Assembly (NCBI RefSeq): GCF_004116725.1
Contig: NZ_PDKG01000003.1
Location: 124,001-188,000, forward strand
Length of the DNA stretch: 64,000 nt
Direction of reading: 5' to 3'
DNA from: Arcobacter sp. CECT 8986
GTDB lineage: Bacteria > Campylobacterota > Campylobacteria > Campylobacterales > Arcobacteraceae
Notes under the pieces: generated by a model
The model's input: only the letters and a program-made list of their open reading frames with translations
What the model was told of the DNA's origin: nothing
The model's database searches: none
Position numbers and translations under genes: made by a program
In this document: positions 1-64,000 of the stretch, piece by piece
Layout of the letters: each line of letters starts with the position of its first letter
Position numbering within the stretch: position 1 is the first letter of the stretch

Positions 1-686
1 AATCCAAAAGTAGCTGCAATTAGCATTGATGATTTTGCAAAAGCAATATTTTTGCCTTTTAGTAAATACCAAGCACTAATTCCTACAACAAAAAGTGCAG
101 CAATCACATAACCACTTCCAACAGTATGCAGAAATTTACTTACTGCAACTGGTGATAAAGCAACATCTAAAAAATTAGACATTTCATTTCTTACTGTATC
201 AATATTAAATTTCATACCAACGGGGTATTGCATCCAACCATTTGCAATCAAAATCCATAAAGCACTTAAATTAGAACCAATTGCAACAAGCCATGTTGAT
301 AAAAGATGGAAGCCTTTTGAAACTTTGTCCCATCCAAAAAACATAACTGCAAAAAATGTTGATTCCATAAAAAAAGCTAAAATTCCCTCAATTGCAAGGG
401 GAGCACCAAATATATCACCTACAAACCAACTATAATTTGCCCAGTTTGTACCAAATTCAAACTCCATAATAATTCCAGTTGCAACTCCAATTGCAAAGTT
501 AATTGCAAACAGTCCCATCCAGAATTTTGTCATTTTCTTATATTTTTGCTTATTTGTCTTAACATATATAGTTTCCATTATTGCAATAATAAAAGATAAC
601 CCTAATGTCAAAGGAACAAATAAAAAGTGATATATTGCTGTTAGCGCAAACTGCGCCCTACTATAATCTACTAGTGTAGCATCCAT
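1..686 (-). CDS. cydA: Cytochrome bd-type quinol oxidase subunit I (5' part; rest beyond window)
   Basis: Membrane subunit I of cytochrome bd, which oxidises quinol and reduces O2 at high affinity. The visible 228 N-terminal residues hold several transmembrane helices and the typical CydA start, with [20 protein letters not shown] near residue 10. That segment carries the conserved His expected to ligate heme. Further CydA-like segments are [12 protein letters not shown] and [17 protein letters not shown]. The ATG (684-686) directly follows the TAG stop of the upstream small gene, so translation is probably coupled. The 3' end, and presumably cydB, lie left of the window. Transcription probably starts at the 932-960 promoter. 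The assignment is firm; the substrate quinone and physiology are inferred from the family. Confidence 0.96.
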
Positions 687-899
687 CTATTTTCCTTTAG
701 TTAGGTTTGTAAAAATAAAATTCTCTTTTTGTTGTGCTGTTTGAAATTCAGTATTTATACTTTTATCATAAACAAAATAGTTAAGCACGACAAAGATTAC
801 TAATAATTTTATAATTACAATTTTCCATAAGCTTTTTCCAACACTTAAGTTCTTAAAGCCATCATAATAAAAAGAGAAAATCTTAGAAATAGTTCTCAT
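687..899 (-). CDS. Small membrane protein, DUF4492 family, cydA partner
   Basis: A 70-residue protein with an amphipathic N terminus and one transmembrane helix (about residues 25-43, WKIVIIKLLVIFVVLNYFVY). DUF4492 proteins are typically found just upstream of cydA in Campylobacterota and Bacteroidetes; their exact role is not established, but an accessory part in bd-oxidase assembly or stability is plausible. The frame extends to a TTG at 911, but ATG at 899 is preferred because GGAG lies 6 bases upstream of it. The stop codon touches the cydA ATG with no gap, so the two are co-translated. Family call is from sequence resemblance and context. Confidence 0.85.
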   Translation of the reverse strand: MRTISKIFSFYYDGFKNLSVGKSLWKIVIIKLLVIFVVLNYFVYDKSINTEFQTAQQKENFIFTNLTKGK

Positions 900-915
900 T
901 TTCTTCTCCAAATTT

Positions 916-960
916 TTGACATATGTTCAGAATTTTAACACTTTTTTGAACATATGTCAA
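916..960. repeat. Perfect 14-bp inverted repeat, probable operator between cyd operon and DUF134 gene
   Basis: Arms TTGACATATGTTCA (916-929) and TGAACATATGTCAA (947-960) are exact reverse complements separated by 17 bases. Each arm is itself nearly palindromic around CATATG. The element sits between two divergent genes and overlaps the minus-strand promoter, which suggests a regulator-binding site, perhaps for the neighbouring DUF134 protein. The binding protein is inferred. Confidence 0.75.
932..960 (-). promoter_or_regulatory. Near-consensus sigma-70 promoter for the DUF4492-cydA operon
   Basis: On the minus strand TTGACA (960-955) is followed after exactly 17 bases by TAAAAT (937-932), a near-perfect -35/-10 pair. 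The -35 box lies inside one arm of the inverted repeat and the -10 lies between the arms. A protein on the repeat would therefore compete with RNA polymerase. The first downstream gene starts at 899. Confidence 0.75.
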
Positions 961-1021
961 TAATTTTACTAGAATTTTATTTAAATTTATGATAAAATAT
1001 CTTCAAAGTTTAAGGATGTAA

Positions 1022-1609
1022 ATGGCAAGAGATAAAAATCAAAGGGAATTAAACTTCAAACCACTTTTTAAAGAGTTTGGTCAAACTCAAATAAAGAACA
1101 ATGAAAAAATAACCCTTTTACACGAAGAGATAGAAGCAATTTATCTTATGGATTTATTAGGCTTATATCAAGAAGAAGCAGCAAAAAAAATGAATGTTTC
1201 AAGACCTACATTTTCAAGAATAATAAAAAATGCTAGACAAAAAGTTGCAAATTGTTTAATCGGGGGAGCAAAACTTTCTATTCATGACCAAAAGGATAGT
1301 TATTTTGTAGCAATTTGTAGCGATAGTGAAGATGAATTAAAAAATATTAATGCATACGCAAAATATATTTTAATTTATGAAATAAAAGAAAATGAATATA
1401 AGTTTATAAATAGTTTTGAAAATCCAGTATTTTTTGAAGAAAAAAAACCAGGAATGGTTCTACCAAATATATTAGTTGAAAATAATGTTAACTTTTTTTT
1501 AACTTCTGAAATTGGTGCAGGATTAAAAAACTCTTTATTATCAAAAGGCGTATATACAATACTGAAAAAAAATATAAAATTTGAAGATTTAGCAAATATC
1601 CCAATATAA
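1022..1609 (+). CDS. DUF134 (UPF0251) helix-turn-helix regulator with NifX-like C-terminal domain
   Basis: A 195-residue protein. Residues about 35-80 form a sigma-region-4-like helix-turn-helix typical of DUF134, with [20 protein letters not shown] the recognisable core. Residues about 95-190 resemble the NifX/NafY dinitrogenase iron-molybdenum cofactor-binding fold, with the late [10 protein letters not shown] segment. DUF134-NifX fusions are known as a family but their ligands are poorly defined. It reads away from the cyd operon across a perfect inverted repeat, so control of cyd and/or itself is likely but unproven. The ATG follows AAGGATG. The usual Cys/Arg-rich DUF134 N terminus is reduced here. 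Confidence 0.8.
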
Positions 1610-1620
1610 AAAGTAGAACA

Positions 1621-2061
1621 ATGAAAGATTATAAAAATAGAATAAAAACACCTTTAGTTGCAACAGATGGCATCATAAAACTTTTTGATGAAAATGAGAT
1701 ATTTCAAGGAATAGTTTTAATAGAAAGAAAAAATCCACCTTTAGGGTTTGCAATTCCTGGTGGATTTGTAGATGTTGGAGAAAAAGTAGAAGATGCATTA
1801 AAAAGAGAGATGAGAGAAGAAGTTACACTTGATGTTCAAATAGAAAAGCTTTTAGGTGTATATTCAGACCCAAAAAGAGATGAAAGATTTCATTGTGTAT
1901 CTTGTACATATATTTGTAAAGCATATGGAACTCCAAAAGCAGCAGATGATGCAAAAAATCTGCAAGTATATAAACTTGAAGATATTCCTTTTGATAAATT
2001 AGCATTTGACCATGCACAAATACTAAAAGACTTTTTACAAGAAGAAGCAAACTTAGATTAA
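1621..2061 (+). CDS. Nudix hydrolase
   Basis: A 146-residue hydrolase of nucleoside diphosphates linked to another moiety. The Nudix box runs from [14 protein letters not shown] to [11 protein letters not shown] (about residues 43-67), with the REMREE glutamates that bind Mg2+. The Gly usual after the EE pair is Thr here, a tolerated change. The protein resembles ADP-ribose pyrophosphatase-like members, but the substrate cannot be read from sequence. It follows the DUF134 gene by 11 bases and is probably cotranscribed with it. Confidence 0.88.
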
Positions 2062-2100
2062 TAAGCTTGATTTAAGTAGCTTATTTCTAAAATGAGCTAC
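2060..2100 (+). terminator. Two mutually exclusive hairpins after the Nudix gene
   Basis: Hairpin A pairs AATAAGCT (2060-2067) with AGCTTATT (2078-2085). Hairpin B pairs GTAGCTTATT (2076-2085) with AATGAGCTAC (2091-2100) with one G-U pair. They share the same central arm and cannot form together. Neither has a long U-tract, so terminator strength is doubtful; they could simply define the 3' end of the DUF134-Nudix message. Confidence 0.4.
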
Positions 2101-2119
2101 CAAAATAAGGATTTGTAAT

Positions 2120-2416
2120 ATGGAAAATATGGATAAAATTGTTGTTTTAATTATAGTTTTTGTTTCTGCTTTTATTACTTGGAAAGTTATAAAAGATTTT
2201 TATATTACAAAATTTCATAAAGTTTATGCACACTTAATTGCTGTAATAACTTCAAGCTTTATGTTACTTTCTACTATGTTTCTTTTTGCTCCTAAAAACT
2301 ACCAAAGAGGACAAACAGCTGAAGTTGATTTGAGTTTTACTTCTATTGTAAGTGTGATTGCAATGGTAGCTGTGATTTATATCCTTTTTAAATATATTCC
2401 CTCAAAAAACAAATAA
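2120..2416 (+). CDS. Small membrane protein, unknown function
   Basis: A 98-residue hydrophobic protein with three predicted membrane segments: about residues 6-28 (VVLIIVFVSAFITWKVI), 37-57 and 72-92. No family was recognised. The ATG has an AAGGAT ribosome-binding site at usable spacing. It lies alone between possible hairpins (2060-2100) and a Fur-type box (2436-2450) and shows no obvious partner. Confidence 0.7.
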   Translation: MENMDKIVVLIIVFVSAFITWKVIKDFYITKFHKVYAHLIAVITSSFMLLSTMFLFAPKNYQRGQTAEVDLSFTSIVSVIAMVAVIYILFKYIPSKNK

Positions 2417-2435
2417 TTTTATTTTAAGGTTAAAA

Positions 2436-2450
2436 TGATAATAATTATCA
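2436..2450. promoter_or_regulatory. Fur box (perfect 7-1-7)
   Basis: TGATAATAATTATCA matches the classical 7-1-7 Fur consensus with two perfect half-sites. It lies 22 bases before the start of the 75-residue acidic protein, so iron-dependent repression of that gene is likely. Confidence 0.85.
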
Positions 2451-2472
2451 ACTTTTTTTACAAAGGATAATT

Positions 2473-2700
2473 ATGGAAGATTTTTTTATCGTAAAACTCG
2501 GTGAAGATGAATATAGCACTCACCTTGAGTATGATGATATGGCAATTGAGTATTGTATTGATATACTTGATATACCAGAAGAAAAAATAGAGAGTGTAAC
2601 AATCATAGAAAATGGAAAGATTGAACTAAATTTACAAAATTTAGAAAAAGAAGATGTTGCTGAAGATTGGTATGTAAATCTTCATAAAATCAGTGAATAG
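2473..2700 (+). CDS. Small acidic protein of unknown function, Fur-box-controlled
   Basis: A 75-residue, very acidic soluble protein (many Asp/Glu, short repeats of IE and ED) without Cys or membrane segments. No family was recognised. AAAGGATAATT before the ATG gives a good ribosome-binding site, and a perfect Fur box ends 22 bases upstream. Expression under iron limitation is therefore expected. Possible roles such as an iron or partner-protein adaptor are speculation. Confidence 0.75.
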   Translation: MEDFFIVKLGEDEYSTHLEYDDMAIEYCIDILDIPEEKIESVTIIENGKIELNLQNLEKEDVAEDWYVNLHKISE

Positions 2701-2709
2701 ATAATCTTA

Positions 2710-2736
2710 TTTAAATGCAACTCAGTTGCATTTAAA
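2710..2736. terminator. Perfect palindrome, likely transcript end of the 75-residue gene
   Basis: TTTAAATGCAACT (2710-2722) and AGTTGCATTTAAA (2724-2736) are exact reverse complements around one base. RNA would fold as an 11-pair stem with a small loop. It begins 10 bases after the stop codon but lacks a U-tract, so it may be a weak terminator or a 3'-end stabiliser. Confidence 0.55.
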
Positions 2737-2776
2737 AATAATTCTGCTAATATTTTATTGTTTTATCATTATTTTA

Positions 2777-2791
2777 TAATAATGATTATCA
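2777..2791. promoter_or_regulatory. Fur box upstream of the porin gene
   Basis: TAATAATGATTATCA matches the 7-1-7 Fur consensus at 13 of 14 arm positions. The identical 15-mer recurs at 4140-4154 before the DUF2325 operon. It lies 83 bases before the porin ATG. Confidence 0.75.
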
Positions 2792-2874
2792 ATATAAGGT
2801 AAATTTAATAATTTTTTAATTATTATTCTTTTGCGCGAATTTTATTCTCCTAAAACACACAAGGAAACACACAC

Positions 2875-4014
2875 ATGAAAAAGAATATTAGCATTATTGC
2901 TAGTTTAGCAATATTTAGCGTAACATCTGTTTTTGCAGAATCTAACTCAATAGATGAAGCATTCAAAAATGGTAAAGTAAGTGGTGATATCTCTGTTCAC
3001 TACGAAACTTGGGATAATGGAAGTAATGAAGATTATGGATTTTCAACTCCTTCTATTGGTTTAAAGTTTGAAACTGATTCTTTTAAAGGATTTAGTGCTG
3101 GTGTTGCATTTAGAGGAAATACAGAAACTTCTGAAGAAAACAATGGTGATTATGAAGATACAATGGCAGAAGATGGTGATGTAACAGAAGCATATATCCA
3201 ATATGAAAATGATATATTTGCCATAAAAGCTGGTAGACAAGAAATGGATTTAGAGTGGCTTGGTGATTACAATGATGGTGTAATTGCAGTATTAAAAGCT
3301 ATTCCATATACTACATTAACTGCTGGATATACAAATAGACAAGCTGAAATCACTTTAGATACACATGATAAATTTCACAGGTTTGAAAATAAAAAAGGTG
3401 ATGACTCAGCAGGATTTGTAATTGATGGTAAAATTGAACCTACAAAAGGTTTAGTATTTAATCCATATTTTTATACAGCTGATGACATTGCAGATTATTA
3501 TGGTCTTAAAACAACTTTTGATAATGATTTATTTGGGTTAACTGCACATTATGCACAAACAAATGAAGATAATCCAAGTGATTCAAATGATGAAGATGGA
3601 AGTATTTTAAATCTAGAAGCAAGACTTAATGTTTCTGATTTTAATTTTATGTTAGGTTATATTAAAACTGATAGTGATGGAGGAATTGGTTCTTTAGATT
3701 CACTTGGGGATAATATAGATCAAACAGAAGAGTTAACAGATGCAGTTTATGGTATTGATGCAAAATCATACTATCTTGGCGCTGCTTATACTTTTAAAGA
3801 TTTAGAAATTTCTGCACTTTATACAAATAGTAAACATGAAGTTTCAACAAAAGATGTAAAAGATAAAGAGTTAACTCTTGCCGCTTCTTACAATATTACA
3901 GAGCAATTAACAGCAGAACTTATTTATACAGATGCAAATATTGATAAAAATTCTGATTTAAATGATGGAGAAGATTTTAATAAATTTGTAGCAAACATAT
4001 CTTATAGTTTCTAA
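2875..4014 (+). CDS. Outer-membrane beta-barrel porin (Opr/major outer membrane protein type)
   Basis: A 379-residue exported protein. A Sec signal peptide spans about residues 1-21 (MKKNISIIASLAIFSVTSVFA), with cleavage after VFA. The mature part is rich in alternating aromatic/acidic strands typical of a 16-18-strand barrel and ends in the Phe required by the Bam machinery (ANISYSF). It resembles the Opr-family porins common in Arcobacter-type genomes. Substrate specificity cannot be read. Because a Fur box lies upstream and the gene has its own terminator, it is probably a monocistronic, iron-responsive porin; whether it carries an iron ligand or is a general porin is open. Confidence 0.85.
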   Translation: MKKNISIIASLAIFSVTSVFAESNSIDEAFKNGKVSGDISVHYETWDNGSNEDYGFSTPSIGLKFETDSFKGFSAGVAFRGNTETSEENNGDYEDTMAEDGDVTEAYIQYENDIFAIKAGRQEMDLEWLGDYNDGVIAVLKAIPYTTLTAGYTNRQAEITLDTHDKFHRFENKKGDDSAGFVIDGKIEPTKGLVFNPYFYTADDIADYYGLKTTFDNDLFGLTAHYAQTNEDNPSDSNDEDGSILNLEARLNVSDFNFMLGYIKTDSDGGIGSLDSLGDNIDQTEELTDAVYGIDAKSYYLGAAYTFKDLEISALYTNSKHEVSTKDVKDKELTLAASYNITEQLTAELIYTDANIDKNSDLNDGEDFNKFVANISYSF

Positions 4015-4044
4015 AACTATACTCTTTCAAATATATAGGTAAAA

Positions 4045-4073
4045 GGTTAGTGATAAAACACTAGCCTTTTTTT
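4045..4073 (+). terminator. Rho-independent terminator of the porin gene
   Basis: GGTTAGTG (4045-4052) pairs with CACTAGCC (4059-4066), with one G-U pair and a six-base loop, followed by seven T residues. It lies 31 bases beyond the porin stop codon and is a textbook intrinsic terminator. Confidence 0.9.
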
Positions 4074-4086
4074 ATTTCAACATTTT

Positions 4087-4101
4087 TGATAATAACTATC
4101 A
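4087..4101. promoter_or_regulatory. Fur box (distal) of the DUF2325-flavodoxin operon
   Basis: TGATAATAACTATCA matches the 7-1-7 consensus at 13 of 14 arm positions. It lies 53 bases upstream of a second box (4140-4154), a spacing that could allow cooperative Fur binding over the promoter. Confidence 0.75.
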
Positions 4102-4139
4102 ATATTAAACTACAATTAAGATTACTTCCTGTATTATTT

Positions 4140-4154
4140 TAATAATGATTATCA
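4140..4154. promoter_or_regulatory. Fur box (proximal) of the DUF2325-flavodoxin operon
   Basis: TAATAATGATTATCA matches the Fur consensus at 13 of 14 arm positions and is identical to the porin box. A possible -10 (TATTAT, 4132-4137) abuts it, so Fur would occlude the promoter. The first reading frame downstream is the 21-residue peptide at 4170. Confidence 0.8.
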
Positions 4155-4169
4155 TTTAAAGGATGAGAC

Positions 4170-4235
4170 ATGAATTCACACTTTGATTTAAAAAAGAAAA
4201 ATGAACTTGTAAAACCAACCGGTTGTACTTGTTAA
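4170..4235 (+). CDS. 21-residue Lys-rich peptide ending in GCTC, first gene of a Fur-box operon
   Basis: A very short frame with good gene signals: AAAGGA six bases before the ATG, a stop 17 bases before the next gene, and two Fur boxes upstream. The product has a basic middle (DLKKKNELVK) and a C-terminal KPTGCTC with two cysteines at the tail. No family was recognised. The Cys-X-Cys end could bind a metal or be a modification or processing site, or the frame could act as a leader controlling the operon; all of this is inference. Conservation in relatives would decide whether it is translated. Confidence 0.55.
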   Translation: MNSHFDLKKKNELVKPTGCTC

Positions 4236-4252
4236 AATAAGAAGGGAAAACT

Positions 4253-4579
4253 ATGAGTGTATTAATTATTGGTGGAGATAAAATTTCACAAATTTCAAGT
4301 ATGTTAGAGAACTTAGGTGCAAAAACAATAAATCATTGGGATGCTAGAAAAAAATCTTCTGCTCCAAAAAAGAAGATACCTCAAGATACAGATTGTATTA
4401 TTATGCTAACTTCATTTTTAAATCACAACACAATGTTGAAATACAAAAGTGAAGCAAAGAAAAAGGAAATCCCTTTTATTTGTGCAAAAAGAAGTGTAAA
4501 TTGTGTTTATGATGAATATATGAAAATTATGGGTATAAAAGATTGTAGTGAATGTTATGCAAATTGTGGGTGCAAATAA
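4253..4579 (+). CDS. DUF2325 domain protein with C-terminal Cys cluster
   Basis: A 108-residue protein. DUF2325 proteins have a Rossmann-like start (here SVLIIGGDKI) and a later conserved CAKRS-type segment. This one ends in CSECYANCGCK, giving four cysteines in the last eleven residues, a likely metal or Fe-S site. GAAGGG precedes the ATG. It is the second gene of the Fur-box operon with a flavodoxin downstream, suggesting a role in iron starvation or metal handling. The molecular function of DUF2325 is not established. Confidence 0.8.
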   Translation: MSVLIIGGDKISQISSMLENLGAKTINHWDARKKSSAPKKKIPQDTDCIIMLTSFLNHNTMLKYKSEAKKKEIPFICAKRSVNCVYDEYMKIMGIKDCSECYANCGCK

Positions 4580-5337
4580 TGAAGATTGATATAAAAAATG
4601 ATTTTTTAGGATTTATTGGTAATACTGAATTTTTACCAAAAGATTTTGATCAATTCACTTCAACAAAAAGATTAAGACAACTATTTTTAGTTTTAAGTAA
4701 TAACATCTTAAAAGATGCATGTACTTTTTCAAAATATGAACAAAGAAAACTATCAAATTATAGTTTAGAAAAAGCATTTACGCACAAGATTAATATGATG
4801 TTACCGAACTCATTTGTATTTATACATAAAAAAAGTTCTTCATTTAATTTTTGTAAAGATTCTACTTTAATAATAAATGCTTTTAAAAATAGAAAAAATC
4901 TTTTTATAAGTACTGCAAATAAAAAGCTATTAAATGTAGCAAGATTAATATCTTATTGTTATACAAACAATCAAATGCAAATTTTACTTGATAAAGATTT
5001 GTTATTCCATGAGTTTGTGTATCAAAAAGTTAAAAGACTTCATAAAAATAAAGAAGTTAAAGATTTGGGAAATGCAATATCTATAAAAGGAAAAGATGTA
5101 GATGCTTTAAAAATATATACATCTTGGAAAGATATAAAAACAAATCAACCAAATATAAAAGAAGAAGTAGAATATGCAATAAAAAGTATAAAAAACGAAA
5201 ATTATGCTCAAGTATATTTGGTTTATCCAAAAGCAAATGATTTTAAAAGACACATACCAGTTTATGTGGATGAATTAAAAAACGAAAACTATGTGATAAA
5301 GGCGATTCCTTATTCACTTAGATCAACAATTAGATAA
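4579..5337 (+). CDS. Uncharacterised basic protein between DUF2325 and flavodoxin
   Basis: A 252-residue soluble, Lys-rich protein. The frame is open further upstream, but the ATG at 4579 overlaps the stop of the DUF2325 gene (TAATG) and is the natural coupled start. No domain was recognised, and there is no signal peptide or membrane segment. Visible features are several phenylalanine-rich hydrophobic patches in the first 150 residues and a C-terminal segment with YLVYPKANDFKRHIPVYV. Its operon (Fur boxes, Cys peptide, DUF2325, flavodoxin) implies a part in iron starvation or in flavodoxin-dependent electron transfer, which is inference only. Confidence 0.7.
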   Translation: MKIDIKNDFLGFIGNTEFLPKDFDQFTSTKRLRQLFLVLSNNILKDACTFSKYEQRKLSNYSLEKAFTHKINMMLPNSFVFIHKKSSSFNFCKDSTLIINAFKNRKNLFISTANKKLLNVARLISYCYTNNQMQILLDKDLLFHEFVYQKVKRLHKNKEVKDLGNAISIKGKDVDALKIYTSWKDIKTNQPNIKEEVEYAIKSIKNENYAQVYLVYPKANDFKRHIPVYVDELKNENYVIKAIPYSLRSTIR

Positions 5338-5351
5338 GGAGATTTTTTTAA

Positions 5352-5849
5352 ATGGCGACAGCACTATTTTATGCAAGTAGCACTGGAAATACTGAAGAAG
5401 TAGCACAAAAAATTGCAGATAGATTACAAGGAATTGATACTTTCAATATAAGTGATAAAAGTATAGAAAATATAAACAATTATGAAAAGTTAATAATCGG
5501 TACTCCAACTTGGGGTGAAGGTGATTTACAAGATGACTGGGATGAAAAGTGGGATGAGTTTTGTTCACTTGATTTAAGTACAAAAACAATTGCACTTTTT
5601 GGTTTAGGTGACCAAGATAGCTATGGTGATGAGTTTTGTGATGCATTGGGAATAATGTATGAACAAATAGAAAAAGCTGGTGCAAATATAGTTGGTTTTA
5701 CATCAACTGATGGATATGAGCACGAGTATTCAAAAGCACAAATAGATGACAAATTTGTTGGATTAGTTATTGATGAAGATAATCAAGATGATTTAACAGA
5801 TGAAAGAATCGAAAACTGGACAAATCAAATAAAAAATGACATCTTATAA
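5352..5849 (+). CDS. fldA: Flavodoxin (first of three tandem copies)
   Basis: A 165-residue long-chain flavodoxin, an FMN electron carrier that can replace ferredoxin under iron limitation. The phosphate-binding loop is SSTGNTE (about residues 9-15). The FMN-ring loops are TPTWGEGDLQDDW (about 55-67) and GLGDQDSYGDEFCDA. It is the last gene of the Fur-box operon, 14 bases after the previous stop, and is followed by a terminator. In Campylobacterota flavodoxin also serves pyruvate:acceptor oxidoreductase. The start follows AAGGAG with a rather long 10-base spacing. Confidence 0.95.
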   Translation: MATALFYASSTGNTEEVAQKIADRLQGIDTFNISDKSIENINNYEKLIIGTPTWGEGDLQDDWDEKWDEFCSLDLSTKTIALFGLGDQDSYGDEFCDALGIMYEQIEKAGANIVGFTSTDGYEHEYSKAQIDDKFVGLVIDEDNQDDLTDERIENWTNQIKNDIL

Positions 5850-5871
5850 ATAAGCCAATTTTGGCTTATTT
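5848..5871 (+). terminator. Terminator after first flavodoxin
   Basis: AAATAAGCCAA (5848-5858) and TTGGCTTATTT (5861-5871) form an 11-pair stem beginning at the stop codon. The U-run is only TTT, so efficiency is uncertain, but the position fits the operon end. Confidence 0.65.
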
Positions 5872-5971
5872 AATTCTGCAATAAACTTCTACACTTTAAC
5901 TGAATAATTTATACTAATCTTAAATTTTTTTATCATAATATATAATAATTATAAATTTATAAGGAGCTAAC

Positions 5972-6481
5972 ATGACTACGGCAATATTTTATACAAGTCA
6001 ATGTAATCACGCAAAAGGTGTTGCAGAAAAAATTTCAAAAGCATTTGATGAGATTCGCATATTTGATATTGCAGTTACAGGTAGCGAATATATAAATGAT
6101 TTTAAACATATTATATTTGGTGTATCAACTTCAAATCATGGAGAAATGCAAAAAGATTGGCAGAAAATTTGGGATGATTTTAAAGATATCAATTTCAAAG
6201 GTAAAACTGTTGCAATTTTTGGTTTGGGTGACCAAACTAATTATCCAGATGAATTTGCAGATGCAATGAAATATGTTTATGATGACTTGCTAAAAAGTGG
6301 TGCAAATATAATTGGCTTTACATCAACTGATTCATATAACTTCAACTCATCAAAAGCAGTTATTGAAGATAAATTTGTTGGTTTAGTTATAGATGAAGTT
6401 AATCAATCACACCTTACAGATAAAAGAATTCAAGAGTGGGCAGACAAAATTAAAGAGGATTTACAACACGAGTCTTCTTAA
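5972..6481 (+). CDS. Divergent flavodoxin-like protein lacking the FMN phosphate loop
   Basis: A 169-residue flavodoxin paralogue with the same length and core as its neighbours (IFGLGDQTNYPDEFADA, DKFVGLVIDE near the end). The SSTGNTE phosphate loop is replaced by SQCNHAKG, and the TWGEGDLQDDW loop by TSNHGEMQKDW. The residues that hold FMN phosphate and cap the ring are therefore lost, although the fold appears intact and the frame is open. It may bind another cofactor or partner, or be a non-redox decoy. AAGGAG gives a good ribosome-binding site. A weak Fur-like sequence lies at 5940-5954 (11 of 14). Confidence 0.85.
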   Translation: MTTAIFYTSQCNHAKGVAEKISKAFDEIRIFDIAVTGSEYINDFKHIIFGVSTSNHGEMQKDWQKIWDDFKDINFKGKTVAIFGLGDQTNYPDEFADAMKYVYDDLLKSGANIIGFTSTDSYNFNSSKAVIEDKFVGLVIDEVNQSHLTDKRIQEWADKIKEDLQHESS

Positions 6482-6570
6482 TTTTTTATTAACAAAAAAC
6501 CGACTTTTTTTAAATAAGACATATTTTATCCTATTTCATTAAAATTACAAAAAAATATAAAGGATAATCT

Positions 6571-7074
6571 ATGGCAACTGCTATATTTTACGCAAGTAGT
6601 ACAGGAAATACAGAAGAAGTAGCAACTAAAATTGCAGAAAAACTTGATATTACTACACTTTTTAATATAAGTAACAATCAAAAAGATATAAATAAAATTT
6701 CTGAATATGACAAACTAATCTTAGCTACATCAACTTGGGGTGATGGAGATTTACAAGATGATTGGGATGAAATTTGGGAAGATTTCAAACAAATTGATTT
6801 TTCTGATAAAACAGTTGCACTAGTTGCACTTGGAGATCAAGATGGATATGATGATACATTTGTAAATTCACTTGGAACAATGTATGAACAAGTAGTTGAA
6901 CAAGGTGCAAATGTAATTGGATTTACTTCTACTGATGGTTATGATTTTGAAGAATCAACTGCTGTAAAAGATGATAAATTTGTTGGATTAGTTATTGATG
7001 AAGATAATCAAGATGATTTAACTGATGAAAGAATTGATAACTGGACAGATGAAATTAGAAGTGAAATTATTTAA
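6571..7074 (+). CDS. Flavodoxin (third tandem copy)
   Basis: A 167-residue canonical long-chain flavodoxin with the FMN phosphate loop SSTGNTE (about residues 9-15), the ring loops TSTWGDGDLQDDW and ALGDQDGYDDTF, and the same C-terminal VIDEDNQDDLTDERI as the first copy. Close similarity to the first copy suggests duplication, with the degenerate middle copy arising from the same event or an older one. It has its own 89-base upstream gap, so separate transcription is possible. It ends at a bidirectional terminator facing fur. Confidence 0.93.
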   Translation: MATAIFYASSTGNTEEVATKIAEKLDITTLFNISNNQKDINKISEYDKLILATSTWGDGDLQDDWDEIWEDFKQIDFSDKTVALVALGDQDGYDDTFVNSLGTMYEQVVEQGANVIGFTSTDGYDFEESTAVKDDKFVGLVIDEDNQDDLTDERIDNWTDEIRSEII

Positions 7075-7100
7075 ATATTAAGGATTATTCCTTAATATTT
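7073..7100. terminator. Bidirectional terminator between flavodoxin and fur
   Basis: AAATATTAAGG (7073-7083) and CCTTAATATTT (7090-7100) are exact reverse complements with a six-base loop. The element overlaps the stop codons of both convergent genes, so it probably ends both transcripts. Confidence 0.75.
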
Positions 7101-7542
7101 ATTTACTTTGACAATCTGTGCAAATTCCATATAATTGCATTGAGTGACTTGTAATTTTAAATTTATTTTTCTTTGCTATTTTATCTTGTCTTTTTTCTAT
7201 CTCATCATCTAAAAATTCTACTATTTTTCCACAAGATGTGCAAATTAAATGATCATGGTGAGATTTTGCATTACTTTCGTATTTTTTACCTTCTGTTCCA
7301 AAAGCAATAGATGCTATAAGGTCAACTTCTTCTAAAAAACCAAGAGCTCTATATACCGTAGCAATACCGATATTTGAATCAGGATATTTTTCTTTGATTT
7401 GATTATAAACTTCTTCTGCACTTAAGTGATCTTCTGCGTTTATAAGAATATCTAGAACAATTTCTCTTTGTTCTGTGTATTTCAAACCTTTTTGTTTTAC
7501 GATTTTTTTAAGTTCTTCTATTACTTCTTCATTATTTGCCAT
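7099..7542 (-). CDS. fur: Ferric uptake regulator Fur
   Basis: A 147-residue iron-responsive repressor. The winged helix lies in residues about 1-85, with recognition helix GIATVYRAL. The metal/dimer domain holds KSHHDHLICTSCGKIVEF, a distal QLYGICTDC that gives the second CXXC zinc pair, and the regulatory His/Glu residues. It matches Campylobacter Fur more closely than PerR, notably KYTEQRE and IAFGTEGKKYE. It is convergent with the third flavodoxin and is the most likely ligand of the Fur boxes nearby. A second paralogue is at 16617-17063. Confidence 0.93.
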   Translation of the reverse strand: MANNEEVIEELKKIVKQKGLKYTEQREIVLDILINAEDHLSAEEVYNQIKEKYPDSNIGIATVYRALGFLEEVDLIASIAFGTEGKKYESNAKSHHDHLICTSCGKIVEFLDDEIEKRQDKIAKKNKFKITSHSMQLYGICTDCQSK

Positions 7543-7569
7543 TAAAACACGCCCTTAAAATTTATAAAT

Positions 7570-7575
7570 ATTATA
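7570..7575 (-). promoter_or_regulatory. Candidate -10 box for fur
   Basis: TATAAT on the minus strand, 28 bases upstream of the fur ATG. No consensus -35 is visible at the right spacing, as is common in this phylum. No Fur box was seen here. Confidence 0.4.
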
Positions 7576-7625
7576 GTATATCTAAAGTTAGCAAAAAATT
7601 CAACTATTATTTTTATAAGTTTTTT

Positions 7626-7835
7626 TTATTTTTCTTTTAGTTTTTTTCTCTTCTTGTCAGGTTGATAAAGCATATGATGCCACAACGCAAAACCACAGAA
7701 TGCAGCACCTGCAATTATATGAGTTCTTTTAGCAAATTTATTTTTCATAAACATAGAAGTTACTACCGTAGCTCCCAAAGTTGCAGTCATTCCAACTTTT
7801 GCAACTTCTTTTTTTACTTCTGCATCAACTTTCAT
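7626..7835 (-). CDS. Small two-helix membrane protein downstream of the ferrosome-like block
   Basis: A 69-residue protein with two hydrophobic segments (about 11-30, VAKVGMTATLGATVVTSMFM, and 38-54, HIIAGAAFCGFALWHHMLY) and a Lys/Arg-rich tail. The WHHMLYQP motif at the end of helix 2 could bind heme or metal. The frame is open to a TTG at 7865, but ATG 7835 with AAGGA upstream is preferred. It overlaps the preceding small gene by 11 bases, so they are coupled. Fur boxes lie upstream of the pair. Context suggests an accessory of the iron compartment, but the function is unproven. Confidence 0.65.
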   Translation of the reverse strand: MKVDAEVKKEVAKVGMTATLGATVVTSMFMKNKFAKRTHIIAGAAFCGFALWHHMLYQPDKKRKKLKEK

Positions 7836-7944
7836 TCCTTTTCTTCCTTCTTTGTCTTCTTTCAATAGTTTTTTTTGTACCTTTTAATGTTTCATAAGTT
7901 AAAGCTACTGTTAACGCTGTTGCTAATGGTAAAAGAAATGGCAT
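7825..7944 (-). CDS. 39-residue single-helix membrane peptide behind Fur boxes
   Basis: A short frame with an excellent ribosome-binding site (AAGGAG, 8 bases before the ATG). It has a hydrophobic N-terminal helix (MPFLLPLATALTVALTYETL) and a strongly basic tail (KKTIERRQRRKKRNES). It overlaps the next membrane-protein gene by 11 bases. Two Fur-type boxes (7959-7973 and 8005-8019) lie directly upstream, so the pair is likely iron-repressed. It lies just downstream of the P-type ATPase gene on the same strand. No family was recognised. Confidence 0.65.
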   Translation of the reverse strand: MPFLLPLATALTVALTYETLKGTKKTIERRQRRKKRNES

Positions 7945-7958
7945 ATAAATACTCCTTA

Positions 7959-7973
7959 TGATAATGTATATCA
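7959..7973. promoter_or_regulatory. Fur-like box (proximal) before the small membrane gene pair
   Basis: TGATAATGTATATCA has one perfect half-site and 5 of 7 in the other. It lies 14 bases before the ATG of the 39-residue peptide, close to its ribosome-binding site. Confidence 0.55.
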
Positions 7974-8004
7974 ATATTATAACTATTGATAGTTTAAAGT
8001 AAAC

Positions 8005-8019
8005 TGATAATAATTATCA
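8005..8019. promoter_or_regulatory. Fur box (perfect 7-1-7) after the P-type ATPase gene
   Basis: TGATAATAATTATCA, identical to the box at 2436-2450. It lies between the ATPase stop (8036) and the small membrane gene pair. These two genes can therefore be transcribed separately under Fur even if they also belong to the longer transcript. Confidence 0.85.
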
Positions 8020-8035
8020 TAATAAGAATTATAAG

Positions 8036-10144
8036 CTATTTTTTTACACCTCTTATTGAATTTAAAAGTAAACCAATTGTTGTACCATTGTGTAGTACTG
8101 CTGTAACAATAGGAGAAAATGCTCCCAGTGTTGCTCCACCTAAAATTGCTGAATTTATTCCAACTGTTGCTTTAAAATTAGTGTTTATCAAATTCATTGT
8201 TTTATTTGATAACTCTTTTGCTTGAACAACGGCATCAATATCATCTTTTAGTAAACTTACATCTGCTGTTGCTTTTGCTATATCTGCACCTTTACTCATA
8301 GAAATTCCCACATTTGCAGAGATTAATGCTGGTGCATCATTTATTCCATCTCCTACAAAAGCAACATTTCTTCCTTCATCAATCATTTTTTTAACAATTG
8401 ATGCTTTATCAGTTGGTAATAACTCAGAATAAACCTCATCAACACCTAACTCTTTGGCTACCATTTGTGCTTTTTTCTCAACATCACCTGTTAACATTAC
8501 AATATGATTTACACCCAATTGTCTTAATTTTTCAATTGATTCTTTTGAATTACTTCTAATTTGATCAGCTAAAGCTATTGTTCCTAATAATTTACCATTA
8601 AAACCTATATATAATAGAGTCTTACCTTCATCTAAACTTTTATTTATTCTATCTTTATGTTTAGAGAAATCAATTTGTTCATCATCTTCTAAGAAATGTC
8701 TACTTCCAATTACTACAAGTTTACCTTCAACTTCTGTTTTTACACCATGAGCTACAATAAATTCAACTTCTTCATGGTGCATATGCACAAAACCTCTTTG
8801 TTTTGCAGCTTTTACAACAGCTTCTGCAACTGGATGAAAATAGTGTTCTTCTGTACTTGCTGTAAGATTTAATAACTCTTCTTCTGTCCACTCTTCATCA
8901 TAAGATGCAACTTCGATTACTTCTAAATCACCTTTTGTCAAAGTTCCAGTTTTATCAAAAATAAATGTATCTACATTTGATAAAGCTTCAATTGATTTAG
9001 CACCTTTAATCATTATTCCATCATGACCAGCTTTTGAAATTGTTGATTTAAAAGCAACTGGTGTTGCTAATTTTAAAGCACAAGAGTAATCTGCTTGTAA
9101 AATAGAAGCAACTCTTTCAAAATCTTTAGTAAACAAATATGAAATACCAGCTAAACCTAAAGTAACAGGAACTAACTTATCAGCTAATCTTGTTGCTTTT
9201 AATTGCACTGATGATTTTTCATTTAATGAGCTTTCAATATAGTGTTTTATTCTTTGTGTTGCTGTATTTGCTCCAACATGCTCTGCCCAGATTTTTAATC
9301 TCCCCTCTTCCAAAACAGTTCCAGAGATAACTCTATCTCCTCTTTGTTTTTTTATAGGTTCTGCTTCACCCGTCATAGATACTTGATTTACGCTTGCATC
9401 ACCATGTACAATATGCCCATCAACTGGTATTGTACTACCTGCTGCAACAACAACTATATCTCCAACTTCAATATTTTCAGTCTCTACTAATACTTCAACT
9501 TTTTTACCATTTTCGTCTGTTTTTTCTACCCATGCTTCTTTTACATTTGGTTTTGATAACTCTTTTAGTAAATCATCACTTTTATGTACAGTAGTCTCTT
9601 CTATGTATTCACCTAACTCTAACATTGCATTTGTTGAGTTTGCAGCTAAATAATCTCTTCTATAAACAGAAATACCAACAGCAGCACTTTCTAATACTTT
9701 TGAAGTTAATCCCTCAGTAAATAGCTCTTTTGTACCTTCCATTAACATAGGAATAGCAGCAGTTGTTGTTATTGTCGCTTTTGCAAGGTTATTGTTTATA
9801 AATCTTTCAGCAATCAAAGCACCACTTGCTCTTGCTACACCAGATAAACTTGGTTTTTCACTACTTACACAATTTACACAAACTGCATTATCTACACAAT
9901 CTGTTGATAATAAATCATCTAGTGTAAGTTTTCTTAAAACATCTTCGATATTCTCTTTAATATCTTCAACAATATTAAAAACAACACTATATGCTTTTTT
10001 ATTTATACGTACACTACTAACTCCATCAATATTTTCTAAATAGGATTTCAAGATATTTTCATCTATAAAATCCTCTTTTAAAAGCAGATATTTATATCTT
10101 AATCTTGAAGGAGTTTCATGAACTATTTTAAAATTTTTATTCAT
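8036..10144 (-). CDS. fezB: P1B-type ATPase with SCALKLATP motif, FezB (ferrosome) type
   Basis: A 702-residue metal-translocating ATPase. In order: N-terminal TPSRLR (11-16); a Cys cluster C83/C89/C92; actuator TGEAEP (258-263); membrane motif SCALKLATP (354-362) where Cu/Zn pumps have CPC; phosphorylation site DKTGT (397-401); HP (437-438); and hinge GDGINDAP (598-605). The SCA variant and the Arg-rich N-terminal motif fit the P1B-6 group, whose FezB members make ferrosomes (lipid-bounded iron granules) in Desulfovibrio, Shewanella and Rhodopseudomonas. It is the last of six tightly packed genes that include a ferritin-like protein. The iron role and the symbol are inferred from motif and context; ordinary iron or heavy-metal efflux is the alternative. 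Confidence 0.75.
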   Translation of the reverse strand: MNKNFKIVHETPSRLRYKYLLLKEDFIDENILKSYLENIDGVSSVRINKKAYSVVFNIVEDIKENIEDVLRKLTLDDLLSTDCVDNAVCVNCVSSEKPSLSGVARASGALIAERFINNNLAKATITTTAAIPMLMEGTKELFTEGLTSKVLESAAVGISVYRRDYLAANSTNAMLELGEYIEETTVHKSDDLLKELSKPNVKEAWVEKTDENGKKVEVLVETENIEVGDIVVVAAGSTIPVDGHIVHGDASVNQVSMTGEAEPIKKQRGDRVISGTVLEEGRLKIWAEHVGANTATQRIKHYIESSLNEKSSVQLKATRLADKLVPVTLGLAGISYLFTKDFERVASILQADYSCALKLATPVAFKSTISKAGHDGIMIKGAKSIEALSNVDTFIFDKTGTLTKGDLEVIEVASYDEEWTEEELLNLTASTEEHYFHPVAEAVVKAAKQRGFVHMHHEEVEFIVAHGVKTEVEGKLVVIGSRHFLEDDEQIDFSKHKDRINKSLDEGKTLLYIGFNGKLLGTIALADQIRSNSKESIEKLRQLGVNHIVMLTGDVEKKAQMVAKELGVDEVYSELLPTDKASIVKKMIDEGRNVAFVGDGINDAPALISANVGISMSKGADIAKATADVSLLKDDIDAVVQAKELSNKTMNLINTNFKATVGINSAILGGATLGAFSPIVTAVLHNGTTIGLLLNSIRGVKK

Positions 10145-10156
10145 AAAATATCTTTT

Positions 10157-10507
10157 TTATTCTTGATTTGATTCCATTGCAGCTTTAGCATCTTCCATTC
10201 TCTCTTTCATCTCTTCCATTCCAGCTTGAAAAAGTTGAGTTCCTTTTGATACTGCTTTCATTATATTTTCTTGTGCACCTTTATTTGTAAGAAAATAAGT
10301 AACTGCTGCACCAATTAATGCTCCTTTTACAAAATCACCTGTACTAAAACTATTTTGTGCTTGAGTTTGTTGTACTGGATTATTATTTATATTAGCAGGT
10401 TGATTGATATAAGGATTTTGATTTAAATTAACATCTTGTTGTTGTGCTGCTCTTGTATTCTCAATATTCATATCATACATATTTTGATTGTTGTTTTGAT
10501 TCATCAT
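10157..10507 (-). CDS. Asn/Gln-rich small membrane-associated protein, YtxH-like
   Basis: A 116-residue protein in two parts. Residues about 1-55 are extremely Asn/Gln-rich and disordered. Residues about 58-116 have a glycine-bearing hydrophobic segment (FVKGALIGAAVTYFLTNKG) and then an amphipathic helix (AGMEEMKERMEDAKAAM), as in YtxH-like proteins. It lies 12 bases before the ATPase gene and 2 bases after the previous gene. Small hydrophobic coiled-coil proteins of this kind accompany FezB in ferrosome operons, where they may shape or coat the vesicle. The function is inferred. Confidence 0.7.
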   Translation of the reverse strand: MMNQNNNQNMYDMNIENTRAAQQQDVNLNQNPYINQPANINNNPVQQTQAQNSFSTGDFVKGALIGAAVTYFLTNKGAQENIMKAVSKGTQLFQAGMEEMKERMEDAKAAMESNQE

Positions 10508-10509
10508 TT

Positions 10510-10875
10510 TTAGTTATCCTCTTGAATTAAAATATCTTCATTTTGTTCTTCTATCTCTTCATACTTTGTATCAAGTTTTTCATCTATTACCTCAACTGCG
10601 TAAATACCAGCCATACCAACACTTAATGCTGTTAAAGCTTTAAGCCAACCACCTTGACCAATATGATTTGCTGTTGCGATTGCAGTTCCAGTTGCGATTG
10701 CACCTTGAGCTGTTTTTTTAACAGTATCTTTTACTGCATCTTTAGAAGATATTTTTGCATCTTTTGCTTTTTTATAGTTTATTGTTCCTGATACAACTGC
10801 ACTTGCAACTGCACCACTTACAATATGTCCTACTACGTTTCTTGGTTCACCAGTATTAATTATTCTGCTTTGCAT
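10510..10875 (-). CDS. Small glycine-rich membrane protein of the ferrosome-like operon
   Basis: A 121-residue protein with two Ala/Gly-rich hydrophobic segments, about 15-34 (GHIVSGAVASAVVSGTINY) and about 75-97 (GWLKALTALSVGMAGIYAVE), and an acidic tail. The small-residue pattern recalls membrane-packing proteins of magnetosome and ferrosome compartments, though no firm family could be assigned. The gene overlaps its upstream neighbour by 16 bases. AAGGAT supplies a ribosome-binding site inside that neighbour. Confidence 0.7.
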   Translation of the reverse strand: MQSRIINTGEPRNVVGHIVSGAVASAVVSGTINYKKAKDAKISSKDAVKDTVKKTAQGAIATGTAIATANHIGQGGWLKALTALSVGMAGIYAVEVIDEKLDTKYEEIEEQNEDILIQEDN

Positions 10876-11147
10876 TCTTCTTCATCCTTTTTTTCTATTT
10901 GCTCAACTACTTTTTCTTTTTCTTGTAATTTTCTTGCTTCTTTTTTCTCTTTGATACACTCTTTTGTAGCTTCAACTGTATCTTTTACATCTGCAACTAC
11001 TTCTTTACCTTGCTCTACTTTTGAACATGCAAAATCTTTAGATTTTCCAAAAACCTCTTTTGCTTTATCTTTTACTGAAGAACTATTTTTTAATGCATAA
11101 ACTACTCCTGCTCCAACTGCAAGACCTGCTATAAATGGTAATGCCAT
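10860..11147 (-). CDS. YtxH-like single-helix coiled-coil protein of the ferrosome-like operon
   Basis: A 95-residue protein. An N-terminal hydrophobic, glycine-rich helix (about 4-20, PFIAGLAVGAGVVYALK) is followed by a long charged coiled coil to the end, with Cys near residue 40 and in the last residues. The plan of a hydrophobic N terminus plus coiled coil fits YtxH-like proteins and is the layout described for small ferrosome-associated proteins. AAGGAG lies six bases before the ATG, three bases after the ferritin-like gene. Confidence 0.7.
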   Translation of the reverse strand: MALPFIAGLAVGAGVVYALKNSSSVKDKAKEVFGKSKDFACSKVEQGKEVVADVKDTVEATKECIKEKKEARKLQEKEKVVEQIEKKDEEECKAE

Positions 11148-11150
11148 AAT

Positions 11151-11825
11151 TTACTCCTTGTTTGTTTGTGTATAACTATTTAAAAAAGCAACTAATGCTG
11201 CACCAAACCCAGCTCCACTAATCATAGAGATATTTAATTTACTTAAAAGCTCAGTAATTTTATTTTGGTCCATATTCCCTGAAGCAATATCTTCTAAAAG
11301 CATTTGATATTCATTTGCTTTATTCATCATATCTTCAACACTATTTAGACTTGTTGATTCATTTACACCATTATAGTGATTTAAAACACACTTTCTAAAT
11401 GCTGGAAGGTGATTATTGTAAGATGCTGCTTGCAATTTAAATAAAATATCTTTAATATCTGGTTGCTTTGTATTTGCAATCAAATCATCATACATTGCGA
11501 TATTATTTATCTCATTTGCAACACCAAGCTCACAACACTCAATATATGTATTTGGAACTTCTATTTTATCTGCCCAATCATTTATAGGAACTTCTACATT
11601 ATACTTTTGTAATAAAGGCATCAATGCACTATAATGTACAGCTTCTGCTTCTTTTATATTTACAAAAGGATAAATTGCACCAAACTTCTCTATAATTTTT
11701 GTATATGACTCATATGCTTTAAACTCATCATATACAGCAATTCTTAATACTTGTGATTCAATAGCTTGGTCACTATTTAAATCAACTCTTTGAGAAAGAA
11801 GTATATTTTCATCAAGATTAGCCAC
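11151..11825 (-). CDS. Ferritin-like (DUF2202-type) diiron protein with hydrophobic C-terminal tail
   Basis: A 224-residue protein. Residues about 20-155 match the DUF2202 ferritin-like four-helix bundle: E34 in DEFKAYESY, E61 and H64 in EAEAVHY, E105 in ANEINN, then MYDDL and H139 in NNHLPAF, which are plausible diiron ligands. Residues 203-216 (SGAGFGAALVAFLN) form a glycine-rich hydrophobic tail that could anchor it to membrane. The start is GTG (11825), with a near-perfect GGAGGTGAT upstream; it overlaps the preceding stop (TAGTG). A ferritin-like protein tied to a FezB-type ATPase points to iron oxidation or storage on a membrane compartment. DUF2202 activity is not well defined. Confidence 0.78.
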   Translation of the reverse strand: MANLDENILLSQRVDLNSDQAIESQVLRIAVYDEFKAYESYTKIIEKFGAIYPFVNIKEAEAVHYSALMPLLQKYNVEVPINDWADKIEVPNTYIECCELGVANEINNIAMYDDLIANTKQPDIKDILFKLQAASYNNHLPAFRKCVLNHYNGVNESTSLNSVEDMMNKANEYQMLLEDIASGNMDQNKITELLSKLNISMISGAGFGAALVAFLNSYTQTNKE

Positions 11826-12139
11826 TACATCACCTCCTTCGCTAGATTATTTATTATTTGAGTTATCTCTTCTAAATTCTGCTTATTTATTAAATCTTCC
11901 CAAACTTGAGGTTTGAAAATATTTGCATCATAAGTAATAGTTACTGAAGCAATTATTTTATTTATTTTTATACTTTTTATTCCATTAATTTTTTTTGGTA
12001 AGTTTTCTATATCTTCTATTGATATATTTTCACTCTCTTTTTTAATTTTTGGATTTACTCTAACTCTCAATCTTCCAGGAGTATGAGCAATAATTGTAAA
12101 GTAACCTGCTATATTTATTATATCTTCTGTTTTTATCAA
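11825..12139 (-). CDS. Small HMA-like protein with HTPGRLRVR motif, FezC-like
   Basis: A 104-residue soluble protein. Residues 19-27 read HTPGRLRVR, the motif that opens HMA_2-type domains and that recurs in degenerate form at the N terminus of the ATPase (HETPSRLR). The rest has the beta-alpha-beta pattern of heavy-metal-associated domains (IKSIKINKIIASVTITYD) but no CXXC. Small HMA-like proteins accompany FezB in ferrosome operons. The start is TTG with AAAGGA six bases upstream; no in-frame ATG lies near. It is the first gene of the six. A weak Fur-like site (11 of 14) lies at 12200-12214. Confidence 0.7.
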   Translation of the reverse strand: MIKTEDIINIAGYFTIIAHTPGRLRVRVNPKIKKESENISIEDIENLPKKINGIKSIKINKIIASVTITYDANIFKPQVWEDLINKQNLEEITQIINNLAKEVM

Positions 12140-12207
12140 AAATAATCCTTTAATATGATAGTTTTACTAAATAAAATTTAAGCTTACCTTAATATAGATT
12201 TAAACTC

Positions 12208-12236
12208 ATTATCAAAAAGGCTATCTTTTTGATAAT
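12208..12236 (-). terminator. Hairpin terminator after the diguanylate cyclase gene
   Basis: ATTATCAAAAAG (12208-12219) and CTTTTTGATAAT (12225-12236) form a perfect 12-pair stem with a five-base loop, starting four bases after the cyclase stop. It separates that gene from the ferrosome-like operon on the same strand. There is no long U-tract beyond the stem. Confidence 0.65.
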
Positions 12237-12239
12237 ATG

Positions 12240-14075
12240 TCATATTAGACAAACTCTATTTCTTCCCTCTTTTTTAGCTTGATATAAAGCCTCATCTACT
12301 CTTTTATATACATCTTCAAAACTCTCATCTTTTTTACAAAAAGTAACACCTAAACTAATAGTAATATTAATATGAAGCTCTTCATAATTAAAAGTACTGC
12401 TCATAATTTTCTTTCTAATTCTGTTGGCAATATTTTCAATATTATTATCACTTCTATCATCTAGTAAAATAATAAACTCTTCTCCACCAAATCTTCCTAA
12501 AATATCATCTTTATGAAGACTTGATTTTATAACTTTTGTTAAATCTTTTAAAATACAATCACCAATATAATGTCCATATGTATCATTTATATTTTTAAAA
12601 TAATCTATATCAAAAATAATCAAACAAAAATCTTGCATTTGTAACCAATACTTTAAAATTGAAGTAATTGCACTTTTATTATATGCAGTTGTTAACTCAT
12701 CTGTCATCGCTTTTTGTTCTAGAGTATAAATCTTTTCATTATATTTTGATACATCATTCATACAAATAAGATACTTTTTCATATCTATTTTTCTAACATC
12801 AAAGATAAAATATCTATCGCTATTCTCTATTTTTAGTTTTACTGGATTTTCATAGGATTCATATTTTTTAGCAAAATTAATTAAACTTGATTGAATAGAA
12901 TCATCAATTAAAGCAATATTTGTCAAAAAATGCTCTTTTGTTTTAAATAAATCTATAAACTTTTTATTTGCACTTTCAATATCTTTTCCATCAGTAATTA
13001 GAATAATATCTTTTTGTGTATCAAGAACTGATTGTAAAAAATCTCTCTCTTTTTTAAGTTTTTCATGTTGTTTTGTATTTATAGATTTAAGCATTTCATC
13101 TATTTTTTTACCTAAAAATGTTAACTCATCATTGTACTTTAACTCTATTTCTAATTGTAAAGTATTTAAATTTGATACATTATTTATATGATTTATAAGT
13201 GTAGTTATCCTTTTTGAAAATATTTTATTTATAAAAAGATATATTACAACAATAACTAATATAAAAGTGAAAATAAGTATATAAAAAATAGTACTATTAT
13301 TATCATTTATCTGAATAAAATAATCTCTATTTATCTTCATACTTATAAAAAAATCACTATTATTTATCTCATCTTTAAATTTTATATGTGTAAATATCTC
13401 ACTTTCATTTACTCTATTTATATCATATATATAATTTTGTGATTCTATTTTTACTCTTTTTTTATCTTCTAATAATTTATAAGTTGGAATATAAGAGATA
13501 TAATTATGTGAAATTTTACTTAGACTTGATAAAAAAGAGGAATCAAGTGTTCTTCCTATAAATATATAACCTACTATTTTATTGTCTTTTTTTATCTGTT
13601 TTATTGTAAATAAAACTTTTTCATAATCTAAAGTAATAAGATTTACTCTATTTGTTTTATTTATATACATATTAATATTGTTATTTTTTATAAAATCATT
13701 TAATTTTGAAGGAGCAGATATAAACTCATCTGAACTTATATCATAAACATTTCCATATAAAAAATTTTTGTTTTTATCAAATAGTATAAAATGTGAATAT
13801 CTATCTTTTATGAAATCTTTTTTATAAGATTTGATTTTGTTTGAAACAATTAGATTTATTAGTTTATCATTTGTTGAGTACTCATAAGCAATCTCATTTA
13901 GAAAATCCACTTTTGTATAAAGTGCATCGAAGAAAATTTTTATACTTTTATTTACTTGAGTATTTTCAAACTCTATTGTCTTTTTATTACTCTTTTCTAA
14001 AACAAAAAAAATACAAAAAGAAAGAACCACACAAATTGAGATAAAAAATATTGATATTTTTGTTGATATTTTCAT
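12240..14075 (-). CDS. Membrane-bound diguanylate cyclase (periplasmic sensor-GGDEF)
   Basis: A 611-residue protein that makes cyclic di-GMP. A transmembrane helix lies near 6-25, followed by a periplasmic sensor region of about 230 residues, a second helix near 263-283, a linker with coiled coil and a PAS-like segment, and a GGDEF domain in the last 165 residues. The active-site motif is GRFGGEEF, so it should be catalytic. The usual inhibitory RXXD five residues before it reads HKDD, so product inhibition may be lost. Its start lies 55 bases from three Fur boxes shared with divergent feoA, making iron control possible. Confidence 0.9.
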   Translation of the reverse strand: MKISTKISIFFISICVVLSFCIFFVLEKSNKKTIEFENTQVNKSIKIFFDALYTKVDFLNEIAYEYSTNDKLINLIVSNKIKSYKKDFIKDRYSHFILFDKNKNFLYGNVYDISSDEFISAPSKLNDFIKNNNINMYINKTNRVNLITLDYEKVLFTIKQIKKDNKIVGYIFIGRTLDSSFLSSLSKISHNYISYIPTYKLLEDKKRVKIESQNYIYDINRVNESEIFTHIKFKDEINNSDFFISMKINRDYFIQINDNNSTIFYILIFTFILVIVVIYLFINKIFSKRITTLINHINNVSNLNTLQLEIELKYNDELTFLGKKIDEMLKSINTKQHEKLKKERDFLQSVLDTQKDIILITDGKDIESANKKFIDLFKTKEHFLTNIALIDDSIQSSLINFAKKYESYENPVKLKIENSDRYFIFDVRKIDMKKYLICMNDVSKYNEKIYTLEQKAMTDELTTAYNKSAITSILKYWLQMQDFCLIIFDIDYFKNINDTYGHYIGDCILKDLTKVIKSSLHKDDILGRFGGEEFIILLDDRSDNNIENIANRIRKKIMSSTFNYEELHINITISLGVTFCKKDESFEDVYKRVDEALYQAKKEGRNRVCLI

Positions 14076-14129
14076 TAATCACTCTTTTAAATTTTTGGAA
14101 GTATAATATTATTTTCCTAAATTTATTAT

Positions 14130-14190
14130 TGATAATCATTATTAGTTGTAAATCATTATCAATTTTATAAATATTTGAAAATTATTATCA
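14130..14190. promoter_or_regulatory. Cluster of three Fur boxes between the diguanylate cyclase gene and feoA
   Basis: Three 7-1-7 sites: TGATAATCATTATTA (14130-14144, 13 of 14), TGTAAATCATTATCA (14147-14161, 12 of 14) and TGAAAATTATTATCA (14176-14190, 13 of 14). A candidate feoA -10, TATAAT, follows at 14221-14226. This is the densest Fur-site array in the window and fits iron repression of feoAB, possibly reaching the divergent cyclase gene. Confidence 0.85.
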
Positions 14191-14258
14191 TTATTAAGTA
14201 GTTTTAAATTTTAAGTCTATTATAATTTTAATTATTAAACATTTTTAAAGGATTTTAA

Positions 14259-14480
14259 ATGAAATTAAGTGAGCTTAACAAAGGAGATACAGGGATTATA
14301 TTGTCATTAAACTGCGATAGTTCTTTAAAAAATAGATTTTACTCTTTTGGTATTACAAAAAACACAGAAGTTTATATTGAAGAAGTAACATTAACAAAAA
14401 ATACTATTGAAGTTAAAATAAATAATACAAAAGTTGCCATAAGATTATCAGAAGCTGCAAAGATTGAGGTAAAAAAATGA
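14259..14480 (+). CDS. feoA: Ferrous iron transport protein A
   Basis: A 73-residue SH3-like cytoplasmic partner of FeoB. It has the normal FeoA length and pattern: KGDTGIILSL near the start, then LKNRFYSFGITKNTEVYI and a C-terminal VAIRLSEAAKIEV. Its stop overlaps the feoB start (ATGA). AAAGGATTTTAA precedes the ATG, and three Fur boxes lie upstream. Confidence 0.92.
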   Translation: MKLSELNKGDTGIILSLNCDSSLKNRFYSFGITKNTEVYIEEVTLTKNTIEVKINNTKVAIRLSEAAKIEVKK

Positions 14481-16588
14481 AAAATGAAAAGATTATTAAG
14501 ATTGCATTAGTTGGTCAACCAAATGTTGGTAAGAGTATGCTTATCAACTCTATTTCAAATGCAAGACTTAAAGTAGGTAATTTCTCTGGTGTAACAGTTG
14601 CAAAAGAAGAAGTTATCTTTAAATACAAAGATTATAGAATTGAAATAGTTGACTTACCAGGTTCTTACTCTTTAAATGATTATACATTAGAAGAAAGAGT
14701 AACTAAAGAATTTTTAGAAAATGAAAATTATGATATTATCTTAAATGTATTAGACTCTACAAACTTAGAAAGAAACTTATATTTAACATCTGAATTATTA
14801 GCCTTAGATAAAAAAATGATATTAGCATTAAATATGTCAGATGAAGCAAATAAAGAGAATATTTCTATAAATGCAGAACAATTAAGTAAGATTATTGGAA
14901 AACCTTGCGTAAAAACAAGTGCTGCAAATAAGACAGGAATTGATGATTTAATTCATCAAATTGTAAAAAAATATGAAAATGAAAAACTTCCAACAAAACT
15001 AATTTTTTCTGATGTAATAGAAGAAGAGATTTCAAATATTGTTAAGATTTTCAAAGAATCAAACTACAAAACAGATTCAACGTATAGAGAAATAGCTATT
15101 AAACTTCTAAAAGAAGATAAAAAAACTTATAAATTCTTCCATGATGAACCAATATGGACAAAACTTCAACCAGTTTTAAATGAAGCATTTGAACATATTT
15201 CAATTCACTATGATACAAAAGATATGGAAGATATCTTCAATGATGAAAAATTCTCTTTTTCTAAAGGGATTGTAACTGAAATTGTAACTGAGAAAAAAAA
15301 TAAAAAGAAAACAGTAACTGAAAAAATAGATGCCATACTTATTCATAAGTTTTTTGGTCTTCCAATATTTCTATTTTTAATGTGGGGATTATTCCAATTA
15401 ACTTTTGATATTGGTAATATTCCAATGGATATGATTGATGCATTTTTTGCAAGTTTAATTGATGGTACAAAAGAACTTCTAGGAGATAATCAAATCTCTT
15501 CTATTATTGCAGATGGTGCAATTGCCGGTGTTGGAGCTGTTGTTTTATTTATTCCAAATATTGTGATACTATTTTTTGGAATTGCATTATTAGAAACAAC
15601 AGGTTATATGAGTAGAGTTGCATTTTTACTTGATGGATTTTTTCATAAGTTTGGACTACATGGAAAATCATTTATTCCTTTAGTTACAGGATTTGGATGC
15701 TCAGTTCCTGCATATATGGCAGCAAGAACTTTAAAAAATGAAAGAGATAGACTTCTAACTCTATTTATTATAGGATTTATGTCTTGTGGAGCTAGGTTGC
15801 CTATTTATGTACTATTTACAGGTGCTTTTTTTAGTGAAAAAAATGCAGGAAATATTCTATTTTTAATCTATATTGGTGGTGCACTATTAGGATTAATAGC
15901 TGCAAAAGTATTAAAAGTAGTTGTATTTAAAAGTGAAGATGAGCCTTTTGTAATGGAGATGCCAAAATATAGATTACCTTCAAGTAAATTAATATGGCAT
16001 ACAGTTTCAAATCAAGCTATGATGTATCTTAAAAAAGCTGGTACATTTATTTTAGCAGCATCACTACTTATTTGGGTAGCAAGTAATTATCCTAAACATC
16101 CAGAAGTAGAAGCATCATTTAACCAAAAAATTGAATTAGCACAAACAGATGAAGAAAAAGATGCACTTGCAAATGAGTTATCTTTATATAATCTTGAAAA
16201 CTCATATTTAGGTTATGTTGGTAAATTTTCTGAACCTTTATTTGCTCCTTTAGGATTTGATTGGAGAATGTCAGTTGCTCTTGAAACAGGACTTGCTGCA
16301 AAAGAGATTGTTGTATCAACACTTGGAATTTTATATGGACTTGGAGATGATAATGATGAGAACTCAAAAGGTCTAATAGAAAAAATCAAAAATAATATCT
16401 CAATGCCAGCTGGTATTGCATTTATTGTATTTGTAATGATTTATCTTCCTTGTTTAGCAGCAACAATGGTATTTACAAGAGAAGCAGGTGGATGGAAATA
16501 TTTAGGATATTTATTTGTATTTACAACAGGAACAGCGTGGGTGTTATCATTTATAACATTTAATCTAGTATCAATGTTAGTAGCATAA
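14477..16588 (+). CDS. feoB: Ferrous iron transporter B
   Basis: A 703-residue inner-membrane Fe2+ transporter. The N-terminal G domain holds the P-loop GQPNVGKS (13-20), the switch region GNFSGVTVAKEE and DLPGSYSL (G3). A helical insertion follows, then a membrane domain with the two Gate segments, including FGCSVPAYMAARTLKNERDR and ETGLAAKEIVVSTLG. Length is typical of FeoB. It overlaps feoA by four bases. This is likely the main anaerobic or microaerobic Fe2+ supply that would feed the ferrosome-like compartment. Confidence 0.96.
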   Translation: MKNEKIIKIALVGQPNVGKSMLINSISNARLKVGNFSGVTVAKEEVIFKYKDYRIEIVDLPGSYSLNDYTLEERVTKEFLENENYDIILNVLDSTNLERNLYLTSELLALDKKMILALNMSDEANKENISINAEQLSKIIGKPCVKTSAANKTGIDDLIHQIVKKYENEKLPTKLIFSDVIEEEISNIVKIFKESNYKTDSTYREIAIKLLKEDKKTYKFFHDEPIWTKLQPVLNEAFEHISIHYDTKDMEDIFNDEKFSFSKGIVTEIVTEKKNKKKTVTEKIDAILIHKFFGLPIFLFLMWGLFQLTFDIGNIPMDMIDAFFASLIDGTKELLGDNQISSIIADGAIAGVGAVVLFIPNIVILFFGIALLETTGYMSRVAFLLDGFFHKFGLHGKSFIPLVTGFGCSVPAYMAARTLKNERDRLLTLFIIGFMSCGARLPIYVLFTGAFFSEKNAGNILFLIYIGGALLGLIAAKVLKVVVFKSEDEPFVMEMPKYRLPSSKLIWHTVSNQAMMYLKKAGTFILAASLLIWVASNYPKHPEVEASFNQKIELAQTDEEKDALANELSLYNLENSYLGYVGKFSEPLFAPLGFDWRMSVALETGLAAKEIVVSTLGILYGLGDDNDENSKGLIEKIKNNISMPAGIAFIVFVMIYLPCLAATMVFTREAGGWKYLGYLFVFTTGTAWVLSFITFNLVSMLVA

Positions 16589-16605
16589 GTTAAAACTTAT
16601 GTTAC
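16580..16605. terminator. Hairpin at the convergent feoB / fur-paralogue end
   Basis: GTAGCATAAGT (16580-16590) pairs with ACTTATGTTAC (16595-16605) with one G-U pair and a four-base loop, enclosing the feoB stop codon. It probably terminates feoB and, read from the other side, the fur paralogue. Confidence 0.6.
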
Positions 16606-16616
16606 TAATAAATCTT

Positions 16617-17063
16617 TTATTGGCAATCTTCACATAATCCATAAATAGTCATTATGTGATCACCTAAAATAAAGTTATTATTTTTTGCAACTTCTTTTTG
16701 TTGCTCTTCTATTACATCATCATTAAATTCTATAATTTTACTACAAGATGTACAAATCATATGGTCATGGTGTAAAGATATATTTAACTCATATCTTTTA
16801 GCTCCATCTCCAACATCTAGCGATTTTACTATGTTTAACTCTTCGAAAAATTTAACTGTTCTATATACTGTTGCAATTCCCATATCTATTTTATATTTTT
16901 GTTTTGCAATAGTCACTATATCTTCTGCACTTAAATGCTCATCTGTAAAATATAAAATTTTTAGAATATAATCTTTTTGATTAGAGTTTTTTAGTCCTAA
17001 TTTTGAAACAGTCTTTTTAAAATTATTTAAAAAAGATTCAAAACTCTCTTTATGTTTTTCCAC
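16617..17063 (-). CDS. Second Fur-family regulator
   Basis: A 148-residue Fur paralogue. It has the same recognition helix as the first (MGIATVYRTV), the metal site LHHDHMICTSCSKIIEF and the distal IYGLCEDC zinc pair. The start is taken as GTG at 17063, with AAGGA eight bases before it; the frame is open further upstream, but that part overlaps a better small gene. Shared recognition residues suggest it can see similar boxes. It is convergent with feoB and translationally linked to a 42-residue membrane peptide. Whether it senses iron, peroxide or another metal is not decided by sequence. Confidence 0.9.
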   Translation of the reverse strand: MEKHKESFESFLNNFKKTVSKLGLKNSNQKDYILKILYFTDEHLSAEDIVTIAKQKYKIDMGIATVYRTVKFFEELNIVKSLDVGDGAKRYELNISLHHDHMICTSCSKIIEFNDDVIEEQQKEVAKNNNFILGDHIMTIYGLCEDCQ

Positions 17064-17065
17064 GA

Positions 17066-17194
17066 CTAAAGTCCTTTTAATGCAATTATTAATAATCCTA
17101 AAAGAAAACCGCCTGCATATACTTTCCATAAGAAGCTATGCATTCGTTGATTATGCTTATAAAGAAATCCTTGTTTTGGGCTTAATCTTTTCAT
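17066..17194 (-). CDS. 42-residue membrane peptide coupled to the second fur gene
   Basis: A basic N terminus (MKRLSPKQGFLYKHNQRMH) is followed by one hydrophobic helix (WKVYAGGFLLGLLIIALKGL). AGGA lies seven bases before the ATG. The stop is two bases from the GTG of the Fur paralogue, and the AAGGA that serves that GTG is inside this frame, so translation is coupled. A Fur box (17258-17272) lies upstream. No family was recognised; a role with the regulator or with iron membrane machinery is inference. Confidence 0.65.
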   Translation of the reverse strand: MKRLSPKQGFLYKHNQRMHSFLWKVYAGGFLLGLLIIALKGL

Positions 17195-17257
17195 AGTAGT
17201 CCTATTTTATTTATTTTTAAAATATTACTAAATACAAACTTAATGGTATATTAATGT

Positions 17258-17272
17258 TGATAATAATTATCG
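17258..17272. promoter_or_regulatory. Fur box between the second fur operon and the 138-residue gene
   Basis: TGATAATAATTATCG matches 13 of 14 arm positions. It lies in the divergent gap, 63 bases from the small peptide start on one side and 56 from the 138-residue gene on the other, so it may control both. Confidence 0.8.
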
Positions 17273-17328
17273 TTTTAATAAATAATTAAGTTTACTTGAT
17301 ATAAGATTTTAAAACTTAAGGAGTGCAT

Positions 17329-17745
17329 ATGTTAAATATTAGTTTAGCTTTGGCTGGTCAAGTTGCAAGAAACGCATTAGTTGGTGCAATAGCAACAAAA
17401 GTTGTAGATACTTTTATTACAAATAAAGTTAATAATAAAAATGATCAAAAAAAATGGCTAAGAACAACAAAATTAGAAGCATTTTCAAAACTATCTCAAG
17501 AGATACTATCAATTGATTTAAATGAATTAAAACCAGATAGTGTTAGAAGTATAAAAGAGTATAGTGCAAAAACAATATTACTTTTGGATGATAGAAAGTT
17601 AATGACACAAATTGAAGATTATTTGACAAGTTTAGTTAATCTTGATAAATCATCAGAAGATAGTAGTAAAGATTTGAAGAAAGTTCTTGATAAAAAAGGA
17701 ATTGATTTAGTTATGAACTTAAACAAAAATTTGAAAAAAATATAA
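17329..17745 (+). CDS. Uncharacterised protein with hydrophobic N terminus, Fur-box-linked
   Basis: A 138-residue protein. The N-terminal 30 residues are Ala/Val-rich and weakly hydrophobic (ALAGQVARNALVGAIATKVV). The remainder is charged and helical, with a Lys-rich C terminus. No family was recognised. ATG 17329 is preferred to a GTG six bases upstream because AAGGAG sits at correct spacing. A Fur box lies 56 bases upstream. The glycine/alanine-type N terminus recalls the small membrane proteins of the ferrosome-like operon, a weak resemblance only. Confidence 0.7.
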   Translation: MLNISLALAGQVARNALVGAIATKVVDTFITNKVNNKNDQKKWLRTTKLEAFSKLSQEILSIDLNELKPDSVRSIKEYSAKTILLLDDRKLMTQIEDYLTSLVNLDKSSEDSSKDLKKVLDKKGIDLVMNLNKNLKKI

Positions 17746-18078
17746 TTATTTTATTTCAAATTTTGTTTCATAAACATCTTTTCCATCTTTAACTCTGAAA
17801 AGCCAAGTTCCTTTTTTTCTTCCATCTTTATATCTAAAATCATAAATTGACCCATGTTGAGGAGGAATAGTCATTTCTCTACTTCTTGAAAGTTCATTAT
17901 CTGGGTCAATCCATTCAAATACAACTTTCTTTTGAAAATCAACTCTATCTTGATTATATTTACAAATGATTGAGTTTTCATCTTCTAAAATAACACAATC
18001 TACTCTATCTTGTTGTGCTTCTTCTTGAGCAAACAAATTTGTAAATAGCAAAAACATTATAAAAGCAAATTTCTTCAT
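17746..18078 (-). CDS. Small periplasmic protein, unknown
   Basis: A 110-residue exported protein with a signal peptide of about residues 1-17 (MKKFAFIMFLLFTNLFA). The mature part has two cysteines (DCVILEDENSIICKY) that could form a disulfide. The C-terminal half resembles a small beta-sandwich, with the DFRYKDGRKKGTWLFRV segment. It ends exactly beside the convergent 138-residue gene. It follows a two-helix membrane protein gene by two bases and is probably in the trpA-bpt operon. Function unknown. Confidence 0.75.
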   Translation of the reverse strand: MKKFAFIMFLLFTNLFAQEEAQQDRVDCVILEDENSIICKYNQDRVDFQKKVVFEWIDPDNELSRSREMTIPPQHGSIYDFRYKDGRKKGTWLFRVKDGKDVYETKFEIK

Positions 18079-18080
18079 AA

Positions 18081-18293
18081 CTATTCCTTTTCGTTTATTC
18101 CCATATATTTTAATAAAATATATTTTATTGGTGCATAAAATGTCGTCATCACTACAACTGCAATTATTAGCTGTACAATTTTTCTAAAACTATTAGTATC
18201 TTCAAAAAAGACTAAACTTAAATAGTGACTTATCAATAAAGCAAGAAGTGCAGTAATCACTATTGAGATTATTGAAACTATATTATAACTCAT
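18081..18293 (-). CDS. Small two-helix membrane protein, unknown
   Basis: A 70-residue protein with two hydrophobic helices (about 3-25, YNIVSIISIVITALLALLI, and about 38-60, VQLIIAVVVMTTFYAPIKYI). ATG 18293 is taken as start; it overlaps the bpt stop by 11 bases. An upstream in-frame ATG at 18317 cannot be excluded. No family was recognised. Confidence 0.65.
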   Translation of the reverse strand: MSYNIVSIISIVITALLALLISHYLSLVFFEDTNSFRKIVQLIIAVVVMTTFYAPIKYILLKYMGINEKE

Positions 18294-19020
18294 ATTTTTC
18301 CCAAATTGTTTCTTCATCAAGTGAAGCCCTATTTTTTAGAACTTCAAAAGGTTTGTATAATTCTTTGTAACCCATTGAAAAATGATTTTTTATCCAATAT
18401 CCTAAATATATATGTGGAATTTCTAACTCTTTTGCTATTTTTATTTGAGCAAGTATAGAAAATTTTCCCAAAGATAAATCTGCATATTCATGGTCATAAA
18501 AACAATAAATTGCTGATATTGACTTTGGTAAAATATCTACTAAAGCAACTGCAACTAATTTTTCATCTTTAAAATATAAAAACTCTTTTGTAAATTTATC
18601 TTTTCCTTGAACATATGAACGAACATAATCATCAGGAGTAATTGGCTGATAAGGCCAATCTTTCTTTTGATTCATAAATCTATGGTATTTATCATATAAA
18701 TCTAAATGCTCTTTTGTAATAGTTGGTGTTTGTATATATAACTTAGTATCTTTATTTTTACTAATTACTCTTTTTTCTGATTTAGAAAATTTATAATTTT
18801 TTGCATCTATTCTCATACTTATACATTTTGTACAACTTTTACATTCAGGTACAAAATGCATTTTTCCAAATCTTCTCCAACCATGTTCTAACATATTTTG
18901 ATAATCTTCTACTGTACAATGATTTATATATCTATATCTCATATCAGATATTTCATCATCAAAATAAGAACATTCCCTATTCTCTTCTACAAACTCCAAG
19001 TCTTCATTTAATATATGCAT
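18283..19020 (-). CDS. bpt: Aspartate/glutamate leucyltransferase (Bpt, ATE1 family)
   Basis: A 245-residue aminoacyl-tRNA-protein transferase that adds Leu to N-terminal Asp/Glu and marks proteins for ClpAPS. The N-terminal half has C17SYFDDE and RYRYINHC, followed by FVPECKSCTKCISMRID, the ATE signature. The C-terminal GNAT-like part includes YCFYDHEYADLSLGKFSIL and HIYLGYWI. Length is typical of bacterial Bpt. It follows trpA by two bases. Aat, ClpS and ClpA are encoded within 11 kb downstream, completing the pathway. Confidence 0.93.
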   Translation of the reverse strand: MHILNEDLEFVEENRECSYFDDEISDMRYRYINHCTVEDYQNMLEHGWRRFGKMHFVPECKSCTKCISMRIDAKNYKFSKSEKRVISKNKDTKLYIQTPTITKEHLDLYDKYHRFMNQKKDWPYQPITPDDYVRSYVQGKDKFTKEFLYFKDEKLVAVALVDILPKSISAIYCFYDHEYADLSLGKFSILAQIKIAKELEIPHIYLGYWIKNHFSMGYKELYKPFEVLKNRASLDEETIWEKYEL

Positions 19021-19022
19021 AC

Positions 19023-19763
19023 TTACTCGTTGATTTTCTCTTTTATTTCTTTTGCTATTTTAGTTATGTTACTAATTTTTTCATTATAAGATAAAGAGTC
19101 ATCAATAATATGTTTTACAAATGCGCTCCCTACAATTACTCCATCTACACCAACAGCTTTCTCTTTACAAGTTTTTTCATCAACTCCAAAACCAATATAT
19201 AAAGGTGTATTTGAATATTTTTTAACTGTTTTTATTATTTGAGTTAAATCTTCATTTTTACCACTTCCTGTTATTCCTGCATAAGCAACCATATAAATAA
19301 ATTTTTCTGCATCTTTTACAATTTTTGCAATTCTGTCTTCTGTATGAGTTGGAGCAACAAATGTAATAATAGATTGTTCATATTTTTTTGCTAAATCTTT
19401 ATATGCCAATGCCTCTTCATAAGGTAAATCAGGAATAATTTCACCTTGAATATTAAAATCTTTTGCTTTTTTAAAAAACTCTTCCATTCCATAGTGAAAA
19501 AATGGATTTAAATATCCCATCCATAAAGTATCCATTTGTGGTGCTATTTTTGATGAAACATCAAATAAATCTTCTAATGAGAAATTATTTTCTAATGCTA
19601 ACAAATTTGCTTTTTCTATTACTGGCCCATCTGCAACTGGATCTGAAAAAGGAATACCTAATTCTAAAGTATCAACGCCAGCTTCTTTCATACTCAATGC
19701 TAAATCTACTGTAAAGCTATTTTCAGGATAACTAGCTGTGATATAACCTACAAGTTTTTTCAA
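19023..19763 (-). CDS. trpA: Tryptophan synthase alpha subunit
   Basis: A 246-residue TIM-barrel lyase that splits indole-3-glycerol phosphate and passes indole to TrpB. The catalytic Glu and Asp lie in ELGIPFSDPVADGP (about residues 36-49). The phosphate loops GITGSGKNED and GFGVDEKT follow. The protein is slightly short for TrpA but complete. No other trp gene is in the window. It heads a minus-strand set trpA-bpt-two small genes. Confidence 0.95.
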   Translation of the reverse strand: MKKLVGYITASYPENSFTVDLALSMKEAGVDTLELGIPFSDPVADGPVIEKANLLALENNFSLEDLFDVSSKIAPQMDTLWMGYLNPFFHYGMEEFFKKAKDFNIQGEIIPDLPYEEALAYKDLAKKYEQSIITFVAPTHTEDRIAKIVKDAEKFIYMVAYAGITGSGKNEDLTQIIKTVKKYSNTPLYIGFGVDEKTCKEKAVGVDGVIVGSAFVKHIIDDSLSYNEKISNITKIAKEIKEKINE

Positions 19764-19792
19764 AATAAAATCCTATATTTAACTAATTTGGC

Positions 19793-19798
19793 TATAAT
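19793..19798 (+). promoter_or_regulatory. Candidate -10 box for the panB-ruvB operon
   Basis: TATAAT on the plus strand, about 70 bases before panB in the gap shared with divergent trpA. No clear -35 is visible at standard spacing, so this is tentative. Confidence 0.3.
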
Positions 19799-19868
19799 AT
19801 TAACATAAACTAACAAGATAACAGATTAATACAGTACAAATTGTAAATTATTTTAAGGAAGAAATTTT

Positions 19869-20678
19869 ATGAGTATAATTAAAAATGATTTTGAAAAAAT
19901 GACTATAACAAAAATCAAAAAAGCAAAAAATAATAAAAAACTTACAATGATTACTGCATACGATGCACTATTTTCTAACCTTTTTAAAGATATAGCTGAT
20001 TTTATATTAGTTGGAGATAGTTTAAATATGAGTTTTGCAGGACAAAATGATACTTTATCTGCAACATTAGAGCAAATGATTTATCATACAAATGCAGTAT
20101 GTAAAGGTGCACCAGAGGCATTTGTAATTACAGATATGCCATTTGGAACTTATAATAATGAAAAAGAAGCTTTAGAAAATGCCATTAAAGTATATCAACA
20201 AACAAACGCAGCTGCTGTAAAAATTGAAGGTGGAGAAGATAGAGCACATATTGTAAATCATCTTACATCTAACTCAATTGCAGTTGTTGGACATATAGGT
20301 TTAATGCCTCAATATGTTAGAAGTGAAGGTGGATATAAAGTTAGAGGTAAAACTAAAGAGGATGAAGAACAACTACTAAAAGATGCAATTGCAATAGAAA
20401 AAGCTGGTGCATTTTGTATTGTTGTTGAGGGTGTTTTAAGTAGTGTTGCAAAAAAGATAACTGAACTTGTAAATGTTCCAGTAATTGGAATTGGTGCAGG
20501 AAATGTAACAGATGGACAGGTTTTAGTTTGGTCTGATATGTTAGGTTTCTTTGATGAATTTAAACCTAAATTTGTAAGAAGATATTTAGATGGAGCAACT
20601 TTAGTAAAACAAGCAGTGAATCAATATAGAAATGATGTGCAAGATACATCTTTTCCAAGCCAAGAAGAAGAGTATTAA
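19869..20678 (+). CDS. panB: 3-methyl-2-oxobutanoate hydroxymethyltransferase
   Basis: A 269-residue enzyme that makes ketopantoate in the pantothenate/CoA pathway. Recognisable PanB segments are TMITAYDALFS, VGDSLNMSFAGQNDTLSAT, HIGLMPQYV and PVIGIGAGNVTDGQVLVW; the metal-binding Asp and the catalytic Glu (VVEGV) are present. AAGGAAG precedes the ATG. ruvB starts three bases after its stop. Confidence 0.95.
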   Translation: MSIIKNDFEKMTITKIKKAKNNKKLTMITAYDALFSNLFKDIADFILVGDSLNMSFAGQNDTLSATLEQMIYHTNAVCKGAPEAFVITDMPFGTYNNEKEALENAIKVYQQTNAAAVKIEGGEDRAHIVNHLTSNSIAVVGHIGLMPQYVRSEGGYKVRGKTKEDEEQLLKDAIAIEKAGAFCIVVEGVLSSVAKKITELVNVPVIGIGAGNVTDGQVLVWSDMLGFFDEFKPKFVRRYLDGATLVKQAVNQYRNDVQDTSFPSQEEEY

Positions 20679-20681
20679 AAT

Positions 20682-21707
20682 ATGGAAAGATTAGTTGAAG
20701 TAGAACAAGTATCTTTTGAAGAAGAGAGTACAGAAGTAAACTTACGTCCCTCATCATGGGATGATTATATAGGTCAAGAGAAAATAAAAAGAAATCTAAA
20801 AGTATTTATTGAAGCTTCTAAAAAAAGAGCAGAAGCACTTGATCATATTTTGTTTTATGGACCTCCAGGACTTGGGAAAACTACACTTTCTTATCTAATC
20901 TCAAATGAGATGAACTCAAATATAAAAATTACAGCTGGTCCAATGATTGAAAAAAGTGGTGACTTAGCAGCAATTTTAACAAATCTTGAAGAAGGAGATA
21001 TTCTATTTATTGATGAGATTCATAGACTAAGTCCTGCTGTTGAAGAGATTTTATATCCTGCGATGGAAGATTATAGACTTGATATTATTATTGGTTCAGG
21101 ACCAGCAGCTCAAACTGTAAAAATTGATTTGCCAAGATTTACACTAATTGGTGCAACTACAAGAGCTGGAATGTTATCAAATCCATTAAGAGAAAGATTT
21201 GGTATGCACTTTAGAATGCAGTTTTACACTCATGAAGAGTTAGCCAAAATTATTCAAAAAGCAGCAATTAAATTAAATAAACATTGTGAAGATGATGCAG
21301 CTTTAGAAATATCAAGAAGAAGTAGAGGAACACCAAGGGTTGCTTTAAGATTACTAAGAAGAGTTAGAGATTTTGCGGAAGTTGAAAATGAAGACTCAAT
21401 CATAAGACAAAGATGTAAATATGCGCTTGATGAACTAGGAGTTAATGAGAGTGGTTTTGATGAGATGGATATAAATCTACTTGAACTTTTGGTATCAAAT
21501 AAAGGTAAACCAATGGGTCTTTCTACAATTGCAGCAGCACTTAGTGAAGACGAAGGAACAATTGAAGATGCAATTGAGCCATATTTACTGGCAAATGGCT
21601 TTATTGAAAGAACAGCCAGAGGAAGAGTTGCTAGTGTTAAAACATATGAAATGTTTAGATTATCTTATCCAAATAGTGAAAAAATAGAAGAAGGAACACT
21701 TTTTTGA
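20682..21707 (+). CDS. ruvB: Holliday junction DNA helicase RuvB
   Basis: A 341-residue AAA+ branch-migration motor. Walker A is GPPGLGKTT, Walker B DEIHRL, sensor 1 [18 protein letters not shown], and the arginine-finger and sensor 2 region is [19 protein letters not shown]-terminal winged helix ends at about residue 330. Length is typical. It is cotranscribed with panB and overlaps the next gene by three bases or so. Confidence 0.97.
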
Positions 21708-22738
21708 AACCACAACATTTTTTAATTGCCATTGGAATTGGAGTTTTATTTTTTTTAATTCAATTATTTGATCCTTTTCTAAAAGCAATTTTTGTAGCTT
21801 TTTTATTAACTGTTGCAACAAACTCTTTAAATATTACTTTATCAAACAAGATAAAAAGTCAAACATTTAGTTCTATACTAATGACTATATTTTTAGCAGT
21901 TATATTTTTTGTTCCTGTTATGTATTGCATATTCTCTTTTGCTAATTATTTAAATAAACTAGACCAACAAGCAGTAATAAATAATTATCAACAAATAGAA
22001 CAATGGATAATGGATATTCCAAATAAGTATGAGTTTGTAAAACAACAATTAACACTTATTTTAGATAAATTTGATATTGCAGAAACACTAAAAAATATGT
22101 TATCAATTGGTGCATATTTAGGAAAAAACTCTGCTTCATTTATGACAGATATGATTCTTATTTTAGTGTTTTATTTCTTCTTTACACTATATGGAACAAG
22201 TATTTCTCACTATGTAAAAGACCTATTACCTTTAAAAAAAGAGGATGCAAATACACTATTTAACGAATCTTCAAATGTTATGAGTATTGTTTTATATTCA
22301 ATACTAATAACTGCAATATTTGAAGGAATGCTATTTGGGTTTTTTATATCAAACTATGGATATAACGGCTTTTTACTTGGAGTTTTATATGGATTTGCTT
22401 CATTAATTCCTGTTGTTGGAGGACTTATTATGTGGCTTCCAATATCAATATATGAAATCTTTAAAGGCAATGTTTATGATGCTATTGTAATTATTTGTTA
22501 TTCAATCATTGTTATTTCAATTATTGCAGATACTTTTATAAAACCTATTATTATAAAATATATAAATCAAAGAATAGTAAAAACACCAACAAAAATAAAT
22601 GAACTACTAATATTTTTCTCTATTCTTGCTGGTCTTTCTACATTTGGATTTTGGGGAATGATTATTGGTCCTGCTATGGTAACTTTCTTTATATCAATTA
22701 TACAACTTCTAAAAAAGTATAATTCTGATATGATATAA
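21704..22738 (+). CDS. AI-2E family (PerM-type) permease
   Basis: A 344-residue membrane protein with about seven to eight helices. The family C-terminal signature appears as [20 protein letters not shown] and, later, [20 protein letters not shown]. Family members include AI-2 exporter TqsA and Na+/H+ antiporter-like proteins, so the substrate is open. The start is TTG (21704) overlapping the ruvB stop (TTGA), supported by AGAAGGA eight bases upstream. Confidence 0.88.
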
Positions 22739-22766
22739 TAAGAAAAATAACAAAAAGTGGTAACCT

Positions 22767-23609
22767 ATGAATATTGATTTAAAAGAATTAAAAACCATAA
22801 CATTGTTATATGTAGAAGATGATGAGATGACAAAAGCACAAACGATTAGTGTTTTTGAAAAGATATTCCAAAAAGTACTTACAGCTAGTGATGGAGAAGA
22901 AGGCTTAGAACTTTTTAATAAAAATATTGACTCTATTGATGCTATTGTTACAGATTTGAATCTTCCTAAAATGACTGGATTAAAAATGGCAGAAGAGATT
23001 CATAAAATTTCTCAAAATGTTCCAGTAATTTTCACAACGGCTTACACAGATGAAGATACACTATTAAAAGCAATTTCATTAAATGTAGATAGCTACATAA
23101 CAAAACCTATTAAAATAAAAGATTTAACAGAAACTATTTTAATGTATGTAAAAAAATATAGAGAGAAGCAAAATCTTTATGATACAACAAAAGCTTTAGC
23201 AAGTGAGATGAAAACAACTAGAAAAGATTATGATAAATTAAAAGACAAATTTGACATAATAGAAAAAAAACTAGATTTTTATAAATTTTTGTCTGAACAA
23301 TTTATTGCTTATGTCAAACTAGATAGTTATGGAGTAATTCAAAGTGTTTCACCCCAATTTATAAATATTTATAAATATCCAATGAGTGACTTAATTGGTA
23401 AACCAATTAGTACAATTACAAATAATGCTTCAAATATTCAAAAAAAGATGCTTGAAGTACTAAAGAAAAAAGAGGCACTTGGATTTGAAGAGAAGTTTAT
23501 TACTTTTGATAAAGAGGAGTTTACATTTCATAATATAATATATCCTCTTTATGAAAACAGTGATGAATATGCTACTGGGTATATGATTTATCAATCACTG
23601 GCGAGATAA
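22767..23609 (+). CDS. Response regulator with REC, coiled-coil and PAS domains
   Basis: A 280-residue protein. The REC domain spans about 10-130, with acidic pair E17/D18/D19, phospho-acceptor D63 (IVTDLNLP) and the conserved KPI Lys near residue 111. A helical linker follows at about 135-185, then a PAS-like domain (about 190-280, KLDSYGVIQSVSPQFINIY). There is no DNA-binding or enzymatic output, so it probably signals by protein contact. No histidine kinase adjoins it; the Cache-type kinase at 29954-31942 is a possible partner. Confidence 0.88.
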   Translation: MNIDLKELKTITLLYVEDDEMTKAQTISVFEKIFQKVLTASDGEEGLELFNKNIDSIDAIVTDLNLPKMTGLKMAEEIHKISQNVPVIFTTAYTDEDTLLKAISLNVDSYITKPIKIKDLTETILMYVKKYREKQNLYDTTKALASEMKTTRKDYDKLKDKFDIIEKKLDFYKFLSEQFIAYVKLDSYGVIQSVSPQFINIYKYPMSDLIGKPISTITNNASNIQKKMLEVLKKKEALGFEEKFITFDKEEFTFHNIIYPLYENSDEYATGYMIYQSLAR

Positions 23610-23611
23610 AA

Positions 23612-24358
23612 TTACTCTCCTGATATCATCTCACCTTTATATCCCATCACACCATTTTGTAGATTTGAAACTGATTTAAACCCCATTTCTTTCATTATTT
23701 TTTGGCAATAAGCACTTCTACTACCACTTAGACAATATACAATAGTTGGTTTATCTTTTTGATTTTCTATTTGCTCTAAACTTTGATAAAAAGAAGTTGT
23801 AGGTACTAAATAATCAACACCTTTTATTCTTTGACCTACCCACTCCATCCACTCTCTATTATCCACAAGATTAAATTCAACATAATTTAACTCTCTTGCT
23901 TCTAATAAAGCCTCTAACTCATCAGAATCAATAACAGGTTTTGATAATAACTCTTCACACTGTTGTCTTGATAAACCTTTTGAGTGAGAATGAGCAGCTT
24001 CTTTTAACTCTTCTTCTTTTTTTAACTCTTGGGCATACTCTTTTGTACAGTAAATACCACAGTGACAAGAACCTTTAGTTGGAATTTCAGTTTCTAAAGC
24101 TGGAGTACATGGACATAATCTATTTTCACCATTGCTTTTTTGTTCTTCTAAAGTATTTCCAACTACCATAAAACATGGACAAAATCTTGTACCATAAATC
24201 ATTTGATTTCTTGTAAGACCTTGTTGGATTGATTCATTTATCTCTTCGTTTGGATTAAAAACTAAATTATGTTTTTCAATAACATCTTCTGTGAATTTTT
24301 TTGTAAGTTCAAATTGTGTTTGGAATTCTTCTGAATTCATATCAATTTTTTTAATCAT
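23612..24358 (-). CDS. Ferredoxin:thioredoxin reductase catalytic subunit fused to rhodanese
   Basis: A 248-residue two-domain protein. Residues about 1-115 match the FTR beta catalytic subunit, with the cysteine set CPC (FCPCFMVVG), CPC (RLCPCTPAL) and CHC-X3-C (GSCHCGIYC). These build a [4Fe-4S] cluster beside a redox disulfide. Residues about 145-248 are a rhodanese domain with active-site loop YCLSGSRS. The fusion suggests electron flow from ferredoxin to a sulfur-carrying or thioredoxin-like reaction. FTR subunit A was not seen nearby. The gene ends two bases from the convergent response regulator. Confidence 0.9.
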   Translation of the reverse strand: MIKKIDMNSEEFQTQFELTKKFTEDVIEKHNLVFNPNEEINESIQQGLTRNQMIYGTRFCPCFMVVGNTLEEQKSNGENRLCPCTPALETEIPTKGSCHCGIYCTKEYAQELKKEEELKEAAHSHSKGLSRQQCEELLSKPVIDSDELEALLEARELNYVEFNLVDNREWMEWVGQRIKGVDYLVPTTSFYQSLEQIENQKDKPTIVYCLSGSRSAYCQKIMKEMGFKSVSNLQNGVMGYKGEMISGE

Positions 24359-24478
24359 AAATACCCTTAAGTAATACTTTTTTTCGTATTATAAACAATT
24401 TTTGTTTAAATTATTTGAAGTATTTAATTATAAGTTTTTCTTAATTTATTTTTAATGTATTTTATAAGAAAAAGTAAA

Positions 24479-25147
24479 TTAAAAAGTAGGAAAATTTTCA
24501 ATAGAAACGGACAATCTATCTAAAAACTCATCTCTAGTTATGCACTTTGCTCCAAGTGATTGTAAGTGATTTGTAGGAGTTTGACAATCAAGTAAACTAA
24601 AGCCATTTTTTTTCAATCTTTGTACTAGATGATATAAAGCTACTTTTGAAGCATCACTTTTTTTTGCAAACATTGACTCACCACAAAACATATCACCAAT
24701 TACTAAGCCATATCCTCCACCAACTAATTTTCCATCATAATAGCTTTCAAAAGAGTGTGCATATCCTAAATTATGTAGATTTGTATAAGCTTCTATAAGT
24801 TCATCTTGAAGCCAAGTTCCATCTTGGTCTGGTCTAAACATATTTTTACACTCAATCATCACTTGAGTAAAATTTGTATCAAATTTTATTTCAAATTTCT
24901 CTTTTTTGATTACTTTTGCAAGACTCTTTGATAATTTGAATTCATCTAATTCCATAATTAATCGAGGGTTTGGACTCCACCATAATATTGGCTCATCTTC
25001 ATTGTACCAAGGAAAAATTCCATTTGCATATGCAGAAATCAATCTAGCAGGAGTTAAGTCTCCTCCATAGGCTAATATTCCTTCATCACATGCTAATCTA
25101 GGATTTGGGAAAGTGTATACATCATCAGTTAAAGGTGGTATTTGCAA
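24479..25147 (-). CDS. aat: Leucyl/phenylalanyl-tRNA-protein transferase
   Basis: A 222-residue N-end-rule transferase that adds Leu or Phe to N-terminal Lys/Arg. Signature segments are GDLTPARLISAYANGIFPWY, ILWWSPNPR and, later, SFESYYDGKLVGGGYG and GESMFAKKSDASK. The start is TTG (25147), with AAAGGA seven bases upstream; no ATG lies near. Length is typical. It acts with ClpS and ClpA, encoded at 26.8-29.3 kb. Confidence 0.95.
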   Translation of the reverse strand: MQIPPLTDDVYTFPNPRLACDEGILAYGGDLTPARLISAYANGIFPWYNEDEPILWWSPNPRLIMELDEFKLSKSLAKVIKKEKFEIKFDTNFTQVMIECKNMFRPDQDGTWLQDELIEAYTNLHNLGYAHSFESYYDGKLVGGGYGLVIGDMFCGESMFAKKSDASKVALYHLVQRLKKNGFSLLDCQTPTNHLQSLGAKCITRDEFLDRLSVSIENFPTF

Positions 25148-25182
25148 AAATTATCCTTTATTTTTGCGTGATTATATCAATC

Positions 25183-26031
25183 TTATCTAAATAGATATCT
25201 TAACATAGCCTCTTGGATTTTATTAGCTTGTGCCATTGCAAACATTCCTGCTTGTGCTATTAATTGATATTTACTTAAGTTTGCACTCTCTTGTGCATAA
25301 TCTACATCTCTTATTACAGATTCGCTTGCTTTTAAATTTGTTCTCATTGTTATCATATATCTAACAGAAGATTCTAATTGATTTTGAGTAGACCCAAACT
25401 CTGCTCTAAAATCATTTAATTTATTTAAAGCTGTATCTAATACTCCTAATGAATTTCGTGCTACATTTGGTGTTAGTGCATCTTTAGATAAAGCTTTTAA
25501 AGTATCAAGTCCAAGTCCTACTGTGTTAGATTGAACAGAAGAGAGTTGTATTACATCATTTGATGTTTCACCAACTTGAAAATTTTTTACACTTGCATTT
25601 GATGTATCATTTTGAGTATTTTGTAAAAGATAGTTTCCATTATAATTTGTTTGAGAGGCTACATTATCAAGTTGTTGAAGTAATTTTACTACATCTTTTC
25701 TAATTGCTTCTCTTCCCTCATCACTTGTAGTATCAGATGAAGCTTGAATTAGTTTTGCTTTTACAGTATCAATTATTAAAGATTGTTCATTCATAGCTTT
25801 ATCAGCAATTTGAGTTAAGGCTATTGCTGAGTTTGCATTTTCTATACCTTGAGATACGCTACTTGCTTGTGTTCTTAGCTTGTCAGCTATTGCAAGTCCA
25901 GAAGGATCATCACTTGCACTATTTATTTTAAGTCCAGTTGATAATCGTAATAAAGAACGGGAAAGAAGTCTATTATTGTAACTATAATTTTCATACGCTA
26001 TTAATGCAGCAGTATTAGTAAATAAAGTCAT
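25183..26031 (-). CDS. Flagellin, short divergent type
   Basis: A 282-residue flagellin. The N-terminal D0/D1 region holds LSTGLKINSASDDPSGLAIA and the C-terminal D0 has AQANKIQEAML. The variable centre is very short, so only the helical core remains. The start is odd: TLFTNTAALIAYENYSYNNR replaces the common MRINTN-type start, and it ends in RYLFR, not LLR. It lies 11 kb from the flagellar cluster, 30 bases after a cytochrome gene, with TATAAT (26061-26066) close upstream and no sigma-28-like CCGATA box seen. It may be a minor or proximal filament flagellin. Confidence 0.92.
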   Translation of the reverse strand: MTLFTNTAALIAYENYSYNNRLLSRSLLRLSTGLKINSASDDPSGLAIADKLRTQASSVSQGIENANSAIALTQIADKAMNEQSLIIDTVKAKLIQASSDTTSDEGREAIRKDVVKLLQQLDNVASQTNYNGNYLLQNTQNDTSNASVKNFQVGETSNDVIQLSSVQSNTVGLGLDTLKALSKDALTPNVARNSLGVLDTALNKLNDFRAEFGSTQNQLESSVRYMITMRTNLKASESVIRDVDYAQESANLSKYQLIAQAGMFAMAQANKIQEAMLRYLFR

Positions 26032-26061
26032 AATAAACTCCTATGTAAGTTACTATTTATA

Positions 26062-26688
26062 TTATAAAGAAGAGATATACTCTCCTAATTGACTAATTTC
26101 ATCATCACTTAAAGATAGTACTTGGCTTTTCATCACACCTTTCATTGCAGAACCGTATGTTCCATTTTTATAGCCATTTAGTGCATCAATTACTTTTTGT
26201 TTATCCCAACCTTGAATAATTTGAGATTTTCCTAAAGCTTGTTTTTCACCATTTAAACCATGACATCCAGAACATTTTAAAAATAGTTGTTTACCTACTT
26301 GTGTTGATTTACTACTTGAAATTATGTTATTCATACTATCTTGAATTTTTTGACTTGATGATTTTACTTCTTCTTTTACTTTTTCTGTTATTTCACTACT
26401 TTTTTTTGATAAATCTTCAACTACTTTAGATGCCTCAACACCTACTTCTTTTGAAGTTGTAGATACTATCTCTCCTATTTGTTTAGAAGCTTCTTGAACT
26501 TTTTTTGATATTTTTTCACTTGAATCACTAAGTCTATTTACTAGCTCATCATCTTTTTTTACTTCTGTGTTTGTATCAGTTGTATTTACACTTACACTTT
26601 TATCATCAACTTTTTGCGTTGTTTTCTCTTCACCACAACCACTTAATAATAAAATTGCAACAAATGAACTAACTAAAATTTTTTTCAT
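26062..26688 (-). CDS. Lipoprotein monoheme cytochrome c
   Basis: A 208-residue protein. A lipoprotein signal occupies residues 1-18, with lipobox LLSGC. A long Lys/Ser/Glu-rich coiled-coil-like linker follows to about 125. The C-terminal cytochrome c domain (about 128-208) has the heme site CSGCH and a distal Met ligand candidate in GVMKSQV. It is anchored in a membrane leaflet facing the periplasm and probably carries electrons to a terminal oxidase. The linker may span the periplasm. It lies between clpA and flagellin on the same strand. Confidence 0.85.
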   Translation of the reverse strand: MKKILVSSFVAILLLSGCGEEKTTQKVDDKSVSVNTTDTNTEVKKDDELVNRLSDSSEKISKKVQEASKQIGEIVSTTSKEVGVEASKVVEDLSKKSSEITEKVKEEVKSSSQKIQDSMNNIISSSKSTQVGKQLFLKCSGCHGLNGEKQALGKSQIIQGWDKQKVIDALNGYKNGTYGSAMKGVMKSQVLSLSDDEISQLGEYISSL

Positions 26689-26720
26689 AAAATAACCTCA
26701 TCATAAATTATAAATATATT

Positions 26721-26735
26721 ATCCTATAATAGGAT
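26721..26735. other. Short 7-1-7 palindrome between clpA and the cytochrome gene
   Basis: ATCCTATAATAGGAT is a perfect palindrome around one base, 32 bases before the cytochrome ATG. It could be an operator for the cytochrome gene or a weak end signal for clpA; it does not match the Fur consensus. Confidence 0.35.
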
Positions 26736-26765
26736 TAAACTAACATTAAACTCCATTTCTAAATA

Positions 26766-28979
26766 TTAACTTAAAGTATCATATTTGAAAGTAAATTCAC
26801 CTTGTACAAAATCTATTTTAACCTTTCCACCTTTTTTCAGTTTTCCAAATAATATCTCATCAGTTAATTCATCTTTAACTTTTTGGCTTATTACTCTTGA
26901 AAGTGGTCTAGCACCCATTGCTTTATCATAACCTAAAGAAGCAAGTTCTTTTTTTGCTCTTGTAGATATAGTGATTTTTACTTTTTTACTTTCAAGTTGT
27001 TTTTCTAAATCTTCTATAAATTTACCAACAACTTGAGTTACTATTTCAATACTTAATGGTTTAAAGTTAACAGTAGAATCAAGTCTATTTCTAAATTCAG
27101 GTGCAAAGAATTTATTTATAGCTTTGTCTTCATTTAGATTTTCATTTTTTGCAAATCCCATAACATTTGCTTCTGTTGCTCCAAGATTTGATGTCATAAT
27201 TAATACTACATTTTGAAAATCTGCTTTATTACCACTATTATCAGTAAGCTCAGCATTATCCATTACTTGAAGAAGTACAGACATTAAATCTGGATGTGCT
27301 TTTTCTATCTCATCTAATAATAAAACACAATGTGGATGTTTTCTAATTGCTTCTGTTAATAACCCACCATTTTCAAAACCAACATACCCAGCAGGTGCAC
27401 CAATAAGTCTTGATATTGTATGAGCTTCCATATATTCACTCATATCAAATCTTTCAAAATGAATACCTAATTGAGTTGATAATTCACGTGCAACTTCTGT
27501 TTTACCAACACCTGTAGGACCTGTAAATAAAAAACTTCCAATAGGTTTTTTGTCAAGTCCAAGTCCAGCTTTATTTCTTTTAATTGATTTTACAATTGTT
27601 TTAATTGCTTCATCTTGACCAAATACTCTTTTTTGCATATTTTTTTCTAAACTTTTTAGTAAAGAAATATCTGATTTTGTTGCAGATTTTGGTGGAATAT
27701 GAGCCATTTTTGCAATTACATTCTCTATATCTTCTTTTGTAATATTAACAGCTTTTTTACTATTTTTTGATTCTATTTTTTTCAAAGAACCAGCTTCATC
27801 TATTACATCAATTGCACTATCTGGTAAAAATCTATCATTTATATATTTTTTACTTAACTCAACTGCTAATTCAACTGAAGCTTTACTATACTTAACATTA
27901 TGAAACTCTTCATATTTTGATTTTAGTCCTTCTAAAATCGTAACAGTATCTTCAATTGATGGTTCGTTTATATCTACTTTTGCAAATCTTCTGCTTAGAG
28001 CTTTATCTTTTGAAAAATCATTTCTAAACTCAGCAAAAGTTGTAGCACCAATACATCTTAATTTTCCATTTGATAACATTGGTTTTAATATATTTGAAGC
28101 ATCCATTGCACTTCCACCAACACTTCCTGCACCTACAATTGTATGAATTTCATCGATAAATAAAATTGCATTTTTAACTTCACCTATCTCTTTTAAAAGT
28201 GCTTTTAGTTTCTTCTCAAAATCACCTCTATATTTTGTACCTGCAAGTAATGAACCCAAATCAAGAGAAAAAATCTTCGCATCTTTTAAAGTATCTGGAA
28301 TATTCTCTTTAGAAACTTCAAGAGCTAATCCTTCTGCAATTGCAGTTTTACCAACTCCTGGTTCTCCAACTAAGACTGGATTATTTTTCTTTCTTCTACT
28401 TAATATTTGAATCACCCTTGCAATCTCATTTTCTCTTCCAATTACAGGGTCAATTTCACCTTTTTTAGCTAACTCTACAAGTTCAACCGCATTTTTATCT
28501 AATACAGTAGATTTATTATCTTGCTTTGACAACTCTTCATCTTCAAATTCATCATTTCCATTATGAGAAATCTCTTCTAAAATATCAACTTTTTGAATTC
28601 CATGAGATTTTAAAAGATATGAACCATATGAGTTCTCATCTCTTATTATAGCAACGAACATATCCTCAACTTTTGCATCTCTTTTTCCACTTGCTTGAGT
28701 ATGAGCTACCATTTGTTCGATAGTTTTTGTCAAAGATATGCTTTCTATTGGCTCATCTTCTATTCCCTCTGGTAAAACAGGAGTATTTTCATCTAAATAT
28801 TTTTTTGTCTTATCAAATAACTCATCATTATTTAAACCTAAATTCGTAAGTAAACTCTCTATTACTTCATCATGTAATGTCATCAAAAAAATATGTTCTA
28901 ATGTCAGATATTCATGCTTACATGACTTCGCGTAACTTACAGCTTGTGCAAAAATACTTCTTAATTCATTGCTAATCAT
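26766..28979 (-). CDS. clpA: ATP-dependent Clp protease ATP-binding subunit ClpA
   Basis: A 737-residue Hsp100 unfoldase. The N domain (about 1-140) binds ClpS. AAA-1 has Walker A GEPGVGKTAIAEGLA and DEIHTIVGAG; AAA-2 has GPTGVGKTEVA and LLDEIEKAHPDL. There is no ClpB-type middle domain, which fixes ClpA. MGF in NVMGFAKN lies where the ClpP-docking IGF/IGL loop is expected. The gene starts four bases after clpS and is slightly shorter than E. coli ClpA. Confidence 0.96.
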   Translation of the reverse strand: MISNELRSIFAQAVSYAKSCKHEYLTLEHIFLMTLHDEVIESLLTNLGLNNDELFDKTKKYLDENTPVLPEGIEDEPIESISLTKTIEQMVAHTQASGKRDAKVEDMFVAIIRDENSYGSYLLKSHGIQKVDILEEISHNGNDEFEDEELSKQDNKSTVLDKNAVELVELAKKGEIDPVIGRENEIARVIQILSRRKKNNPVLVGEPGVGKTAIAEGLALEVSKENIPDTLKDAKIFSLDLGSLLAGTKYRGDFEKKLKALLKEIGEVKNAILFIDEIHTIVGAGSVGGSAMDASNILKPMLSNGKLRCIGATTFAEFRNDFSKDKALSRRFAKVDINEPSIEDTVTILEGLKSKYEEFHNVKYSKASVELAVELSKKYINDRFLPDSAIDVIDEAGSLKKIESKNSKKAVNITKEDIENVIAKMAHIPPKSATKSDISLLKSLEKNMQKRVFGQDEAIKTIVKSIKRNKAGLGLDKKPIGSFLFTGPTGVGKTEVARELSTQLGIHFERFDMSEYMEAHTISRLIGAPAGYVGFENGGLLTEAIRKHPHCVLLLDEIEKAHPDLMSVLLQVMDNAELTDNSGNKADFQNVVLIMTSNLGATEANVMGFAKNENLNEDKAINKFFAPEFRNRLDSTVNFKPLSIEIVTQVVGKFIEDLEKQLESKKVKITISTRAKKELASLGYDKAMGARPLSRVISQKVKDELTDEILFGKLKKGGKVKIDFVQGEFTFKYDTLS

Positions 28980-28983
28980 AGTC

Positions 28984-29283
28984 TTACTCTTCTTCCATTA
29001 TTGCTTTCAAAGGAAATCCTCTTTCCCTTGCTAGTGTTGTTACTTGAGCAACTTTTGTTGCTGCAATTTCATGTGTATAAACACCACACACTTCTTTACC
29101 TTTATTATGTATATTTAACATAATCTGTGCCGCATCGTCTTGTTTTTTTCTAAAAATATTAACTAAAACCTCTATTACAAAATCCATTGTCGAATAATCA
29201 TCATTTAGTAATAATACTTTATACTTTTTTGGTTCTTCCAATTTTATATCATTATCTAATTCTACTTCAAATTCATTAGCCAC
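28984..29283 (-). CDS. clpS: ClpS adaptor (N-recognin)
   Basis: A 99-residue adaptor that hands N-degron substrates to ClpA. Conserved segments are YKVLLLNDDYSTMDFVIEVL, which lines the N-terminal-residue pocket, and MLNIHNKGKEVCGVYTHEIA. Length is typical. It forms an operon with clpA. Confidence 0.96.
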   Translation of the reverse strand: MANEFEVELDNDIKLEEPKKYKVLLLNDDYSTMDFVIEVLVNIFRKKQDDAAQIMLNIHNKGKEVCGVYTHEIAATKVAQVTTLARERGFPLKAIMEEE

Positions 29284-29320
29284 TTCAAACCTTTTTTCGA
29301 TAAAATACTAAATATAAAAT

Positions 29321-29329
29321 ATTATACCA
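29321..29329 (-). promoter_or_regulatory. Candidate extended -10 promoter for clpS-clpA
   Basis: On the minus strand TGGTATAAT gives a TGn-extended -10, 38 bases before the clpS ATG, in the gap shared with divergent bioD. No strong -35 is visible, as expected for an extended -10. Confidence 0.45.
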
Positions 29330-29343
29330 AAAAAGAAATTACA

Positions 29344-29976
29344 ATGATAAAAGAAAAAAATTACTATATAAACAAAAGCTTATTCATAAGTGCGACAAAT
29401 ACAGATGTTGGTAAAACTTATGGATGTAAGAAATTTGCAATTGCACTTACAAATTTAGGATTAAAAGTTGGTTATTTTAAACCTTTTGAAACAGGAGTTA
29501 TTGATAAACCTCTTGATGGTTCAGCCATGCTAGAGTTAGTAAAAGAGCTAAATCCACAGTTTGATTTTGACATCAATGATGTTGTTCCTTATCAATTTAG
29601 ACTTCCAGCAGCTCCATATGTAGCTAAAAATGATACAAAAATTGATTTTGATTTTTTACTTAAACAAAAAAAGAAATTAGAAGAAAAATGTGATGTACTT
29701 ATAGTTGAAGGAGCAGGAGGATTGCTTGTACCTATTGAAAAAGATATATTTATTATTGATTTAATTAATATGTTTAATTGTGAAGCTATTTTAATTACTC
29801 CTAGTAAATTAGGTGGAATAAATGATACTTTACTTAGTATAGAAGCACTAAAAACTAGAAATATAAAATTTGATTTTTATATTAATTTATATCAAGATAA
29901 AGATACATTTGAAGAAGTATCTTTACCATTTTTAAAAGATTATTTTCCTAAAATTAATTACTTACAGGAATTATAA
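29344..29976 (+). CDS. bioD: Dethiobiotin synthetase
   Basis: A 210-residue enzyme that carboxylates 7,8-diaminopelargonate in biotin synthesis. The P-loop is ATNTDVGKTYG (about residues 17-27). YFKPFETG and VEGAGGLLVPI hold substrate and Mg2+ residues, and ITPSKLGGINDTLLS follows. It is a single gene here, without other bio genes. Its last 23 bases overlap the convergent histidine kinase gene, and its terminator lies inside that gene. Confidence 0.93.
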   Translation: MIKEKNYYINKSLFISATNTDVGKTYGCKKFAIALTNLGLKVGYFKPFETGVIDKPLDGSAMLELVKELNPQFDFDINDVVPYQFRLPAAPYVAKNDTKIDFDFLLKQKKKLEEKCDVLIVEGAGGLLVPIEKDIFIIDLINMFNCEAILITPSKLGGINDTLLSIEALKTRNIKFDFYINLYQDKDTFEEVSLPFLKDYFPKINYLQEL

Positions 29977-31942
29977 TTTTAAAATTAGCACCAAGATAAT
30001 TTTTATCTTGGTATTTTTTATTTATATTTTCAACTTTTATATTTCCATTTAGATGCTTTATAATAATTTCTCTAGTCATATAAAGCCCTATTCCTGTACC
30101 TTGACTTTGATGTTTAGTTGTAAAATAAGGTTCAAAAATTTTATTTAATATCTCTTTTTTTATTCCACCACCATTATCCCAAATTTCAATATAAGCAAAG
30201 TTTTCATCTTTGTATAAATCAATATAAATAACTCTTTTTTCTTCAAATTGATTAATCTTATCTGTTAAGATATCTTTTGCATTTGTTAATATATTTAATA
30301 TAGCTTGAGTTAACTCACTTTTAATAGTATGTACTTCTATATCTTCTGTATTTAAAACAACTTCAATATAATTATTTTTAAAAGAAGAATCAACAATATT
30401 CAATGAATCATTAATGCAATCTTTTAGATTAAAATTCTCTTTTTGTTTATTTTCTTTAAAAAAGTTTCTAAAATCTTCAATAGTTTGAGATAGATACTGT
30501 GTAGTATTTACTATTGATTTCAAATCATCTTTTATCTCTTCTGGGGACACTAAATTATAATCAATTTTAATAGCAATTCCACTTGCAGCTGTACTTATTG
30601 TACTTAGAGGTTGTCTCCATTGATGGGCAATGTTTCCTATCATTTCTCCCATTGCAGCCATTTTTGATTGGTTAAAAAGCATTTGGTCTTTTTCTCTATT
30701 TTTAAGTACCTCTTTTTGTACCTCATCTTTTAACTGTTCATTTAATAGCTCTAGTGCTTTTGTTTTCTCTTTTACTTTAGATTCCAAAGTTGCATTTATA
30801 TTTTTTAGTGCATTTTTTTGACTCTCTATATTATTTTTGTAAGATTTGAAAATCATCTCTATTCTTTTTGATAAAAAGAAAGTCAATAAACTACCAATCA
30901 AAATAACAATAAATGCGATTTTTATACTATATGTTATAAAGTTTTTTTCTTCAATTTTTTTATTTCCAATAATATCAATAATTGTTTTTTCTAAACTTTT
31001 TAAATCAATACTATTAACTAAAACCCAATTCCACTCTTTTATATATTTAAAAGCAATTAGGTTTTCATAATTTTTAGTCCAATAAAAAAATGTTTTTTCA
31101 TAATCACTATTTCTATAAAGTTCAACTTTTTTAATAAAGTCTTTATCTTGAATTTTCAGTGATTTATCTTCACTTTTATTTAAAATATTATTATTTTTAT
31201 CTAATACAAATATTTTTTGTTCACTACTATAAGCTAAAGAGTTTATTCTATTTAATACATCTTGCTTTAATAAATTATCAATTATTTCAAAGTATTCACC
31301 ATAACCTATAAGCCAATGATATGGCTCAAACTTTTTTATAAAAGATATTTTTTGATAATCACTTAATTTATTGATATTTTGTTTTAAAGTATAAGTTACA
31401 TAACCTTCATCTTTTACTTTTAATAACTCTTTTGATTTTAAAATAAATTCATGATGAGCAACATCATTTGTATTTGTAATATTTTTATTTATATAGTTTT
31501 TATTTGAAGGATAGATGATAGGTTTGAAGTTTTTATTCTTAATATCTATTAAAAAGAAATAACCATTGTTATCAAGGTTCATCTGCTTGATTATATTTAT
31601 TAAATCTTTTTTTGTTTCACTTTGCCTTAATATTCCTGTATCTTTATTGTATTTGTGTAAAACAATGTTATAAACTAACTCAACTCTTTTTTGAATTTGT
31701 TCATTTATAATATTTTTTGTAGTTGATTTTTTATATAAAATATAATCATTTAAAGTATCTATTTTTTGTGAAAGTTTGTTTTTTTCTTCATTTATAAGCT
31801 TGGCTTTTAGTTTAGAACTATCATCAATAAACTTATTTTCTAGTTTATTAATTTGAGTAAAAGTTACTAAAGTAGTAACTAATATAATTAATATTATAGG
31901 AGTAAATATTATTAATTTAGATAAGTATTTTTCATGAAACAT
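29954..31942 (-). CDS. Cache-domain sensor histidine kinase
   Basis: A 662-residue membrane kinase. A helix near 9-30 is followed by a large periplasmic region of about 300 residues with two Cache-like motifs (GYFFLIDIKNKNFKPIIYP and YHWLIGYGEYFEIIDNLL). A helix near 340-360 and a coiled coil precede the dimerisation box HQWRQPLSTIST (phospho-His). The ATPase domain shows EIWDNGGGI, FEPYFTTK and GTGIGLYM. The ligand is unknown; Cache kinases commonly bind small organic molecules. No response regulator adjoins it. Confidence 0.93.
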   Translation of the reverse strand: MFHEKYLSKLIIFTPIILIILVTTLVTFTQINKLENKFIDDSSKLKAKLINEEKNKLSQKIDTLNDYILYKKSTTKNIINEQIQKRVELVYNIVLHKYNKDTGILRQSETKKDLINIIKQMNLDNNGYFFLIDIKNKNFKPIIYPSNKNYINKNITNTNDVAHHEFILKSKELLKVKDEGYVTYTLKQNINKLSDYQKISFIKKFEPYHWLIGYGEYFEIIDNLLKQDVLNRINSLAYSSEQKIFVLDKNNNILNKSEDKSLKIQDKDFIKKVELYRNSDYEKTFFYWTKNYENLIAFKYIKEWNWVLVNSIDLKSLEKTIIDIIGNKKIEEKNFITYSIKIAFIVILIGSLLTFFLSKRIEMIFKSYKNNIESQKNALKNINATLESKVKEKTKALELLNEQLKDEVQKEVLKNREKDQMLFNQSKMAAMGEMIGNIAHQWRQPLSTISTAASGIAIKIDYNLVSPEEIKDDLKSIVNTTQYLSQTIEDFRNFFKENKQKENFNLKDCINDSLNIVDSSFKNNYIEVVLNTEDIEVHTIKSELTQAILNILTNAKDILTDKINQFEEKRVIYIDLYKDENFAYIEIWDNGGGIKKEILNKIFEPYFTTKHQSQGTGIGLYMTREIIIKHLNGNIKVENINKKYQDKNYLGANFKIIIPVSN
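29990..30019 (+). terminator. bioD terminator embedded in the opposing histidine kinase gene
   Basis: ACCAAGATAA (29990-29999) and TTATCTTGGT (30003-30012) form a perfect 10-pair stem with a three-base loop, followed by A and six T residues in the plus direction. It lies 14 bases past the bioD stop and within codons of the kinase C terminus. Confidence 0.8.
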
Positions 31943-31964
31943 TTAATACACCACATCTTCTTGT

Positions 31965-33146
31965 TTATAGCCATTGTAAAACTTTCCTATAATAAAACGC
32001 AAATATAATAAAACCAAAACCAATAATGTATGTTATTATATCTAGTGAAGTTAAACTTGCCATTAAACCAATAAAAAGTGTAGTAATAATATTTGCTAAC
32101 ATAAAAATCATATCATTATATGCCAAAACCCTACCAAGATATTTTTTATCACAATTTTCTTGAATTAGTGCATAAGAGTAAGACCAAATTGTTGTAGTAA
32201 AAAATCCAGTTGCAAAAAGTCCTATTAATGCTAAATAAAAATTAAATTGAAAAACAGCCCATAGCCAAATACCTAGTGCTTGAAAAATCAATATATAAAA
32301 AAAGCTTTTTTGATTTACAAATTTACCTATTAAATATGGCCCAACCATTAAAGCTAATGCTCTTACTGCATTTGAAATACCAATAGACAAAGCAGTTGCA
32401 ATCACATATTTATACTCATTTTTAGCTAATAAAGTAACCAAAGTATCAAATGAAGTTAACCCCACACTTGTATGTAAAATAATAAGATGTACTAATATTT
32501 TATTACTTTTGATATATAAAAATCCGTCTTTAATAATTTTGAAAAACTTATCTTTTATATCTGATTCTTCAACAATTAAATTAATTTTTACAAATACTAA
32601 AATCGCTATTAAAAAGAAAGAAGCATCAATAATAAATGCTGTTTTTATCCCCACAAAATTTACAACAAATCCACTTACTGCCATTGCAAAGGCATAACAA
32701 AATGACCAAATTATTGAGTGAATTTCATTTGCTTTTCTTAAAGCATCACTTTTTAAAAGTTTTGCAAGTAAAGACATCTCTGTTGAAAAAAACATAGAAG
32801 TACAGCTCATTCTAATAAAAATAAAAATTAATAGTAACCAAAGATGCTCTTTACTATTAATAAGTAAAAAGCATAATGTCATCAAAAACTCTGTAATTAA
32901 AAGAGTCAGCATTAATCTTTTTATTTTAAATCTATCTATTATTGCACCAGAAAATGGAGCAATAACAATTGCAGGTAAAAAGTGCATAGCTGTTACTAAT
33001 GATATAGCAAAAGAAGAACTACCAAATTGTACTAACATAGTATAAATTGCTACATTTGAAAATGCAGCTCCAAAATATGAGATAAATTGTACTAAAGATA
33101 AATCTCTTACAACTTTATAATCTTTGAAAAGTTTACGATAAGTCAA
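31965..33146 (-). CDS. MFS transporter
   Basis: A 393-residue permease with about 12 hydrophobic helices. The loop 2-3 motif reads GAIIDRFKIKRLM, as in drug/solute exporters, and charged loops divide the N and C halves. It resembles the MFS_3/efflux type, but the substrate is not defined. The start overlaps the end of the molybdopterin oxidoreductase gene by 14 bases, so the two are cotranscribed. Confidence 0.88.
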   Translation of the reverse strand: MTYRKLFKDYKVVRDLSLVQFISYFGAAFSNVAIYTMLVQFGSSSFAISLVTAMHFLPAIVIAPFSGAIIDRFKIKRLMLTLLITEFLMTLCFLLINSKEHLWLLLIFIFIRMSCTSMFFSTEMSLLAKLLKSDALRKANEIHSIIWSFCYAFAMAVSGFVVNFVGIKTAFIIDASFFLIAILVFVKINLIVEESDIKDKFFKIIKDGFLYIKSNKILVHLIILHTSVGLTSFDTLVTLLAKNEYKYVIATALSIGISNAVRALALMVGPYLIGKFVNQKSFFYILIFQALGIWLWAVFQFNFYLALIGLFATGFFTTTIWSYSYALIQENCDKKYLGRVLAYNDMIFMLANIITTLFIGLMASLTSLDIITYIIGFGFIIFAFYYRKVLQWL

Positions 33147-34839
33147 TACTTACTAAGACCTCTTGATACATTGCACTAGAAGAAGATTCGTCACTAGAGT
33201 ATGGAGTTATATAGTTTGCATTTTTATTTCCTGCATAACATAACACACAATTTTCTTTTACATCTTCTGTAAGTTTTACAATAAATTTAGCTTTTCCATA
33301 CTTCGATGTTAAAGTAACATTATCTTCATCATTAAAACCTGTTTTAGGATTTAAGTATAAATAGTTATCTATTTTAAAAGATGAATTTAAACTCTTTTTC
33401 TTTTTAGCAGTTATAAAATAAAACTCATTTTCTAACTTCTCTTCATAAAGATGATTTACTTCGATATCATCTATAAACTCAAAATTATCAAATTGGTATT
33501 GTTCTACGCTATTATTTATATAATAATCTAATATCTTTTTTTCGTCTTTCAATCCATCATAATTAAAACTCTCAAATAGATATTTAGATAAATCATACTC
33601 ACTTATTGAGTTTTCATTTGCTTCTTCTACTTTATTAGAGATTGCTTTATATTGGTGTCCATATGATAATCTAATATCATTTTTTTGTAAAAATGAGCAA
33701 GAAGGAATTATCAAATCAGCATATTTACAAGTATCATTATAAGTTGTTCCCATTAAAACAACAAAACTATTTTTTAATCCATCAATAACTCTTTGTGTAT
33801 TTGGTGCACTCACAACTGGATTTCCACCTTGCACAAAAACTAAATCATATTTAGAAAAATCAACTTCAGTTACTTTCTCTTTTTTATTTTGAGTTTGCAT
33901 ATTAAATTGGTTTTCATAACCATATTTTGAATTACTTAAATACCAAACACCACTATGTTTCTTATGGTTATGTAATCCTAAAAAAGCTGCAAAAGAATCA
34001 ATACATCTAGTAATATTTGCACCTTCATAATATTTTTGAACTCCAAGACCTAAAACTAAAGCAACTTTTTTATTCTCAATAATTTCAAAAAATCTATTTA
34101 TATCTTCCAAACTAACACCAGTAGCTTCTTCATACGAAATCACTGGTCTACTCTTTGCTAAATCAAAGAACTCTTCACTGGAATTAAATCTTTCACAAAA
34201 CTCTTCATCTTCTAAATCTTGCATATAAGCAAATCTAGTAAGCAGTAGTGCAAGTTCATAATCAGTTTTTGGATTTAATGCTAAATGTAATTCTGAGTTT
34301 TTTGCAATATGCGTTTTTATTGGGTCAATAGTAATAAATGTCTTATCTTTTACAAGTTCATACATATGAGAAGATGTAACAGAAAAGTTTCTTCCCCATA
34401 CTATAATTACATCTGCTTCTTGCAGTTGTTCTATTGGTGGATTTACAACTTCTTTTCTATTTAAAGAGATTCCATAACCTCCTCCACCATCACATAAACT
34501 ACCTTGAGTTAAAATAGAACCATATTTTGCAAAAAAACTTTTTATACTATTTTGCATAACACCAATATTTCCACTACCTTTATAAAATAGTGTATTTTTA
34601 GGTTCTACATTTTTAAGTTTAGAAACTAAAATATCAAGTGATTCTTTTAAAGATATTTTTTTATTATCATAAAATGCATCTTTTAAATAATCTTCTTTTG
34701 TACAAGAGATAAAATTAGCACACAAATTTCCATTTGTAGGAAAATGCTCTTTATTTCCTCTTATTTTTCCATTTACTATTACAGCTTCACATGCATCATA
34801 ACAATCAAGAGGGCACGCTACTGTTTTATTTGAACTCAA
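33133..34839 (-). CDS. Molybdopterin-dependent oxidoreductase with N-terminal [4Fe-4S] site
   Basis: A 568-residue protein of the DMSO-reductase family. Fe-S ligands are C9, C13, C17 and C40 (ACPLDCYDAC and NGNLCAN). The cofactor domains continue with SLCDGGGGYG, VIIVWGRNF, FVQGGNPVVSAPN and a C-terminal dinucleotide-binding domain ending LVSIDLS. It is about 100 residues shorter than most members. No Tat signal is visible, so it is probably cytoplasmic. The substrate is unknown. The start is TTG (34839), with AAGG about 10 bases upstream, overlapping the previous gene. Confidence 0.88.
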   Translation of the reverse strand: MSSNKTVACPLDCYDACEAVIVNGKIRGNKEHFPTNGNLCANFISCTKEDYLKDAFYDNKKISLKESLDILVSKLKNVEPKNTLFYKGSGNIGVMQNSIKSFFAKYGSILTQGSLCDGGGGYGISLNRKEVVNPPIEQLQEADVIIVWGRNFSVTSSHMYELVKDKTFITIDPIKTHIAKNSELHLALNPKTDYELALLLTRFAYMQDLEDEEFCERFNSSEEFFDLAKSRPVISYEEATGVSLEDINRFFEIIENKKVALVLGLGVQKYYEGANITRCIDSFAAFLGLHNHKKHSGVWYLSNSKYGYENQFNMQTQNKKEKVTEVDFSKYDLVFVQGGNPVVSAPNTQRVIDGLKNSFVVLMGTTYNDTCKYADLIIPSCSFLQKNDIRLSYGHQYKAISNKVEEANENSISEYDLSKYLFESFNYDGLKDEKKILDYYINNSVEQYQFDNFEFIDDIEVNHLYEEKLENEFYFITAKKKKSLNSSFKIDNYLYLNPKTGFNDEDNVTLTSKYGKAKFIVKLTEDVKENCVLCYAGNKNANYITPYSSDESSSSAMYQEVLVSIDLS

Positions 34840-35533
34840 TTTTTACTAACCTTGAAAATTTTTTAACATTTGGAACATAAATTTCAACTCTATAAGAAGA
34901 GATATGTTCACTATCAGCTACTATGTAAATTTTTGTAATCTTTAAATCACTTTTTTTATCATCTAAATATATATTTTTATTTTTAATAGATTCAATATCT
35001 GCAATTGGTACAAAAATTGTAAGTTTACCTTGACTTAAATCTTTTGATTCATAAAGTAAAGTACCAGGAGTAACATAATCGCCATTTTTTACACTAATAT
35101 TATAGATATAATTATTTTTTTCTAATAACTTTTTATTTTTAATACTATCTTTTAAGTTTGCTATTTTTATAAGTGCATCTGCTTTAGAAGTCTCTAAATT
35201 TATAACTTTTAATCTTTGTGTATCTTTTTCAAAATCTGATTTCGAAGATACTTTTTTCATTCTATTATAATTTTTACCCTCAATATCTATCATTGTTTGA
35301 ATAGCTTCTAACTTATTTTGAGTCTGTTTTAAATCCACTTCATCTACAAATGAATCTAATTTTATAACTAATGTATTATTAGCTCTTTTACCCTCAATAT
35401 CTTCGTTTGAATAGATTACTTTTCCACTTACAGCTGCTTTTACTTTGTAACTTTCAACTGGTTCTAGCTTTGCATAAAATACAGAAGCAAACATAAAATT
35501 AAAGCTTATTAGTACAAAAAATAGATATTTCAC
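34826..35533 (-). CDS. Periplasmic HlyD-like adaptor protein
   Basis: A 235-residue exported protein. The signal peptide ends near residue 17 (ISFNFMFASVFYA). A beta-barrel/lipoyl-like start (SYKVKAAVSGKVIYSNEDIEG) precedes an alpha-helical hairpin at about 60-140 and a second half-lipoyl segment (NISVKNGDYVTPGTLLYES). That is the plan of membrane-fusion (HlyD/RND) adaptors. No inner-membrane pump is adjacent; its upstream neighbour is batD. It overlaps batD by four bases. The role is uncertain. Confidence 0.7.
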   Translation of the reverse strand: MKYLFFVLISFNFMFASVFYAKLEPVESYKVKAAVSGKVIYSNEDIEGKRANNTLVIKLDSFVDEVDLKQTQNKLEAIQTMIDIEGKNYNRMKKVSSKSDFEKDTQRLKVINLETSKADALIKIANLKDSIKNKKLLEKNNYIYNISVKNGDYVTPGTLLYESKDLSQGKLTIFVPIADIESIKNKNIYLDDKKSDLKITKIYIVADSEHISSYRVEIYVPNVKKFSRLVKIEFK

Positions 35534-37014
35534 TTTTTACCTTTTTGTTTTTCCATTTGTTTTATTATATTTATTATATCTTTTTTTACTGTTTTTATAT
35601 TAATGTTCACATCTTCTAATTTAAAAATCAACTTATCAAGCTCATTATCTTTTTTTATATATGCTGCTAGAATTTTTATTAATTCAGCTTTAGTTTTTGA
35701 TTTTTTAATTCTAGTGACAATATTACTATCTTTTTTTGAATTTTCTCTATTTTTCAAAATCAGTTTATAAATATATATAGCAATAAAAGAAAATACTATA
35801 CCTAAAAAGAAGAAAAATATATTTTGTTTAATAGAAGATGTTTTTACTTCTTTTATAACAACTTTTTTCTCTTCATCCAATTTTGTTGGTAAATATAATT
35901 TTTTTTGCTCTTTTTTTACTTCATTTACTTTAATAAAAAAAGAATCACTCTGTTTTGTGATTATATTTTTTGTTTTATTATCAAAATATCTTAACTTTAT
36001 AGCACCTATATTTATACTATTTAAAGGAACTATTGAAAAAGTTTTTTCATACTCTCCATAATATTTTGAGTCTATAACTTTTGTATTGATTTTTGGTTTA
36101 TTTTCAAAAACTTGTGCATTTTTTATATCTAATTTTATATCTTTTATATCATCAATATTTCCATAACCATCAATTTTGATTTTGTATGTTATTGAATCAC
36201 CTTGATTTATAGTTGTTTTATCAACAGTTGATTTTATATTAAAATTACCGATTAGATTTACATTAGATGGAAGTGCTTTTGTATTTATACTTAAAGCATT
36301 TGAATAGACTTTTTTTATTTGTGCATTTTGTTGAATAAATCCAAAATTTGCAAAAGGGTCTGAACTTTGATTTATTATACTCATATCTATTCTAAAAGGT
36401 TCAATTTTTAATTCACCCTCTTTTTGTGCAAACATCAAATAAGTCAACTCATTTACAGTATAATCACCATCTTGATACTGTTTTTCATCTTTTAATTGCT
36501 TAAACCAAAAGTCTTTAAAATTTGCATTTGAAATACTTAAATTATTTATATTTAAAGAAGAGAGATATTTAAATTTTAGTTTTACTTTAAATGCTTCTCC
36601 CACATAAACATCTTTTTTTGATGCAATAATTTGAAAATCAGCATAAGAAAAATTTGATTTGCTTACTTTTTGTTTTTTTACTACTATTTGATTTGTTTTC
36701 TCTTTTTTTCCATCAATTTCAAAAGTAAAACTAGGAATAGTAAAATCTTCTTTTGGAAAAAGTCTATATTTTCTAATCAAACTTCTTGTCATAGATGAGT
36801 TTACAATATTTATAGATTTTGAAGTTGAAATAGTTTGTACTTTTTCTTTTGAGATATTTTCTATTTTAGGAAAAGTTACATCAGAACCAGTTGCTTTAAT
36901 AGTAAATATGTAAGGTTCATTTTCAGTAAATGTTGTAGGTGCATTTATTTTTACATCTGCAAATAGTATATTAAAAAATAGTAATATTATAAAAAATGCT
37001 TTTATTAGTTTCAT
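35530..37014 (-). CDS. batD: BatD-family protein
   Basis: A 494-residue exported membrane protein. A signal peptide lies at about 1-19. Repeated immunoglobulin-like beta domains follow, including FTENEPYIFTIKATG and the repeat VGEAFKVKLKFKY. One helix near 400-420 (FFFFLGIVFSFIAIYIYKLI) precedes a helical cytoplasmic tail. BatD proteins normally accompany BatA/B (VWA) and MoxR. None of those is seen here; the gene starts one base after flhA, at the end of the flagellar cluster. Its link to motility or stress is unproven. Confidence 0.8.
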   Translation of the reverse strand: MKLIKAFFIILLFFNILFADVKINAPTTFTENEPYIFTIKATGSDVTFPKIENISKEKVQTISTSKSINIVNSSMTRSLIRKYRLFPKEDFTIPSFTFEIDGKKEKTNQIVVKKQKVSKSNFSYADFQIIASKKDVYVGEAFKVKLKFKYLSSLNINNLSISNANFKDFWFKQLKDEKQYQDGDYTVNELTYLMFAQKEGELKIEPFRIDMSIINQSSDPFANFGFIQQNAQIKKVYSNALSINTKALPSNVNLIGNFNIKSTVDKTTINQGDSITYKIKIDGYGNIDDIKDIKLDIKNAQVFENKPKINTKVIDSKYYGEYEKTFSIVPLNSINIGAIKLRYFDNKTKNIITKQSDSFFIKVNEVKKEQKKLYLPTKLDEEKKVVIKEVKTSSIKQNIFFFFLGIVFSFIAIYIYKLILKNRENSKKDSNIVTRIKKSKTKAELIKILAAYIKKDNELDKLIFKLEDVNINIKTVKKDIINIIKQMEKQKGKK

Positions 37015-37015
37015 C

Positions 37016-39127
37016 TTAAAATTCTACAGTTCCTTCAATTGCAAAATTTGCTCTTGAATCAAGTTCAGCATGGGATAATACAGCAAGTTGTAATCCAAAT
37101 TTTTCATATATTTCTGAAATTCTTTTTCTTAATAATGGATCAACAACCATTGCAATTTTACCAAACCCTTTTGCTTCAACTTGTTCAATTAACTCTTTTG
37201 TTTTTGTAACCAAATTATTTATCTCAGAAATAGATAGCATTAACTGAGATACACCGTGTTGCTCTTGTAATTTTCCAATAAACTGTTGTTCAATATCAGG
37301 CTTTATCGTAATAATATGTAAAACACCATCATTATCTTTAAATCGTTGTGTAATTAATCTATAAAGTTTACTTCTTACATGCTCCAATAAAACATCAGGA
37401 GCTTTAGTAAATTCTGCAATATCTGCGATTGATTCTACGATTGTTAACATATCAACAATTGGTATTTTTTCATGTAATAAATCTCTACAAACTTTCAATA
37501 AAGAACCATAAGAAGTAACTTTCATAGCCTCTTCTACAACAATTGGGAAATCTTTTTTTAATCCATCAATAATATCTACAATATCTTGTCTTGTAATAAT
37601 ATCTTCGGCATGTTTTTTAATAATTTCTGATATATGAGTTGAAATAATTGTAGGTGCATCAACTACTGTATATCCTTTCATCAATGCATCTTCTTTTAAG
37701 TCTTTATTAATCCAAGTTGCATCAAGTCCAAATACAGGCTCTTTTACATGTAAACCTTTAAGCTTTTCATTTCCAATTCCACCCATTGCAAGGAGTTTAT
37801 CCGTCTCAACTTTACCTTTTACTAAAGGAATTCTTTTAAGGTATAGTTGATACTCATTTTGCATCAAACTTGCATCATCAGAGATTCTAATTTGTGGAAT
37901 AATAAAACCTAAATCAGCAGCAATAGTTTTTCTTATTCCTTTAATTTTATCTAATAGCTCAGAATCACCTTGAACTAATTGAAGTAATCTAAATCCTAGT
38001 TTTAACTCTAAAACTTCAAGTTTCATAATATTTTCAATAGCTTGACTTTCATCTGGAGCTTTTTTCTTTTTCATCTCTTTTAATTCTTCAACACTTTTTG
38101 TAGTTTTCGCTGTTTTTTCTGGAGTTTGTTTGAAAAATCTTGTAATTGCATTATCTTGATTATTTTCAACCATGTAAATTGTATACCCAATAAACATCAT
38201 TAAAAACCCCATAACAACCATAATACCAGTTGGAAATCCAGGAACCATAGAGAATAAAATCATTCCTATACCAACTAAGATAAGTGCTTTACTATCTTTT
38301 ACAAGTTGAAGTACAGATTGGTTTGCAAATCTATCTTCATCCATATTTGAACGAGTAATAATAATAGCAGTTGCAGTTGATAAAATAAGTGCTGGAATTT
38401 GAGCAACTAATCCATCACCAATAGTTAAAATAGTATAAATTTCTCCACTTTGAGATACAGTCATATCATGTTGGAAAAGACCAATTAATAATCCACCAAT
38501 TAAGTTAACTAAAGTAATGATAATACCAGCAACGGCATCACCTTTTACAAACTTTGATGACCCATCCATTGCTCCATAGAAGTTTGCATCTGAAATTAAC
38601 TCTTTTCTTCTTACTTGTGCTTCTTTATCATCAATAAATCCAGCATTTAAATCAGCATCAATTGCCATTTGTTTACCTGGCATAGAATCAAGTGTAAATC
38701 TTGCTGTAACTTCTGCAACCCTTGTAGCACCCTTTGTTACAACCATAAAGTTAATAAGTACTAAGATAATAAATACAATAACACCAATAACCATATTTCC
38801 ACCAACAACAAACTCTCCAAATGCGGAGATAATAGAACTTACAGCTTCTGGACCATTATGTCCTTCACTTAAAATTGACCTTGTTGTTGCAATATTTAAG
38901 GACAACCTAAATAGTGCAAGAATTAAAATAATAGTTGGAAATGTTGTTAAATCTGAGGGTCTTTGAATATATAAAGATATTAATAAAATAAGTAGTGATA
39001 AAGATAAAGATACCACCAAAAAAAAGTCTAGTATTCCCTTTGATAAAGGAACGATGATAATCATCAATATAGCAACAAAAAGTGCTACAACTACTAAGTC
39101 TTTTGACAGTATCTTTCTTATATTCAT
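37016..39127 (-). CDS. flhA: Flagellar export gate protein FlhA
   Basis: A 703-residue inner-membrane component of the flagellar type III export gate. The N-terminal half has about eight helices, including LFRLSLNIATTRSILSEG and the FHIPEP region with DLNAGFIDDKEAQVRRKELI. The cytoplasmic domain (about 350-703) forms the nonameric ring that binds chaperone-substrate complexes. Length is typical. It follows flgL by 12 bases. Confidence 0.97.
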   Translation of the reverse strand: MNIRKILSKDLVVVALFVAILMIIIVPLSKGILDFFLVVSLSLSLLILLISLYIQRPSDLTTFPTIILILALFRLSLNIATTRSILSEGHNGPEAVSSIISAFGEFVVGGNMVIGVIVFIILVLINFMVVTKGATRVAEVTARFTLDSMPGKQMAIDADLNAGFIDDKEAQVRRKELISDANFYGAMDGSSKFVKGDAVAGIIITLVNLIGGLLIGLFQHDMTVSQSGEIYTILTIGDGLVAQIPALILSTATAIIITRSNMDEDRFANQSVLQLVKDSKALILVGIGMILFSMVPGFPTGIMVVMGFLMMFIGYTIYMVENNQDNAITRFFKQTPEKTAKTTKSVEELKEMKKKKAPDESQAIENIMKLEVLELKLGFRLLQLVQGDSELLDKIKGIRKTIAADLGFIIPQIRISDDASLMQNEYQLYLKRIPLVKGKVETDKLLAMGGIGNEKLKGLHVKEPVFGLDATWINKDLKEDALMKGYTVVDAPTIISTHISEIIKKHAEDIITRQDIVDIIDGLKKDFPIVVEEAMKVTSYGSLLKVCRDLLHEKIPIVDMLTIVESIADIAEFTKAPDVLLEHVRSKLYRLITQRFKDNDGVLHIITIKPDIEQQFIGKLQEQHGVSQLMLSISEINNLVTKTKELIEQVEAKGFGKIAMVVDPLLRKRISEIYEKFGLQLAVLSHAELDSRANFAIEGTVEF

Positions 39128-39139
39128 TTAAACCTAAAA

Positions 39140-40285
39140 CTAATTAATAAAGTTAACTAAAGATAATTCATTCATTTTATTGATTGTTGAATATAATGAA
39201 GTATATGTTAACTCTAGTGCTTTTGATTCCATAGCAACTTTAGCTAAATCTGCACCTGATGTATCTTCATACAATACATTAAAGTGTGTTAATTTTGAAG
39301 ATAATTTTTCATATGAAACTTCAAAAATTTTATTTCTCACACCTAAATCTGAATGTGCTTCATTTACTGTATCAAATGAAGTATTTATTTTTGCTAATCC
39401 ATCTTTTAAGATAGCATCAGCTTGAGTTTTAGAAATTGGTGCACCATTTGAATCAACTTGATTTAAAGCATCAATTACATCATCAAAAATATCAAAGATA
39501 TTCTCTTTTGCTGATAATGTTTGACCTGGAGTTGATATTGCATTTGTTGTTTCATATGTTTTTGGTGTAGTTGCTGGAAGAATTTCCGTTAAAGGCATTG
39601 TTTCACTAGTTACACCATTTTCATTATTTTTAACAAGTTCTGGTACAGCCGCATTAAGAGTCCACTCATTTCCTTGTTCATCAACTACTCTTTGATCTGC
39701 TGTAAAAGTAAGTTTACTTCCATATACAGCTTTATCAGTAGTATTCATCATCAAGTCAAATCCAGTTACACCTCGTTCTCTATAAGAACCTTCTTCTACT
39801 GCAACTTTTTTTAAATATCCATTACCTGTATATGTCACATCTCCTGTAACTGGGTCTTGTTCAAAAGGAGCTTGTGTACCATTTGTTCCAGAGAAAAGAT
39901 ATTCACCATTTGCTTTTTCATTTGCAAATAGAAGTAAACTCTTTTTTATACCTTCAACATTAATAGCAATACTACCTCTTGAAGTTGCTTGTTCTGTATC
40001 ATTTAGTGCTCTTAATATTTCTGTTTTTGCAAGAGTCATTTTATCTTTGATTGAACCAACTGCTGTATCAGCTGTATCATTTTGTGCAGTTGTTATTTCA
40101 ATTTGTTCTTTCAATCCTTCAAATACATTTACTTTATTTTCTAAATATATTTGTCTTGTAAAAACTAAAGAGTCGTCACTACCGTTATCAATCTTCTTTT
40201 TAGTACTAGATTGATAAGTGATTCTATCTTGCTCTGTATTTAACAAATCTAGTCTGTATAAAGACTCACTTAATGTATTAATCAT
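39140..40285 (-). CDS. flgL: Hook-filament junction protein FlgL
   Basis: A 381-residue flagellin-like protein that joins hook to filament. Near the start it has LNTEQDRITYQSSTKKKIDN and EYLFSGTNGT. The C-terminal D0/D1 helix ends AKVAMESKALELTYTSLYST, as in FlgL. Its first four bases overlap fliI. flgK was not seen in the window. Confidence 0.88.
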   Translation of the reverse strand: MINTLSESLYRLDLLNTEQDRITYQSSTKKKIDNGSDDSLVFTRQIYLENKVNVFEGLKEQIEITTAQNDTADTAVGSIKDKMTLAKTEILRALNDTEQATSRGSIAINVEGIKKSLLLFANEKANGEYLFSGTNGTQAPFEQDPVTGDVTYTGNGYLKKVAVEEGSYRERGVTGFDLMMNTTDKAVYGSKLTFTADQRVVDEQGNEWTLNAAVPELVKNNENGVTSETMPLTEILPATTPKTYETTNAISTPGQTLSAKENIFDIFDDVIDALNQVDSNGAPISKTQADAILKDGLAKINTSFDTVNEAHSDLGVRNKIFEVSYEKLSSKLTHFNVLYEDTSGADLAKVAMESKALELTYTSLYSTINKMNELSLVNFIN

Positions 40286-41589
40286 TGTAGCACCTCCTTA
40301 AGTTTTTGAACAATCTCTTGAAATGTGTATTGTTCTTTAGTGCCTTGAGTTAAAAATTCTCTAATTTTCTCTTTTTTTGCAAGGGCGCTATCTAATTCTG
40401 CATCCATACCAGGTTTATATGCACCCACTCTAACCAATACTTCATTCTCTTTTATAAGAGATAATACCCTTTTTAACTTTAAAAAATAATTATAATGTTC
40501 ATCATCAACAACTTTATCCATAACCCTAGAAGCGGATTTTAGTAGATTAATTGGAGGATAAAAACCTTGTTCTGTTAAATCTCTTGTTAAGACAATATGA
40601 CCATCTAAAATAGACCTACTTTGATCTGCAATTGGGTCATTCATATCATCACCATCAACAAGTACTGTAAAAAATGCAGTAATTGAACCCTTTGAATTAC
40701 TACCTGCTCTTTCCATTAATTGAGGCAATAGTGCAAAAACTGAAGGTGGATAACCTCTACTTACAGGAGGTTCTCCTGTACTTAATCCTATTTCTCTTTG
40801 TGCCATTGCAAATCTTGTAACAGAATCCATCATTAAAAGAACATCATGACCTTTATCTCTAAAAAACTCTGCAATTGCCATAGCTGTAAAAGCACCATAT
40901 TTTCTCATAAGTGCAGATTCATCTGATGTTGCAGCTACAATGATTGTATTATCTAAATTATCACCCAAATTAAAGTGAATAAACTCAGGGATTTCTCTTC
41001 CCCTTTCACCAATTAAAGCAACAACTTTTATTTGTGCTTCACACCCCTTTACAATCATTCCCATTAAAGTTGATTTTCCTACTCCACTTCCTGCAAAAAT
41101 ACCAACTTTTTGACCCTTACCTGATGTAAGCATAGAATCTATTGCCTTAACACCTGTTGAAAATCTTTGATTAATTATTGCTCTTTGAAGTGCGGGCATT
41201 GAGACTTTGTTTATAGCTGAACTTTCGTTTATATCTCTAATTTTACCCTTGTCATCAATTGGCTCACCTAAAGCATTTACAACTCTTCCAAGTAAACCAT
41301 ATCCTGTTTTAACATTAAGTCCCTCTTTTTGTAAAAATACTTTATCATTTATTCTAAATCCTTCAATAAATGAAAAAGGAACTATTGTAAAATCTAATTT
41401 ATCAATTGAAGCAACCATACCTAATACAGTATAAAGATTTTGAGTTGATTCTATTTTTACTATATCTCCAACTGCAACTTCAATTCCAACTGCAACTATT
41501 GTTGTACTACTTATATGTTTTATTCTTCCAAAAGGAATAGATAGATTACTCTCATCTATGCTATTTAAAAATGCATCAATATCAATCAT
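40282..41589 (-). CDS. fliI: Flagellum-specific ATPase FliI
   Basis: A 435-residue F1-beta-like ATPase that feeds export substrates to the gate. Walker A is GSGVGKSTLMG; Walker B is in VLLMMDSVTRFAMAQREIGL, with GEPPVSRGYPPSVFALLPQL nearby. Length is typical. Its ATG shares one base with the stop of the TPR gene (TAATG). Confidence 0.96.
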   Translation of the reverse strand: MIDIDAFLNSIDESNLSIPFGRIKHISSTTIVAVGIEVAVGDIVKIESTQNLYTVLGMVASIDKLDFTIVPFSFIEGFRINDKVFLQKEGLNVKTGYGLLGRVVNALGEPIDDKGKIRDINESSAINKVSMPALQRAIINQRFSTGVKAIDSMLTSGKGQKVGIFAGSGVGKSTLMGMIVKGCEAQIKVVALIGERGREIPEFIHFNLGDNLDNTIIVAATSDESALMRKYGAFTAMAIAEFFRDKGHDVLLMMDSVTRFAMAQREIGLSTGEPPVSRGYPPSVFALLPQLMERAGSNSKGSITAFFTVLVDGDDMNDPIADQSRSILDGHIVLTRDLTEQGFYPPINLLKSASRVMDKVVDDEHYNYFLKLKRVLSLIKENEVLVRVGAYKPGMDAELDSALAKKEKIREFLTQGTKEQYTFQEIVQKLKEVLQ

Positions 41590-43583
41590 TACATTCCATC
41601 ACACATTTTTTTGTATAAGCTATCTGTTGCTCCTGTAATCTCTTTACATTTCTTAATATATTCATCTTGTTTTTGCTTATTTCCTAATGTTTCATAAGAT
41701 TTAATAATCTCATAATATGACCTTGCTAAATCATCTGGTTTTATTTTTCTATTTAAACTTAGCCCTTCAATCAAATAATCTAAAGCTTTTTGTGTATTAT
41801 TCTTACTTTTTTCATATTTTGCTAACTCTTGCTCTACATAAGGTGAGTAAACCCTTGCTTTATAATCTTTTTGTTTATTATAGAGTCTATTTAATATATC
41901 ATAAGCTTCATCATTTTCATTTTGAGCTAATAAATAAAGATAATATTGATAATAGAAATCTATAATCATAGGATTATTTTCATTTGCTACAATATAATCT
42001 TTATTTTCTTGTGCATACTTATAAAATCTCTTCATTGCTGAAGGTTCATTTAAAGCATTTAAAATCAAAAATCTATATAAAAACTCTTTTTTTAATACTT
42101 CTTCATCATTTACCATTTCAACTTTTGCAGAGAAAGTATTTGCTTCATCAAGTTTATTTAATTTATAAGCCATTTGCTCTAAATATAAATAAAGTTGAGC
42201 ATCTCTACTTGAATTAAAAGCATCTTTTGCAAGCATATATGCTCTTTCATAAGGCTCTTCAATCATACATTTGAAAAATTTATCTTTTGTATCTTTATCT
42301 TCAATTAGTTTTTGTAAAGTCTCTCTTCTTGATGTTCTTAATGTATCTTTTAATAAAGCACACTGACCTTTTTGTAAATACTCTTTTATCATCTCAATAC
42401 TTACAACATCAAAAATATCATTCATACTATCATAACCAAATCTTCGAACTATTGTATTTGATATTTTTTTATAAACTCGTTTTTTCTTTAGTATTGTTTC
42501 ATACTCTTTATTTTTTTTCTCATTCAAAAGTTCTTGTAAAAGTACTTTTTGTTGCATTGATTCTGATGTTACATATTTATTTGAGATAATACTTGGTTTT
42601 ACTTTCCCTTCTCTCATAAATATCTCATCAATATACATTTTTGCTTTATCTACATATTTACCATCAGGATATTTTGCTAATAACTCTTCATATAATTTTT
42701 TTGCTTTTAATAGATATTTAGGTGTACCTTCATACATAATCATATAAGTATTTGCAAGTTTAAAAATAAAACTTTCTACTGCATCTTTGTCTTTTGTTCT
42801 TTTTATTAATTCTGTTAAAATTTTCACACCAAATTCTGGCATTTTTGCATTTACTAGTTTATCAACTTGTTCTAATGCGATATAAGAATCAGTTGCATAA
42901 TAGTTTATATTTTTATCTAAAACTTTTTTTATTAGTTCATATGCTCTATCATATTTATTATCTGCAATATATACATCAAATAACTCATCTGCAACTATTG
43001 TTGCAACAAGCATATTTGTAGTTTTTGTTAGAACTTCATATAATATTCTTTCTGCTCTATCATACTTAAATTGATACTTATATACCTTTGCTAAATGTAT
43101 TTTTCCATAAGCTTTTGTAACGCTATCGTTAAAGTTATTTATAATAATATCAGCAAAATATTTTGCTTCTGTTGTTTTGTTTGATTTTAATTTTAAATCA
43201 ACTAAAAGCATATAAGCTTTTGCAAGTTGGTCTTCTCTAATTTTTGAACTATTAATTGCTTCTTCAAGTTCAACTGTTGCAGAAGTTATAAATCGTCTTG
43301 ATTTTTTCTTCAAAGATAATTCTGCATATAAAATATAGATATCTGATTCTAATAGTTTAATTTTATTTTTGTTTTTAAAATCTTTTATTTGAGTGTAAGC
43401 ATCATCAATCTTACCATCTCTTGCTAATTTTCTAGCATTGTTAATAATATCAAAACCATCAGCAATTGCTTGCTTTTGCTCTTGAGAAATCTGTTCATTT
43501 GCAGAATTTATAAAACTATAATAAAAATCTTTTTTTGCAAATGAAAAAATAGTAAAAAAACATAATAAAATAATAACTTTCAA
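41589..43583 (-). CDS. Exported TPR-repeat protein, PflA-like
   Basis: A 664-residue periplasmic protein with a signal peptide at about residues 1-16 (VIILLCFFTIFSFA). Nearly the whole mature chain is helical TPR/Sel1-like repeats, such as AYGKIHLAKVYKYQFKYDRA and NNTQKALDYLIEGLSL. In Campylobacter the TPR protein PflA helps build the disk that positions the stators. This gene sits between flhB and fliI, and size and layout fit PflA, but orthology is inferred. A second TPR gene is at 55148-57145. Confidence 0.65.
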   Translation of the reverse strand: MKVIILLCFFTIFSFAKKDFYYSFINSANEQISQEQKQAIADGFDIINNARKLARDGKIDDAYTQIKDFKNKNKIKLLESDIYILYAELSLKKKSRRFITSATVELEEAINSSKIREDQLAKAYMLLVDLKLKSNKTTEAKYFADIIINNFNDSVTKAYGKIHLAKVYKYQFKYDRAERILYEVLTKTTNMLVATIVADELFDVYIADNKYDRAYELIKKVLDKNINYYATDSYIALEQVDKLVNAKMPEFGVKILTELIKRTKDKDAVESFIFKLANTYMIMYEGTPKYLLKAKKLYEELLAKYPDGKYVDKAKMYIDEIFMREGKVKPSIISNKYVTSESMQQKVLLQELLNEKKNKEYETILKKKRVYKKISNTIVRRFGYDSMNDIFDVVSIEMIKEYLQKGQCALLKDTLRTSRRETLQKLIEDKDTKDKFFKCMIEEPYERAYMLAKDAFNSSRDAQLYLYLEQMAYKLNKLDEANTFSAKVEMVNDEEVLKKEFLYRFLILNALNEPSAMKRFYKYAQENKDYIVANENNPMIIDFYYQYYLYLLAQNENDEAYDILNRLYNKQKDYKARVYSPYVEQELAKYEKSKNNTQKALDYLIEGLSLNRKIKPDDLARSYYEIIKSYETLGNKQKQDEYIKKCKEITGATDSLYKKMCDGM

Positions 43584-43586
43584 CTT

Positions 43587-44639
43587 TTACCTTTTATTCT
43601 TTTTTAACTCAAATACATATGCAAATATCTCTGCAATTGCTTTATAAAATTCACCAGGTATTTCTTGCGAAATTTCAATTTGGTCATGTAAAGATCTTGC
43701 AAGTGCAGGATTTTCAATGATTGGAATATCATTATCCTTTGCAATATCTTTTATTCTCAATGCTATAAAATCAATACCTTTAGCAACTAACTTAGGAGCT
43801 TGGTCAACTTGATTATCATATTTTAAAGCAACTGCATAATGAGTTGGATTTGTAATAACAACATCTGCATCTGGGACATCCGACATCATTCTTTTCATAG
43901 ACATTTGCATTTGAATTCTACGAATTCTAGCTTTTACTTGCGGATCCCCATCCATATTTTTAAATTCATCTTTTATATCTTGTTTACTCATTCTTAAAGA
44001 TTTCATATAATAAAATCTTGTAAAATAAAAATCAATTATAGCAAAAATTATTATAATTAAAAGTATTGCACCTAAATAATAAATAATTAAATTTACCATA
44101 TTGCTTAATGCAGCATGTAAACCCATATTCATCATTCGTAAAAAATCTTCGCCTGTTAAAAGCATCACTATAACCATTACAGACATAATAATTATAAGTT
44201 TAAAAGTAAGCTTTAATGCCTCTCCTGCTTTTTTTAATCCAAAAATATTACCAAACCCTTTAATAGGGTCTAACTTTTGTAAATCAAACTTCAAAGGTGT
44301 TGCAACAAAACCAAATTGAGTCCAATTTGTAACTAAAGTTAATAATACAACAAGTGCAAATAAAGGAGCAAGAGCTAAAATAACAGTCATTACAACAGTA
44401 TATGTAATTGTATAATATACTGTTGCATTTAAATCCTGTCCTATAAAACTATAAATATACATCATCATCTTTTGTATTTGTATCCAAAAATGGCTTGAAA
44501 AGAAAAGTAAATAAATACTCCCAAAAAATAAAATTGCTGCTCCAGTAACCTCCATTGATTTGTTGACGTTACCTTCTTTTTTGGCATCTTCTATCTTCTT
44601 GGGCGTGGGTTCTTCTGTTTTGTCGTCATCATCAGCCAT
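43587..44639 (-). CDS. flhB: Flagellar export switch protein FlhB
   Basis: A 350-residue export-gate protein. Four helices at about 30-210 follow a charged N terminus (DDDKTEEPTPKKIEDAKKEG). The cytoplasmic domain contains the self-cleavage site NPTH in DVVITNPTHYAVALKYD, which sets the switch from hook to filament substrates. Length is typical. It lies between fliR and the TPR gene. Confidence 0.96.
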   Translation of the reverse strand: MADDDDKTEEPTPKKIEDAKKEGNVNKSMEVTGAAILFFGSIYLLFFSSHFWIQIQKMMMYIYSFIGQDLNATVYYTITYTVVMTVILALAPLFALVVLLTLVTNWTQFGFVATPLKFDLQKLDPIKGFGNIFGLKKAGEALKLTFKLIIIMSVMVIVMLLTGEDFLRMMNMGLHAALSNMVNLIIYYLGAILLIIIIFAIIDFYFTRFYYMKSLRMSKQDIKDEFKNMDGDPQVKARIRRIQMQMSMKRMMSDVPDADVVITNPTHYAVALKYDNQVDQAPKLVAKGIDFIALRIKDIAKDNDIPIIENPALARSLHDQIEISQEIPGEFYKAIAEIFAYVFELKKNKR

Positions 44640-44648
44640 AAATCACCT

Positions 44649-45398
44649 CTACTGGAATTTATCAATAAAAAAGTTAGTAAAAGATTCTGCAAATATCTGC
44701 ATACCAAACATCAAAAATAAAAATATAATTGCAAATTTCAATTGAAATGTAATAACAAAAGGAGAAAATGCAGGCATAGATCTTGTTCCATATCCATAAT
44801 AAATATCAAGAATAAAAGAGATAAAGAATAAAGGAAGTGCAAATGCAAATGCAAATGCAAATAATCTATTTATCTCATCAATTATTATTTGTATTCCATC
44901 ATATGAAAAAATATTAAATTGACCTAAATGTATCATAGAAAAACTCTTTACCAAAATTGTAAAAGTCATCTCATACATTCCTGTTTCAAAAAATAAAACC
45001 AATGCAATTAAGTATAATAACCTATTTACAATACCTTCTTGTGTTCCTGTTGAAGGGTCAAACATATTTGCCATAGATAAAGCAGTAGAGTATTCAACTA
45101 ACTCTCCCATAATTCTAACAGCAGAAAAGACAACTTGAACAAAGAAAGAAGCAACAAGACCTAATGTTATCTCTGTAATTAAAGATAATACAAACATATC
45201 TTGAGTTATTGTATTTTGAACCTCAACAAGAGGAAATAAAAAAGTTGTAATAAAAAATGCAAATGCTACTCTAATTGTTGGATTTATTGAATTATGTCCA
45301 AAAACTGGCATAAAAGCTACAAAAGCTAGTATCCTTGCAAAAAGAAGAGAAAATTTAAAAACAACATCTTGATTTAATAGTGATAAAAAAGCTTCCAT
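44649..45398 (-). CDS. fliR: Flagellar export protein FliR
   Basis: A 249-residue membrane protein with about six helices. Recognisable segments are RILAFVAFMPVFGHNSINPT and, later, LGLVASFFVQVVFSAVRIMG; the C-terminal part ends FTNFFIDKF. It forms the core of the export channel with FliP/FliQ. It shares one base with the stop of the fliK-like gene. Confidence 0.93.
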   Translation of the reverse strand: MEAFLSLLNQDVVFKFSLLFARILAFVAFMPVFGHNSINPTIRVAFAFFITTFLFPLVEVQNTITQDMFVLSLITEITLGLVASFFVQVVFSAVRIMGELVEYSTALSMANMFDPSTGTQEGIVNRLLYLIALVLFFETGMYEMTFTILVKSFSMIHLGQFNIFSYDGIQIIIDEINRLFAFAFAFALPLFFISFILDIYYGYGTRSMPAFSPFVITFQLKFAIIFLFLMFGMQIFAESFTNFFIDKFQ

Positions 45399-48082
45399 TA
45401 CATATAATTTGAGATATCTTCTTCATTAGATTTTGTTTTATTCATATTTGCAATAGAATTTAATATATCATTTGAAGATGTACCTCTTTGTGAGCCTTGT
45501 CCTTGGCCTTGATTATATCCACTTCCACTATTTCCATTACTATCATCTGAATTAAAATCTAAGTTAAATTCAGTATCTGAATCAAAAGTTCTTAATAATG
45601 CACTTCTTAATCCTGATTCATTATTTGTAAAAGCATCAAGTGTAGAAGAGTTAGAGATATTTAAACTAATACTTAAACTATTTGAATCTCTATCACCTTT
45701 TCTCATCATAATAGCAATATTCCCTAATTGTGCAGGCATTAAGTTAATTCTAAAAGCAGTAACTGGTGGTTTATAGTTTTCATACATTCTTCTTGCAATA
45801 TCAGACATCATAGAAGACATTTGTTGTTGCGCACCAATAATTCTACTTTGAATACTCATAGCAAGTGTTGTTGGAACATTTACAGTAACATCTGGTATAT
45901 CAGTTTGTACTTGTTGAGGATTTGTTGTTTGTTGGTTTTGTTGTGTTTGTAAACTTTGTGAAGCTTGTGTAGATAATTTACTTTTTGCTAAATCATCCAT
46001 TAAATCTTTATTTAATGTCATTTTTTCAATAAAATTATCTCTACTTATATCTTTTACTGCTGCTTTTTCTATTACTTCAACTTTTGCATCTGTTAAATTT
46101 AAATATAGCTTTTCTGCACCTTTTTTTATATCTGATACACTATTTCCATCTTTTACAGTTTTTACACCTTCATACTTAGCAATTAAAGATTGATTCTCTA
46201 TACTATTTTTTTGAGAACTTAAATATATATTTGTTAAAAAATCATTTTTTTGAGCAGCTTTATCTTGAACTTGATTTTGTTGAACTAAAATAGTTTTATC
46301 ATCTTTTACTTTATTATCTTCAACTACATTTTTTTCCAAAACTTTTTCAGTAGCTATTTTACTATTTTCAACACTATTTGATAATTTTTCACTAGTTTGT
46401 TCTTTTTGAGGTACTTTTGCTGATTCATCTAATTTATTTGAAGATAAATCTACTTTTTCATTTATATTTGTATTTAGCTTTGATAATTCTGTTGCAACTT
46501 TTTCATTTTTTGGTGAAGTTAAACTATCTGAACTATTTGAAATATTTGTAGATATTTGCTCTTTTGGATTTTTTTGTTCACTTGATAACTCTTGTGTATT
46601 ATCTTTTATATTCTGTGAAGATTCTTTTGTCAAAATCTTTTCTTCAACTTTTGAATTATTAATCTCTTTTGAATTAGCAGATTTATTTTCTAAAGGTGTT
46701 TGTTTTATTTCTGTATCATTTAAAGAATCATCAACTTGCTGTTTATTACTATTTACTAAAGTCTTATTATTATTTAGTTCTTTATTTGATGCTACTTTAC
46801 TTTCTTGAGTGTTTACTTTTATATCTTTTTCTTCTTTAACATCAATATTATTAACTTTTATCTCTTCTTTTGATTCAACTTTAGTATTATCTAAAGATTT
46901 TTCATCACTAATATTATCTTTTATATTTAGATTTTTTGACTTATCTATATTATTTTGTTGATTAACTATTTTTGTAGAGTCTTGTGTTGCCTCAACATTT
47001 TTAGTTGTAGGTTGTTTATTTTCTATTTTAGAACTGTTATTTTGAGTATTTTGATTTTTTATATTTTCTGATAAATTACTATTTTGATTAATAACTTGAT
47101 TATTTGTAACTTGAGTTTGAGATTGATTTACAGTTTCAGTTTTTACTTGTTCTACTTTAGTAGTTGAACTATCTTCATTTTGTGTTGAATCTATTTTATT
47201 ATTTAGTAATTCATCACTTACTTTAGTATTTTTTACTTCTTGAGTAGAAGTATCTTCATTACTATTAGTTTTATTTAGCAACTCATCATTTGATTTTGTT
47301 TCTGATTTATCTTTTGTATTTGTTTTATCTTTTGTATCTATATTATCAACTAAAGAAGAAGTATCTTTTTTTGCTTCATTTGGTGTTTTACTATTTGATT
47401 CATCTTTTAAATCAACTACTTTATTTTTTGAATCAACTTCTTTATTATCATCAGTTACTTTCTCATCACTTGATGAACTGTTTGTATTTTTTAAAATATC
47501 CGAAGAAGAATCTTTTTCTTTAGTAGATATATCTTTTGTATTTGTTTTGTTTTCTTTGTTTTCTATTTCGCTATTTTGCTCTTTAGATGTAATAGTTCCA
47601 TCTTTATTTACGTTAGTATCAGTAGTATTTTTATCTAATTTTGTAGTGTCACTATTTTTAGTGCCATCACTTGTTTTAGTAGTTATATTTTTCTTAGCTT
47701 CTAAAATCATTCTATCTAACATTGATAATGATTTTTCATTAGTTTTAGAAGTTTTTGTTTCTACATCTTTACTATTTGAATCAGAAGAATCATCTTTTTT
47801 TTCAGTTTTTGAAACTTCAGTTGTTTTGTCTTTTGGTTCAGTTTTTGAAGAAGTAGTCTCTTTTGTATCTTTATTATTTGCAACTATATCTTTTTCATTG
47901 CTTTGTGATTTATTATCAATACTTTCATCTTCATTTTTAGAATTTGCCACTTTTTCACTACTTTTTTGTAATAGCGAATCAAATAATGAAGTTCCTTCTT
48001 TTTTTGAAGAAGTAGTCTCTTTAGAAGATGAACTAACATCAGATTTAGTTTTTGATGTTGATAATAAATCAATTTGTGCCAT
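45398..48082 (-). CDS. fliK: FliK-like flagellar hook-length control protein with very long low-complexity region
   Basis: An 894-residue protein. Residues about 10-640 are low-complexity, rich in Ser, Lys, Thr, Asn, Asp and Glu, and almost free of hydrophobics, consistent with a disordered ruler. The C-terminal Flg_hook domain (about 755-830) is recognisable by PVTAFRINLMPAQLGNIAIM and SLSISLNISNSSTLDAFT. It is followed by a Gly/Ser/Gln-rich stretch. In Salmonella FliK (405 residues) length sets hook length; this one is much longer. The start follows four bases after flgC. Low-complexity DNA gives misleading open frames on the other strand. Confidence 0.88.
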   Translation of the reverse strand: MAQIDLLSTSKTKSDVSSSSKETTSSKKEGTSLFDSLLQKSSEKVANSKNEDESIDNKSQSNEKDIVANNKDTKETTSSKTEPKDKTTEVSKTEKKDDSSDSNSKDVETKTSKTNEKSLSMLDRMILEAKKNITTKTSDGTKNSDTTKLDKNTTDTNVNKDGTITSKEQNSEIENKENKTNTKDISTKEKDSSSDILKNTNSSSSDEKVTDDNKEVDSKNKVVDLKDESNSKTPNEAKKDTSSLVDNIDTKDKTNTKDKSETKSNDELLNKTNSNEDTSTQEVKNTKVSDELLNNKIDSTQNEDSSTTKVEQVKTETVNQSQTQVTNNQVINQNSNLSENIKNQNTQNNSSKIENKQPTTKNVEATQDSTKIVNQQNNIDKSKNLNIKDNISDEKSLDNTKVESKEEIKVNNIDVKEEKDIKVNTQESKVASNKELNNNKTLVNSNKQQVDDSLNDTEIKQTPLENKSANSKEINNSKVEEKILTKESSQNIKDNTQELSSEQKNPKEQISTNISNSSDSLTSPKNEKVATELSKLNTNINEKVDLSSNKLDESAKVPQKEQTSEKLSNSVENSKIATEKVLEKNVVEDNKVKDDKTILVQQNQVQDKAAQKNDFLTNIYLSSQKNSIENQSLIAKYEGVKTVKDGNSVSDIKKGAEKLYLNLTDAKVEVIEKAAVKDISRDNFIEKMTLNKDLMDDLAKSKLSTQASQSLQTQQNQQTTNPQQVQTDIPDVTVNVPTTLAMSIQSRIIGAQQQMSSMMSDIARRMYENYKPPVTAFRINLMPAQLGNIAIMMRKGDRDSNSLSISLNISNSSTLDAFTNNESGLRSALLRTFDSDTEFNLDFNSDDSNGNSGSGYNQGQGQGSQRGTSSNDILNSIANMNKTKSNEEDISNYM

Positions 48083-48085
48083 TAT

Positions 48086-48553
48086 TTAGCCTTTTAATAT
48101 ATCCAATGTTTTTGTATCTATACTTTTATGTGTATTAAAAGAAGCAATATTCGCTTCATATGATCTTTGTGCTTCTATTAGATTTACCATTTCAATTACT
48201 GGGTTTATATTTGGATAAGCAACATATCCTTCTTCATTTGCATCTGGATGTGCAGGTTCATATCTCATAATTGGGTCTGCATCATTTTGAACAATTGATT
48301 TAACACCAACCCCTCTTAATTTTGCATCGTTTATATCTTTTGCAGAATCTTCATCAAAACTATCGTCGTTATTAGCTTTGTTTGATTTATGCATTAATAC
48401 TTCTTCAAAAACAACATCTTGTTTTTTATATGGACCACCATCAGCAGTGTGAGTAGTTTGAGCATTTGCTATATTTGCACTTACAATATTTATTCTTGTT
48501 CTTTGTGCACTCATTCCTGAAGTTGCAACATCGTAACCATCAAAAAATCCCAT
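48086..48553 (-). CDS. flgC: Flagellar proximal rod protein FlgC
   Basis: A 155-residue rod protein. The N-terminal rod motif is DVATSGMSAQRTRINIVSAN and the C-terminal one VEMVNLIEAQRSYEANIASF (near VIEMVN). Length is typical of FlgC. It sits with fliE, as usual, though flgB is not in the window. Confidence 0.94.
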   Translation of the reverse strand: MGFFDGYDVATSGMSAQRTRINIVSANIANAQTTHTADGGPYKKQDVVFEEVLMHKSNKANNDDSFDEDSAKDINDAKLRGVGVKSIVQNDADPIMRYEPAHPDANEEGYVAYPNINPVIEMVNLIEAQRSYEANIASFNTHKSIDTKTLDILKG

Positions 48554-48566
48554 AAATACCCCTTAA

Positions 48567-48869
48567 TTAAGCTTGGATTCTACTAATTTCTTTAAATGCA
48601 GCAATCGCTTTATTTTTAACTTCTAAACCTAATCTTAGTGATAAGTCAGCCTCTTCTATTCTTTGTGCAGCTTCTTGTAAATTTGTAACTTTACCAGTTG
48701 CAATATCATTCATAGCATTATACCCATCAATTTGTCTATTATTCACATCTTCTACTGCACCTTTTAACAAATCAGAAAAAGAGCCGTGATTATCATTTTG
48801 TTGTTTATTTATGCTATTGTTTGATACACCTAAAGAACTAATTTGATCATTAATTGAAGAAATATTCAT
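48567..48869 (-). CDS. fliE: Flagellar hook-basal body protein FliE
   Basis: A 100-residue adaptor between MS ring and rod. The C-terminal FliE signature is recognisable: AAQRIEEADLSLRLGLEVKN and AIAAFKEISRIQ. It lies 13 bases before flgC. Length is typical. Confidence 0.93.
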   Translation of the reverse strand: MNISSINDQISSLGVSNNSINKQQNDNHGSFSDLLKGAVEDVNNRQIDGYNAMNDIATGKVTNLQEAAQRIEEADLSLRLGLEVKNKAIAAFKEISRIQA

Positions 48870-48880
48870 TTTTACCTACC

Positions 48881-49204
48881 TTACTCTTTTTTTTCACCTG
48901 CATTTGCAGCATCTTGGATACTTAACTCAGCCAACATTGCATCGATCTTCTCAGAATTATATTTAAAATCTAACTCTTTTCTTTTATTGTCTAAGTTAAA
49001 TAACAAAATTATCAAAGATAGCATCATATTAGAGACACCCTTTAAAACGACAGTTACTCCTACGATACCAAAAAGCATCTCTAAAGGAGTAAATAATTCT
49101 GCATTAATTACAAAAAATATTAGCGTTGCAAAAAAGCCAGTAGCGATATATAATTTAAATATACCACTATTTACTACATTTTGCGAGAACTTTTCTACTA
49201 TCAT
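48881..49204 (-). CDS. Small membrane protein in flagellar cluster, unknown
   Basis: A 107-residue protein with two helices, about 17-37 (LYIATGFFATLIFFVI) and 44-68 (MLFGIVGVTVVLKGVSNMML), then a charged helical tail. No family was recognised. It lies between flhG and fliE, 11 bases from fliE, so a flagellar assembly or positioning role is likely, but only by context. Confidence 0.7.
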   Translation of the reverse strand: MIVEKFSQNVVNSGIFKLYIATGFFATLIFFVINAELFTPLEMLFGIVGVTVVLKGVSNMMLSLIILLFNLDNKRKELDFKYNSEKIDAMLAELSIQDAANAGEKKE

Positions 49205-49279
49205 AGTATCTACAGCTCTTTATTTAAAACACTAATAAGAAAAAATATATTTCTGTAATATACAGACACACTAACTACC

Positions 49280-50113
49280 TTATTTGATATTTCTTAGTAA
49301 TGCATCTATTATTAATTGCAGTTGTCTAGTTGAGCTATCATCTCTAAACTCAAAACTAAATAATTTTCTTAACCGGCCAGTTGTTGAAATATTTGCAGAT
49401 GTCGATACATTACCTATATATTTTACCATAAAATTTTTATTTAATCTATTTTTTTTTGCTAAATTTATTAAAGAATTTGAAATTGTATCGCCTATTTGAT
49501 GATTTTTTGTGTGGTTAAAACACAGCATAAGCTGTTCTTTATCTTTGGACAACATTTTCATTAGAGCATATAGGTCTGTAAGGGCACTTGGATCAGTAGT
49601 TGTTACTGCTAAAATATTATCAGAAATTGCTAAAAACTCTTTTACATAATCATTTAATCCAGCACCAGTATCAACTAAAACTATATCAAATTTATTTAAA
49701 CTGATAATGTCTTGAACTATACGTGCAAAAACAAATGAATTAGAATAATTTGAGTATCTATAACCACTCTTTCCCGCAACTAAAAATACATCTTTGTAAG
49801 CAGTTTGTAAAAGTACATCTTCTACTGTAACTTTTCCATCAATATAATCAAATAGTGTATATTTAGGTTTTATATCAAAAAGTACTTGCATATTTGCTAA
49901 GCCAATATCTGCATCAACTACGGCTACTTTAAATCCTCTTGAAGAGAGTAAATATGCAATATTACCAGCAAATGTAGACTTTCCAACTCCACCTTTTCCT
50001 GAAGTAATAGTAACAAGTTTTGTTTTTGATTTTTGAGAGTTTCTTTTTGTTAAGCTAATTAGCTTACTTGCTTGACTTGATATAGAATTAAACACTCTTA
50101 TCTCCTTGGACAA
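49280..50113 (-). CDS. flhG: Flagellar number regulator FlhG (MinD-like ATPase)
   Basis: A 277-residue ParA/MinD-family ATPase. The deviant Walker A is SGKGGVGKSTFAGN; VVDADIGLANMQVLFD and VLVDTGAGLND follow. FlhG limits flagellar number with FlhF and, in Campylobacter, also affects division. The N-terminal extension carries an Arg/Ser-rich segment. It overlaps flhF by 16 bases. Confidence 0.94.
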   Translation of the reverse strand: MSKEIRVFNSISSQASKLISLTKRNSQKSKTKLVTITSGKGGVGKSTFAGNIAYLLSSRGFKVAVVDADIGLANMQVLFDIKPKYTLFDYIDGKVTVEDVLLQTAYKDVFLVAGKSGYRYSNYSNSFVFARIVQDIISLNKFDIVLVDTGAGLNDYVKEFLAISDNILAVTTTDPSALTDLYALMKMLSKDKEQLMLCFNHTKNHQIGDTISNSLINLAKKNRLNKNFMVKYIGNVSTSANISTTGRLRKLFSFEFRDDSSTRQLQLIIDALLRNIK

Positions 50114-51252
50114 GAGTTATTCATAAAACAATCTATTAAAAAAGATGCATCTGAGACAATTAAATCATCAGGAACATTTTGTCCCACAGAAAAATATGTA
50201 ATTGATTTTTTTGTTTTATGTGCAAAAGATATCAAGTTACCAAAACTTTTAGTCTCATCCAATTTAGTAAATGTAAGATAATCGATATTTAATCTTGAAT
50301 AATTTGCATAAATATCAGTTAAATCACTTTGCTTTACATTTGCAGGTAGAACTAAAATCTTCTCAATTGGCAAATCCTCTACCCTATTTTGATACTCATT
50401 AATTAATTCAATTTTATCAACATCATATTGGCTAGAACCAGCTGTATCTATAAATATATAATTACAATCTTTTAATCTTAATAGTGCTTCTATTAAATCT
50501 TCTGGATTTTTTACAACTTCTAAAGGTAATCTCATGATATTTGTATAAGCTTGCAATTGCTCAATTGCACCAACTCTAAATGAGTCTAATGTAACAATAC
50601 CAACTTTATAATTTTGTCCTAATTTATAAGCATATCTTGCTGCTAGTTTTGCAATTGTAGTAGTTTTACCAACGCCTGTTGGACCAACCATCATAGTAAT
50701 TTTTCTTTGATGTTTTCTTAATGGTATTTCATGCTTAATAGGCAGTATTCTTCTTAAAATTAATTTGAAAAAATCATTAACTTTCTTAGGATTTGCTTTT
50801 AATGCAACTGGAAGTTGTTTAATAGTTTTTTTCATAATTGTATAAGTCATCTCTTGATCAAATTCATTTTGTTCAAAAAGATTATACATATCAGCAAATT
50901 CAGGAGGAATTGTCAAATCATAAAGTTGACTTTTAGGATCCCATAATGTTTTTTGTACTTGTCCTATGGCATCTTGCATCTTTAAAATTTCAGCTCTAAA
51001 GTCATAAACTGAAGCTTGAAATTTTTCATCTTTTCTTGGGTCTTTACTAATGATTTTTTTTGTATATGTTTTCTTTGCTGGAGCAGAAGTTTCATCTTCT
51101 AATGCAACAACAACTTCATACATATCTTTATTACCATCTTTTGCACTAGAGATTTTCTTTGTAGAGATTACAATAGCCTCTTCTCCACACTCCTCTTGTG
51201 CTTTTTTTAAAGCAACTGTTGGTGTTTCACCAAGAAATGATAGCATATTCAT
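50098..51252 (-). CDS. flhF: Flagellar biosynthesis GTPase FlhF
   Basis: A 384-residue SRP-like GTPase that places the flagellum at the pole. The basic N-terminal B domain spans about 1-120. The NG domain has the P-loop GPTGVGKTTTIAKLAARY and FIDTAGSSQYD and, later, TFTKLDETKSFGNLISFA. Length is typical. It forms an overlapping pair with flhG and overlaps the flgA-like gene by four bases. Confidence 0.95.
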   Translation of the reverse strand: MNMLSFLGETPTVALKKAQEECGEEAIVISTKKISSAKDGNKDMYEVVVALEDETSAPAKKTYTKKIISKDPRKDEKFQASVYDFRAEILKMQDAIGQVQKTLWDPKSQLYDLTIPPEFADMYNLFEQNEFDQEMTYTIMKKTIKQLPVALKANPKKVNDFFKLILRRILPIKHEIPLRKHQRKITMMVGPTGVGKTTTIAKLAARYAYKLGQNYKVGIVTLDSFRVGAIEQLQAYTNIMRLPLEVVKNPEDLIEALLRLKDCNYIFIDTAGSSQYDVDKIELINEYQNRVEDLPIEKILVLPANVKQSDLTDIYANYSRLNIDYLTFTKLDETKSFGNLISFAHKTKKSITYFSVGQNVPDDLIVSDASFLIDCFMNNSCPRR

Positions 51253-51644
51253 TCGGCTCGTCCATCTTTATATATTTTTTCAACTTTTCCATCTCTTCTT
51301 TTAATTCGAATATACTCATCATTTTGATAAATTATCTCTCCATTTGTTTCAATTTCTAACGCACCAAATTTAAATACAACAGATTTCTTTTTGAACTCTT
51401 TTATATCTTTAGTACAAATAACTGAACCTTTTTTTATATAGTGAGTAGCTTGATAAACAGCTCCATTTAAATCTGATAATTTTATAGGTGTGCAATACCC
51501 TTCTTTAAAACTATCGACCCTTCTAATCATTAAATCTTTAACGTCAATTTTAGCTTTATAATTTATAACTTTTTTTGTAACAATTAAATCAATTGCATTT
51601 GCGTTGATTAAAAATAATGCAATTATTAAGCTAAGCCTTAACAT
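51249..51644 (-). CDS. flgA: FlgA-like P-ring assembly chaperone (SAF domain)
   Basis: A 131-residue exported protein with a short signal peptide (MLRLSLIIALFLINANA). The region about 55-131 is SAF-like: QATHYIKKGSVICTKDI and IKRRDGKVEKIYKDG, as in the C-terminal half of FlgA. It is shorter than most FlgA proteins and lacks a clear N-terminal domain. The frame is open upstream to 51686, but a signal peptide needs ATG 51644 or the adjoining TTG at 51647, which sits better spaced from GGAGG. Chaperone function is inferred. Confidence 0.65.
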   Translation of the reverse strand: MLRLSLIIALFLINANAIDLIVTKKVINYKAKIDVKDLMIRRVDSFKEGYCTPIKLSDLNGAVYQATHYIKKGSVICTKDIKEFKKKSVVFKFGALEIETNGEIIYQNDEYIRIKRRDGKVEKIYKDGRAE

Positions 51645-52011
51645 CAAGTATATTTCCTCCATTTTCCCTTGCAATTTCATCAACAATATCTTTATACATT
51701 TGTTGTACTGGTAGCACTATTGATGCAAGTTGTTTATTTAATGTATATAAGTTTTTTAATTCTTCTTCTAAGTTATCTACTTTTTTTCTATAAATATTAA
51801 TATCTTCACCATTTTGCATTGATTCTACTAATTTTTCATTTAATTCTGATTTTAAATTAGTAATTTCAACGATAGTGTCTTCTTTTTTTTCATTTCTTTC
51901 TAATAAATTTTCATGCTTAGCTTTTTTGATATCTTCAATATCTAGTAAAAGCATATCTTGCATATATTTTGTAAGTTCTAACATTTTGTTAATTATTTCA
52001 TCTAAATTCAT
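51631..52011 (-). CDS. FlgN-like coiled-coil export chaperone candidate
   Basis: A 126-residue all-helical coiled-coil protein without Cys, Trp or Pro-rich parts apart from LPVQQM near residue 105. The size, helical content and place beside a FlgJ-type gene fit FlgN, the chaperone for FlgK/FlgL; direct sequence identity is weak. Its last 14 bases overlap the next gene. Confidence 0.55.
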   Translation of the reverse strand: MNLDEIINKMLELTKYMQDMLLLDIEDIKKAKHENLLERNEKKEDTIVEITNLKSELNEKLVESMQNGEDINIYRKKVDNLEEELKNLYTLNKQLASIVLPVQQMYKDIVDEIARENGGNILDVKA

Positions 52012-52017
52012 GTTAAC

Positions 52018-52314
52018 CTACTTATTATTTCTACTTAAAAAGTCATATAACAATTGACTAATTCCAAGATTACCTTGAGTATTTTGAGATAGAGTTTCTG
52101 TATACATACCTTTGATGATATCAGAACCAGCACCTTCTCCAGCAACATTTGTGCTTTTTAATGAAATATCCATTAATTGTTGAGCAAAAAAAGCTTCAAA
52201 ATCATCACTAACTTTTCTTAAGTTCTCATCTTCTAATTTATTTACATCAATATCTTTTAATTTATTGTCATCATATTTATTATATGTAACTAACGGTTTA
52301 CTTAACTCTATCAT
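52018..52314 (-). CDS. flgJ: FlgJ-type rod-binding protein (no muramidase domain)
   Basis: A 98-residue protein that matches only the N-terminal rod-binding domain of FlgJ: VSDDFEAFFAQQLMDISLKS and GSDIIKGMYTETLSQN. It lacks the C-terminal peptidoglycan hydrolase of enterobacterial FlgJ, as is usual in this phylum. It caps the growing rod. It overlaps motB by four bases. Confidence 0.82.
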   Translation of the reverse strand: MIELSKPLVTYNKYDDNKLKDIDVNKLEDENLRKVSDDFEAFFAQQLMDISLKSTNVAGEGAGSDIIKGMYTETLSQNTQGNLGISQLLYDFLSRNNK

Positions 52315-53090
52315 TGTTCCAACCTATCAAAGAAATTTTCTTCATTAAGAATATCAGATTGATCATTTTCTGAGAAAAATCTAATTTCAACTCTTCTATT
52401 ATCAGAAGCTACTTCACTTTTTGGATGATATGAAGCATAAGCTGATGCTTTCAATTGTCCAGGGTCAATTCTATTTTTTATTAACTCTTTTACTACTTCA
52501 ATAGCACGTAAAGCAGACAAATCCCAATCATCTCTTGGTATCTCTTTATTTTTATATGCACCATTATCAGTATATCCTATAACCTCAATAGAAAAAGTTC
52601 TAGGAATTGATCTTATTACTCTTGCTATTTTAGCAATAAATCTCTTAGAAGATGCATCATCAATTTTATACTCAGCTGGTTTAAACATAACCGTTGATGG
52701 AATATCTAAAACAAACTCATTTTTACCTTTTGTTATTTGCATAACTTGAGTTTGGTCTGCTGCATTATTATTTTGACTTTGAACAAGTTCTTGAATTTGC
52801 TCAGTTGCTTGCTCAATCCCCTCTTCAGCAGCAGTCATATTATCATCACTGTCGCTATTACTATTATTATTTGAGTATTCATCTGTTTGTTCTCTAACAT
52901 CAGAATTTTGATCTAGAAATCCCATAGCCTTTTTCATAATATCAAAATACTCTTCAACTTTTTTCTTATCCATAACAGCCATAGATAAAAGAAGAATAAA
53001 GAAAGTTAATAAAAGTGACATAAGGTCACCAAATTGAACAAGCCAACCTGGTAGACACTTAGGACATTCGGGACATTTTTTCTTTGCCAT
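52311..53090 (-). CDS. motB: Stator protein MotB (PomB-like)
   Basis: A 259-residue stator subunit. A Cys motif (C6, C9, C12) precedes the single helix, with ion-carrying D22 in WLVQFGDLMSLLLTFFIL. A linker of about 80 residues leads to the OmpA-type peptidoglycan-binding domain (about 135-245; IEVIGYTDN and YHPKSEVASDNRRVEIRFF). The N-terminal CPKCLPGW segment resembles PomB more than enteric MotB. The driving ion, H+ or Na+, cannot be read safely. Confidence 0.94.
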   Translation of the reverse strand: MAKKKCPECPKCLPGWLVQFGDLMSLLLTFFILLLSMAVMDKKKVEEYFDIMKKAMGFLDQNSDVREQTDEYSNNNSNSDSDDNMTAAEEGIEQATEQIQELVQSQNNNAADQTQVMQITKGKNEFVLDIPSTVMFKPAEYKIDDASSKRFIAKIARVIRSIPRTFSIEVIGYTDNGAYKNKEIPRDDWDLSALRAIEVVKELIKNRIDPGQLKASAYASYHPKSEVASDNRRVEIRFFSENDQSDILNEENFFDRLEQ

Positions 53091-53093
53091 TTT

Positions 53094-53849
53094 TTACTCT
53101 GGAACTTCTACTAAAATAGAATTTAGTTTCATTTTTATATTACCAATTGATTCTTCTGCTGCAATCATAGAAGCACCCGATATAATAACTTCACAAGCTG
53201 TCATCTCAATATCATGTTTTCTTGATAATTTATTTTCTATAAGCCCTGCAAATAAAGTACCAATCATTGCTCCATAAAGAGTAGTAATTAAAGCAACGGC
53301 CATTGCTGGACCAACAGCTGAAGGGTCAGAAAGGTTTGCAAGCATTGCAACAAGACCAACAAGTGTACCAATCATACCCATTGAACCCGCTGTTCCACCA
53401 ATATTACCAAACATACCAATCATAACACTATGTCTTTTGTCAATATGCTCTTGTTTTAACTCCAACATTGGTTCTAAAACTTCTGGTTTTGTACCATCAA
53501 CGATTAGCTGAAAAGCCTCTTTTAAAAATGGATTTTGTTCTTCAAGAACTTTTTGTTCAATATGCATAACACCATGTTTTTTAACTTCTGTTGCATAAAA
53601 AATTACTTTTTCTACAAGTTCTGGTAAAGGTTCAGCTTTTACTTGATTAAAAGCTACTTTCATTGCGGGAGTCATTCTTTTTAATTCTGAAATTTCAAAT
53701 TGTCCAGCAGTTACAGCTAATGTACCACCAACAACGATAATAACAGAAGGAATATCAATATATGCTCCAAAACCAGCACCACCTAATACAATTGCAAGAC
53801 AAACAAGTGCCCAAGCACCAGCCATTCCACCTAAAGTACTCTTATCCAT
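53094..53849 (-). CDS. motA: Stator protein MotA
   Basis: A 251-residue stator subunit with four helices: about 5-25, 30-50, 150-172 and 182-205. The conserved proline and glycine-rich segments appear as GNIGGTAGSMGMIGTLVGLV and MAVALITTLYGAMIGTLFAG. The cytoplasmic loop of about 95 residues contacts FliG. It is in the usual motA-motB order, three bases apart. Confidence 0.95.
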   Translation of the reverse strand: MDKSTLGGMAGAWALVCLAIVLGGAGFGAYIDIPSVIIVVGGTLAVTAGQFEISELKRMTPAMKVAFNQVKAEPLPELVEKVIFYATEVKKHGVMHIEQKVLEEQNPFLKEAFQLIVDGTKPEVLEPMLELKQEHIDKRHSVMIGMFGNIGGTAGSMGMIGTLVGLVAMLANLSDPSAVGPAMAVALITTLYGAMIGTLFAGLIENKLSRKHDIEMTACEVIISGASMIAAEESIGNIKMKLNSILVEVPE

Positions 53850-54755
53850 CTATTCTAATCCTAACTGGTTAAGTCTTAATGACTCATTTCCAATACTTTT
53901 AACTTTTAACCCAAATTTTCCTTCAACAATTACAGCTTCACCTTCACCAATTTTAACACCATTAACTAAAATTTCTAAAGGTTCATTTACCATTTGGTCA
54001 AGCTCAATAATTTCACCAATATCCCACCTTAAGATATCTTTTAATAGAAAATTCTTTGTTCCTAATCTTACACTAAGTTTTAGCTTTATGTTGAATAAAA
54101 GTTGTAGATTATGTGCTGAATTTTCAGAAAGTAGTGAACTAATACTTAATTCATCACTTTTTGTAGGAGTTCCTTGCTTTTGATTTGGTGATGGCTGACT
54201 TGGAGCTAATTGTACTTCATTGCTAGCATTATCATCAAATCCTGTTATAGAACTTAGAAATGGTAAAACAAGTTCATCAAAACTAATTATTATTGGTAAT
54301 CTTTCTGAATCCATTGTCAAATCAAATTCATAAGAGTTTTGTTTTGATGCAATTACACTTGATTCAACTATTGAAGAGTTAGTAATTTCAAATTTTATAG
54401 AGCCAACATCTGGAAAGTTTTGTGCATTTGTTGATGTAGAAAAACTACCACAAATATTTGAAATAATTTCATTAACTGCATCTGCAATTTCATCATCAAT
54501 GTGCTCTTTTAAATCGCCCATACCACCTAGCATAAAATATTCAAATTTTGTAGCAGATATTGTAGGAACGAAAAAAGACCAATTTGAAGAACCAGCTGCA
54601 AAGTCGAATTTTACATCAACTTCTATACATTGAGTCTGCTCTACTGAATCTTCTGATAATAAATTTACATTATCAATTGATGCACTTTTTGATAATAGTT
54701 GTTCTAAAGTATTTGATAACTCTTCTTTTAATATATTTGATAAATCTGATGCCAA
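53850..54755 (-). CDS. fliY: Flagellar motor switch protein FliY/FliN type
   Basis: A 301-residue protein. The N-terminal region (about 20-180) resembles a CheC/FliM-middle-like domain, with DDEIADAVNEIISNICG typical of the CheC helix. The C-terminal SpoA/FliN domain (about 220-298) carries LLFNIKLKLSVRLGTKNFLL, DILRWDIGEIIELDQ and VNGVKIGEGEAVIVEGKFGL. FliY adds phosphatase-like or adaptor functions to the switch. A separate 96-residue FliN is at 62180-62470. It ends one base from motA. FliM was not seen. Confidence 0.88.
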   Translation of the reverse strand: MASDLSNILKEELSNTLEQLLSKSASIDNVNLLSEDSVEQTQCIEVDVKFDFAAGSSNWSFFVPTISATKFEYFMLGGMGDLKEHIDDEIADAVNEIISNICGSFSTSTNAQNFPDVGSIKFEITNSSIVESSVIASKQNSYEFDLTMDSERLPIIISFDELVLPFLSSITGFDDNASNEVQLAPSQPSPNQKQGTPTKSDELSISSLLSENSAHNLQLLFNIKLKLSVRLGTKNFLLKDILRWDIGEIIELDQMVNEPLEILVNGVKIGEGEAVIVEGKFGLKVKSIGNESLRLNQLGLE

Positions 54756-54768
54756 TTAAAATACCTTT

Positions 54769-55083
54769 TTATGATTGGTGTATTTGTTTTTCTAGTTCTT
54801 GAAGTAACTGAGCTTTTATTCTCATCATATCTTCAGTAGGATACTTATATTCAGATTCACCTCTTGTGATTTTCACAAAAAAATCTTTAGAGTTTCTGTT
54901 ATATCCAAATTTTACATTATCTAAAATGACTTCTTTTTTATCAGCCATACTTGAACCAGAGGCATTTTTGTACTTTTCATCTGGTACTATTTTCTCTTTG
55001 TTATCTACTTCTGAGACTTTTTGTGCTTTTTCTGTTTGATTTAATTTTGCATTATCTATTTCTGCAACTCTTCCTAGTTCCAT
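54769..55083 (-). CDS. FlaG-like small protein
   Basis: A 104-residue protein. The first 45 residues are low-complexity and charged. The rest (VKFGYNRNSKDFFVKITRGE and YPTEDMMRIKAQLLQELE) follows the FlaG pattern, in which FlaG limits filament length. The position after the fliY gene in a flagellar cluster agrees. The match is by pattern only. Confidence 0.6.
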   Translation of the reverse strand: MELGRVAEIDNAKLNQTEKAQKVSEVDNKEKIVPDEKYKNASGSSMADKKEVILDNVKFGYNRNSKDFFVKITRGESEYKYPTEDMMRIKAQLLQELEKQIHQS

Positions 55084-55147
55084 GGTACACTCCTAGAAAT
55101 TTGTATATTCATAGATTATATCAAAAAAAAAATAAATTTTAACTCTT

Positions 55148-57145
55148 TTACAAAGATTCTAAGAACTCATCTAATCCATCTAATTTAAAATCAATCTTGT
55201 TATCAATATATTTTGTTCTAAAATATTGTTTAACACTTGAAAATTTAAGGTCTTCTAAAAGTTGAATACCAGTTAAAAAATCTGCATCATCATCATCTAG
55301 TAGTGCTTTTATTAATGATAGTTGAACTGAAGCTTCATTATATTTTTTTTGGTCTAATAAAGCAGCAACTTGTAAATACATTGTATATTTATCTTCTAAT
55401 TTATACTTACTTTGTATATCTTCTAATATTTTTAATGTTTTTGCAGAATCACCTCTATACAACTGCACAACTGCTTTAGTTCTTAAATATGAAGGTTTAT
55501 CATCATTTTCAATAGTTAAATTTGCTTTTTCAAAAAGTCCAATCGCTCTTAAAATATCAAAATAATACTCAGTCACAATTAGTGGTCCCTCTAAAAAATT
55601 ATCATTTAAATATAAAGGTACACTTTTTTGTAATCTAGAAAAATATTCAAAATCATTCTCATGCTTTTCTCTTTTTACTAAATACATCAAATAAACAAAA
55701 GGATCTCTAATATTCTCTTGTAATAGCTCATGATTTGAAGTCTCTTTATTTTCTTCTTTTTCTTTCATAAAGTCTATTGCTTTATAAAAAATACTATCTT
55801 TGTAATATATTGGTTCATCTTTTACATTATATGTTTTATCTATAAAAAGATTATATAAAGATAGTGCAAAATATTTATACAAACCATTTGGTGATTTAAT
55901 ATTTGATTTTATATATTCAATATCAGAAACTTTTTTATTTATTCTTTTTGCACTAATTAATGTCATAACTGCATAAAGCTTATTACCAGGATTTAATTTA
56001 TATGCTTTTTGGAAAAATTTATAAGCATTATTAAAATCAAAAATCTGAGCATATGAAAGTGCTAAATTATAGTATACATAAGATTTTGTATCATTTGTAA
56101 TAAGAGTTTTTAAACTATTTACTCTAATTATTGGGTCTTTTTTTATAATATCAATAAATTTAGCATTGTATTCAACCATACTCTCTAAACTTTTGACATT
56201 TTGCTTACTTTTAAAAATAAAACCTTTAGAAATATCATAAATAATCTCTTCATTATCAGAAAAAATATAAGGTGCAAAATAGAAAATATAATCTATTTTT
56301 CTTTTTGTTGAAAAATTTGTTATAAAATCTAAATACTCTTTTGAACCATATTTGTCTTTGTTAAAATATATTTTCAAAGGTAAATCTAAATTTGCTTTAA
56401 AACCTGATTTTCTTTTATTTAAAAGGTCAATATTATCTCTTAATTTCTCTAAATCATTTGCTTTTAAATCTCTATATGTCATTATCCATATAATTTTGTC
56501 AAGTAGTTCTTGATTAACTGCTTTCTCTTTTGCTAATTTTAGATACTTCTCAGCTTCAGTATAATCTCTAAGTTTTAAATATATCAATGCTTTTTTTAAG
56601 TTCAAAGGAAACTTCATACTATTTAAAACTTTTAATGCATTTGGATAATCTTTTAAAATAATTAAAGTATCTGCTAACATTCTTTTTGAGTGTTCAGTTA
56701 AATTCTTATGTTTTTTTGCAATATCAATAATAATATCTAAATATCTAGTATCTTTTGATATTTGATATAAGTAATAGCAAGCAGACATATAAGAGTAAGT
56801 ATTTTTATAAATAGCCTTTTTATAGTTATATATATTGTGCAGATACAACTTTGCATTTTCAATTTCACCTAATTTATAATATGCAATTGCTATGTTTAAA
56901 AAAGATGGTATTTTTATTGCTGTTGCAGTTTGTTTAAAAAGTTCAATTGCTTTTTTATACTCTTCTTTTTCCATCATAAGTACAGCTTTATTAAAATCAA
57001 ACTGTAAAGAAAAACTATTTTGTTTCTCTTTTATTTTGTCATAATTAAATATTATTTCTGGTTGTGATTCTATTTGCTCTTTTTGTGCATAAGAGACTGT
57101 ACAATAAAAAAGTATAAAGAAAAAATTAAATAATTTTTTTTTCAA
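55148..57145 (-). CDS. Exported TPR-repeat protein of the flagellar cluster
   Basis: A 665-residue exported protein. The signal peptide is at about 1-20 (MKKKLFNFFFILFYCTVSYA). The chain is made of helical TPR repeats, for example FNKAVLMMEKEEYKKAIELF, NIAIAYYKLGEIENAKLYL and YYNLALSYAQIFDFNNAYKF. It is paired with the single-helix coiled-coil gene upstream. It is another candidate for a motor-disk (PflA/PflB-type) protein of Campylobacterota, but no direct orthology can be claimed. Confidence 0.65.
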   Translation of the reverse strand: MKKKLFNFFFILFYCTVSYAQKEQIESQPEIIFNYDKIKEKQNSFSLQFDFNKAVLMMEKEEYKKAIELFKQTATAIKIPSFLNIAIAYYKLGEIENAKLYLHNIYNYKKAIYKNTYSYMSACYYLYQISKDTRYLDIIIDIAKKHKNLTEHSKRMLADTLIILKDYPNALKVLNSMKFPLNLKKALIYLKLRDYTEAEKYLKLAKEKAVNQELLDKIIWIMTYRDLKANDLEKLRDNIDLLNKRKSGFKANLDLPLKIYFNKDKYGSKEYLDFITNFSTKRKIDYIFYFAPYIFSDNEEIIYDISKGFIFKSKQNVKSLESMVEYNAKFIDIIKKDPIIRVNSLKTLITNDTKSYVYYNLALSYAQIFDFNNAYKFFQKAYKLNPGNKLYAVMTLISAKRINKKVSDIEYIKSNIKSPNGLYKYFALSLYNLFIDKTYNVKDEPIYYKDSIFYKAIDFMKEKEENKETSNHELLQENIRDPFVYLMYLVKREKHENDFEYFSRLQKSVPLYLNDNFLEGPLIVTEYYFDILRAIGLFEKANLTIENDDKPSYLRTKAVVQLYRGDSAKTLKILEDIQSKYKLEDKYTMYLQVAALLDQKKYNEASVQLSLIKALLDDDDADFLTGIQLLEDLKFSSVKQYFRTKYIDNKIDFKLDGLDEFLESL

Positions 57146-57157
57146 AATATTATGCCC

Positions 57158-57487
57158 TTAAACCATAGTATTTACTTGAGCATATAATTCTTCTGCTCTC
57201 TCTTCTAATATATCAATTTTATGTTTCAACTCTGCATTTTCTAATTTTGCATGTTGTAAATCATTTCTTGCAACTTGAAGAGTATCTTGATTATTTTTAA
57301 GTGTTGATGTACTAACTTTTAACTGTTTTTCATATCTTTCTATAATTTTTTCAAGTTTTTTATACTCTTCTTCCATTAGATTTTTCTCTTCATTCACTTT
57401 TCTATATAAAGATTTATAAACATTCATACTTGAGAAAAAATATAATAAAAGAACTCCAGCTAAAATTAATAATAAGAAATTTTCCAA
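57158..57487 (-). CDS. Single-helix coiled-coil membrane protein in flagellar cluster
   Basis: A 109-residue protein. One N-terminal helix (about 3-22, NFLLLILAGVLLLYFFSSM) is followed by a continuous coiled coil to the C terminus (NEEKNLMEEEYKKLEKIIER and similar). Signal-anchor topology is likely. It lies between flgE and the TPR gene, 49 bases from flgE, and may be a structural partner of the TPR protein. Unknown family. Confidence 0.68.
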   Translation of the reverse strand: MENFLLLILAGVLLLYFFSSMNVYKSLYRKVNEEKNLMEEEYKKLEKIIERYEKQLKVSTSTLKNNQDTLQVARNDLQHAKLENAELKHKIDILEERAEELYAQVNTMV

Positions 57488-57536
57488 TTTTGACCTTTTT
57501 ATAAATAAAATAGGACAAAAAGTCCTATTTTATTAT

Positions 57537-59801
57537 CTATCTTTTCAAGTTGATTAATGTATTTAATAACTCATCAGATGTAGTAATTGATTTAGCATTT
57601 GCTTCAAATGCTCTTTGGAATACCATTAGGTTAACCAAACTTTCACTTAAGTCAGCTGTACTTAACTCTAATGTTTTAGATTCAATTTTTGCTGTTTTTT
57701 CGTTGTTTACATTATAAATTGGATCACCTGATTCAGTAGTTTTAGCAAGTAAGTTGTCTCCTGATGGTAATAATCCTCTATTATTATTAAATAGTGCAAT
57801 TGAAACTTGACCAATAGCAAAATCTACACCGTCTTGTTTCATTGTAATAAGACCTGTATTATCAACATTAAATTCACCAAATGCAGAATCACTTAATCCA
57901 AGTGCATCAAGTTTTAATTGTAATGAATCTTGAGTTGAAGTTTGCTCAATTGTATTTGTAACTTGTAAAAATTCTGCTCCTGCACCTTTTCTACCACTAT
58001 AATCTGCATTTTTATCAATTACAGTACCATTAGTTGGTCCACCTGATGCATCTGTAATAGTTGTACTAAATTCTACATCATAAAGTGAATCTTTAGTTGA
58101 AATAACTAAGTTACCATTTACATTATCAGCAACTAAATATTGTGCAAAAGTTGAATCTGCATTTAAATTAGCTACCGTTGTATCTAAATCACCTCCAGGT
58201 AAATTAATTGCAGGTACTGCATTTATTGTATCTGGTATTTCAATATTTCTTTTTAACTCTTTATCATAGATTGAAAAACCTAAAGTATAATTTTGAGTAA
58301 AATCTAAATCATCTGAAGTATATACATTTCTTTGAGTACCAGTTAAGGCTCTTGATAATGCATCTTGAATACTTTGAACTGCACCAACACCAGTACCAGC
58401 TTGAGCTTCTGTTTGACTTAGTGTTTCATTTATTTCACCATTTACAACAACACTATTACTTGTCTCTTGAGCTGAGTTTATAATAAAATCTCTACCAGGA
58501 ACTAGTGATCTTATTTCAAGCATACCTTTTAATACTTCTGTATTTGTTGTAGTGTTATCAAATACATCAGAATCTTCAAATTGAGCATCTCCATCTTGGT
58601 CTATAACATTATATGCTGTTATACCAGGAATAGTAGAAGATATTTTATCTGCTAATGCTTTATATGTTGCTATTTTACTTGCTGCAAGATTAAAATTATT
58701 TGCAATTTCTGGGTCATAAGAACCTGCACTTAAAGAAGTTGCAGGAGTACCACCTAAAGTAATTGTAGCACCTGTATTTGATGCAGTTATACCAGCAGTT
58801 GATAAAGTAGAATTTGCCCCTATAGCAGCAACTAAACCAGCTGCAATATCAGTAGTTGTATCACCTGAAGCAGCTGTATATCTAACTTCTGTTCCATCAA
58901 TTGTTGCAATATAAGTATCTTGTGCAGCAGCTGTTATATTAATAGTATTTACACCAGTTGTTGATGTATTTCCAGTATCAACTGTTGCTTTAAATGCATC
59001 ATTTGCTGTTGTACTTACAAATAGTTGTGATACAGTTGTTCCATCAATAGAAACAGAAAGTTGGTCATTTTCTCCTTTTATTGTATCACCTTGAAAAGAG
59101 ATTTGACTCTTTTGTGCAATAGAAGTAGCAGATGGCCCATCTGGATTATTTTTTAAATCTTGAAGTTTTTGAATATAATCTTGCTTTAATTCTTCAATAT
59201 CATTTAATTTTGCTGCTCTTGTTTTTAATCCTGTACCACTAAATACATCAGAAGCATCAGCTGCAACAGTTGTTTGATAATCAGTTGCTTTTCCTGTGAT
59301 TGTTTCTACATATGTATCATGTCTAATGATTCTAGTTCCAAGAAGTTCTGAATAATCATTTGTAAACATTGTTGCATTTGGATTAGTAGAGATTACATCT
59401 TCATCAGTATCAAGAGCACTCATTGCCCACCCTTGAACTTCATTTCCTGCTGAATCTTGTAATGTACCATTATCTCCCATCCTAAAGTTACCTGCTCTAG
59501 TATAGAATGATTCGGCACTACCACCTTGCGTAGTATTTTTTACCGTAAAGAAACCATCTCCACTAAGTGCCATATCATAATTAACACCTGTAAGTTTTAA
59601 GTTACCTTGTACGTATAATTTTTCTGCATCTAAAATTTTAGAACCTTTACCAATTCTATCTTGGTACATTTGATCTGCAAATGAGATTCTCGATGCTTTA
59701 TATCCAACCGTATTTACATTGGCTATGTTATTAGATTCATTATCTAATGCTGTTTGTTGTGATGATAACCCTGAAATACCAGTCCAAAGTGCTCCAATCA
59801 T
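57537..59801 (-). CDS. flgE: Flagellar hook protein FlgE
   Basis: A 754-residue hook subunit. The N-terminal rod/hook domain has GALWTGISGLSSQQTALDNE and NIANVNTVGYKASRISFADQ. The C-terminal domain ends LVNLMVFQRAFEANAKSITT and DELLNTLINLKR. The central part is Thr/Ala/Asp-rich and variable. It is longer than enteric FlgE (about 400) but like Campylobacter hook proteins (about 850). A 105-base gap and a stem-loop precede it, so it may have its own promoter. Confidence 0.95.
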   Translation of the reverse strand: MIGALWTGISGLSSQQTALDNESNNIANVNTVGYKASRISFADQMYQDRIGKGSKILDAEKLYVQGNLKLTGVNYDMALSGDGFFTVKNTTQGGSAESFYTRAGNFRMGDNGTLQDSAGNEVQGWAMSALDTDEDVISTNPNATMFTNDYSELLGTRIIRHDTYVETITGKATDYQTTVAADASDVFSGTGLKTRAAKLNDIEELKQDYIQKLQDLKNNPDGPSATSIAQKSQISFQGDTIKGENDQLSVSIDGTTVSQLFVSTTANDAFKATVDTGNTSTTGVNTINITAAAQDTYIATIDGTEVRYTAASGDTTTDIAAGLVAAIGANSTLSTAGITASNTGATITLGGTPATSLSAGSYDPEIANNFNLAASKIATYKALADKISSTIPGITAYNVIDQDGDAQFEDSDVFDNTTTNTEVLKGMLEIRSLVPGRDFIINSAQETSNSVVVNGEINETLSQTEAQAGTGVGAVQSIQDALSRALTGTQRNVYTSDDLDFTQNYTLGFSIYDKELKRNIEIPDTINAVPAINLPGGDLDTTVANLNADSTFAQYLVADNVNGNLVISTKDSLYDVEFSTTITDASGGPTNGTVIDKNADYSGRKGAGAEFLQVTNTIEQTSTQDSLQLKLDALGLSDSAFGEFNVDNTGLITMKQDGVDFAIGQVSIALFNNNRGLLPSGDNLLAKTTESGDPIYNVNNEKTAKIESKTLELSTADLSESLVNLMVFQRAFEANAKSITTSDELLNTLINLKR

Positions 59802-59894
59802 GATTTATCCTTTTAATATAAATCTTAAACATCTAATAAAATTAAATGTTCAAATAAAAATACTTAAGATTAAGTACTTATATTTAAACATTGA

Positions 59895-59926
59895 CAATAG
59901 AGTTAGTTATCTTTTTAACTCTATTG
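59895..59926. terminator. Perfect 11-bp stem-loop around the stop codon of the second hook gene
   Basis: CAATAGAGTTA (59895-59905) and TAACTCTATTG (59916-59926) are exact reverse complements with a 10-base loop. The loop holds the stop codon of the upstream hook-type gene. No U-tract follows on the minus strand, so it may be a processing, stability or partial termination site before flgE. Confidence 0.5.
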
Positions 59927-61364
59927 CTGTTCTTAAAAATTCATCTGAAGTTGTTACTGCTTTTGAGTTTGCTTCAAATCCTCTTTGAAAAACTAATAAA
60001 TTTGTTAAGTTTGTACTTAAATTTGAATTACTTAACTCTAAAGTCTTATCTTCAAGTGTATTATATCTACTTGCGTCTATTGGATCTCCAGAACCTCTTG
60101 TTTGTGAATATAAATTATCACCTTCTGGTTTCAAACTCAATTCATCATTAAAGTATGCACTTGAAATACTACCTACAATAAATCTATTATCACCATCTTT
60201 AGCAAATATTTTTCCATCACTAATTTCAACATCACCCAATCCATTATCAGATAAGTTTAAATTATCAAGTTTTAATTGTAACTCACTTGTAGTTAAACTT
60301 GCTTCGTTTGATAAATCTAAATTTGTTGTTATTTCCATAAATTTAGCACCTGCATTTTCAATTGCAGATTTCAAAGCATCTCTTGCACTAGTTACTAAAC
60401 CTATTCCTGTTCCTTGTGAAGCATTTGATATACTATTAATTGAAGGTGCATCATTATTAACTGCTGCATCAGTTACTCTCATTTCTTGCCCTGGAATTAA
60501 TGATGTAATAGTAACAATTCCTGAGTTATCAACTGTTGCACTAACTCCTTGAACTTCTGAAATTTTATCAGCAAATTTATTCATAGTTGTTTGAACATCT
60601 GTATCAAACTTTTGTTTTACATTTATATTATTTACTGTAACTTGAATAAGGTCATTTTCATCATTTAATTCACTTTGAAAAGAACCAAATTGAATTTGAG
60701 ATACAGCTGCGGTTGATGCAGTTGATGCTGCTGTTGGATTAGAACTATAAAGTTCTAAGTTATTTTTATAATTAGTAATTAATGCTTGAATATCATTAAT
60801 CTTTGAACTTGCAGTTTTAAATCCTTGTCCAGAGACTCCACTGTCGACTGCAGTTTGATTAAAGTTTGTACTTCTTGCATTTATTGTTTGGATTAAATTA
60901 TTTGTAGTAATTGTATCACTACCTAAAAAATTAGAATAATTAGATGTAAATTGTGTATCTGCTGGATCTGTATTAACTACTGTTGAGCCCTGACTTTGAA
61001 TACCATGAACTTTCATACCATCTGTACTTTGTAAAGTTCCATCAGAACCCATTTTAAAGTTCCCTGCTCTTGTAAAATATATATCATTAGTTCGTGGATC
61101 TTCAACTAGAAAAAAACCTTTTCCACTAATTGCTACATCAAAAGTATTTCCAGTTAATTTAAGATTTCCTTGAGTAAAGTCTTTTTCAACACTTTGAATG
61201 TTAGTTCCTTTACCATAACCATTTTGATACATTAAATCTTGAAAAGAAACACTATCTGATTTATGTCCAATAGTATTAACGTTTGCAACATTATTTGATT
61301 CTGCACTTAACGCTTTTTCAAAAGCATTTAATCCAGATATTCCGTTCCACATTCCACTAATCAT
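59907..61364 (-). CDS. Second flagellar hook-type protein (FlgE2-like)
   Basis: A 485-residue FlgE paralogue. The N terminus has GMWNGISGLNAFEKALSAES and VANVNTIGHKSDSVSFQDLM. The C terminus ends LTNLLVFQRGFEANSKAVTT and DEFLRTAIELKR, matching FlgE. The middle is shorter than in the 754-residue hook protein. Campylobacterota often carry two flgE-type genes. It could be a minor hook subunit or a distal/proximal hook segment. It lies between flgD and flgE. Confidence 0.88.
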   Translation of the reverse strand: MISGMWNGISGLNAFEKALSAESNNVANVNTIGHKSDSVSFQDLMYQNGYGKGTNIQSVEKDFTQGNLKLTGNTFDVAISGKGFFLVEDPRTNDIYFTRAGNFKMGSDGTLQSTDGMKVHGIQSQGSTVVNTDPADTQFTSNYSNFLGSDTITTNNLIQTINARSTNFNQTAVDSGVSGQGFKTASSKINDIQALITNYKNNLELYSSNPTAASTASTAAVSQIQFGSFQSELNDENDLIQVTVNNINVKQKFDTDVQTTMNKFADKISEVQGVSATVDNSGIVTITSLIPGQEMRVTDAAVNNDAPSINSISNASQGTGIGLVTSARDALKSAIENAGAKFMEITTNLDLSNEASLTTSELQLKLDNLNLSDNGLGDVEISDGKIFAKDGDNRFIVGSISSAYFNDELSLKPEGDNLYSQTRGSGDPIDASRYNTLEDKTLELSNSNLSTNLTNLLVFQRGFEANSKAVTTSDEFLRTAIELKR

Positions 61365-61381
61365 AAATTATCCTTTAAGTT

Positions 61382-62170
61382 TTATGAAAATATTTTACTT
61401 ACATTACCCATTGGAATTGAAGTAACTTCATCAGAATAAACTTTTGCTGTTTGACCAGTATAAGAATATGAATGATCTGTTACTGTTTCATTATTTTCAT
61501 CTAAAATAACAGGCTTACCATTTTCATCTAATGCAACTTGACCTTTACTTTGAAGAACAATTTTTTGTCCAGTTTTTTCTCCATCATTTCCATAAATATA
61601 ACCATCTTCATCATATGCTAATACATTGTTGTCTGCATCAGTTACAATATCTTGCATATATAGTATTTGTCTACCTTTTAATACCAGTTGGTCATCTTGA
61701 GTTTCAACTGAACTAATTGTATAAGCTTTTGTAACTCCACTATCATCTACATCTGTTGTTTCTACATTTTGACCAATAAGTGTAGAAGCATTTGAAAGTG
61801 CAGATTGACTAAATGTAGAAACTAATTTATCCATTGAATTTGCTAAAGACATATTAGTTTGCATAGTAGACATTTGCATTTGAGTATCCATCATACTTTG
61901 TGAATCCATTGGTTTTGTAGGATCCTGAAGTTTTAACTCTTGTAGCATTAACATCAAAAAGTCACTTGTACTCATCTGGTCATTACTTACAGAACTTGTA
62001 TATGCATTTCCATATGCATCAGTTGCTGTATTAGTATTTATATCAGATGTTGAGTAGCCATTTGCATCTCTTTTTTTAATTGTGTTATATTGAGTTTCAT
62101 TATAACCAGTATTACTTGTATAAGAGCCTGTATACATCCCACCTTTTGTAGTCGTACTATCAACTGCCAT
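61382..62170 (-). CDS. flgD: Hook-capping protein FlgD
   Basis: A 262-residue scaffold for hook assembly. The FlgD N-terminal motif is SDQ/SNDQMSTSDFLMLMLQEL followed by KLQDPTKPMDSQSMM and QMQMSTMQTNMSLANSMDKL. A Ser/Thr/Tyr/Asn-rich N-terminal extension of about 75 residues precedes it. The C-terminal part is beta-rich. It lies directly upstream of the two hook genes. Confidence 0.92.
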   Translation of the reverse strand: MAVDSTTTKGGMYTGSYTSNTGYNETQYNTIKKRDANGYSTSDINTNTATDAYGNAYTSSVSNDQMSTSDFLMLMLQELKLQDPTKPMDSQSMMDTQMQMSTMQTNMSLANSMDKLVSTFSQSALSNASTLIGQNVETTDVDDSGVTKAYTISSVETQDDQLVLKGRQILYMQDIVTDADNNVLAYDEDGYIYGNDGEKTGQKIVLQSKGQVALDENGKPVILDENNETVTDHSYSYTGQTAKVYSDEVTSIPMGNVSKIFS

Positions 62171-62179
62171 ATTAAATCC

Positions 62180-62470
62180 TTATAATAAGTTTTCTTCAAA
62201 GAAATATCGAACTACGTTATCAGAATCCATAGCATCCTGCACTCTTACAGCAAGCTTTTCATCAATAACAATAATATCTCCTGTTCCTATGATTCTTGAG
62301 TTAACATAAATATCCCCACCAGTTCCAGCTAACTTATCCAAAGATAAGATATCTCCTTCTGTAAGGTCTAAAAACTCTTTAATTGTAATACTAGCATTAC
62401 CTAAAATCACATCAACGACAATTTCGGTATCTACTAATAAATCATAGTCTCTTTCACTAATTTCTACCAT
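62180..62470 (-). CDS. fliN: Flagellar motor switch protein FliN
   Basis: A 96-residue SpoA-domain protein. Conserved features are VVDVILGNASITIKEFLDLT, EGDILSLDKLAGTGGDIYVN and DIIVIDEKLAVRV. It is a C-ring subunit that helps dock FliH-FliI to the export gate. Length is typical of short FliN. It is separate from the FliY-type gene at 53850-54755. Confidence 0.93.
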   Translation of the reverse strand: MVEISERDYDLLVDTEIVVDVILGNASITIKEFLDLTEGDILSLDKLAGTGGDIYVNSRIIGTGDIIVIDEKLAVRVQDAMDSDNVVRYFFEENLL

Positions 62471-62498
62471 TATATTACTTTTTTAAGATTTTGCATAT

Positions 62499-62504
62499 AT
62501 TATA
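62499..62504 (-). promoter_or_regulatory. Candidate -10 box for the fliN-flgD-flgE segment
   Basis: TATAAT on the minus strand, 28 bases before the fliN ATG, in the longest gap (85 bases) of the right-hand flagellar block. No -35 or sigma-54-type GG/GC pair was seen. Confidence 0.35.
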
Positions 62505-62555
62505 ACACAAAGTTTTGTATATTGAGATAATATGAGATTTTTTATAAGAAATTTA

Positions 62556-63227
62556 TTAAATAACAGTATCTAAAGTCTCTAACATTGAAGCAACTTTTGC
62601 TTCTATATTTCCATCAAAGTTTCCTAAATCACTTGCAATTACAACTCCACCAGGAGCTACATTTACATCTTGTTGAAGTTCAATAAAAGACTCTAAATTC
62701 AACTCATGTCTTAATATTTCATAATCTCTAGGATTTAAGTGTATTTTTACTCTTGAAGCAGTTTTTATTTTTGATAAAAGATGAGATATAGTCTCTTTTG
62801 CTATTTTAGAAGAGTTTTCTCCAACTTCGATTGAGATAATTTTTTGTGCAATGGAAACAGCAGTTTTAAGTAGTTTTGTCTCCATTTGAAAAGTAGCTTG
62901 TTCAAAAAAAGTTGCATAATGTTTCAAATCTTTTATTGCTTCAACCACTTGTCTATCAATATCTCTTGATGCAACTCCACCTTGCTCTAAAACATCAACT
63001 TTTTGAGATAGTGTTGAGATTTGACCTGAAATTTTCTTCATCTCTTCTACTAAAGGGTCAACAGAAATTGGGATTTCTCTATCACTTAATGTAGCAATAT
63101 TTTGCATCTGCTCATTTTGTGCAGCAGATTCTAATTTTTTATGTAAAAAAGTACCTAACTTATAATCTTGTACTTCATCATTAGAACTTATAACTTTAGC
63201 TGTTGAGTATACGTTACTATTTGCCAT
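62556..63227 (-). CDS. fliH: Flagellar assembly protein FliH
   Basis: A 223-residue regulator of FliI. The middle part is helical with coiled-coil character, and the C-terminal FliH domain is recognisable by TKLLKTAVSIAQKIISIEVG, RVKIHLNPRDYEIL and DVNAPGG-like VAPGGVVIASDLGNFDGNIE. Length is typical. It shares one base with the fliG stop, so they are coupled. Confidence 0.92.
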   Translation of the reverse strand: MANSNVYSTAKVISSNDEVQDYKLGTFLHKKLESAAQNEQMQNIATLSDREIPISVDPLVEEMKKISGQISTLSQKVDVLEQGGVASRDIDRQVVEAIKDLKHYATFFEQATFQMETKLLKTAVSIAQKIISIEVGENSSKIAKETISHLLSKIKTASRVKIHLNPRDYEILRHELNLESFIELQQDVNVAPGGVVIASDLGNFDGNIEAKVASMLETLDTVI

Positions 63228-64000
63228 TATTCTTCATCCATATCTCTATCAATTACACCCTCTTCAATCATTTTTTGGGCAACATCTAACATTTTTCTTT
63301 GTGCAGCTTCAATATCTTTAATTTTTACTTTGTTTAACATCTCATACTCTTCTTTAAATCTATCACTTGCTCTTTGAGACATCGCACTTGTAATTTTTTC
63401 TAAATCTTCATCTGTTGCATTTTTCATAGCAACAGCAACATCAGCTGTATCAACATTTTGTAAGATTTTCATTACATATTCTGTATCTAAATTTAATAAA
63501 TCTTCAAATACAAACATATTCTCTTTAATCTTAGTTGCTAATGAAGTATCAACCCCATTAATATTTTTAAGAATGTCTTGAGATTTTGGACCAACTCTAT
63601 TTAACATATCAGCAACAACTTTAACACCACCAACATCTACAATAGAAGATAATAAAGATTCTAATTTCTTCTCTAAAATAACAGAAATAGTTCTAACTAC
63701 ATCAGGAGAAACATCTTTAATTGTTGCCATTTGCATTGTTACTTTAACTCTTACATCCTCTTCAAGTTGCATAAGTACTTCTGCTGCTCTTGGAGCTTCC
63801 ATGTGAGATAAAATAACTGCAATTGTCTGAGGTGATTCATCTTTAATAAAATCTGATAGTTGCTTTGGATTAATTGCATCCAAATATGCAAATGATTGTG
63901 CAGCTAATTTCATTCTAGAAAGTTTGGCTAATACATCATCAGCTTCACCTTTACCTAAAGATTTATATAAAATATCTTTAGCATAATCAAAACCACCAGA
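63227..64000 (-). CDS. fliG: Flagellar motor switch protein FliG (5' part beyond window)
   Basis: The visible 257 C-terminal residues are open to the window edge. The first 29 visible residues (SGGFDYAKDILYKSLGKGEA and onward) continue the reading frame above the internal ATG at 63913, so the true start lies outside. The motor-binding part shows KDESPQTIAVILSHMEAPRA, EKITSAMSQRASDRFKEEYE and the torque-helix Arg/Asp residues (DRFKEE region). FliG couples MotA to rotor rotation and sets direction. Confidence 0.95.
   Translation of the reverse strand, partial: SGGFDYAKDILYKSLGKGEADDVLAKLSRMKLAAQSFAYLDAINPKQLSDFIKDESPQTIAVILSHMEAPRAAEVLMQLEEDVRVKVTMQMATIKDVSPDVVRTISVILEKKLESLLSSIVDVGGVKVVADMLNRVGPKSQDILKNINGVDTSLATKIKENMFVFEDLLNLDTEYVMKILQNVDTADVAVAMKNATDEDLEKITSAMSQRASDRFKEEYEMLNKVKIKDIEAAQRKMLDVAQKMIEEGVIDRDMDEE

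Follow-up and report, generated by a model that had tools for sequence, protein, structure and literature searches.

Does a frame of 21 codons at the head of a Fur-box operon encode a peptide of its own, and which role could so small a product have? The question is raised by a locus of Arcobacter sp. CECT 8986, which lies in a stretch of 64,000 nucleotides that was analysed as a whole and is referred to here as the window. An earlier interpretation of the bare DNA (the sequence-only reading) had drawn attention to a tiny frame ending in GCTC and to the genes behind it, and had proposed an iron-starvation module. The explanation that we prefer, with a probability of about 0.52, is a genuine micropeptide gene, the product of which would act in trans, would be made under iron starvation and would serve as a small partner of the DUF2325 protein, with a catalytically dead McrC-fold protein and a flavodoxin as optional companions.

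Layout of the operon in the window

The 21-residue ORF at 4170-4235 with its GCTC end, its ribosome-binding site and the two Fur boxes were confirmed in the sequence. The downstream genes also proved to be those named at the outset: profile matches were obtained for the DUF2325 protein (PF10087) and the flavodoxin (TIGR01752), while the unknown protein at 4579-5337 has no Pfam match. The features of the region are:

4087-5849, plus strand: the operon in the order two Fur boxes, ribosome-binding site, peptide, DUF2325 protein, McrC-fold protein, FldA
4087-4101, plus strand: upstream Fur box, TGATAATAACTATCA, one mismatch to TGATAATNATTATCA in a 7-1-7 match
4140-4154, plus strand: second Fur box, TAATAATGATTATCA, one mismatch in a 7-1-7 match
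4158-4163, plus strand: ribosome-binding site AAAGGA of the peptide gene, read from the sequence, six bases from the ATG
4170-4235, plus strand: micropeptide gene, 21 amino acids, MNSHFDLKKKNELVKPTGCTC, ending in TGCTC followed by TAA
4253-4579, plus strand: DUF2325 protein, 108 amino acids, Rossmann/receiver-like with a Cys-rich tail (PF10087, AF2 model)
4579-5337, plus strand: putative McrC-fold pseudonuclease, 252 amino acids, the former unknown protein (AF2 model, structural match; DxK lost)
5352-5849, plus strand: long-chain flavodoxin FldA, 165 amino acids (TIGR01752)
5972-6481 and 6571-7074: two further flavodoxin genes downstream of fldA
7099-7542, minus strand: Fur-family gene after the flavodoxin genes

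The promoter thus carries two Fur boxes with one mismatch each, as expected for a member of a Fur regulon. In the entire window, ten matches with at most two mismatches were found versus 2.8 expected, and none of 100 shuffles reached ten. The second box lies 15 nt from the ATG of the peptide, a position that is kept in the relatives inspected, and it probably overlaps the transcription start. An AGGA-type site precedes the peptide gene in nearly all complete relatives, and 17 nt separate the peptide stop from the DUF2325 start in the window. FldA scores 217 bits against TIGR01752 (cut-off 146.75) and belongs to this family. It is the first of three flavodoxin genes in tandem (5352-7074) that directly adjoin the Fur-family gene. 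A leader or attenuator structure was considered and rejected, because the leader RNA (4143-4290) folds no better than its shuffles do (z -0.44) and the sole terminator-like site found in 3950-7150 precedes the operon.

Occurrence, conservation and placement of the peptide gene

The sequence-only reading had made its case dependent on conservation of the frame in close relatives, to be looked for before their DUF2325 genes, and this conservation was found. The pattern P[TS]GCTC followed by a stop matches 37 of 101 genomes of the family at one site each, whereas the reversed control pattern matches 0 of 101, and DUF2325 adjoins the peptide in all 37 matches, loci L007 and L018 included. Two further peptide-bearing genomes escape the pattern, one with PSGCTC and an AGT codon (G005) and one with a tail extended to GCTCMWGK (G010), which raises the count to at least 39 of 101. 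A search led by DUF2325, in which the peptide was not used, gave a match in 35 of 60 relatives, and 30 loci; at 17 of these loci, a short adjacent frame closes with GCTC or, in L013, has GCTC followed by four more residues. Across 397 genomes of the phylum, a different pattern yielded 20 matches: 18 real ones, namely 16 in the family plus those of G040 and G269, and two that are due to chance (L077, L078); loose patterns produced the chance matches L144 and L145. A scan of 257 Gb of genome contigs returned 24 loci, all beside DUF2325 and all from Campylobacterota, an assignment taken from the record titles and, for L091 (titled 'bacterium'), from peptide DNA identical to that of L040. Among these 24 loci, L084 shows DUF2325 in part and L093 represents the case of G116 described below. 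The distinct homologous DNA forms of the peptide amount to 42, and the form of Sulfurospirillum arcachonense (L080) is the same as that of G269; the same-genus genome G003 shares the form of the window. An ORF of G436 that ends in LLRKGCTC (L124) was not counted, since it belongs to a hemP-linked group ending in GRAC or GRPC. No family was found for the peptide in Pfam, or in NCBIfam at E 10, with 21 residues being hard for HMMER. The peptide gene family is solid and is absent from the family libraries searched.

Over 35 distinct 36-mers, pN/pS is 0.15 for the last 8 codons and 0.23 for 12 codons; the rows were selected with GCTC together with some of the LVK segment, so that the fixation of both is partly ascertainment, and the five codons outside the selecting expression give 0.36 (0.51 in the 17 DUF2325-found rows), while the Pro-Thr codons alone give 0.25 (0.27 in the 17 rows). 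Third codon positions are the most variable (permutation p 0.00056). Judged from these alignments, it is the encoded amino acids that are conserved in the frame. The peptide is 13 to 24 residues long, one row with masked bases aside; its N-terminal part varies in sequence and length, an NKxDLVKP segment is semi-conserved, and the GCTC tail is nearly always kept. The shortest form, in L089, has 9 residues ahead of GCTC. In L013, the tail runs on to GCTCMWGK, and a free C-terminus is thus non-essential there.

In Arcobacteraceae and G040, the peptide is encoded upstream of DUF2325, with a stop-to-start gap of about 9-17 nt in the 37 loci. In S. arcachonense (L080), it follows DUF2325 and is itself followed by a 64 amino acid frame, a McrC-like gene and a flavodoxin. 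The metagenome-assembled genome with locus L089 has two Fur boxes, DUF2325, a 72 amino acid protein, a short McrC-like protein and then the peptide MKKNLIKPTGCTC, which is the last gene of the operon before an intrinsic terminator at 2444-2465. In members of genus g11 that do not have the peptide (L008, L009, L140, L141, L142), a Fur box and a ribosome-binding site stand directly before DUF2325, and other members share their peptide DNA with records titled Aliarcobacter; several Aliarcobacter-like genomes have lost the peptide and kept the module. Eight changes of the peptide label are required on a 71-row tree of DUF2325, and well-supported branches force at least 4 of these; the columns of this tree are few and its branches long. 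A McrC-fold gene was not found in the peptide-bearing draft genomes G040 and G116, which leaves DUF2325 as the sole constant neighbour. The peptide gene is bound in position to DUF2325 and free of one fixed place in the operon.

Some loci deviate from this arrangement. At L093 (G116, L042), a TGA replaces the invariant Trp29 codon of DUF2325 and the peptide frame is intact; no McrC-like gene was found in the genome of G116, and no flavodoxin was seen beside its DUF2325. The peptide is missing from L113 and L022, where a different protein of about 55 amino acids (SSLLLKTRMNRIIKE.. and SDIKLKLKIDRLVLQ..) occupies the slot before DUF2325. At L108, a Cys-rich frame of about 55 amino acids (..AQSCCACSIY..) lies between DUF2325 and a 63 amino acid frame, the slot that the GCTC peptide takes in the sister lineage S. 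arcachonense.

The DUF2325 protein and its McrC-like neighbour

The protein at 4253-4579 is a member of PF10087 (E 5.7e-17, 62.1 bits, gathering cut-off 33.6). Its AF2 model (pLDDT 80.5) matches many Rossmann/receiver chains with Z 8-9.4, which is little informative, and a sequence search of the PDB revealed no relative, the best hits being chance matches to T-cell receptors (E 0.29). The four-Cys cluster noted in the sequence-only reading is present in the tail DCSECYANCGCK of the window protein, but its fourth Cys is not general: this column holds Cys in 5 of 30 rows, while the other three are found in 22 to 26 of 30. The two Cys tails are both present in the window but are not strictly coupled: G040 and G269 carry the peptide beside a DUF2325 protein without Cys tail, and many tailed DUF2325 proteins occur without the peptide. 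Complementation, in which the peptide would provide the Cys residues that DUF2325 lacks, was hinted at by G040 and G269 and dismissed as not general. DUF2325 is present in 214 of the 397 phylum genomes versus 18 real peptide matches with the pattern used; being far more widespread, it can work without the peptide. Genes that resemble feoA/feoB by eye often adjoin DUF2325 instead of a flavodoxin (L014, L017, L020, L021, L023, L029, L113 and others), and in g64 genomes (L124, L126) DUF2325 is followed by a 165 amino acid protein that looks ferritin-like by eye.

For the 252 amino acid protein at 4579-5337, no Pfam family was found at E 0.1 or 1, and no relative was detected in the PDB by sequence. 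An AF2 model calculated on 25 rows (pLDDT 87.9) has its best structural match in the McrC protein of Thermococcus gammatolerans (6ut7_G; Z 15.0, rmsd 4.2, 237 residues), with other McrBC entries at Z 8.7 to 10.1 and a Foldseek E of 2.0e-5, which places almost the entire model in the McrC fold. When its profile was compared with that of McrC proteins taken from 12 loci of relatives, E was 1.2e-5 and the probability 81%, and in this alignment the ADTKWK of true McrC stands opposite IYTSWK. At the catalytic positions of DxK, the D is replaced by Y/F/M/I and the K by S/F/N/I, with neither D/E nor K in any of the 25 rows; the protein thus lacks the catalytic residues of PD-(D/E)xK nucleases, the loss of the PD aspartate being read from the strand and not from an hhalign placement. 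In contrast to McrC of McrBC (PF10117), it has no DxK and no Pfam match, its own genome gave no PF10117 match, it is encoded in an iron operon, and no adjacent McrB was seen. With the fold predicted and DxK lost in 25 of 25 rows, it is best read as a McrC-fold pseudonuclease. A relative with 25% identity is encoded between DUF2325 and a flavodoxin in G045 (f10, L024), which belongs to another family.

A similar arrangement exists in Campylobacter jejuni, where cj1384c-cj1383c is controlled by Fur/PerR. The McrC-fold protein is probably related to Cj1383c, which we take to be a member of the same fold family, and the gene after cj1383c is presumably fldA. The two systems resemble each other in Fur-type control and in the order of DUF2325, McrC-fold relative and flavodoxin, as seen in G045; they differ in that the phylum pattern found no GCTC peptide in the family of C. 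jejuni. The pair cj1383c-cj1384c responds strongly to iron and has raised levels when fur is mutated (PMC4491227, PMC3815106), and cj1384c, a DUF2325 protein of 104 amino acids with 7 Cys, displayed the largest light-induced increase of its study (PMC9426514). The main text of a C. jejuni Ribo-seq study does not mention cj1383 or cj1384. The idea of an undescribed module therefore has to be narrowed: a Fur-controlled, iron-responsive pair has been described, and for the peptide no published description was found in the parts of the open-licence literature covered (queries on DUF2325, Fur/Arcobacter/flavodoxin, PTGCTC and Arcobacter small ORFs).

A proposed partner of DUF2325 under iron scarcity and competing explanations

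In the most likely reading, the peptide serves DUF2325 as a small, thiol-bearing partner under iron scarcity. The Fur boxes would allow the peptide to be made when iron is scarce, and its NKxDLVKP segment may dock it on DUF2325. The C-terminal Gly-Cys-Thr-Cys could then act as a Cys-X-Cys thiolate ligand for a metal or an Fe-S/iron species, or form a disulphide or persulphide; this step rests on general chemistry, by which a Cys-X-Cys tail makes a good thiolate ligand. Peptide and DUF2325 might jointly handle or sense the scarce iron, and the flavodoxin would take the place of ferredoxin.

The main rival, a cis-acting leader peptide (uORF) in which a ribosome pause on KPTGCTC-stop or on the Cys codons regulates the following gene through translation or termination, is weakened by the data and appears rather doubtful. 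It would account for the direct position of the frame before DUF2325 in the 37 pattern loci and for the concentration of conservation beside the stop codon; arrest peptides are conserved near the stop, and a sharp C-terminus with a variable N-terminus fits them, too. The expected location directly before a controlled gene is seen throughout Arcobacteraceae but not overall, because the frame is the last one before the terminator in L089 and lies internally, after DUF2325, in L080. Mobile gene order, repeated loss and the lack of RNA structure beyond chance together favour a product that acts in trans. Moreover, the codons for Cys, Thr, Pro and Gly are swapped for synonymous ones while P, T and G are kept, which argues against simple tRNA-Cys attenuation, and with Cys as last and third-last residue, both would still be inside the ribosome at the stop, where metal sensing as by an emerged CXXC should be impossible. 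Published precedents for the cis-acting model are CruR (DUF2946) of Bordetella and CutF of Rhodobacter, which are upstream frames in copper operons and share with the GCTC frame a small size, conserved Cys and a place at the head of a metal-regulated operon. Different from these, the GCTC peptide has 13-24 amino acids, no CXXC, no separate RAPP-type stall motif and its Cys at the very end, and its frame, set in an iron (Fur) context, may be located in the middle or at the end of an operon.

The modified peptide that the sequence-only reading had offered as one possibility is less likely than the thiol-bearing partner and, on the whole, improbable: a RiPP precursor, the Cys/Thr tail of which is enzymatically converted into a metallophore or cofactor, would agree with the short length, the fixed Cys/Thr core, the variable N-terminus and the iron control, but no modifying enzyme was recognised by eye among the ORFs around the 24 loci, MNIO (PF05114) and YcaO (PF02624), the two enzyme classes that the search covered, were not found in the own genome, and the L089 form offers just 9 residues before GCTC. 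Methanobactin, pearlin and bufferin are RiPP precursors that are short, Cys-ended and tied to metal limitation. The GCTC peptide has these traits as well; it differs by the missing MNIO and by having no long leader. Conservation of the frame for an RNA or DNA element (Fur operator, spacing of the ribosome-binding site or translational coupling) is very improbable. Most loci have the frame between Fur box and DUF2325, which would suit such an element, but third codon positions vary most, the length changes by whole codons, peptide-less loci retain DUF2325 with Fur box and ribosome-binding site, and the frame also occurs far from the promoter (L089, L080).

If the peptide is indeed a partner of DUF2325, a bacterial gene that ranks among the smallest conserved ones has escaped annotation, and DUF2325, including the strongly iron- and light-responsive gene of C. 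jejuni, gains a partner and a testable role; a McrC-fold pseudonuclease in an iron operon would make the iron-induced cj1383c testable, too. A bolder idea, which we hold tentatively, is that free, unmodified GCTC micropeptides of down to 13 residues supply DUF2325 with an encoded ligand of the Cys-X-Cys type or a redox cofactor in iron-starved Campylobacterota, and that a second, G[RC]xC family before hemP hints at Cys-tailed micropeptides as a general, overlooked class of the iron response. Frames of this second kind are absent from the four hemP loci of genus g35 (G290, G303, G386, G410). In the g64 loci L158, L159, L160, L162 and L163, a frame of about 24-26 amino acids ends in HRL[IL]R[SKR]G[RC][APT]C-stop, and such a second Cys-tailed frame lies directly before hemP or overlaps it in all five hemP-bearing g64 genomes, with the tail being GCTC in G436.

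Follow-up and report, generated by a model that had tools for sequence, protein, structure and literature searches.

A fez-type (ferrosome) operon with a ferritin-like gene in an Arcobacter genome and its relatives in the Campylobacterota

A fez-type (ferrosome) operon was identified on the minus strand, from position 12139 to 8036, of a window of DNA from Arcobacter sp. CECT 8986, the window being the whole stretch of 64,000 nucleotides that was analysed; membership was read from the genes, on the basis of ATPase clade, motifs and shared neighbours. Ferrosomes are iron storage bodies wrapped by a membrane, and as a class of bacterial organelle they have been recognised only recently and shown in few species. 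Fez kinship was judged via the sequences of related organisms (Azospirillum, Rhizobiales, Hahella, Mailhella and Coprococcus). The preliminary description of this locus read it as a Campylobacterota version of a fez operon, a reading now supported by the ATPase clade and by relatives of the small proteins; absent from that description were a kinship to MamC, an apparent split of FezC into two genes, and a proposed membrane tail on the ferritin-like protein. What was observed directly comprises the gene content, the kinship, the conservation of ligands, the Fur boxes and the linkage; the very probable explanation is an operon of the fez type under Fur control whose products build ferrosomes, in which the vesicle, the direction of transport, the haem, the membrane tether and the oxidase activity are predicted elements. 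The chances are slightly under even for a further reading, in which a Campylobacterota ferritin-fold oxidase has been fused to a ferrosome membrane-anchor module and oxidises iron as FezB loads the vesicle, and in which the MamC relative links ferrosomes and magnetosomes by descent.

All six of the packed or overlapping minus-strand genes described earlier were present. From the upstream end, these encode a 104-aa HMA2 domain protein with the motif HTPGRLRVR (11825..12139, TTG start; PF19991, E 1.1e-9, above cut-off), a 224-aa ferritin-like DUF2202 protein (11151..11825, GTG start), a 95-aa single-helix, coiled-coil, FezA/YtxH-like protein (10860..11147), a 121-aa two-helix, MamC-like membrane protein (10510..10875), a 116-aa N/Q-rich, YtxH-like protein with a glycine-zipper helix (10157..10507) and a 702-aa FezB-type P1B ATPase (8036..10144). 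The stop of the HMA2 gene shares 1 nt with the GTG start of the ferritin-like gene, and the 95-aa gene runs 16 nt into the 121-aa gene, which fits a single transcript. Two distal genes lie further along the same strand, encoding a 39-aa membrane peptide (7825..7944) and a 69-aa two-helix protein (7626..7835), with likely starts at 7944 and 7835 set by ribosome-binding sites and orthologue lengths. The peptide was found in close relatives only (16 rows), with no relatives in other phyla by profile search. The flanking feoAB and two fur genes were likewise found on both sides of the block, with fur (7099..7542, minus strand; PF01475, 7.5e-43) on one side, and on the other feoA and feoB (14259..16588, plus strand; feoB by TIGR00437 at 632.8 bits, feoA from the sequence itself) and a second fur-like ORF of 170 aa (16617..17129, minus strand), whose orthologues are about 41-49% identical to Fur. 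Among 28 relatives belonging to the same family and order, almost every one shows this gene order. Pfam matches among the small proteins to families such as SARAF and DAK2 were judged to be noise.

The ATPase was classed by NCBIfam as a heavy-metal P1B pump (TIGR01525) and contains the motifs DYSCALKLATP, HNGTT towards the C-terminus and HETPSRLR towards the N-terminus, an SC-A/P-x-K motif replacing CPC. The motifs were retained in Azospirillum, with small changes in more distant relatives, and H14, R19 and R21 at the N-terminus were invariant among eight diverse FezB sequences; an Arg-containing HMA2 domain (R-x-R) is present both there and in the separate small protein. In a tree of 70 P1B sequences (quick search, support as SH-aLRT), the ATPase fell within a 36-row clade (SH-aLRT 96) made up of a 25-row subclade of Campylobacterota with alpha- and gammaproteobacteria (SH-aLRT 99) and a second group of Mailhella (Desulfovibrionaceae) with Clostridia and methanogens (SH-aLRT 100). 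CPC-type Cu/Zn/Cd pumps, including three from the host genome, fell outside this HMA2/SCxxK clade, and the placement among such pumps that the preliminary description had named as the contrary outcome was therefore not recovered. A role in pumping some other metal (Mn, Zn or Co), unconnected to iron, could be proposed on the grounds that the substrate is not readable from sequence with certainty, but the separation of the clade from the CPC pumps, the presence of Fur boxes, the neighbouring feoAB and pair of fur genes, and the ferritin-fold protein within the operon make this scarcely credible.

Six-gene fez operons were reportedly described by Grant and colleagues in 2022 in Rhodopseudomonas palustris (RPA2333-2338) and Shewanella putrefaciens; going by citing papers, these likewise consist of six packed genes ending in FezB. 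The operons of Azospirillum (L054) and Rhizobiales (L158-L163), with six or more genes, likewise contain genes for HMA2, MamC-like and YtxH-like proteins, arranged in much the same order, whereas the alphaproteobacterial fez operons that were read have no ferritin-like domain, unlike the Campylobacterota operon. The fezABC or FezX-A-B type, of Desulfovibrio magneticus and Clostridioides difficile, was represented here by Mailhella (L089) and Coprococcus (L066), in which, as in the present operon, a FezB with SCxxK is preceded by a DUF6110 FezA-like gene; in Coprococcus a Fur-family gene also adjoins FezB, a likeness to the fur-flanked block in Arcobacter. However, these clusters comprise only two or three genes, belong to the separate subclade with SH-aLRT 100, and were not found to contain MamC-like or ferritin-like genes.

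Profiles of the small proteins from Campylobacterota operons were searched against 3,325 ORFs of other phyla. For the 116-aa family, the match in alpha- and gammaproteobacteria was the gene that directly precedes FezB (E 1e-14 to 2e-23), and the best matches of the HMA2, MamC-like and 95-aa families had E values of 1e-14, 8e-10 and 6e-6, respectively. The 95-aa profile further picked out DUF6110 proteins, encoded immediately before the ATPase, in Mailhella (7.8e-5) and in Lachnospiraceae (2e-4 to 7e-4). All small-protein matches lay within 4.5 kb of FezB, mostly within 1 kb, a proximity of little value as a control, the loci having been centred on FezB. The preliminary description had considered that the small proteins might have no Fez relatives; such relatives occur beside HMA2/SCxxK ATPases in other phyla. 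Matches of single members to YtxH were at or below the curated cut-offs.

The 121-aa protein matched the NCBIfam MamC model (NF038051, E 8e-7) over most of its 97 positions, as did 21 of the 24 members of its family, and Rhizobiales fez homologues matched it with E up to 2.4e-12. Chance or composition as the source of this match was dropped, as five shuffled copies gave none. The protein shares with MamC (Mms13) two membrane helices and an intervening loop, but its score is 29.3 bits against an equivalog cut-off of 100, and its loop NYKKAKDAKISSKDAVKDTVKK is basic, whereas that of MamC is an acidic, magnetite-interacting piece (PMC6206293). By profile comparison, it is a relative of MamC and not MamC itself.

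FezC is a b-type cytochrome by its behaviour and has been modelled as a haem-binding homodimer (PMC10979944). In these Campylobacterota it appears to be split into two genes, since the 69-aa protein, the predicted cytochrome half, aligns to the C-terminal half of HMA2-DUF4405 fusions in Azospirillum and Hahella and shares with them the pattern H-x3-G-x2-[FL]-x6-H, which was common to the 69-aa orthologues and the fused proteins and for which shuffles gave a chance rate of about 3 matches in 4,390 short ORFs. In Azospirillum, HMA2 is fused to the FezC helices, in contrast to the separate genes of the Campylobacterota operon, and the same H-x13-H spacing is readable in the Mailhella FezC encoded downstream of FezB. 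The 69-aa protein was modelled as a helical hairpin (pLDDT 76); its assignment as a DUF4405-like haem hairpin goes by the H-x13-H spacing, the DUF4405 matches seen in 13 of the 17 family members being weak and below cut-off. The 104-aa HMA2 protein, whose HTPGRLRVR motif was retained in 26 rows, would be either the soluble half of this divided FezC-like protein or an additional HMA2 protein of the Fez set.

The ferritin-like protein comprises a ferritin-fold domain (residues ~20-151) and a C-terminal tail. Its match to DUF2202 is narrow (PF09968, 22.8 bits against a cut-off of 22), and DUF2202 was matched by 21 of 27 relatives, with single members at or below the curated cut-off. An AF2 model gave a four-helix bundle with pLDDT mostly >95 over the bundle, for which the best Foldseek match was MJ0754 (3q4n, E 3.6e-5) and VIA Z values were about 16-17 against bacterioferritins and 3q4r. 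Within the family, E34, E61, H64 and H139 were at least 90% conserved and E105 was invariant. On the strength of the model and alignments, the protein is predicted to adopt the ferritin fold and to keep its metal ligands, as in the ferritin superfamily to which DUF2202 would belong. It shares with MJ0754 (DUF2202, PDB 3q4n-3q4r) this fold and the aligned ExxH and single E and H ligands, and differs from it in its glycine-zipper tail and fez location; within the collection of papers searched, none tied DUF2202 to ferritin-like proteins or named MJ0754. Kinship to encapsulated ferritins (EncFtn/EncB) or encapsulin cargo was dropped, as the score of 18.3 bits falls short of the EncB family cut-off (90) and the PDB matches were weak.

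C-terminal to the bundle, members of the family have a glycine-rich hydrophobic segment, which in Arcobacter spans residues ~165-215 (11181..11333, minus strand; hydropathy 1.74 over residues 197-215) and is proposed to be a Fez membrane anchor. A profile of the tail alone had Fez proteins as its best matches among the 3325 ORFs of other phyla (L161, 4.7e-5; L056, 8e-5), the top matches being alphaproteobacterial proteins with a low-complexity N-terminus in place of the ferritin, and a profile of the ferritin domain found no match in the same set. Because the tail finds Fez proteins and the ferritin part finds none, a domain swap is suggested, in which a ferritin domain was grafted onto a Fez membrane anchor. 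This is the least certain part of the analysis, as the tail is short and of low pLDDT in the AF2 model; the similarity covers about 45 residues, and a shared glycine-zipper composition could partly account for it.

Fur boxes were scored against TGATAATnATTATCA over 14 positions, with 300 shuffles. A box matching at 14/14, TGATAATTATTATCA, precedes the two distal genes (8005..8019, minus strand), and one matching at 13/14, TGATAATCATTATTA, precedes feoAB (14130..14144, plus strand), neither score being reached in any of the 300 shuffles. Of the several Fur boxes reported earlier before the distal genes, one clear box was thus confirmed. A probable box before the main operon, TGATAATGAGTTTAA (12200..12214, minus strand), matches at 11/14, a score equalled by 8.7% of shuffles (p 0.09) and so not significant alone; a site about 60 nt upstream occurs in many orthologues, at up to 13/14. 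Iron control by Fur is indicated chiefly by the 14/14 box, and the fez genes of C. difficile are repressed by Fur (PMC12574912).

Under the ferrosome reading, iron starvation would lead Fur to release the main operon, the two distal genes and feoAB, and Fe(II) would enter via FeoB and be pumped by FezB, seated in a lipid vesicle, into the lumen. The Arg-rich HMA2 domains may act as cytosolic metal or regulatory modules, and the glycine-zipper small proteins (FezA-like, MamC-like and YtxH-like) would give the vesicle membrane its shape and stability. Haem could sit between two helices of the dimerised 69-aa FezC half, which would carry electrons across the membrane and so set the Fe(II)/Fe(III) state, and the ferritin-like protein, tethered to the vesicle membrane by its Fez-type glycine-zipper tail, would oxidise Fe(II) at its own metal site. 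Metal export is the usual role of P1B pumps, and the membrane in which FezB resides is not fixed by any computed result; the ATPase might accordingly export excess Fe(II) from the cytoplasmic membrane, while the ferritin-like protein buffers iron in the cytosol and no organelle is formed. Such efflux is unlikely, however, given that Fur boxes of the feoAB type suggest expression under iron scarcity and not excess, that the MamC-like, FezA-like and FezC-like partners have no evident role in simple export, and that the related R. palustris operon RPA2333-2338 makes ferrosomes (PMC12016538). As the ferritin-like protein seems to be tied to the ferrosome membrane, the ferrosome and ferritin, two iron stores thought to be separate, may work here as one machine. 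Should the ferritin-like partner act at the vesicle membrane, it would be a candidate oxidase for ferrosomes and would open the formation of the mineral to genetics. The FezC split and MamC kinship are concrete elements open to test, and they may connect ferrosomes to magnetosomes in evolution. The novelty of ferritin-like and MamC-like Fez proteins is provisional.

A 2025 review called for other pathogens or commensals to be checked for ferrosomes (PMC12574912). A fez-type operon was found in a third of the sampled Campylobacterota genomes, nearly always with the ferritin-like partner: FezB was present in 101 of 298 genomes and a match to the ferritin-like profile in 100 of 298, with the ferritin-like gene on the FezB contig, within about 4 kb, in 95 of the 101 FezB genomes, a count obtained by comparing the two tables by eye. 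By the same comparison, six FezB genomes had no ferritin-like match, and weak matches unlinked to FezB occurred in five genomes. No classical ferritin, bacterioferritin or Dps was matched in the host genome, which appears to be without them, the only ferritin-family match being one of 22 bits. Both the near-constant linkage and this absence would suit a repurposed operon whose iron is stored by the ferritin-like protein, acting as a ferritin either in solution or at the membrane, and whose membrane parts serve only for delivery to it. That is very improbable, however, as intact FezB and small genes have been kept over deep branches, the tail resembles a membrane anchor more than part of a cage, and no DUF2202 protein is known to form cages. 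Several other fez-positive relatives do carry ordinary ferritin-type storage proteins, so the fez operon is not simply a replacement for them. The earlier statement that the Campylobacterota version adds a ferritin-like protein held against all fez loci read here from outside the phylum, save for a single gammaproteobacterial metagenome-assembled genome, which contains a whole operon of the Campylobacterota type. A sample of 321 gammaproteobacterial genomes gave one further match. The whole operon was also observed on an Arcobacter plasmid.

In three relatives belonging to the same family as the host of the window, the gene immediately upstream of the fez operon encodes a second P1B ATPase, at L040:5457-7610, L043:3365-5551 and L047:5812-8004 (loci centred on the FezB ATPase in other genomes, with coordinates within each locus). 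These proteins share an SCPC[AS]T motif, an IHIGHT tail and an R-V-R close to the N-terminus, and form a separate long-branched clade in a P1B tree of 70 sequences. FezC-helix homologues fused with a SpoIIAA-like domain (PF11964) were present at L040:11868-12506 and L061:8416-9018. In the relative G034, the FezB reading frame is split into pieces of 308 and 324 aa (L033:7601-9700).

Within the window, three long-chain flavodoxin genes lie in tandem at 5352-7074, adjoining fur and the fez block, an arrangement that fits an iron-starvation island; a flavodoxin is likewise found directly downstream at the clostridial fez locus L063. A GGDEF (diguanylate cyclase) membrane gene at 12240-14075 separates feoAB from the fez operon; several relatives retain it in this position. 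The perfect Fur box is followed by a gene for a membrane peptide of 39 aa (7825-7944), which close relatives keep; a search of other phyla recovered no further relatives.

A Campylobacterota-type operon with the ferritin-like gene also occurs in a metagenome-assembled genome labelled Gammaproteobacteria (L061, JADGDG010000031.1), reflecting either transfer or misbinning. The whole operon, including the ferritin-like gene, is carried on a 133-kb plasmid of Arcobacter sp. DSM 115972 (L055, CP129951.1), with genes for an integrase and the toxin HipA a few kilobases away.

Follow-up and report, generated by a model that had tools for sequence, protein, structure and literature searches.

The ferritin-like protein (FLP) encoded within a ferrosome-like operon of Arcobacter sp. 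CECT 8986 is probably part of a ferrosome-like organelle, anchored there by its tail, with a membrane module as its constant part and a diiron site, intact in this protein, as an optional activity. FezB-type iron pumps are thought to fill iron-storage vesicles. The reading is based on the operon linkage of FLP to such a pump, a hydrophobic tail specific to linked proteins, a ligand set that is conserved here and lost elsewhere, and a predicted ferritin-like fold.

The operon and its ferritin-like gene

The DNA analysed, hereafter the window, is a stretch of 64,000 nucleotides from a Malaciobacter-type genome of the Arcobacteraceae, with Arcobacter sp. CECT 8985 and Malaciobacter halophilus as nearest named relatives. 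FLP is the second of six genes that all lie on the minus strand (Table 1), and a fur-type gene follows beyond FezB, at 7542-7099. The initial annotation had placed the gene in a ferrosome-like operon, which holds; an HMA_2 protein, small membrane-type proteins and a FezB-type pump adjoin it. Ferrosome clusters are recognised by a P1B ATPase with an HMA_2-like N terminus, and the pump encoded here has this architecture, its HMA_2 match being weak (6.4e-05) and under its own cut-off. No DUF4405 cytochrome FezC is encoded in the operon; the HMA_2 protein is without DUF4405 and the DUF4405 matches of the genome lie on other contigs. FezC need not occur in every described ferrosome cluster.

Table 1. 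Features of FLP and of the genes around it, in window coordinates
Feature	Position	Strand	Basis
HMA_2 protein, small, 104 aa, TPGRLRVRV motif, no predicted membrane segment; first operon gene	11825..12139	-	Pfam HMA_2 1.1e-09
FLP, ferritin-like protein, 224 aa, GTG start	11151..11825	-	ORF list, Pfam, fold match to MJ0754 and bacterioferritin
FLP residues 20-151, predicted ferritin-like four-helix bundle with E34, E61, H64, E105, H139	11373..11768	-	AlphaFold, conservation
FLP residues 158-215, C-terminal module: helix, invariant G183, short helix, hydrophobic segment	11181..11354	-	conservation, module comparison
FLP I199-L215, hydrophobic glycine segment, invariant G204xxxG208	11181..11231	-	conservation, insertion score
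s1, small protein, N-terminal glycine-rich hydrophobic segment MALPFIAGLAVGAGVVYAL	10860..11147	-	kept in most operons
s2, small membrane-type protein, distantly MamC-like	10510..10875	-	NCBIfam NF038051 8e-07, 29 bits, cut-off 100
s3, YtxH-like small protein, glycine-rich hydrophobic segment FVKGALIGAAVTYFLTN	10157..10507	-	
FezB-type P1B ATPase, N-terminal HMA_2-like region (TPSRLRYKY), SCA motif	8036..10144	-	TIGR01525 1.5e-148

The open reading frame and its GTG start were as first annotated, and so was the overlap of that start with the stop codon of the upstream gene: the two share one base in TAGTG (position 11825), and upstream of the GTG stands AAGGAGGTGAT, which matches the anti-Shine-Dalgarno sequence over 11 bases and occurs once in the window. 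Setting of the stoichiometry by translational coupling, as suggested from this arrangement, is possible but not distinctive, as the operon is tightly packed throughout (spacings downstream of FLP of +3, -16, +2 and +12 bases) and start codon and spacing differ between relatives. Assignment to DUF2202 (PF09968) was only just confirmed, at 22.8 bits against a gathering cut-off of 22, and some relatives score under it. A Pfam profile search gave no PF00210 match for FLP at E <= 1, phage records contained no homologue and no Rfam family reached its cut-off within the window.

Several further observations concern the operon. Fur-box-like TNATAATNATTATNA sites number 15 in the window against 4.4 expected and cluster in the iron-gene region 2431-17272; a search for a Fur box immediately upstream of the fez operon gave none. 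Many relatives have a second P1B-type ATPase gene directly upstream of the HMA_2 gene (L037, L041, L043, L046-L049, L113-L116, L121, L126, L134, L135), which is absent from the window. The Arcobacter sp. plasmid CP134847.1 (L078) carries all six operon genes; its fezB is divided between two reading frames, and in its sister plasmid CP129951.1 fezB is full length; judging by these copies, the operon may be able to move between strains.

Linkage to the pump and the C-terminal module

Homologues were searched for with FLP itself as query in Campylobacterota genomes and in plasmid and phage records. Within a sample of 104 Arcobacteraceae genomes a full-length FLP was found in 63, all of which also encode a FezB orthologue, and in no genome without FezB. 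The orthologue itself occurs in 64 genomes, the sole one without a full-length FLP (G101) having a contig end inside the gene, which bears out the claim that FLP always travels with a FezB-type pump. The order HMA_2-FLP-s1-s2-s3-FezB recurs in nearly all loci read, among them those of several families of Campylobacterales, and a few loci are without a recognisable s1.

PF00210 ferritins or Dps proteins, called at E <= 1e-6, are present in 48 of the 63 Arcobacteraceae FLP genomes and were not detected in 15, including that of the window. The ferrosome-like and ferritin storage strategies thus mostly coexist, and are not the alternatives as which they had been presented. The genome of the window (G000) is rated 100% complete and yielded neither a PF00210 ferritin nor Dps; its only PF00210 match turned out to be a rubrerythrin and was rejected as a ferritin.

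The C-terminal module of FLP ends in a glycine-rich hydrophobic helix, I199-L215 (ISMISGAGFGAALVAFL), which is by far the most membrane-like stretch of the protein in an insertion-energy scan and in which G204 and G208 are invariant in 58 of 58 aligned Arcobacteraceae-level sequences; the tail noticed in the initial annotation is therefore real. Insertion was scored over the last 65 residues of 86 aligned FLP and DUF2202 sequences by means of a reimplemented predictor, with proteins of the window as controls. The apparent insertion energy of the FLP tail is marginally hydrophobic at +1.3, compared with at least +3.5 for soluble controls and -1.3 for FeoB. The C terminus has a single hydrophobic segment of this marginal energy, about 18 residues being the measure for a tail anchor. 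FLP has no signal peptide, and the AlphaFold pLDDT of the tail is 44-54.

Using +3 as limit, the tail is membrane-like in 63 of 65 fez-linked proteins vs none of the 21 unlinked DUF2202 proteins, so among the proteins examined it is specific to those linked to fez genes, which was the check initially proposed; outside Campylobacterota, tailed DUF2202 proteins in the absence of fez genes may have escaped searches with FLP as query. Fisher's test gave 4e-19 for a near-identical split (64/65), a value to be read behind the pattern itself since the relatives are not independent. Of the unlinked proteins, some are about 140 aa long and stop just past helix 4; the others are longer, and most of these carry a signal peptide or lipobox for export. 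One fez-linked FLP without the tail, L139 (G304), has all six operon genes around it and is the only one to lack both an intact ligand set and the hydrophobic tail. Hydrophobic segments of the same style as the FLP tail occur in s1 and s3.

The module was also found without a ferritin domain. In a fez-like cluster on a plasmid of the alphaproteobacterium Cereibacter, the gene two before s3 (L154:5638-6192) encodes a Pro-rich protein, and the C terminus of this protein aligns with the FLP module, the non-membrane part included, at 22.5 bits (E 1.4e-05 among 3,580 ORFs). A mere shared hydrophobic stretch was rejected as explanation: none of 2000 shuffles that left the stretch intact reached 22.5 bits, the best scoring 8.8. 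The match of a Vibrio protein at the same operon place to the module is not convincing (E 0.74), although this protein resembles the Cereibacter one (1.8e-10). In Azospirillum the cluster consists of HMA_2 proteins, small proteins and FezB, and FLP is absent. The sequence of the one clear example, Cereibacter, suggests that the ferritin domain was joined onto a pre-existing ferrosome-type part.

Conservation and loss of the diiron ligands

An AlphaFold model of FLP, built on a 32-sequence alignment, has the four-helix bundle that defines the ferritin-like superfamily, as do its fold matches. The bundle is predicted confidently (block pLDDT 92-98 or higher, >90 over residues 11-150) and the C-terminal part is poorly resolved. 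The candidate ligands first proposed, E34, E61, H64, E105 and H139, are found at those positions, and each of them has at most one exception among the 58 Arcobacteraceae-level sequences. They form the pattern E, ExxH, E, H that is also seen in unlinked DUF2202 members and correspond to five of the six ferritin-type ligands. Helix 2 has its ExxH; helix 4 reads Y136-N-N-H139, Tyr136 taking the place of the ferritin Glu, so the two ExxH motifs of PF00210 are not both present.

In the 86-sequence alignment the five ligands are intact in all 21 unlinked proteins vs 41 of the 65 fez-linked ones. The presumed conservation of the ligands thus stands in the Arcobacteraceae but breaks down in 24 linked relatives, mostly at E61, H64 and H139, and 23 of these keep the tail. 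Losses are found in a large clade of one family (f3), in a mixed set of another (f2) and as single cases (L042, L118), and mapped on the FezB tree the ligand state must have changed at least 5 times. Typically E34 and E105 are kept, the helix-2 ExxH has become R/K-x-x-A/G and H139 is a Tyr. Most of these bundles are without an ExxH and contain no more than two histidines; a few, such as L131 and L137, have an ExxH elsewhere. Those FLPs among L125-L142 that lost H139 share a new conserved NEY at that place in helix 4; with its Glu at position 138, this may be another metal or contact site.

One such ligand-less protein (L132) is still modelled as a ferritin-like bundle, with a Z of about 18 to bacterioferritin. 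Sequence identity in ligand-less FLPs is higher in the C-terminal module (0.37) than in the bundle (0.27), and in ligand-intact FLPs lower in the module (0.40) than in the bundle (0.56). Since the ligand set is lost while tail and operon position persist, ferroxidase chemistry is not the conserved reason for the tail.

Proposed role and comparison with known systems

We propose that the C-terminal module, consisting of a helix, a Gly turn, a short helix and the GxxxG hydrophobic segment, would put FLP on the membrane of the compartment that the operon presumably forms. The bundle would probably face the cytosol, because FLP has no signal peptide, and lie close to the FezB pump. For Malaciobacter and other Arcobacteraceae, binding or oxidation of iron, or consumption of O2 or H2O2, is the probable activity of the bundle next to the pump, and FLP may serve there as a local ferroxidase or a scavenger of oxidants; as the operon has no FezC-type gene, it might fill the redox slot. 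The repeated loss of the site elsewhere with retention of the tail argues for a conserved role that would be membrane-localised and structural or organising, with a redox role as an option; given the lineages without ligands, redox or iron activity cannot be the whole role of FLP.

The initial annotation had viewed FLP as a membrane ferroxidase coupled directly to FezB, in which the diiron site is the point and Fe(II) is oxidised at the membrane for the mineral. The near-invariance of the five ligands in Arcobacteraceae fits this view, as do the fold matches to bacterioferritin and to MJ0754, which was solved with Zn2+, but as a general rule it fails on the 24 linked relatives that retain tail and operon with a broken ligand set. 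The helix-4 Tyr136 also speaks against it, and a ferroxidase facing the cytosol would yield Fe(III), which is not an expected substrate of a P1B pump, so that we consider it unlikely. Somewhat less likely still is that the tail serves as an oligomerisation or mineral-contacting helix, like the fifth helix of ferritin, in an assembly that is soluble or lumenal. Ferritins commonly have additional C-terminal helices, and both the positive insertion energy and the low model confidence of the tail would agree with this; against it stand the restriction of the tail to proteins with fez genes, its invariant GxxxG, the same-style segments of s1 and s3 and the presence of the module on a protein without a bundle. 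Short untailed DUF2202 genes elsewhere adjoin cydAB, peroxiredoxin or Dps genes, and FLP could by analogy be an ordinary peroxide or iron-stress protein that entered the operon by chance with a functionless tail; the invariant operon position across several families and the fez-specific tail make this very improbable.

If FLP is indeed a tail-anchored organelle component, a bacterial iron-storage organelle would have a ferritin-family protein as a built-in part of its membrane, and the repeated loss of the metal site of this protein with the tail kept would amount to a natural experiment on the requirements of such organelles. A tail module that is small and transferable would also give a handle on how proteins reach ferrosomes, a question to which we found no answer in the literature available. 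More tentatively, ferrosome operons could bring different domains to the organelle by a shared C-terminal membrane module, the cargo in Campylobacterota being a ferritin-like domain that was once a diiron enzyme and was repeatedly made into a non-catalytic organelle part.

Among known proteins, the Methanocaldococcus DUF2202 protein MJ0754 (PDB 3q4n, 3q4o and 3q4r) shares the ferritin-like bundle and is the best match of FLP in both sequence (phmmer 1.7e-04) and fold (Foldseek 4.8e-05). The FLP model aligns with it over 131 residues at Z 15.9 and 28% identity, and an E, H and H of MJ0754 align with E61, H64 and H139. The 21 unlinked DUF2202 relatives differ from FLP in having no C-terminal membrane-type module, and a signal peptide or lipobox directs the export of several of them. 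Bacterioferritin and ferritin have a similar fold (Z 15-16.6), and their helices 1 to 4 carry, in turn, the same E, ExxH, E and H as in FLP; unlike FLP, they match PF00210 and have the helix-4 Glu, whereas FLP has the membrane-type tail.

Ferrosome fez clusters, reportedly described by Grant et al. in 2022 and Pi et al. in 2023, share with the FLP operon the FezB-type pump, the HMA_2 protein and small membrane proteins, a likeness seen here at the level of genes. No description of a ferritin-like gene in a fez cluster was found in the literature available, nor any mention of DUF2202 or ferrosomes in Arcobacter; the original ferrosome papers may describe a gene of this kind. In other ferrosomes FezC, a heme cytochrome, is proposed to tune the redox state of iron (PMC11334425), and the FLP operon differs from these in not encoding it. 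Lastly, s2 distantly resembles the model of the magnetosome protein MamC (29-37 bits vs a cut-off of 100). These matches are weak but repeated, being found in the window, an Arcobacter plasmid, two other genomes and a fez-like cluster on a Vibrio plasmid, with E-values between 8e-07 (the window) and 3e-09 (a relative) in most cases and of 2.8e-05 in one. No mam genes were present among the operon proteins scanned; the likeness of s2 to MamC hints that membrane proteins of ferrosomes and magnetosomes may be of common ancestry.
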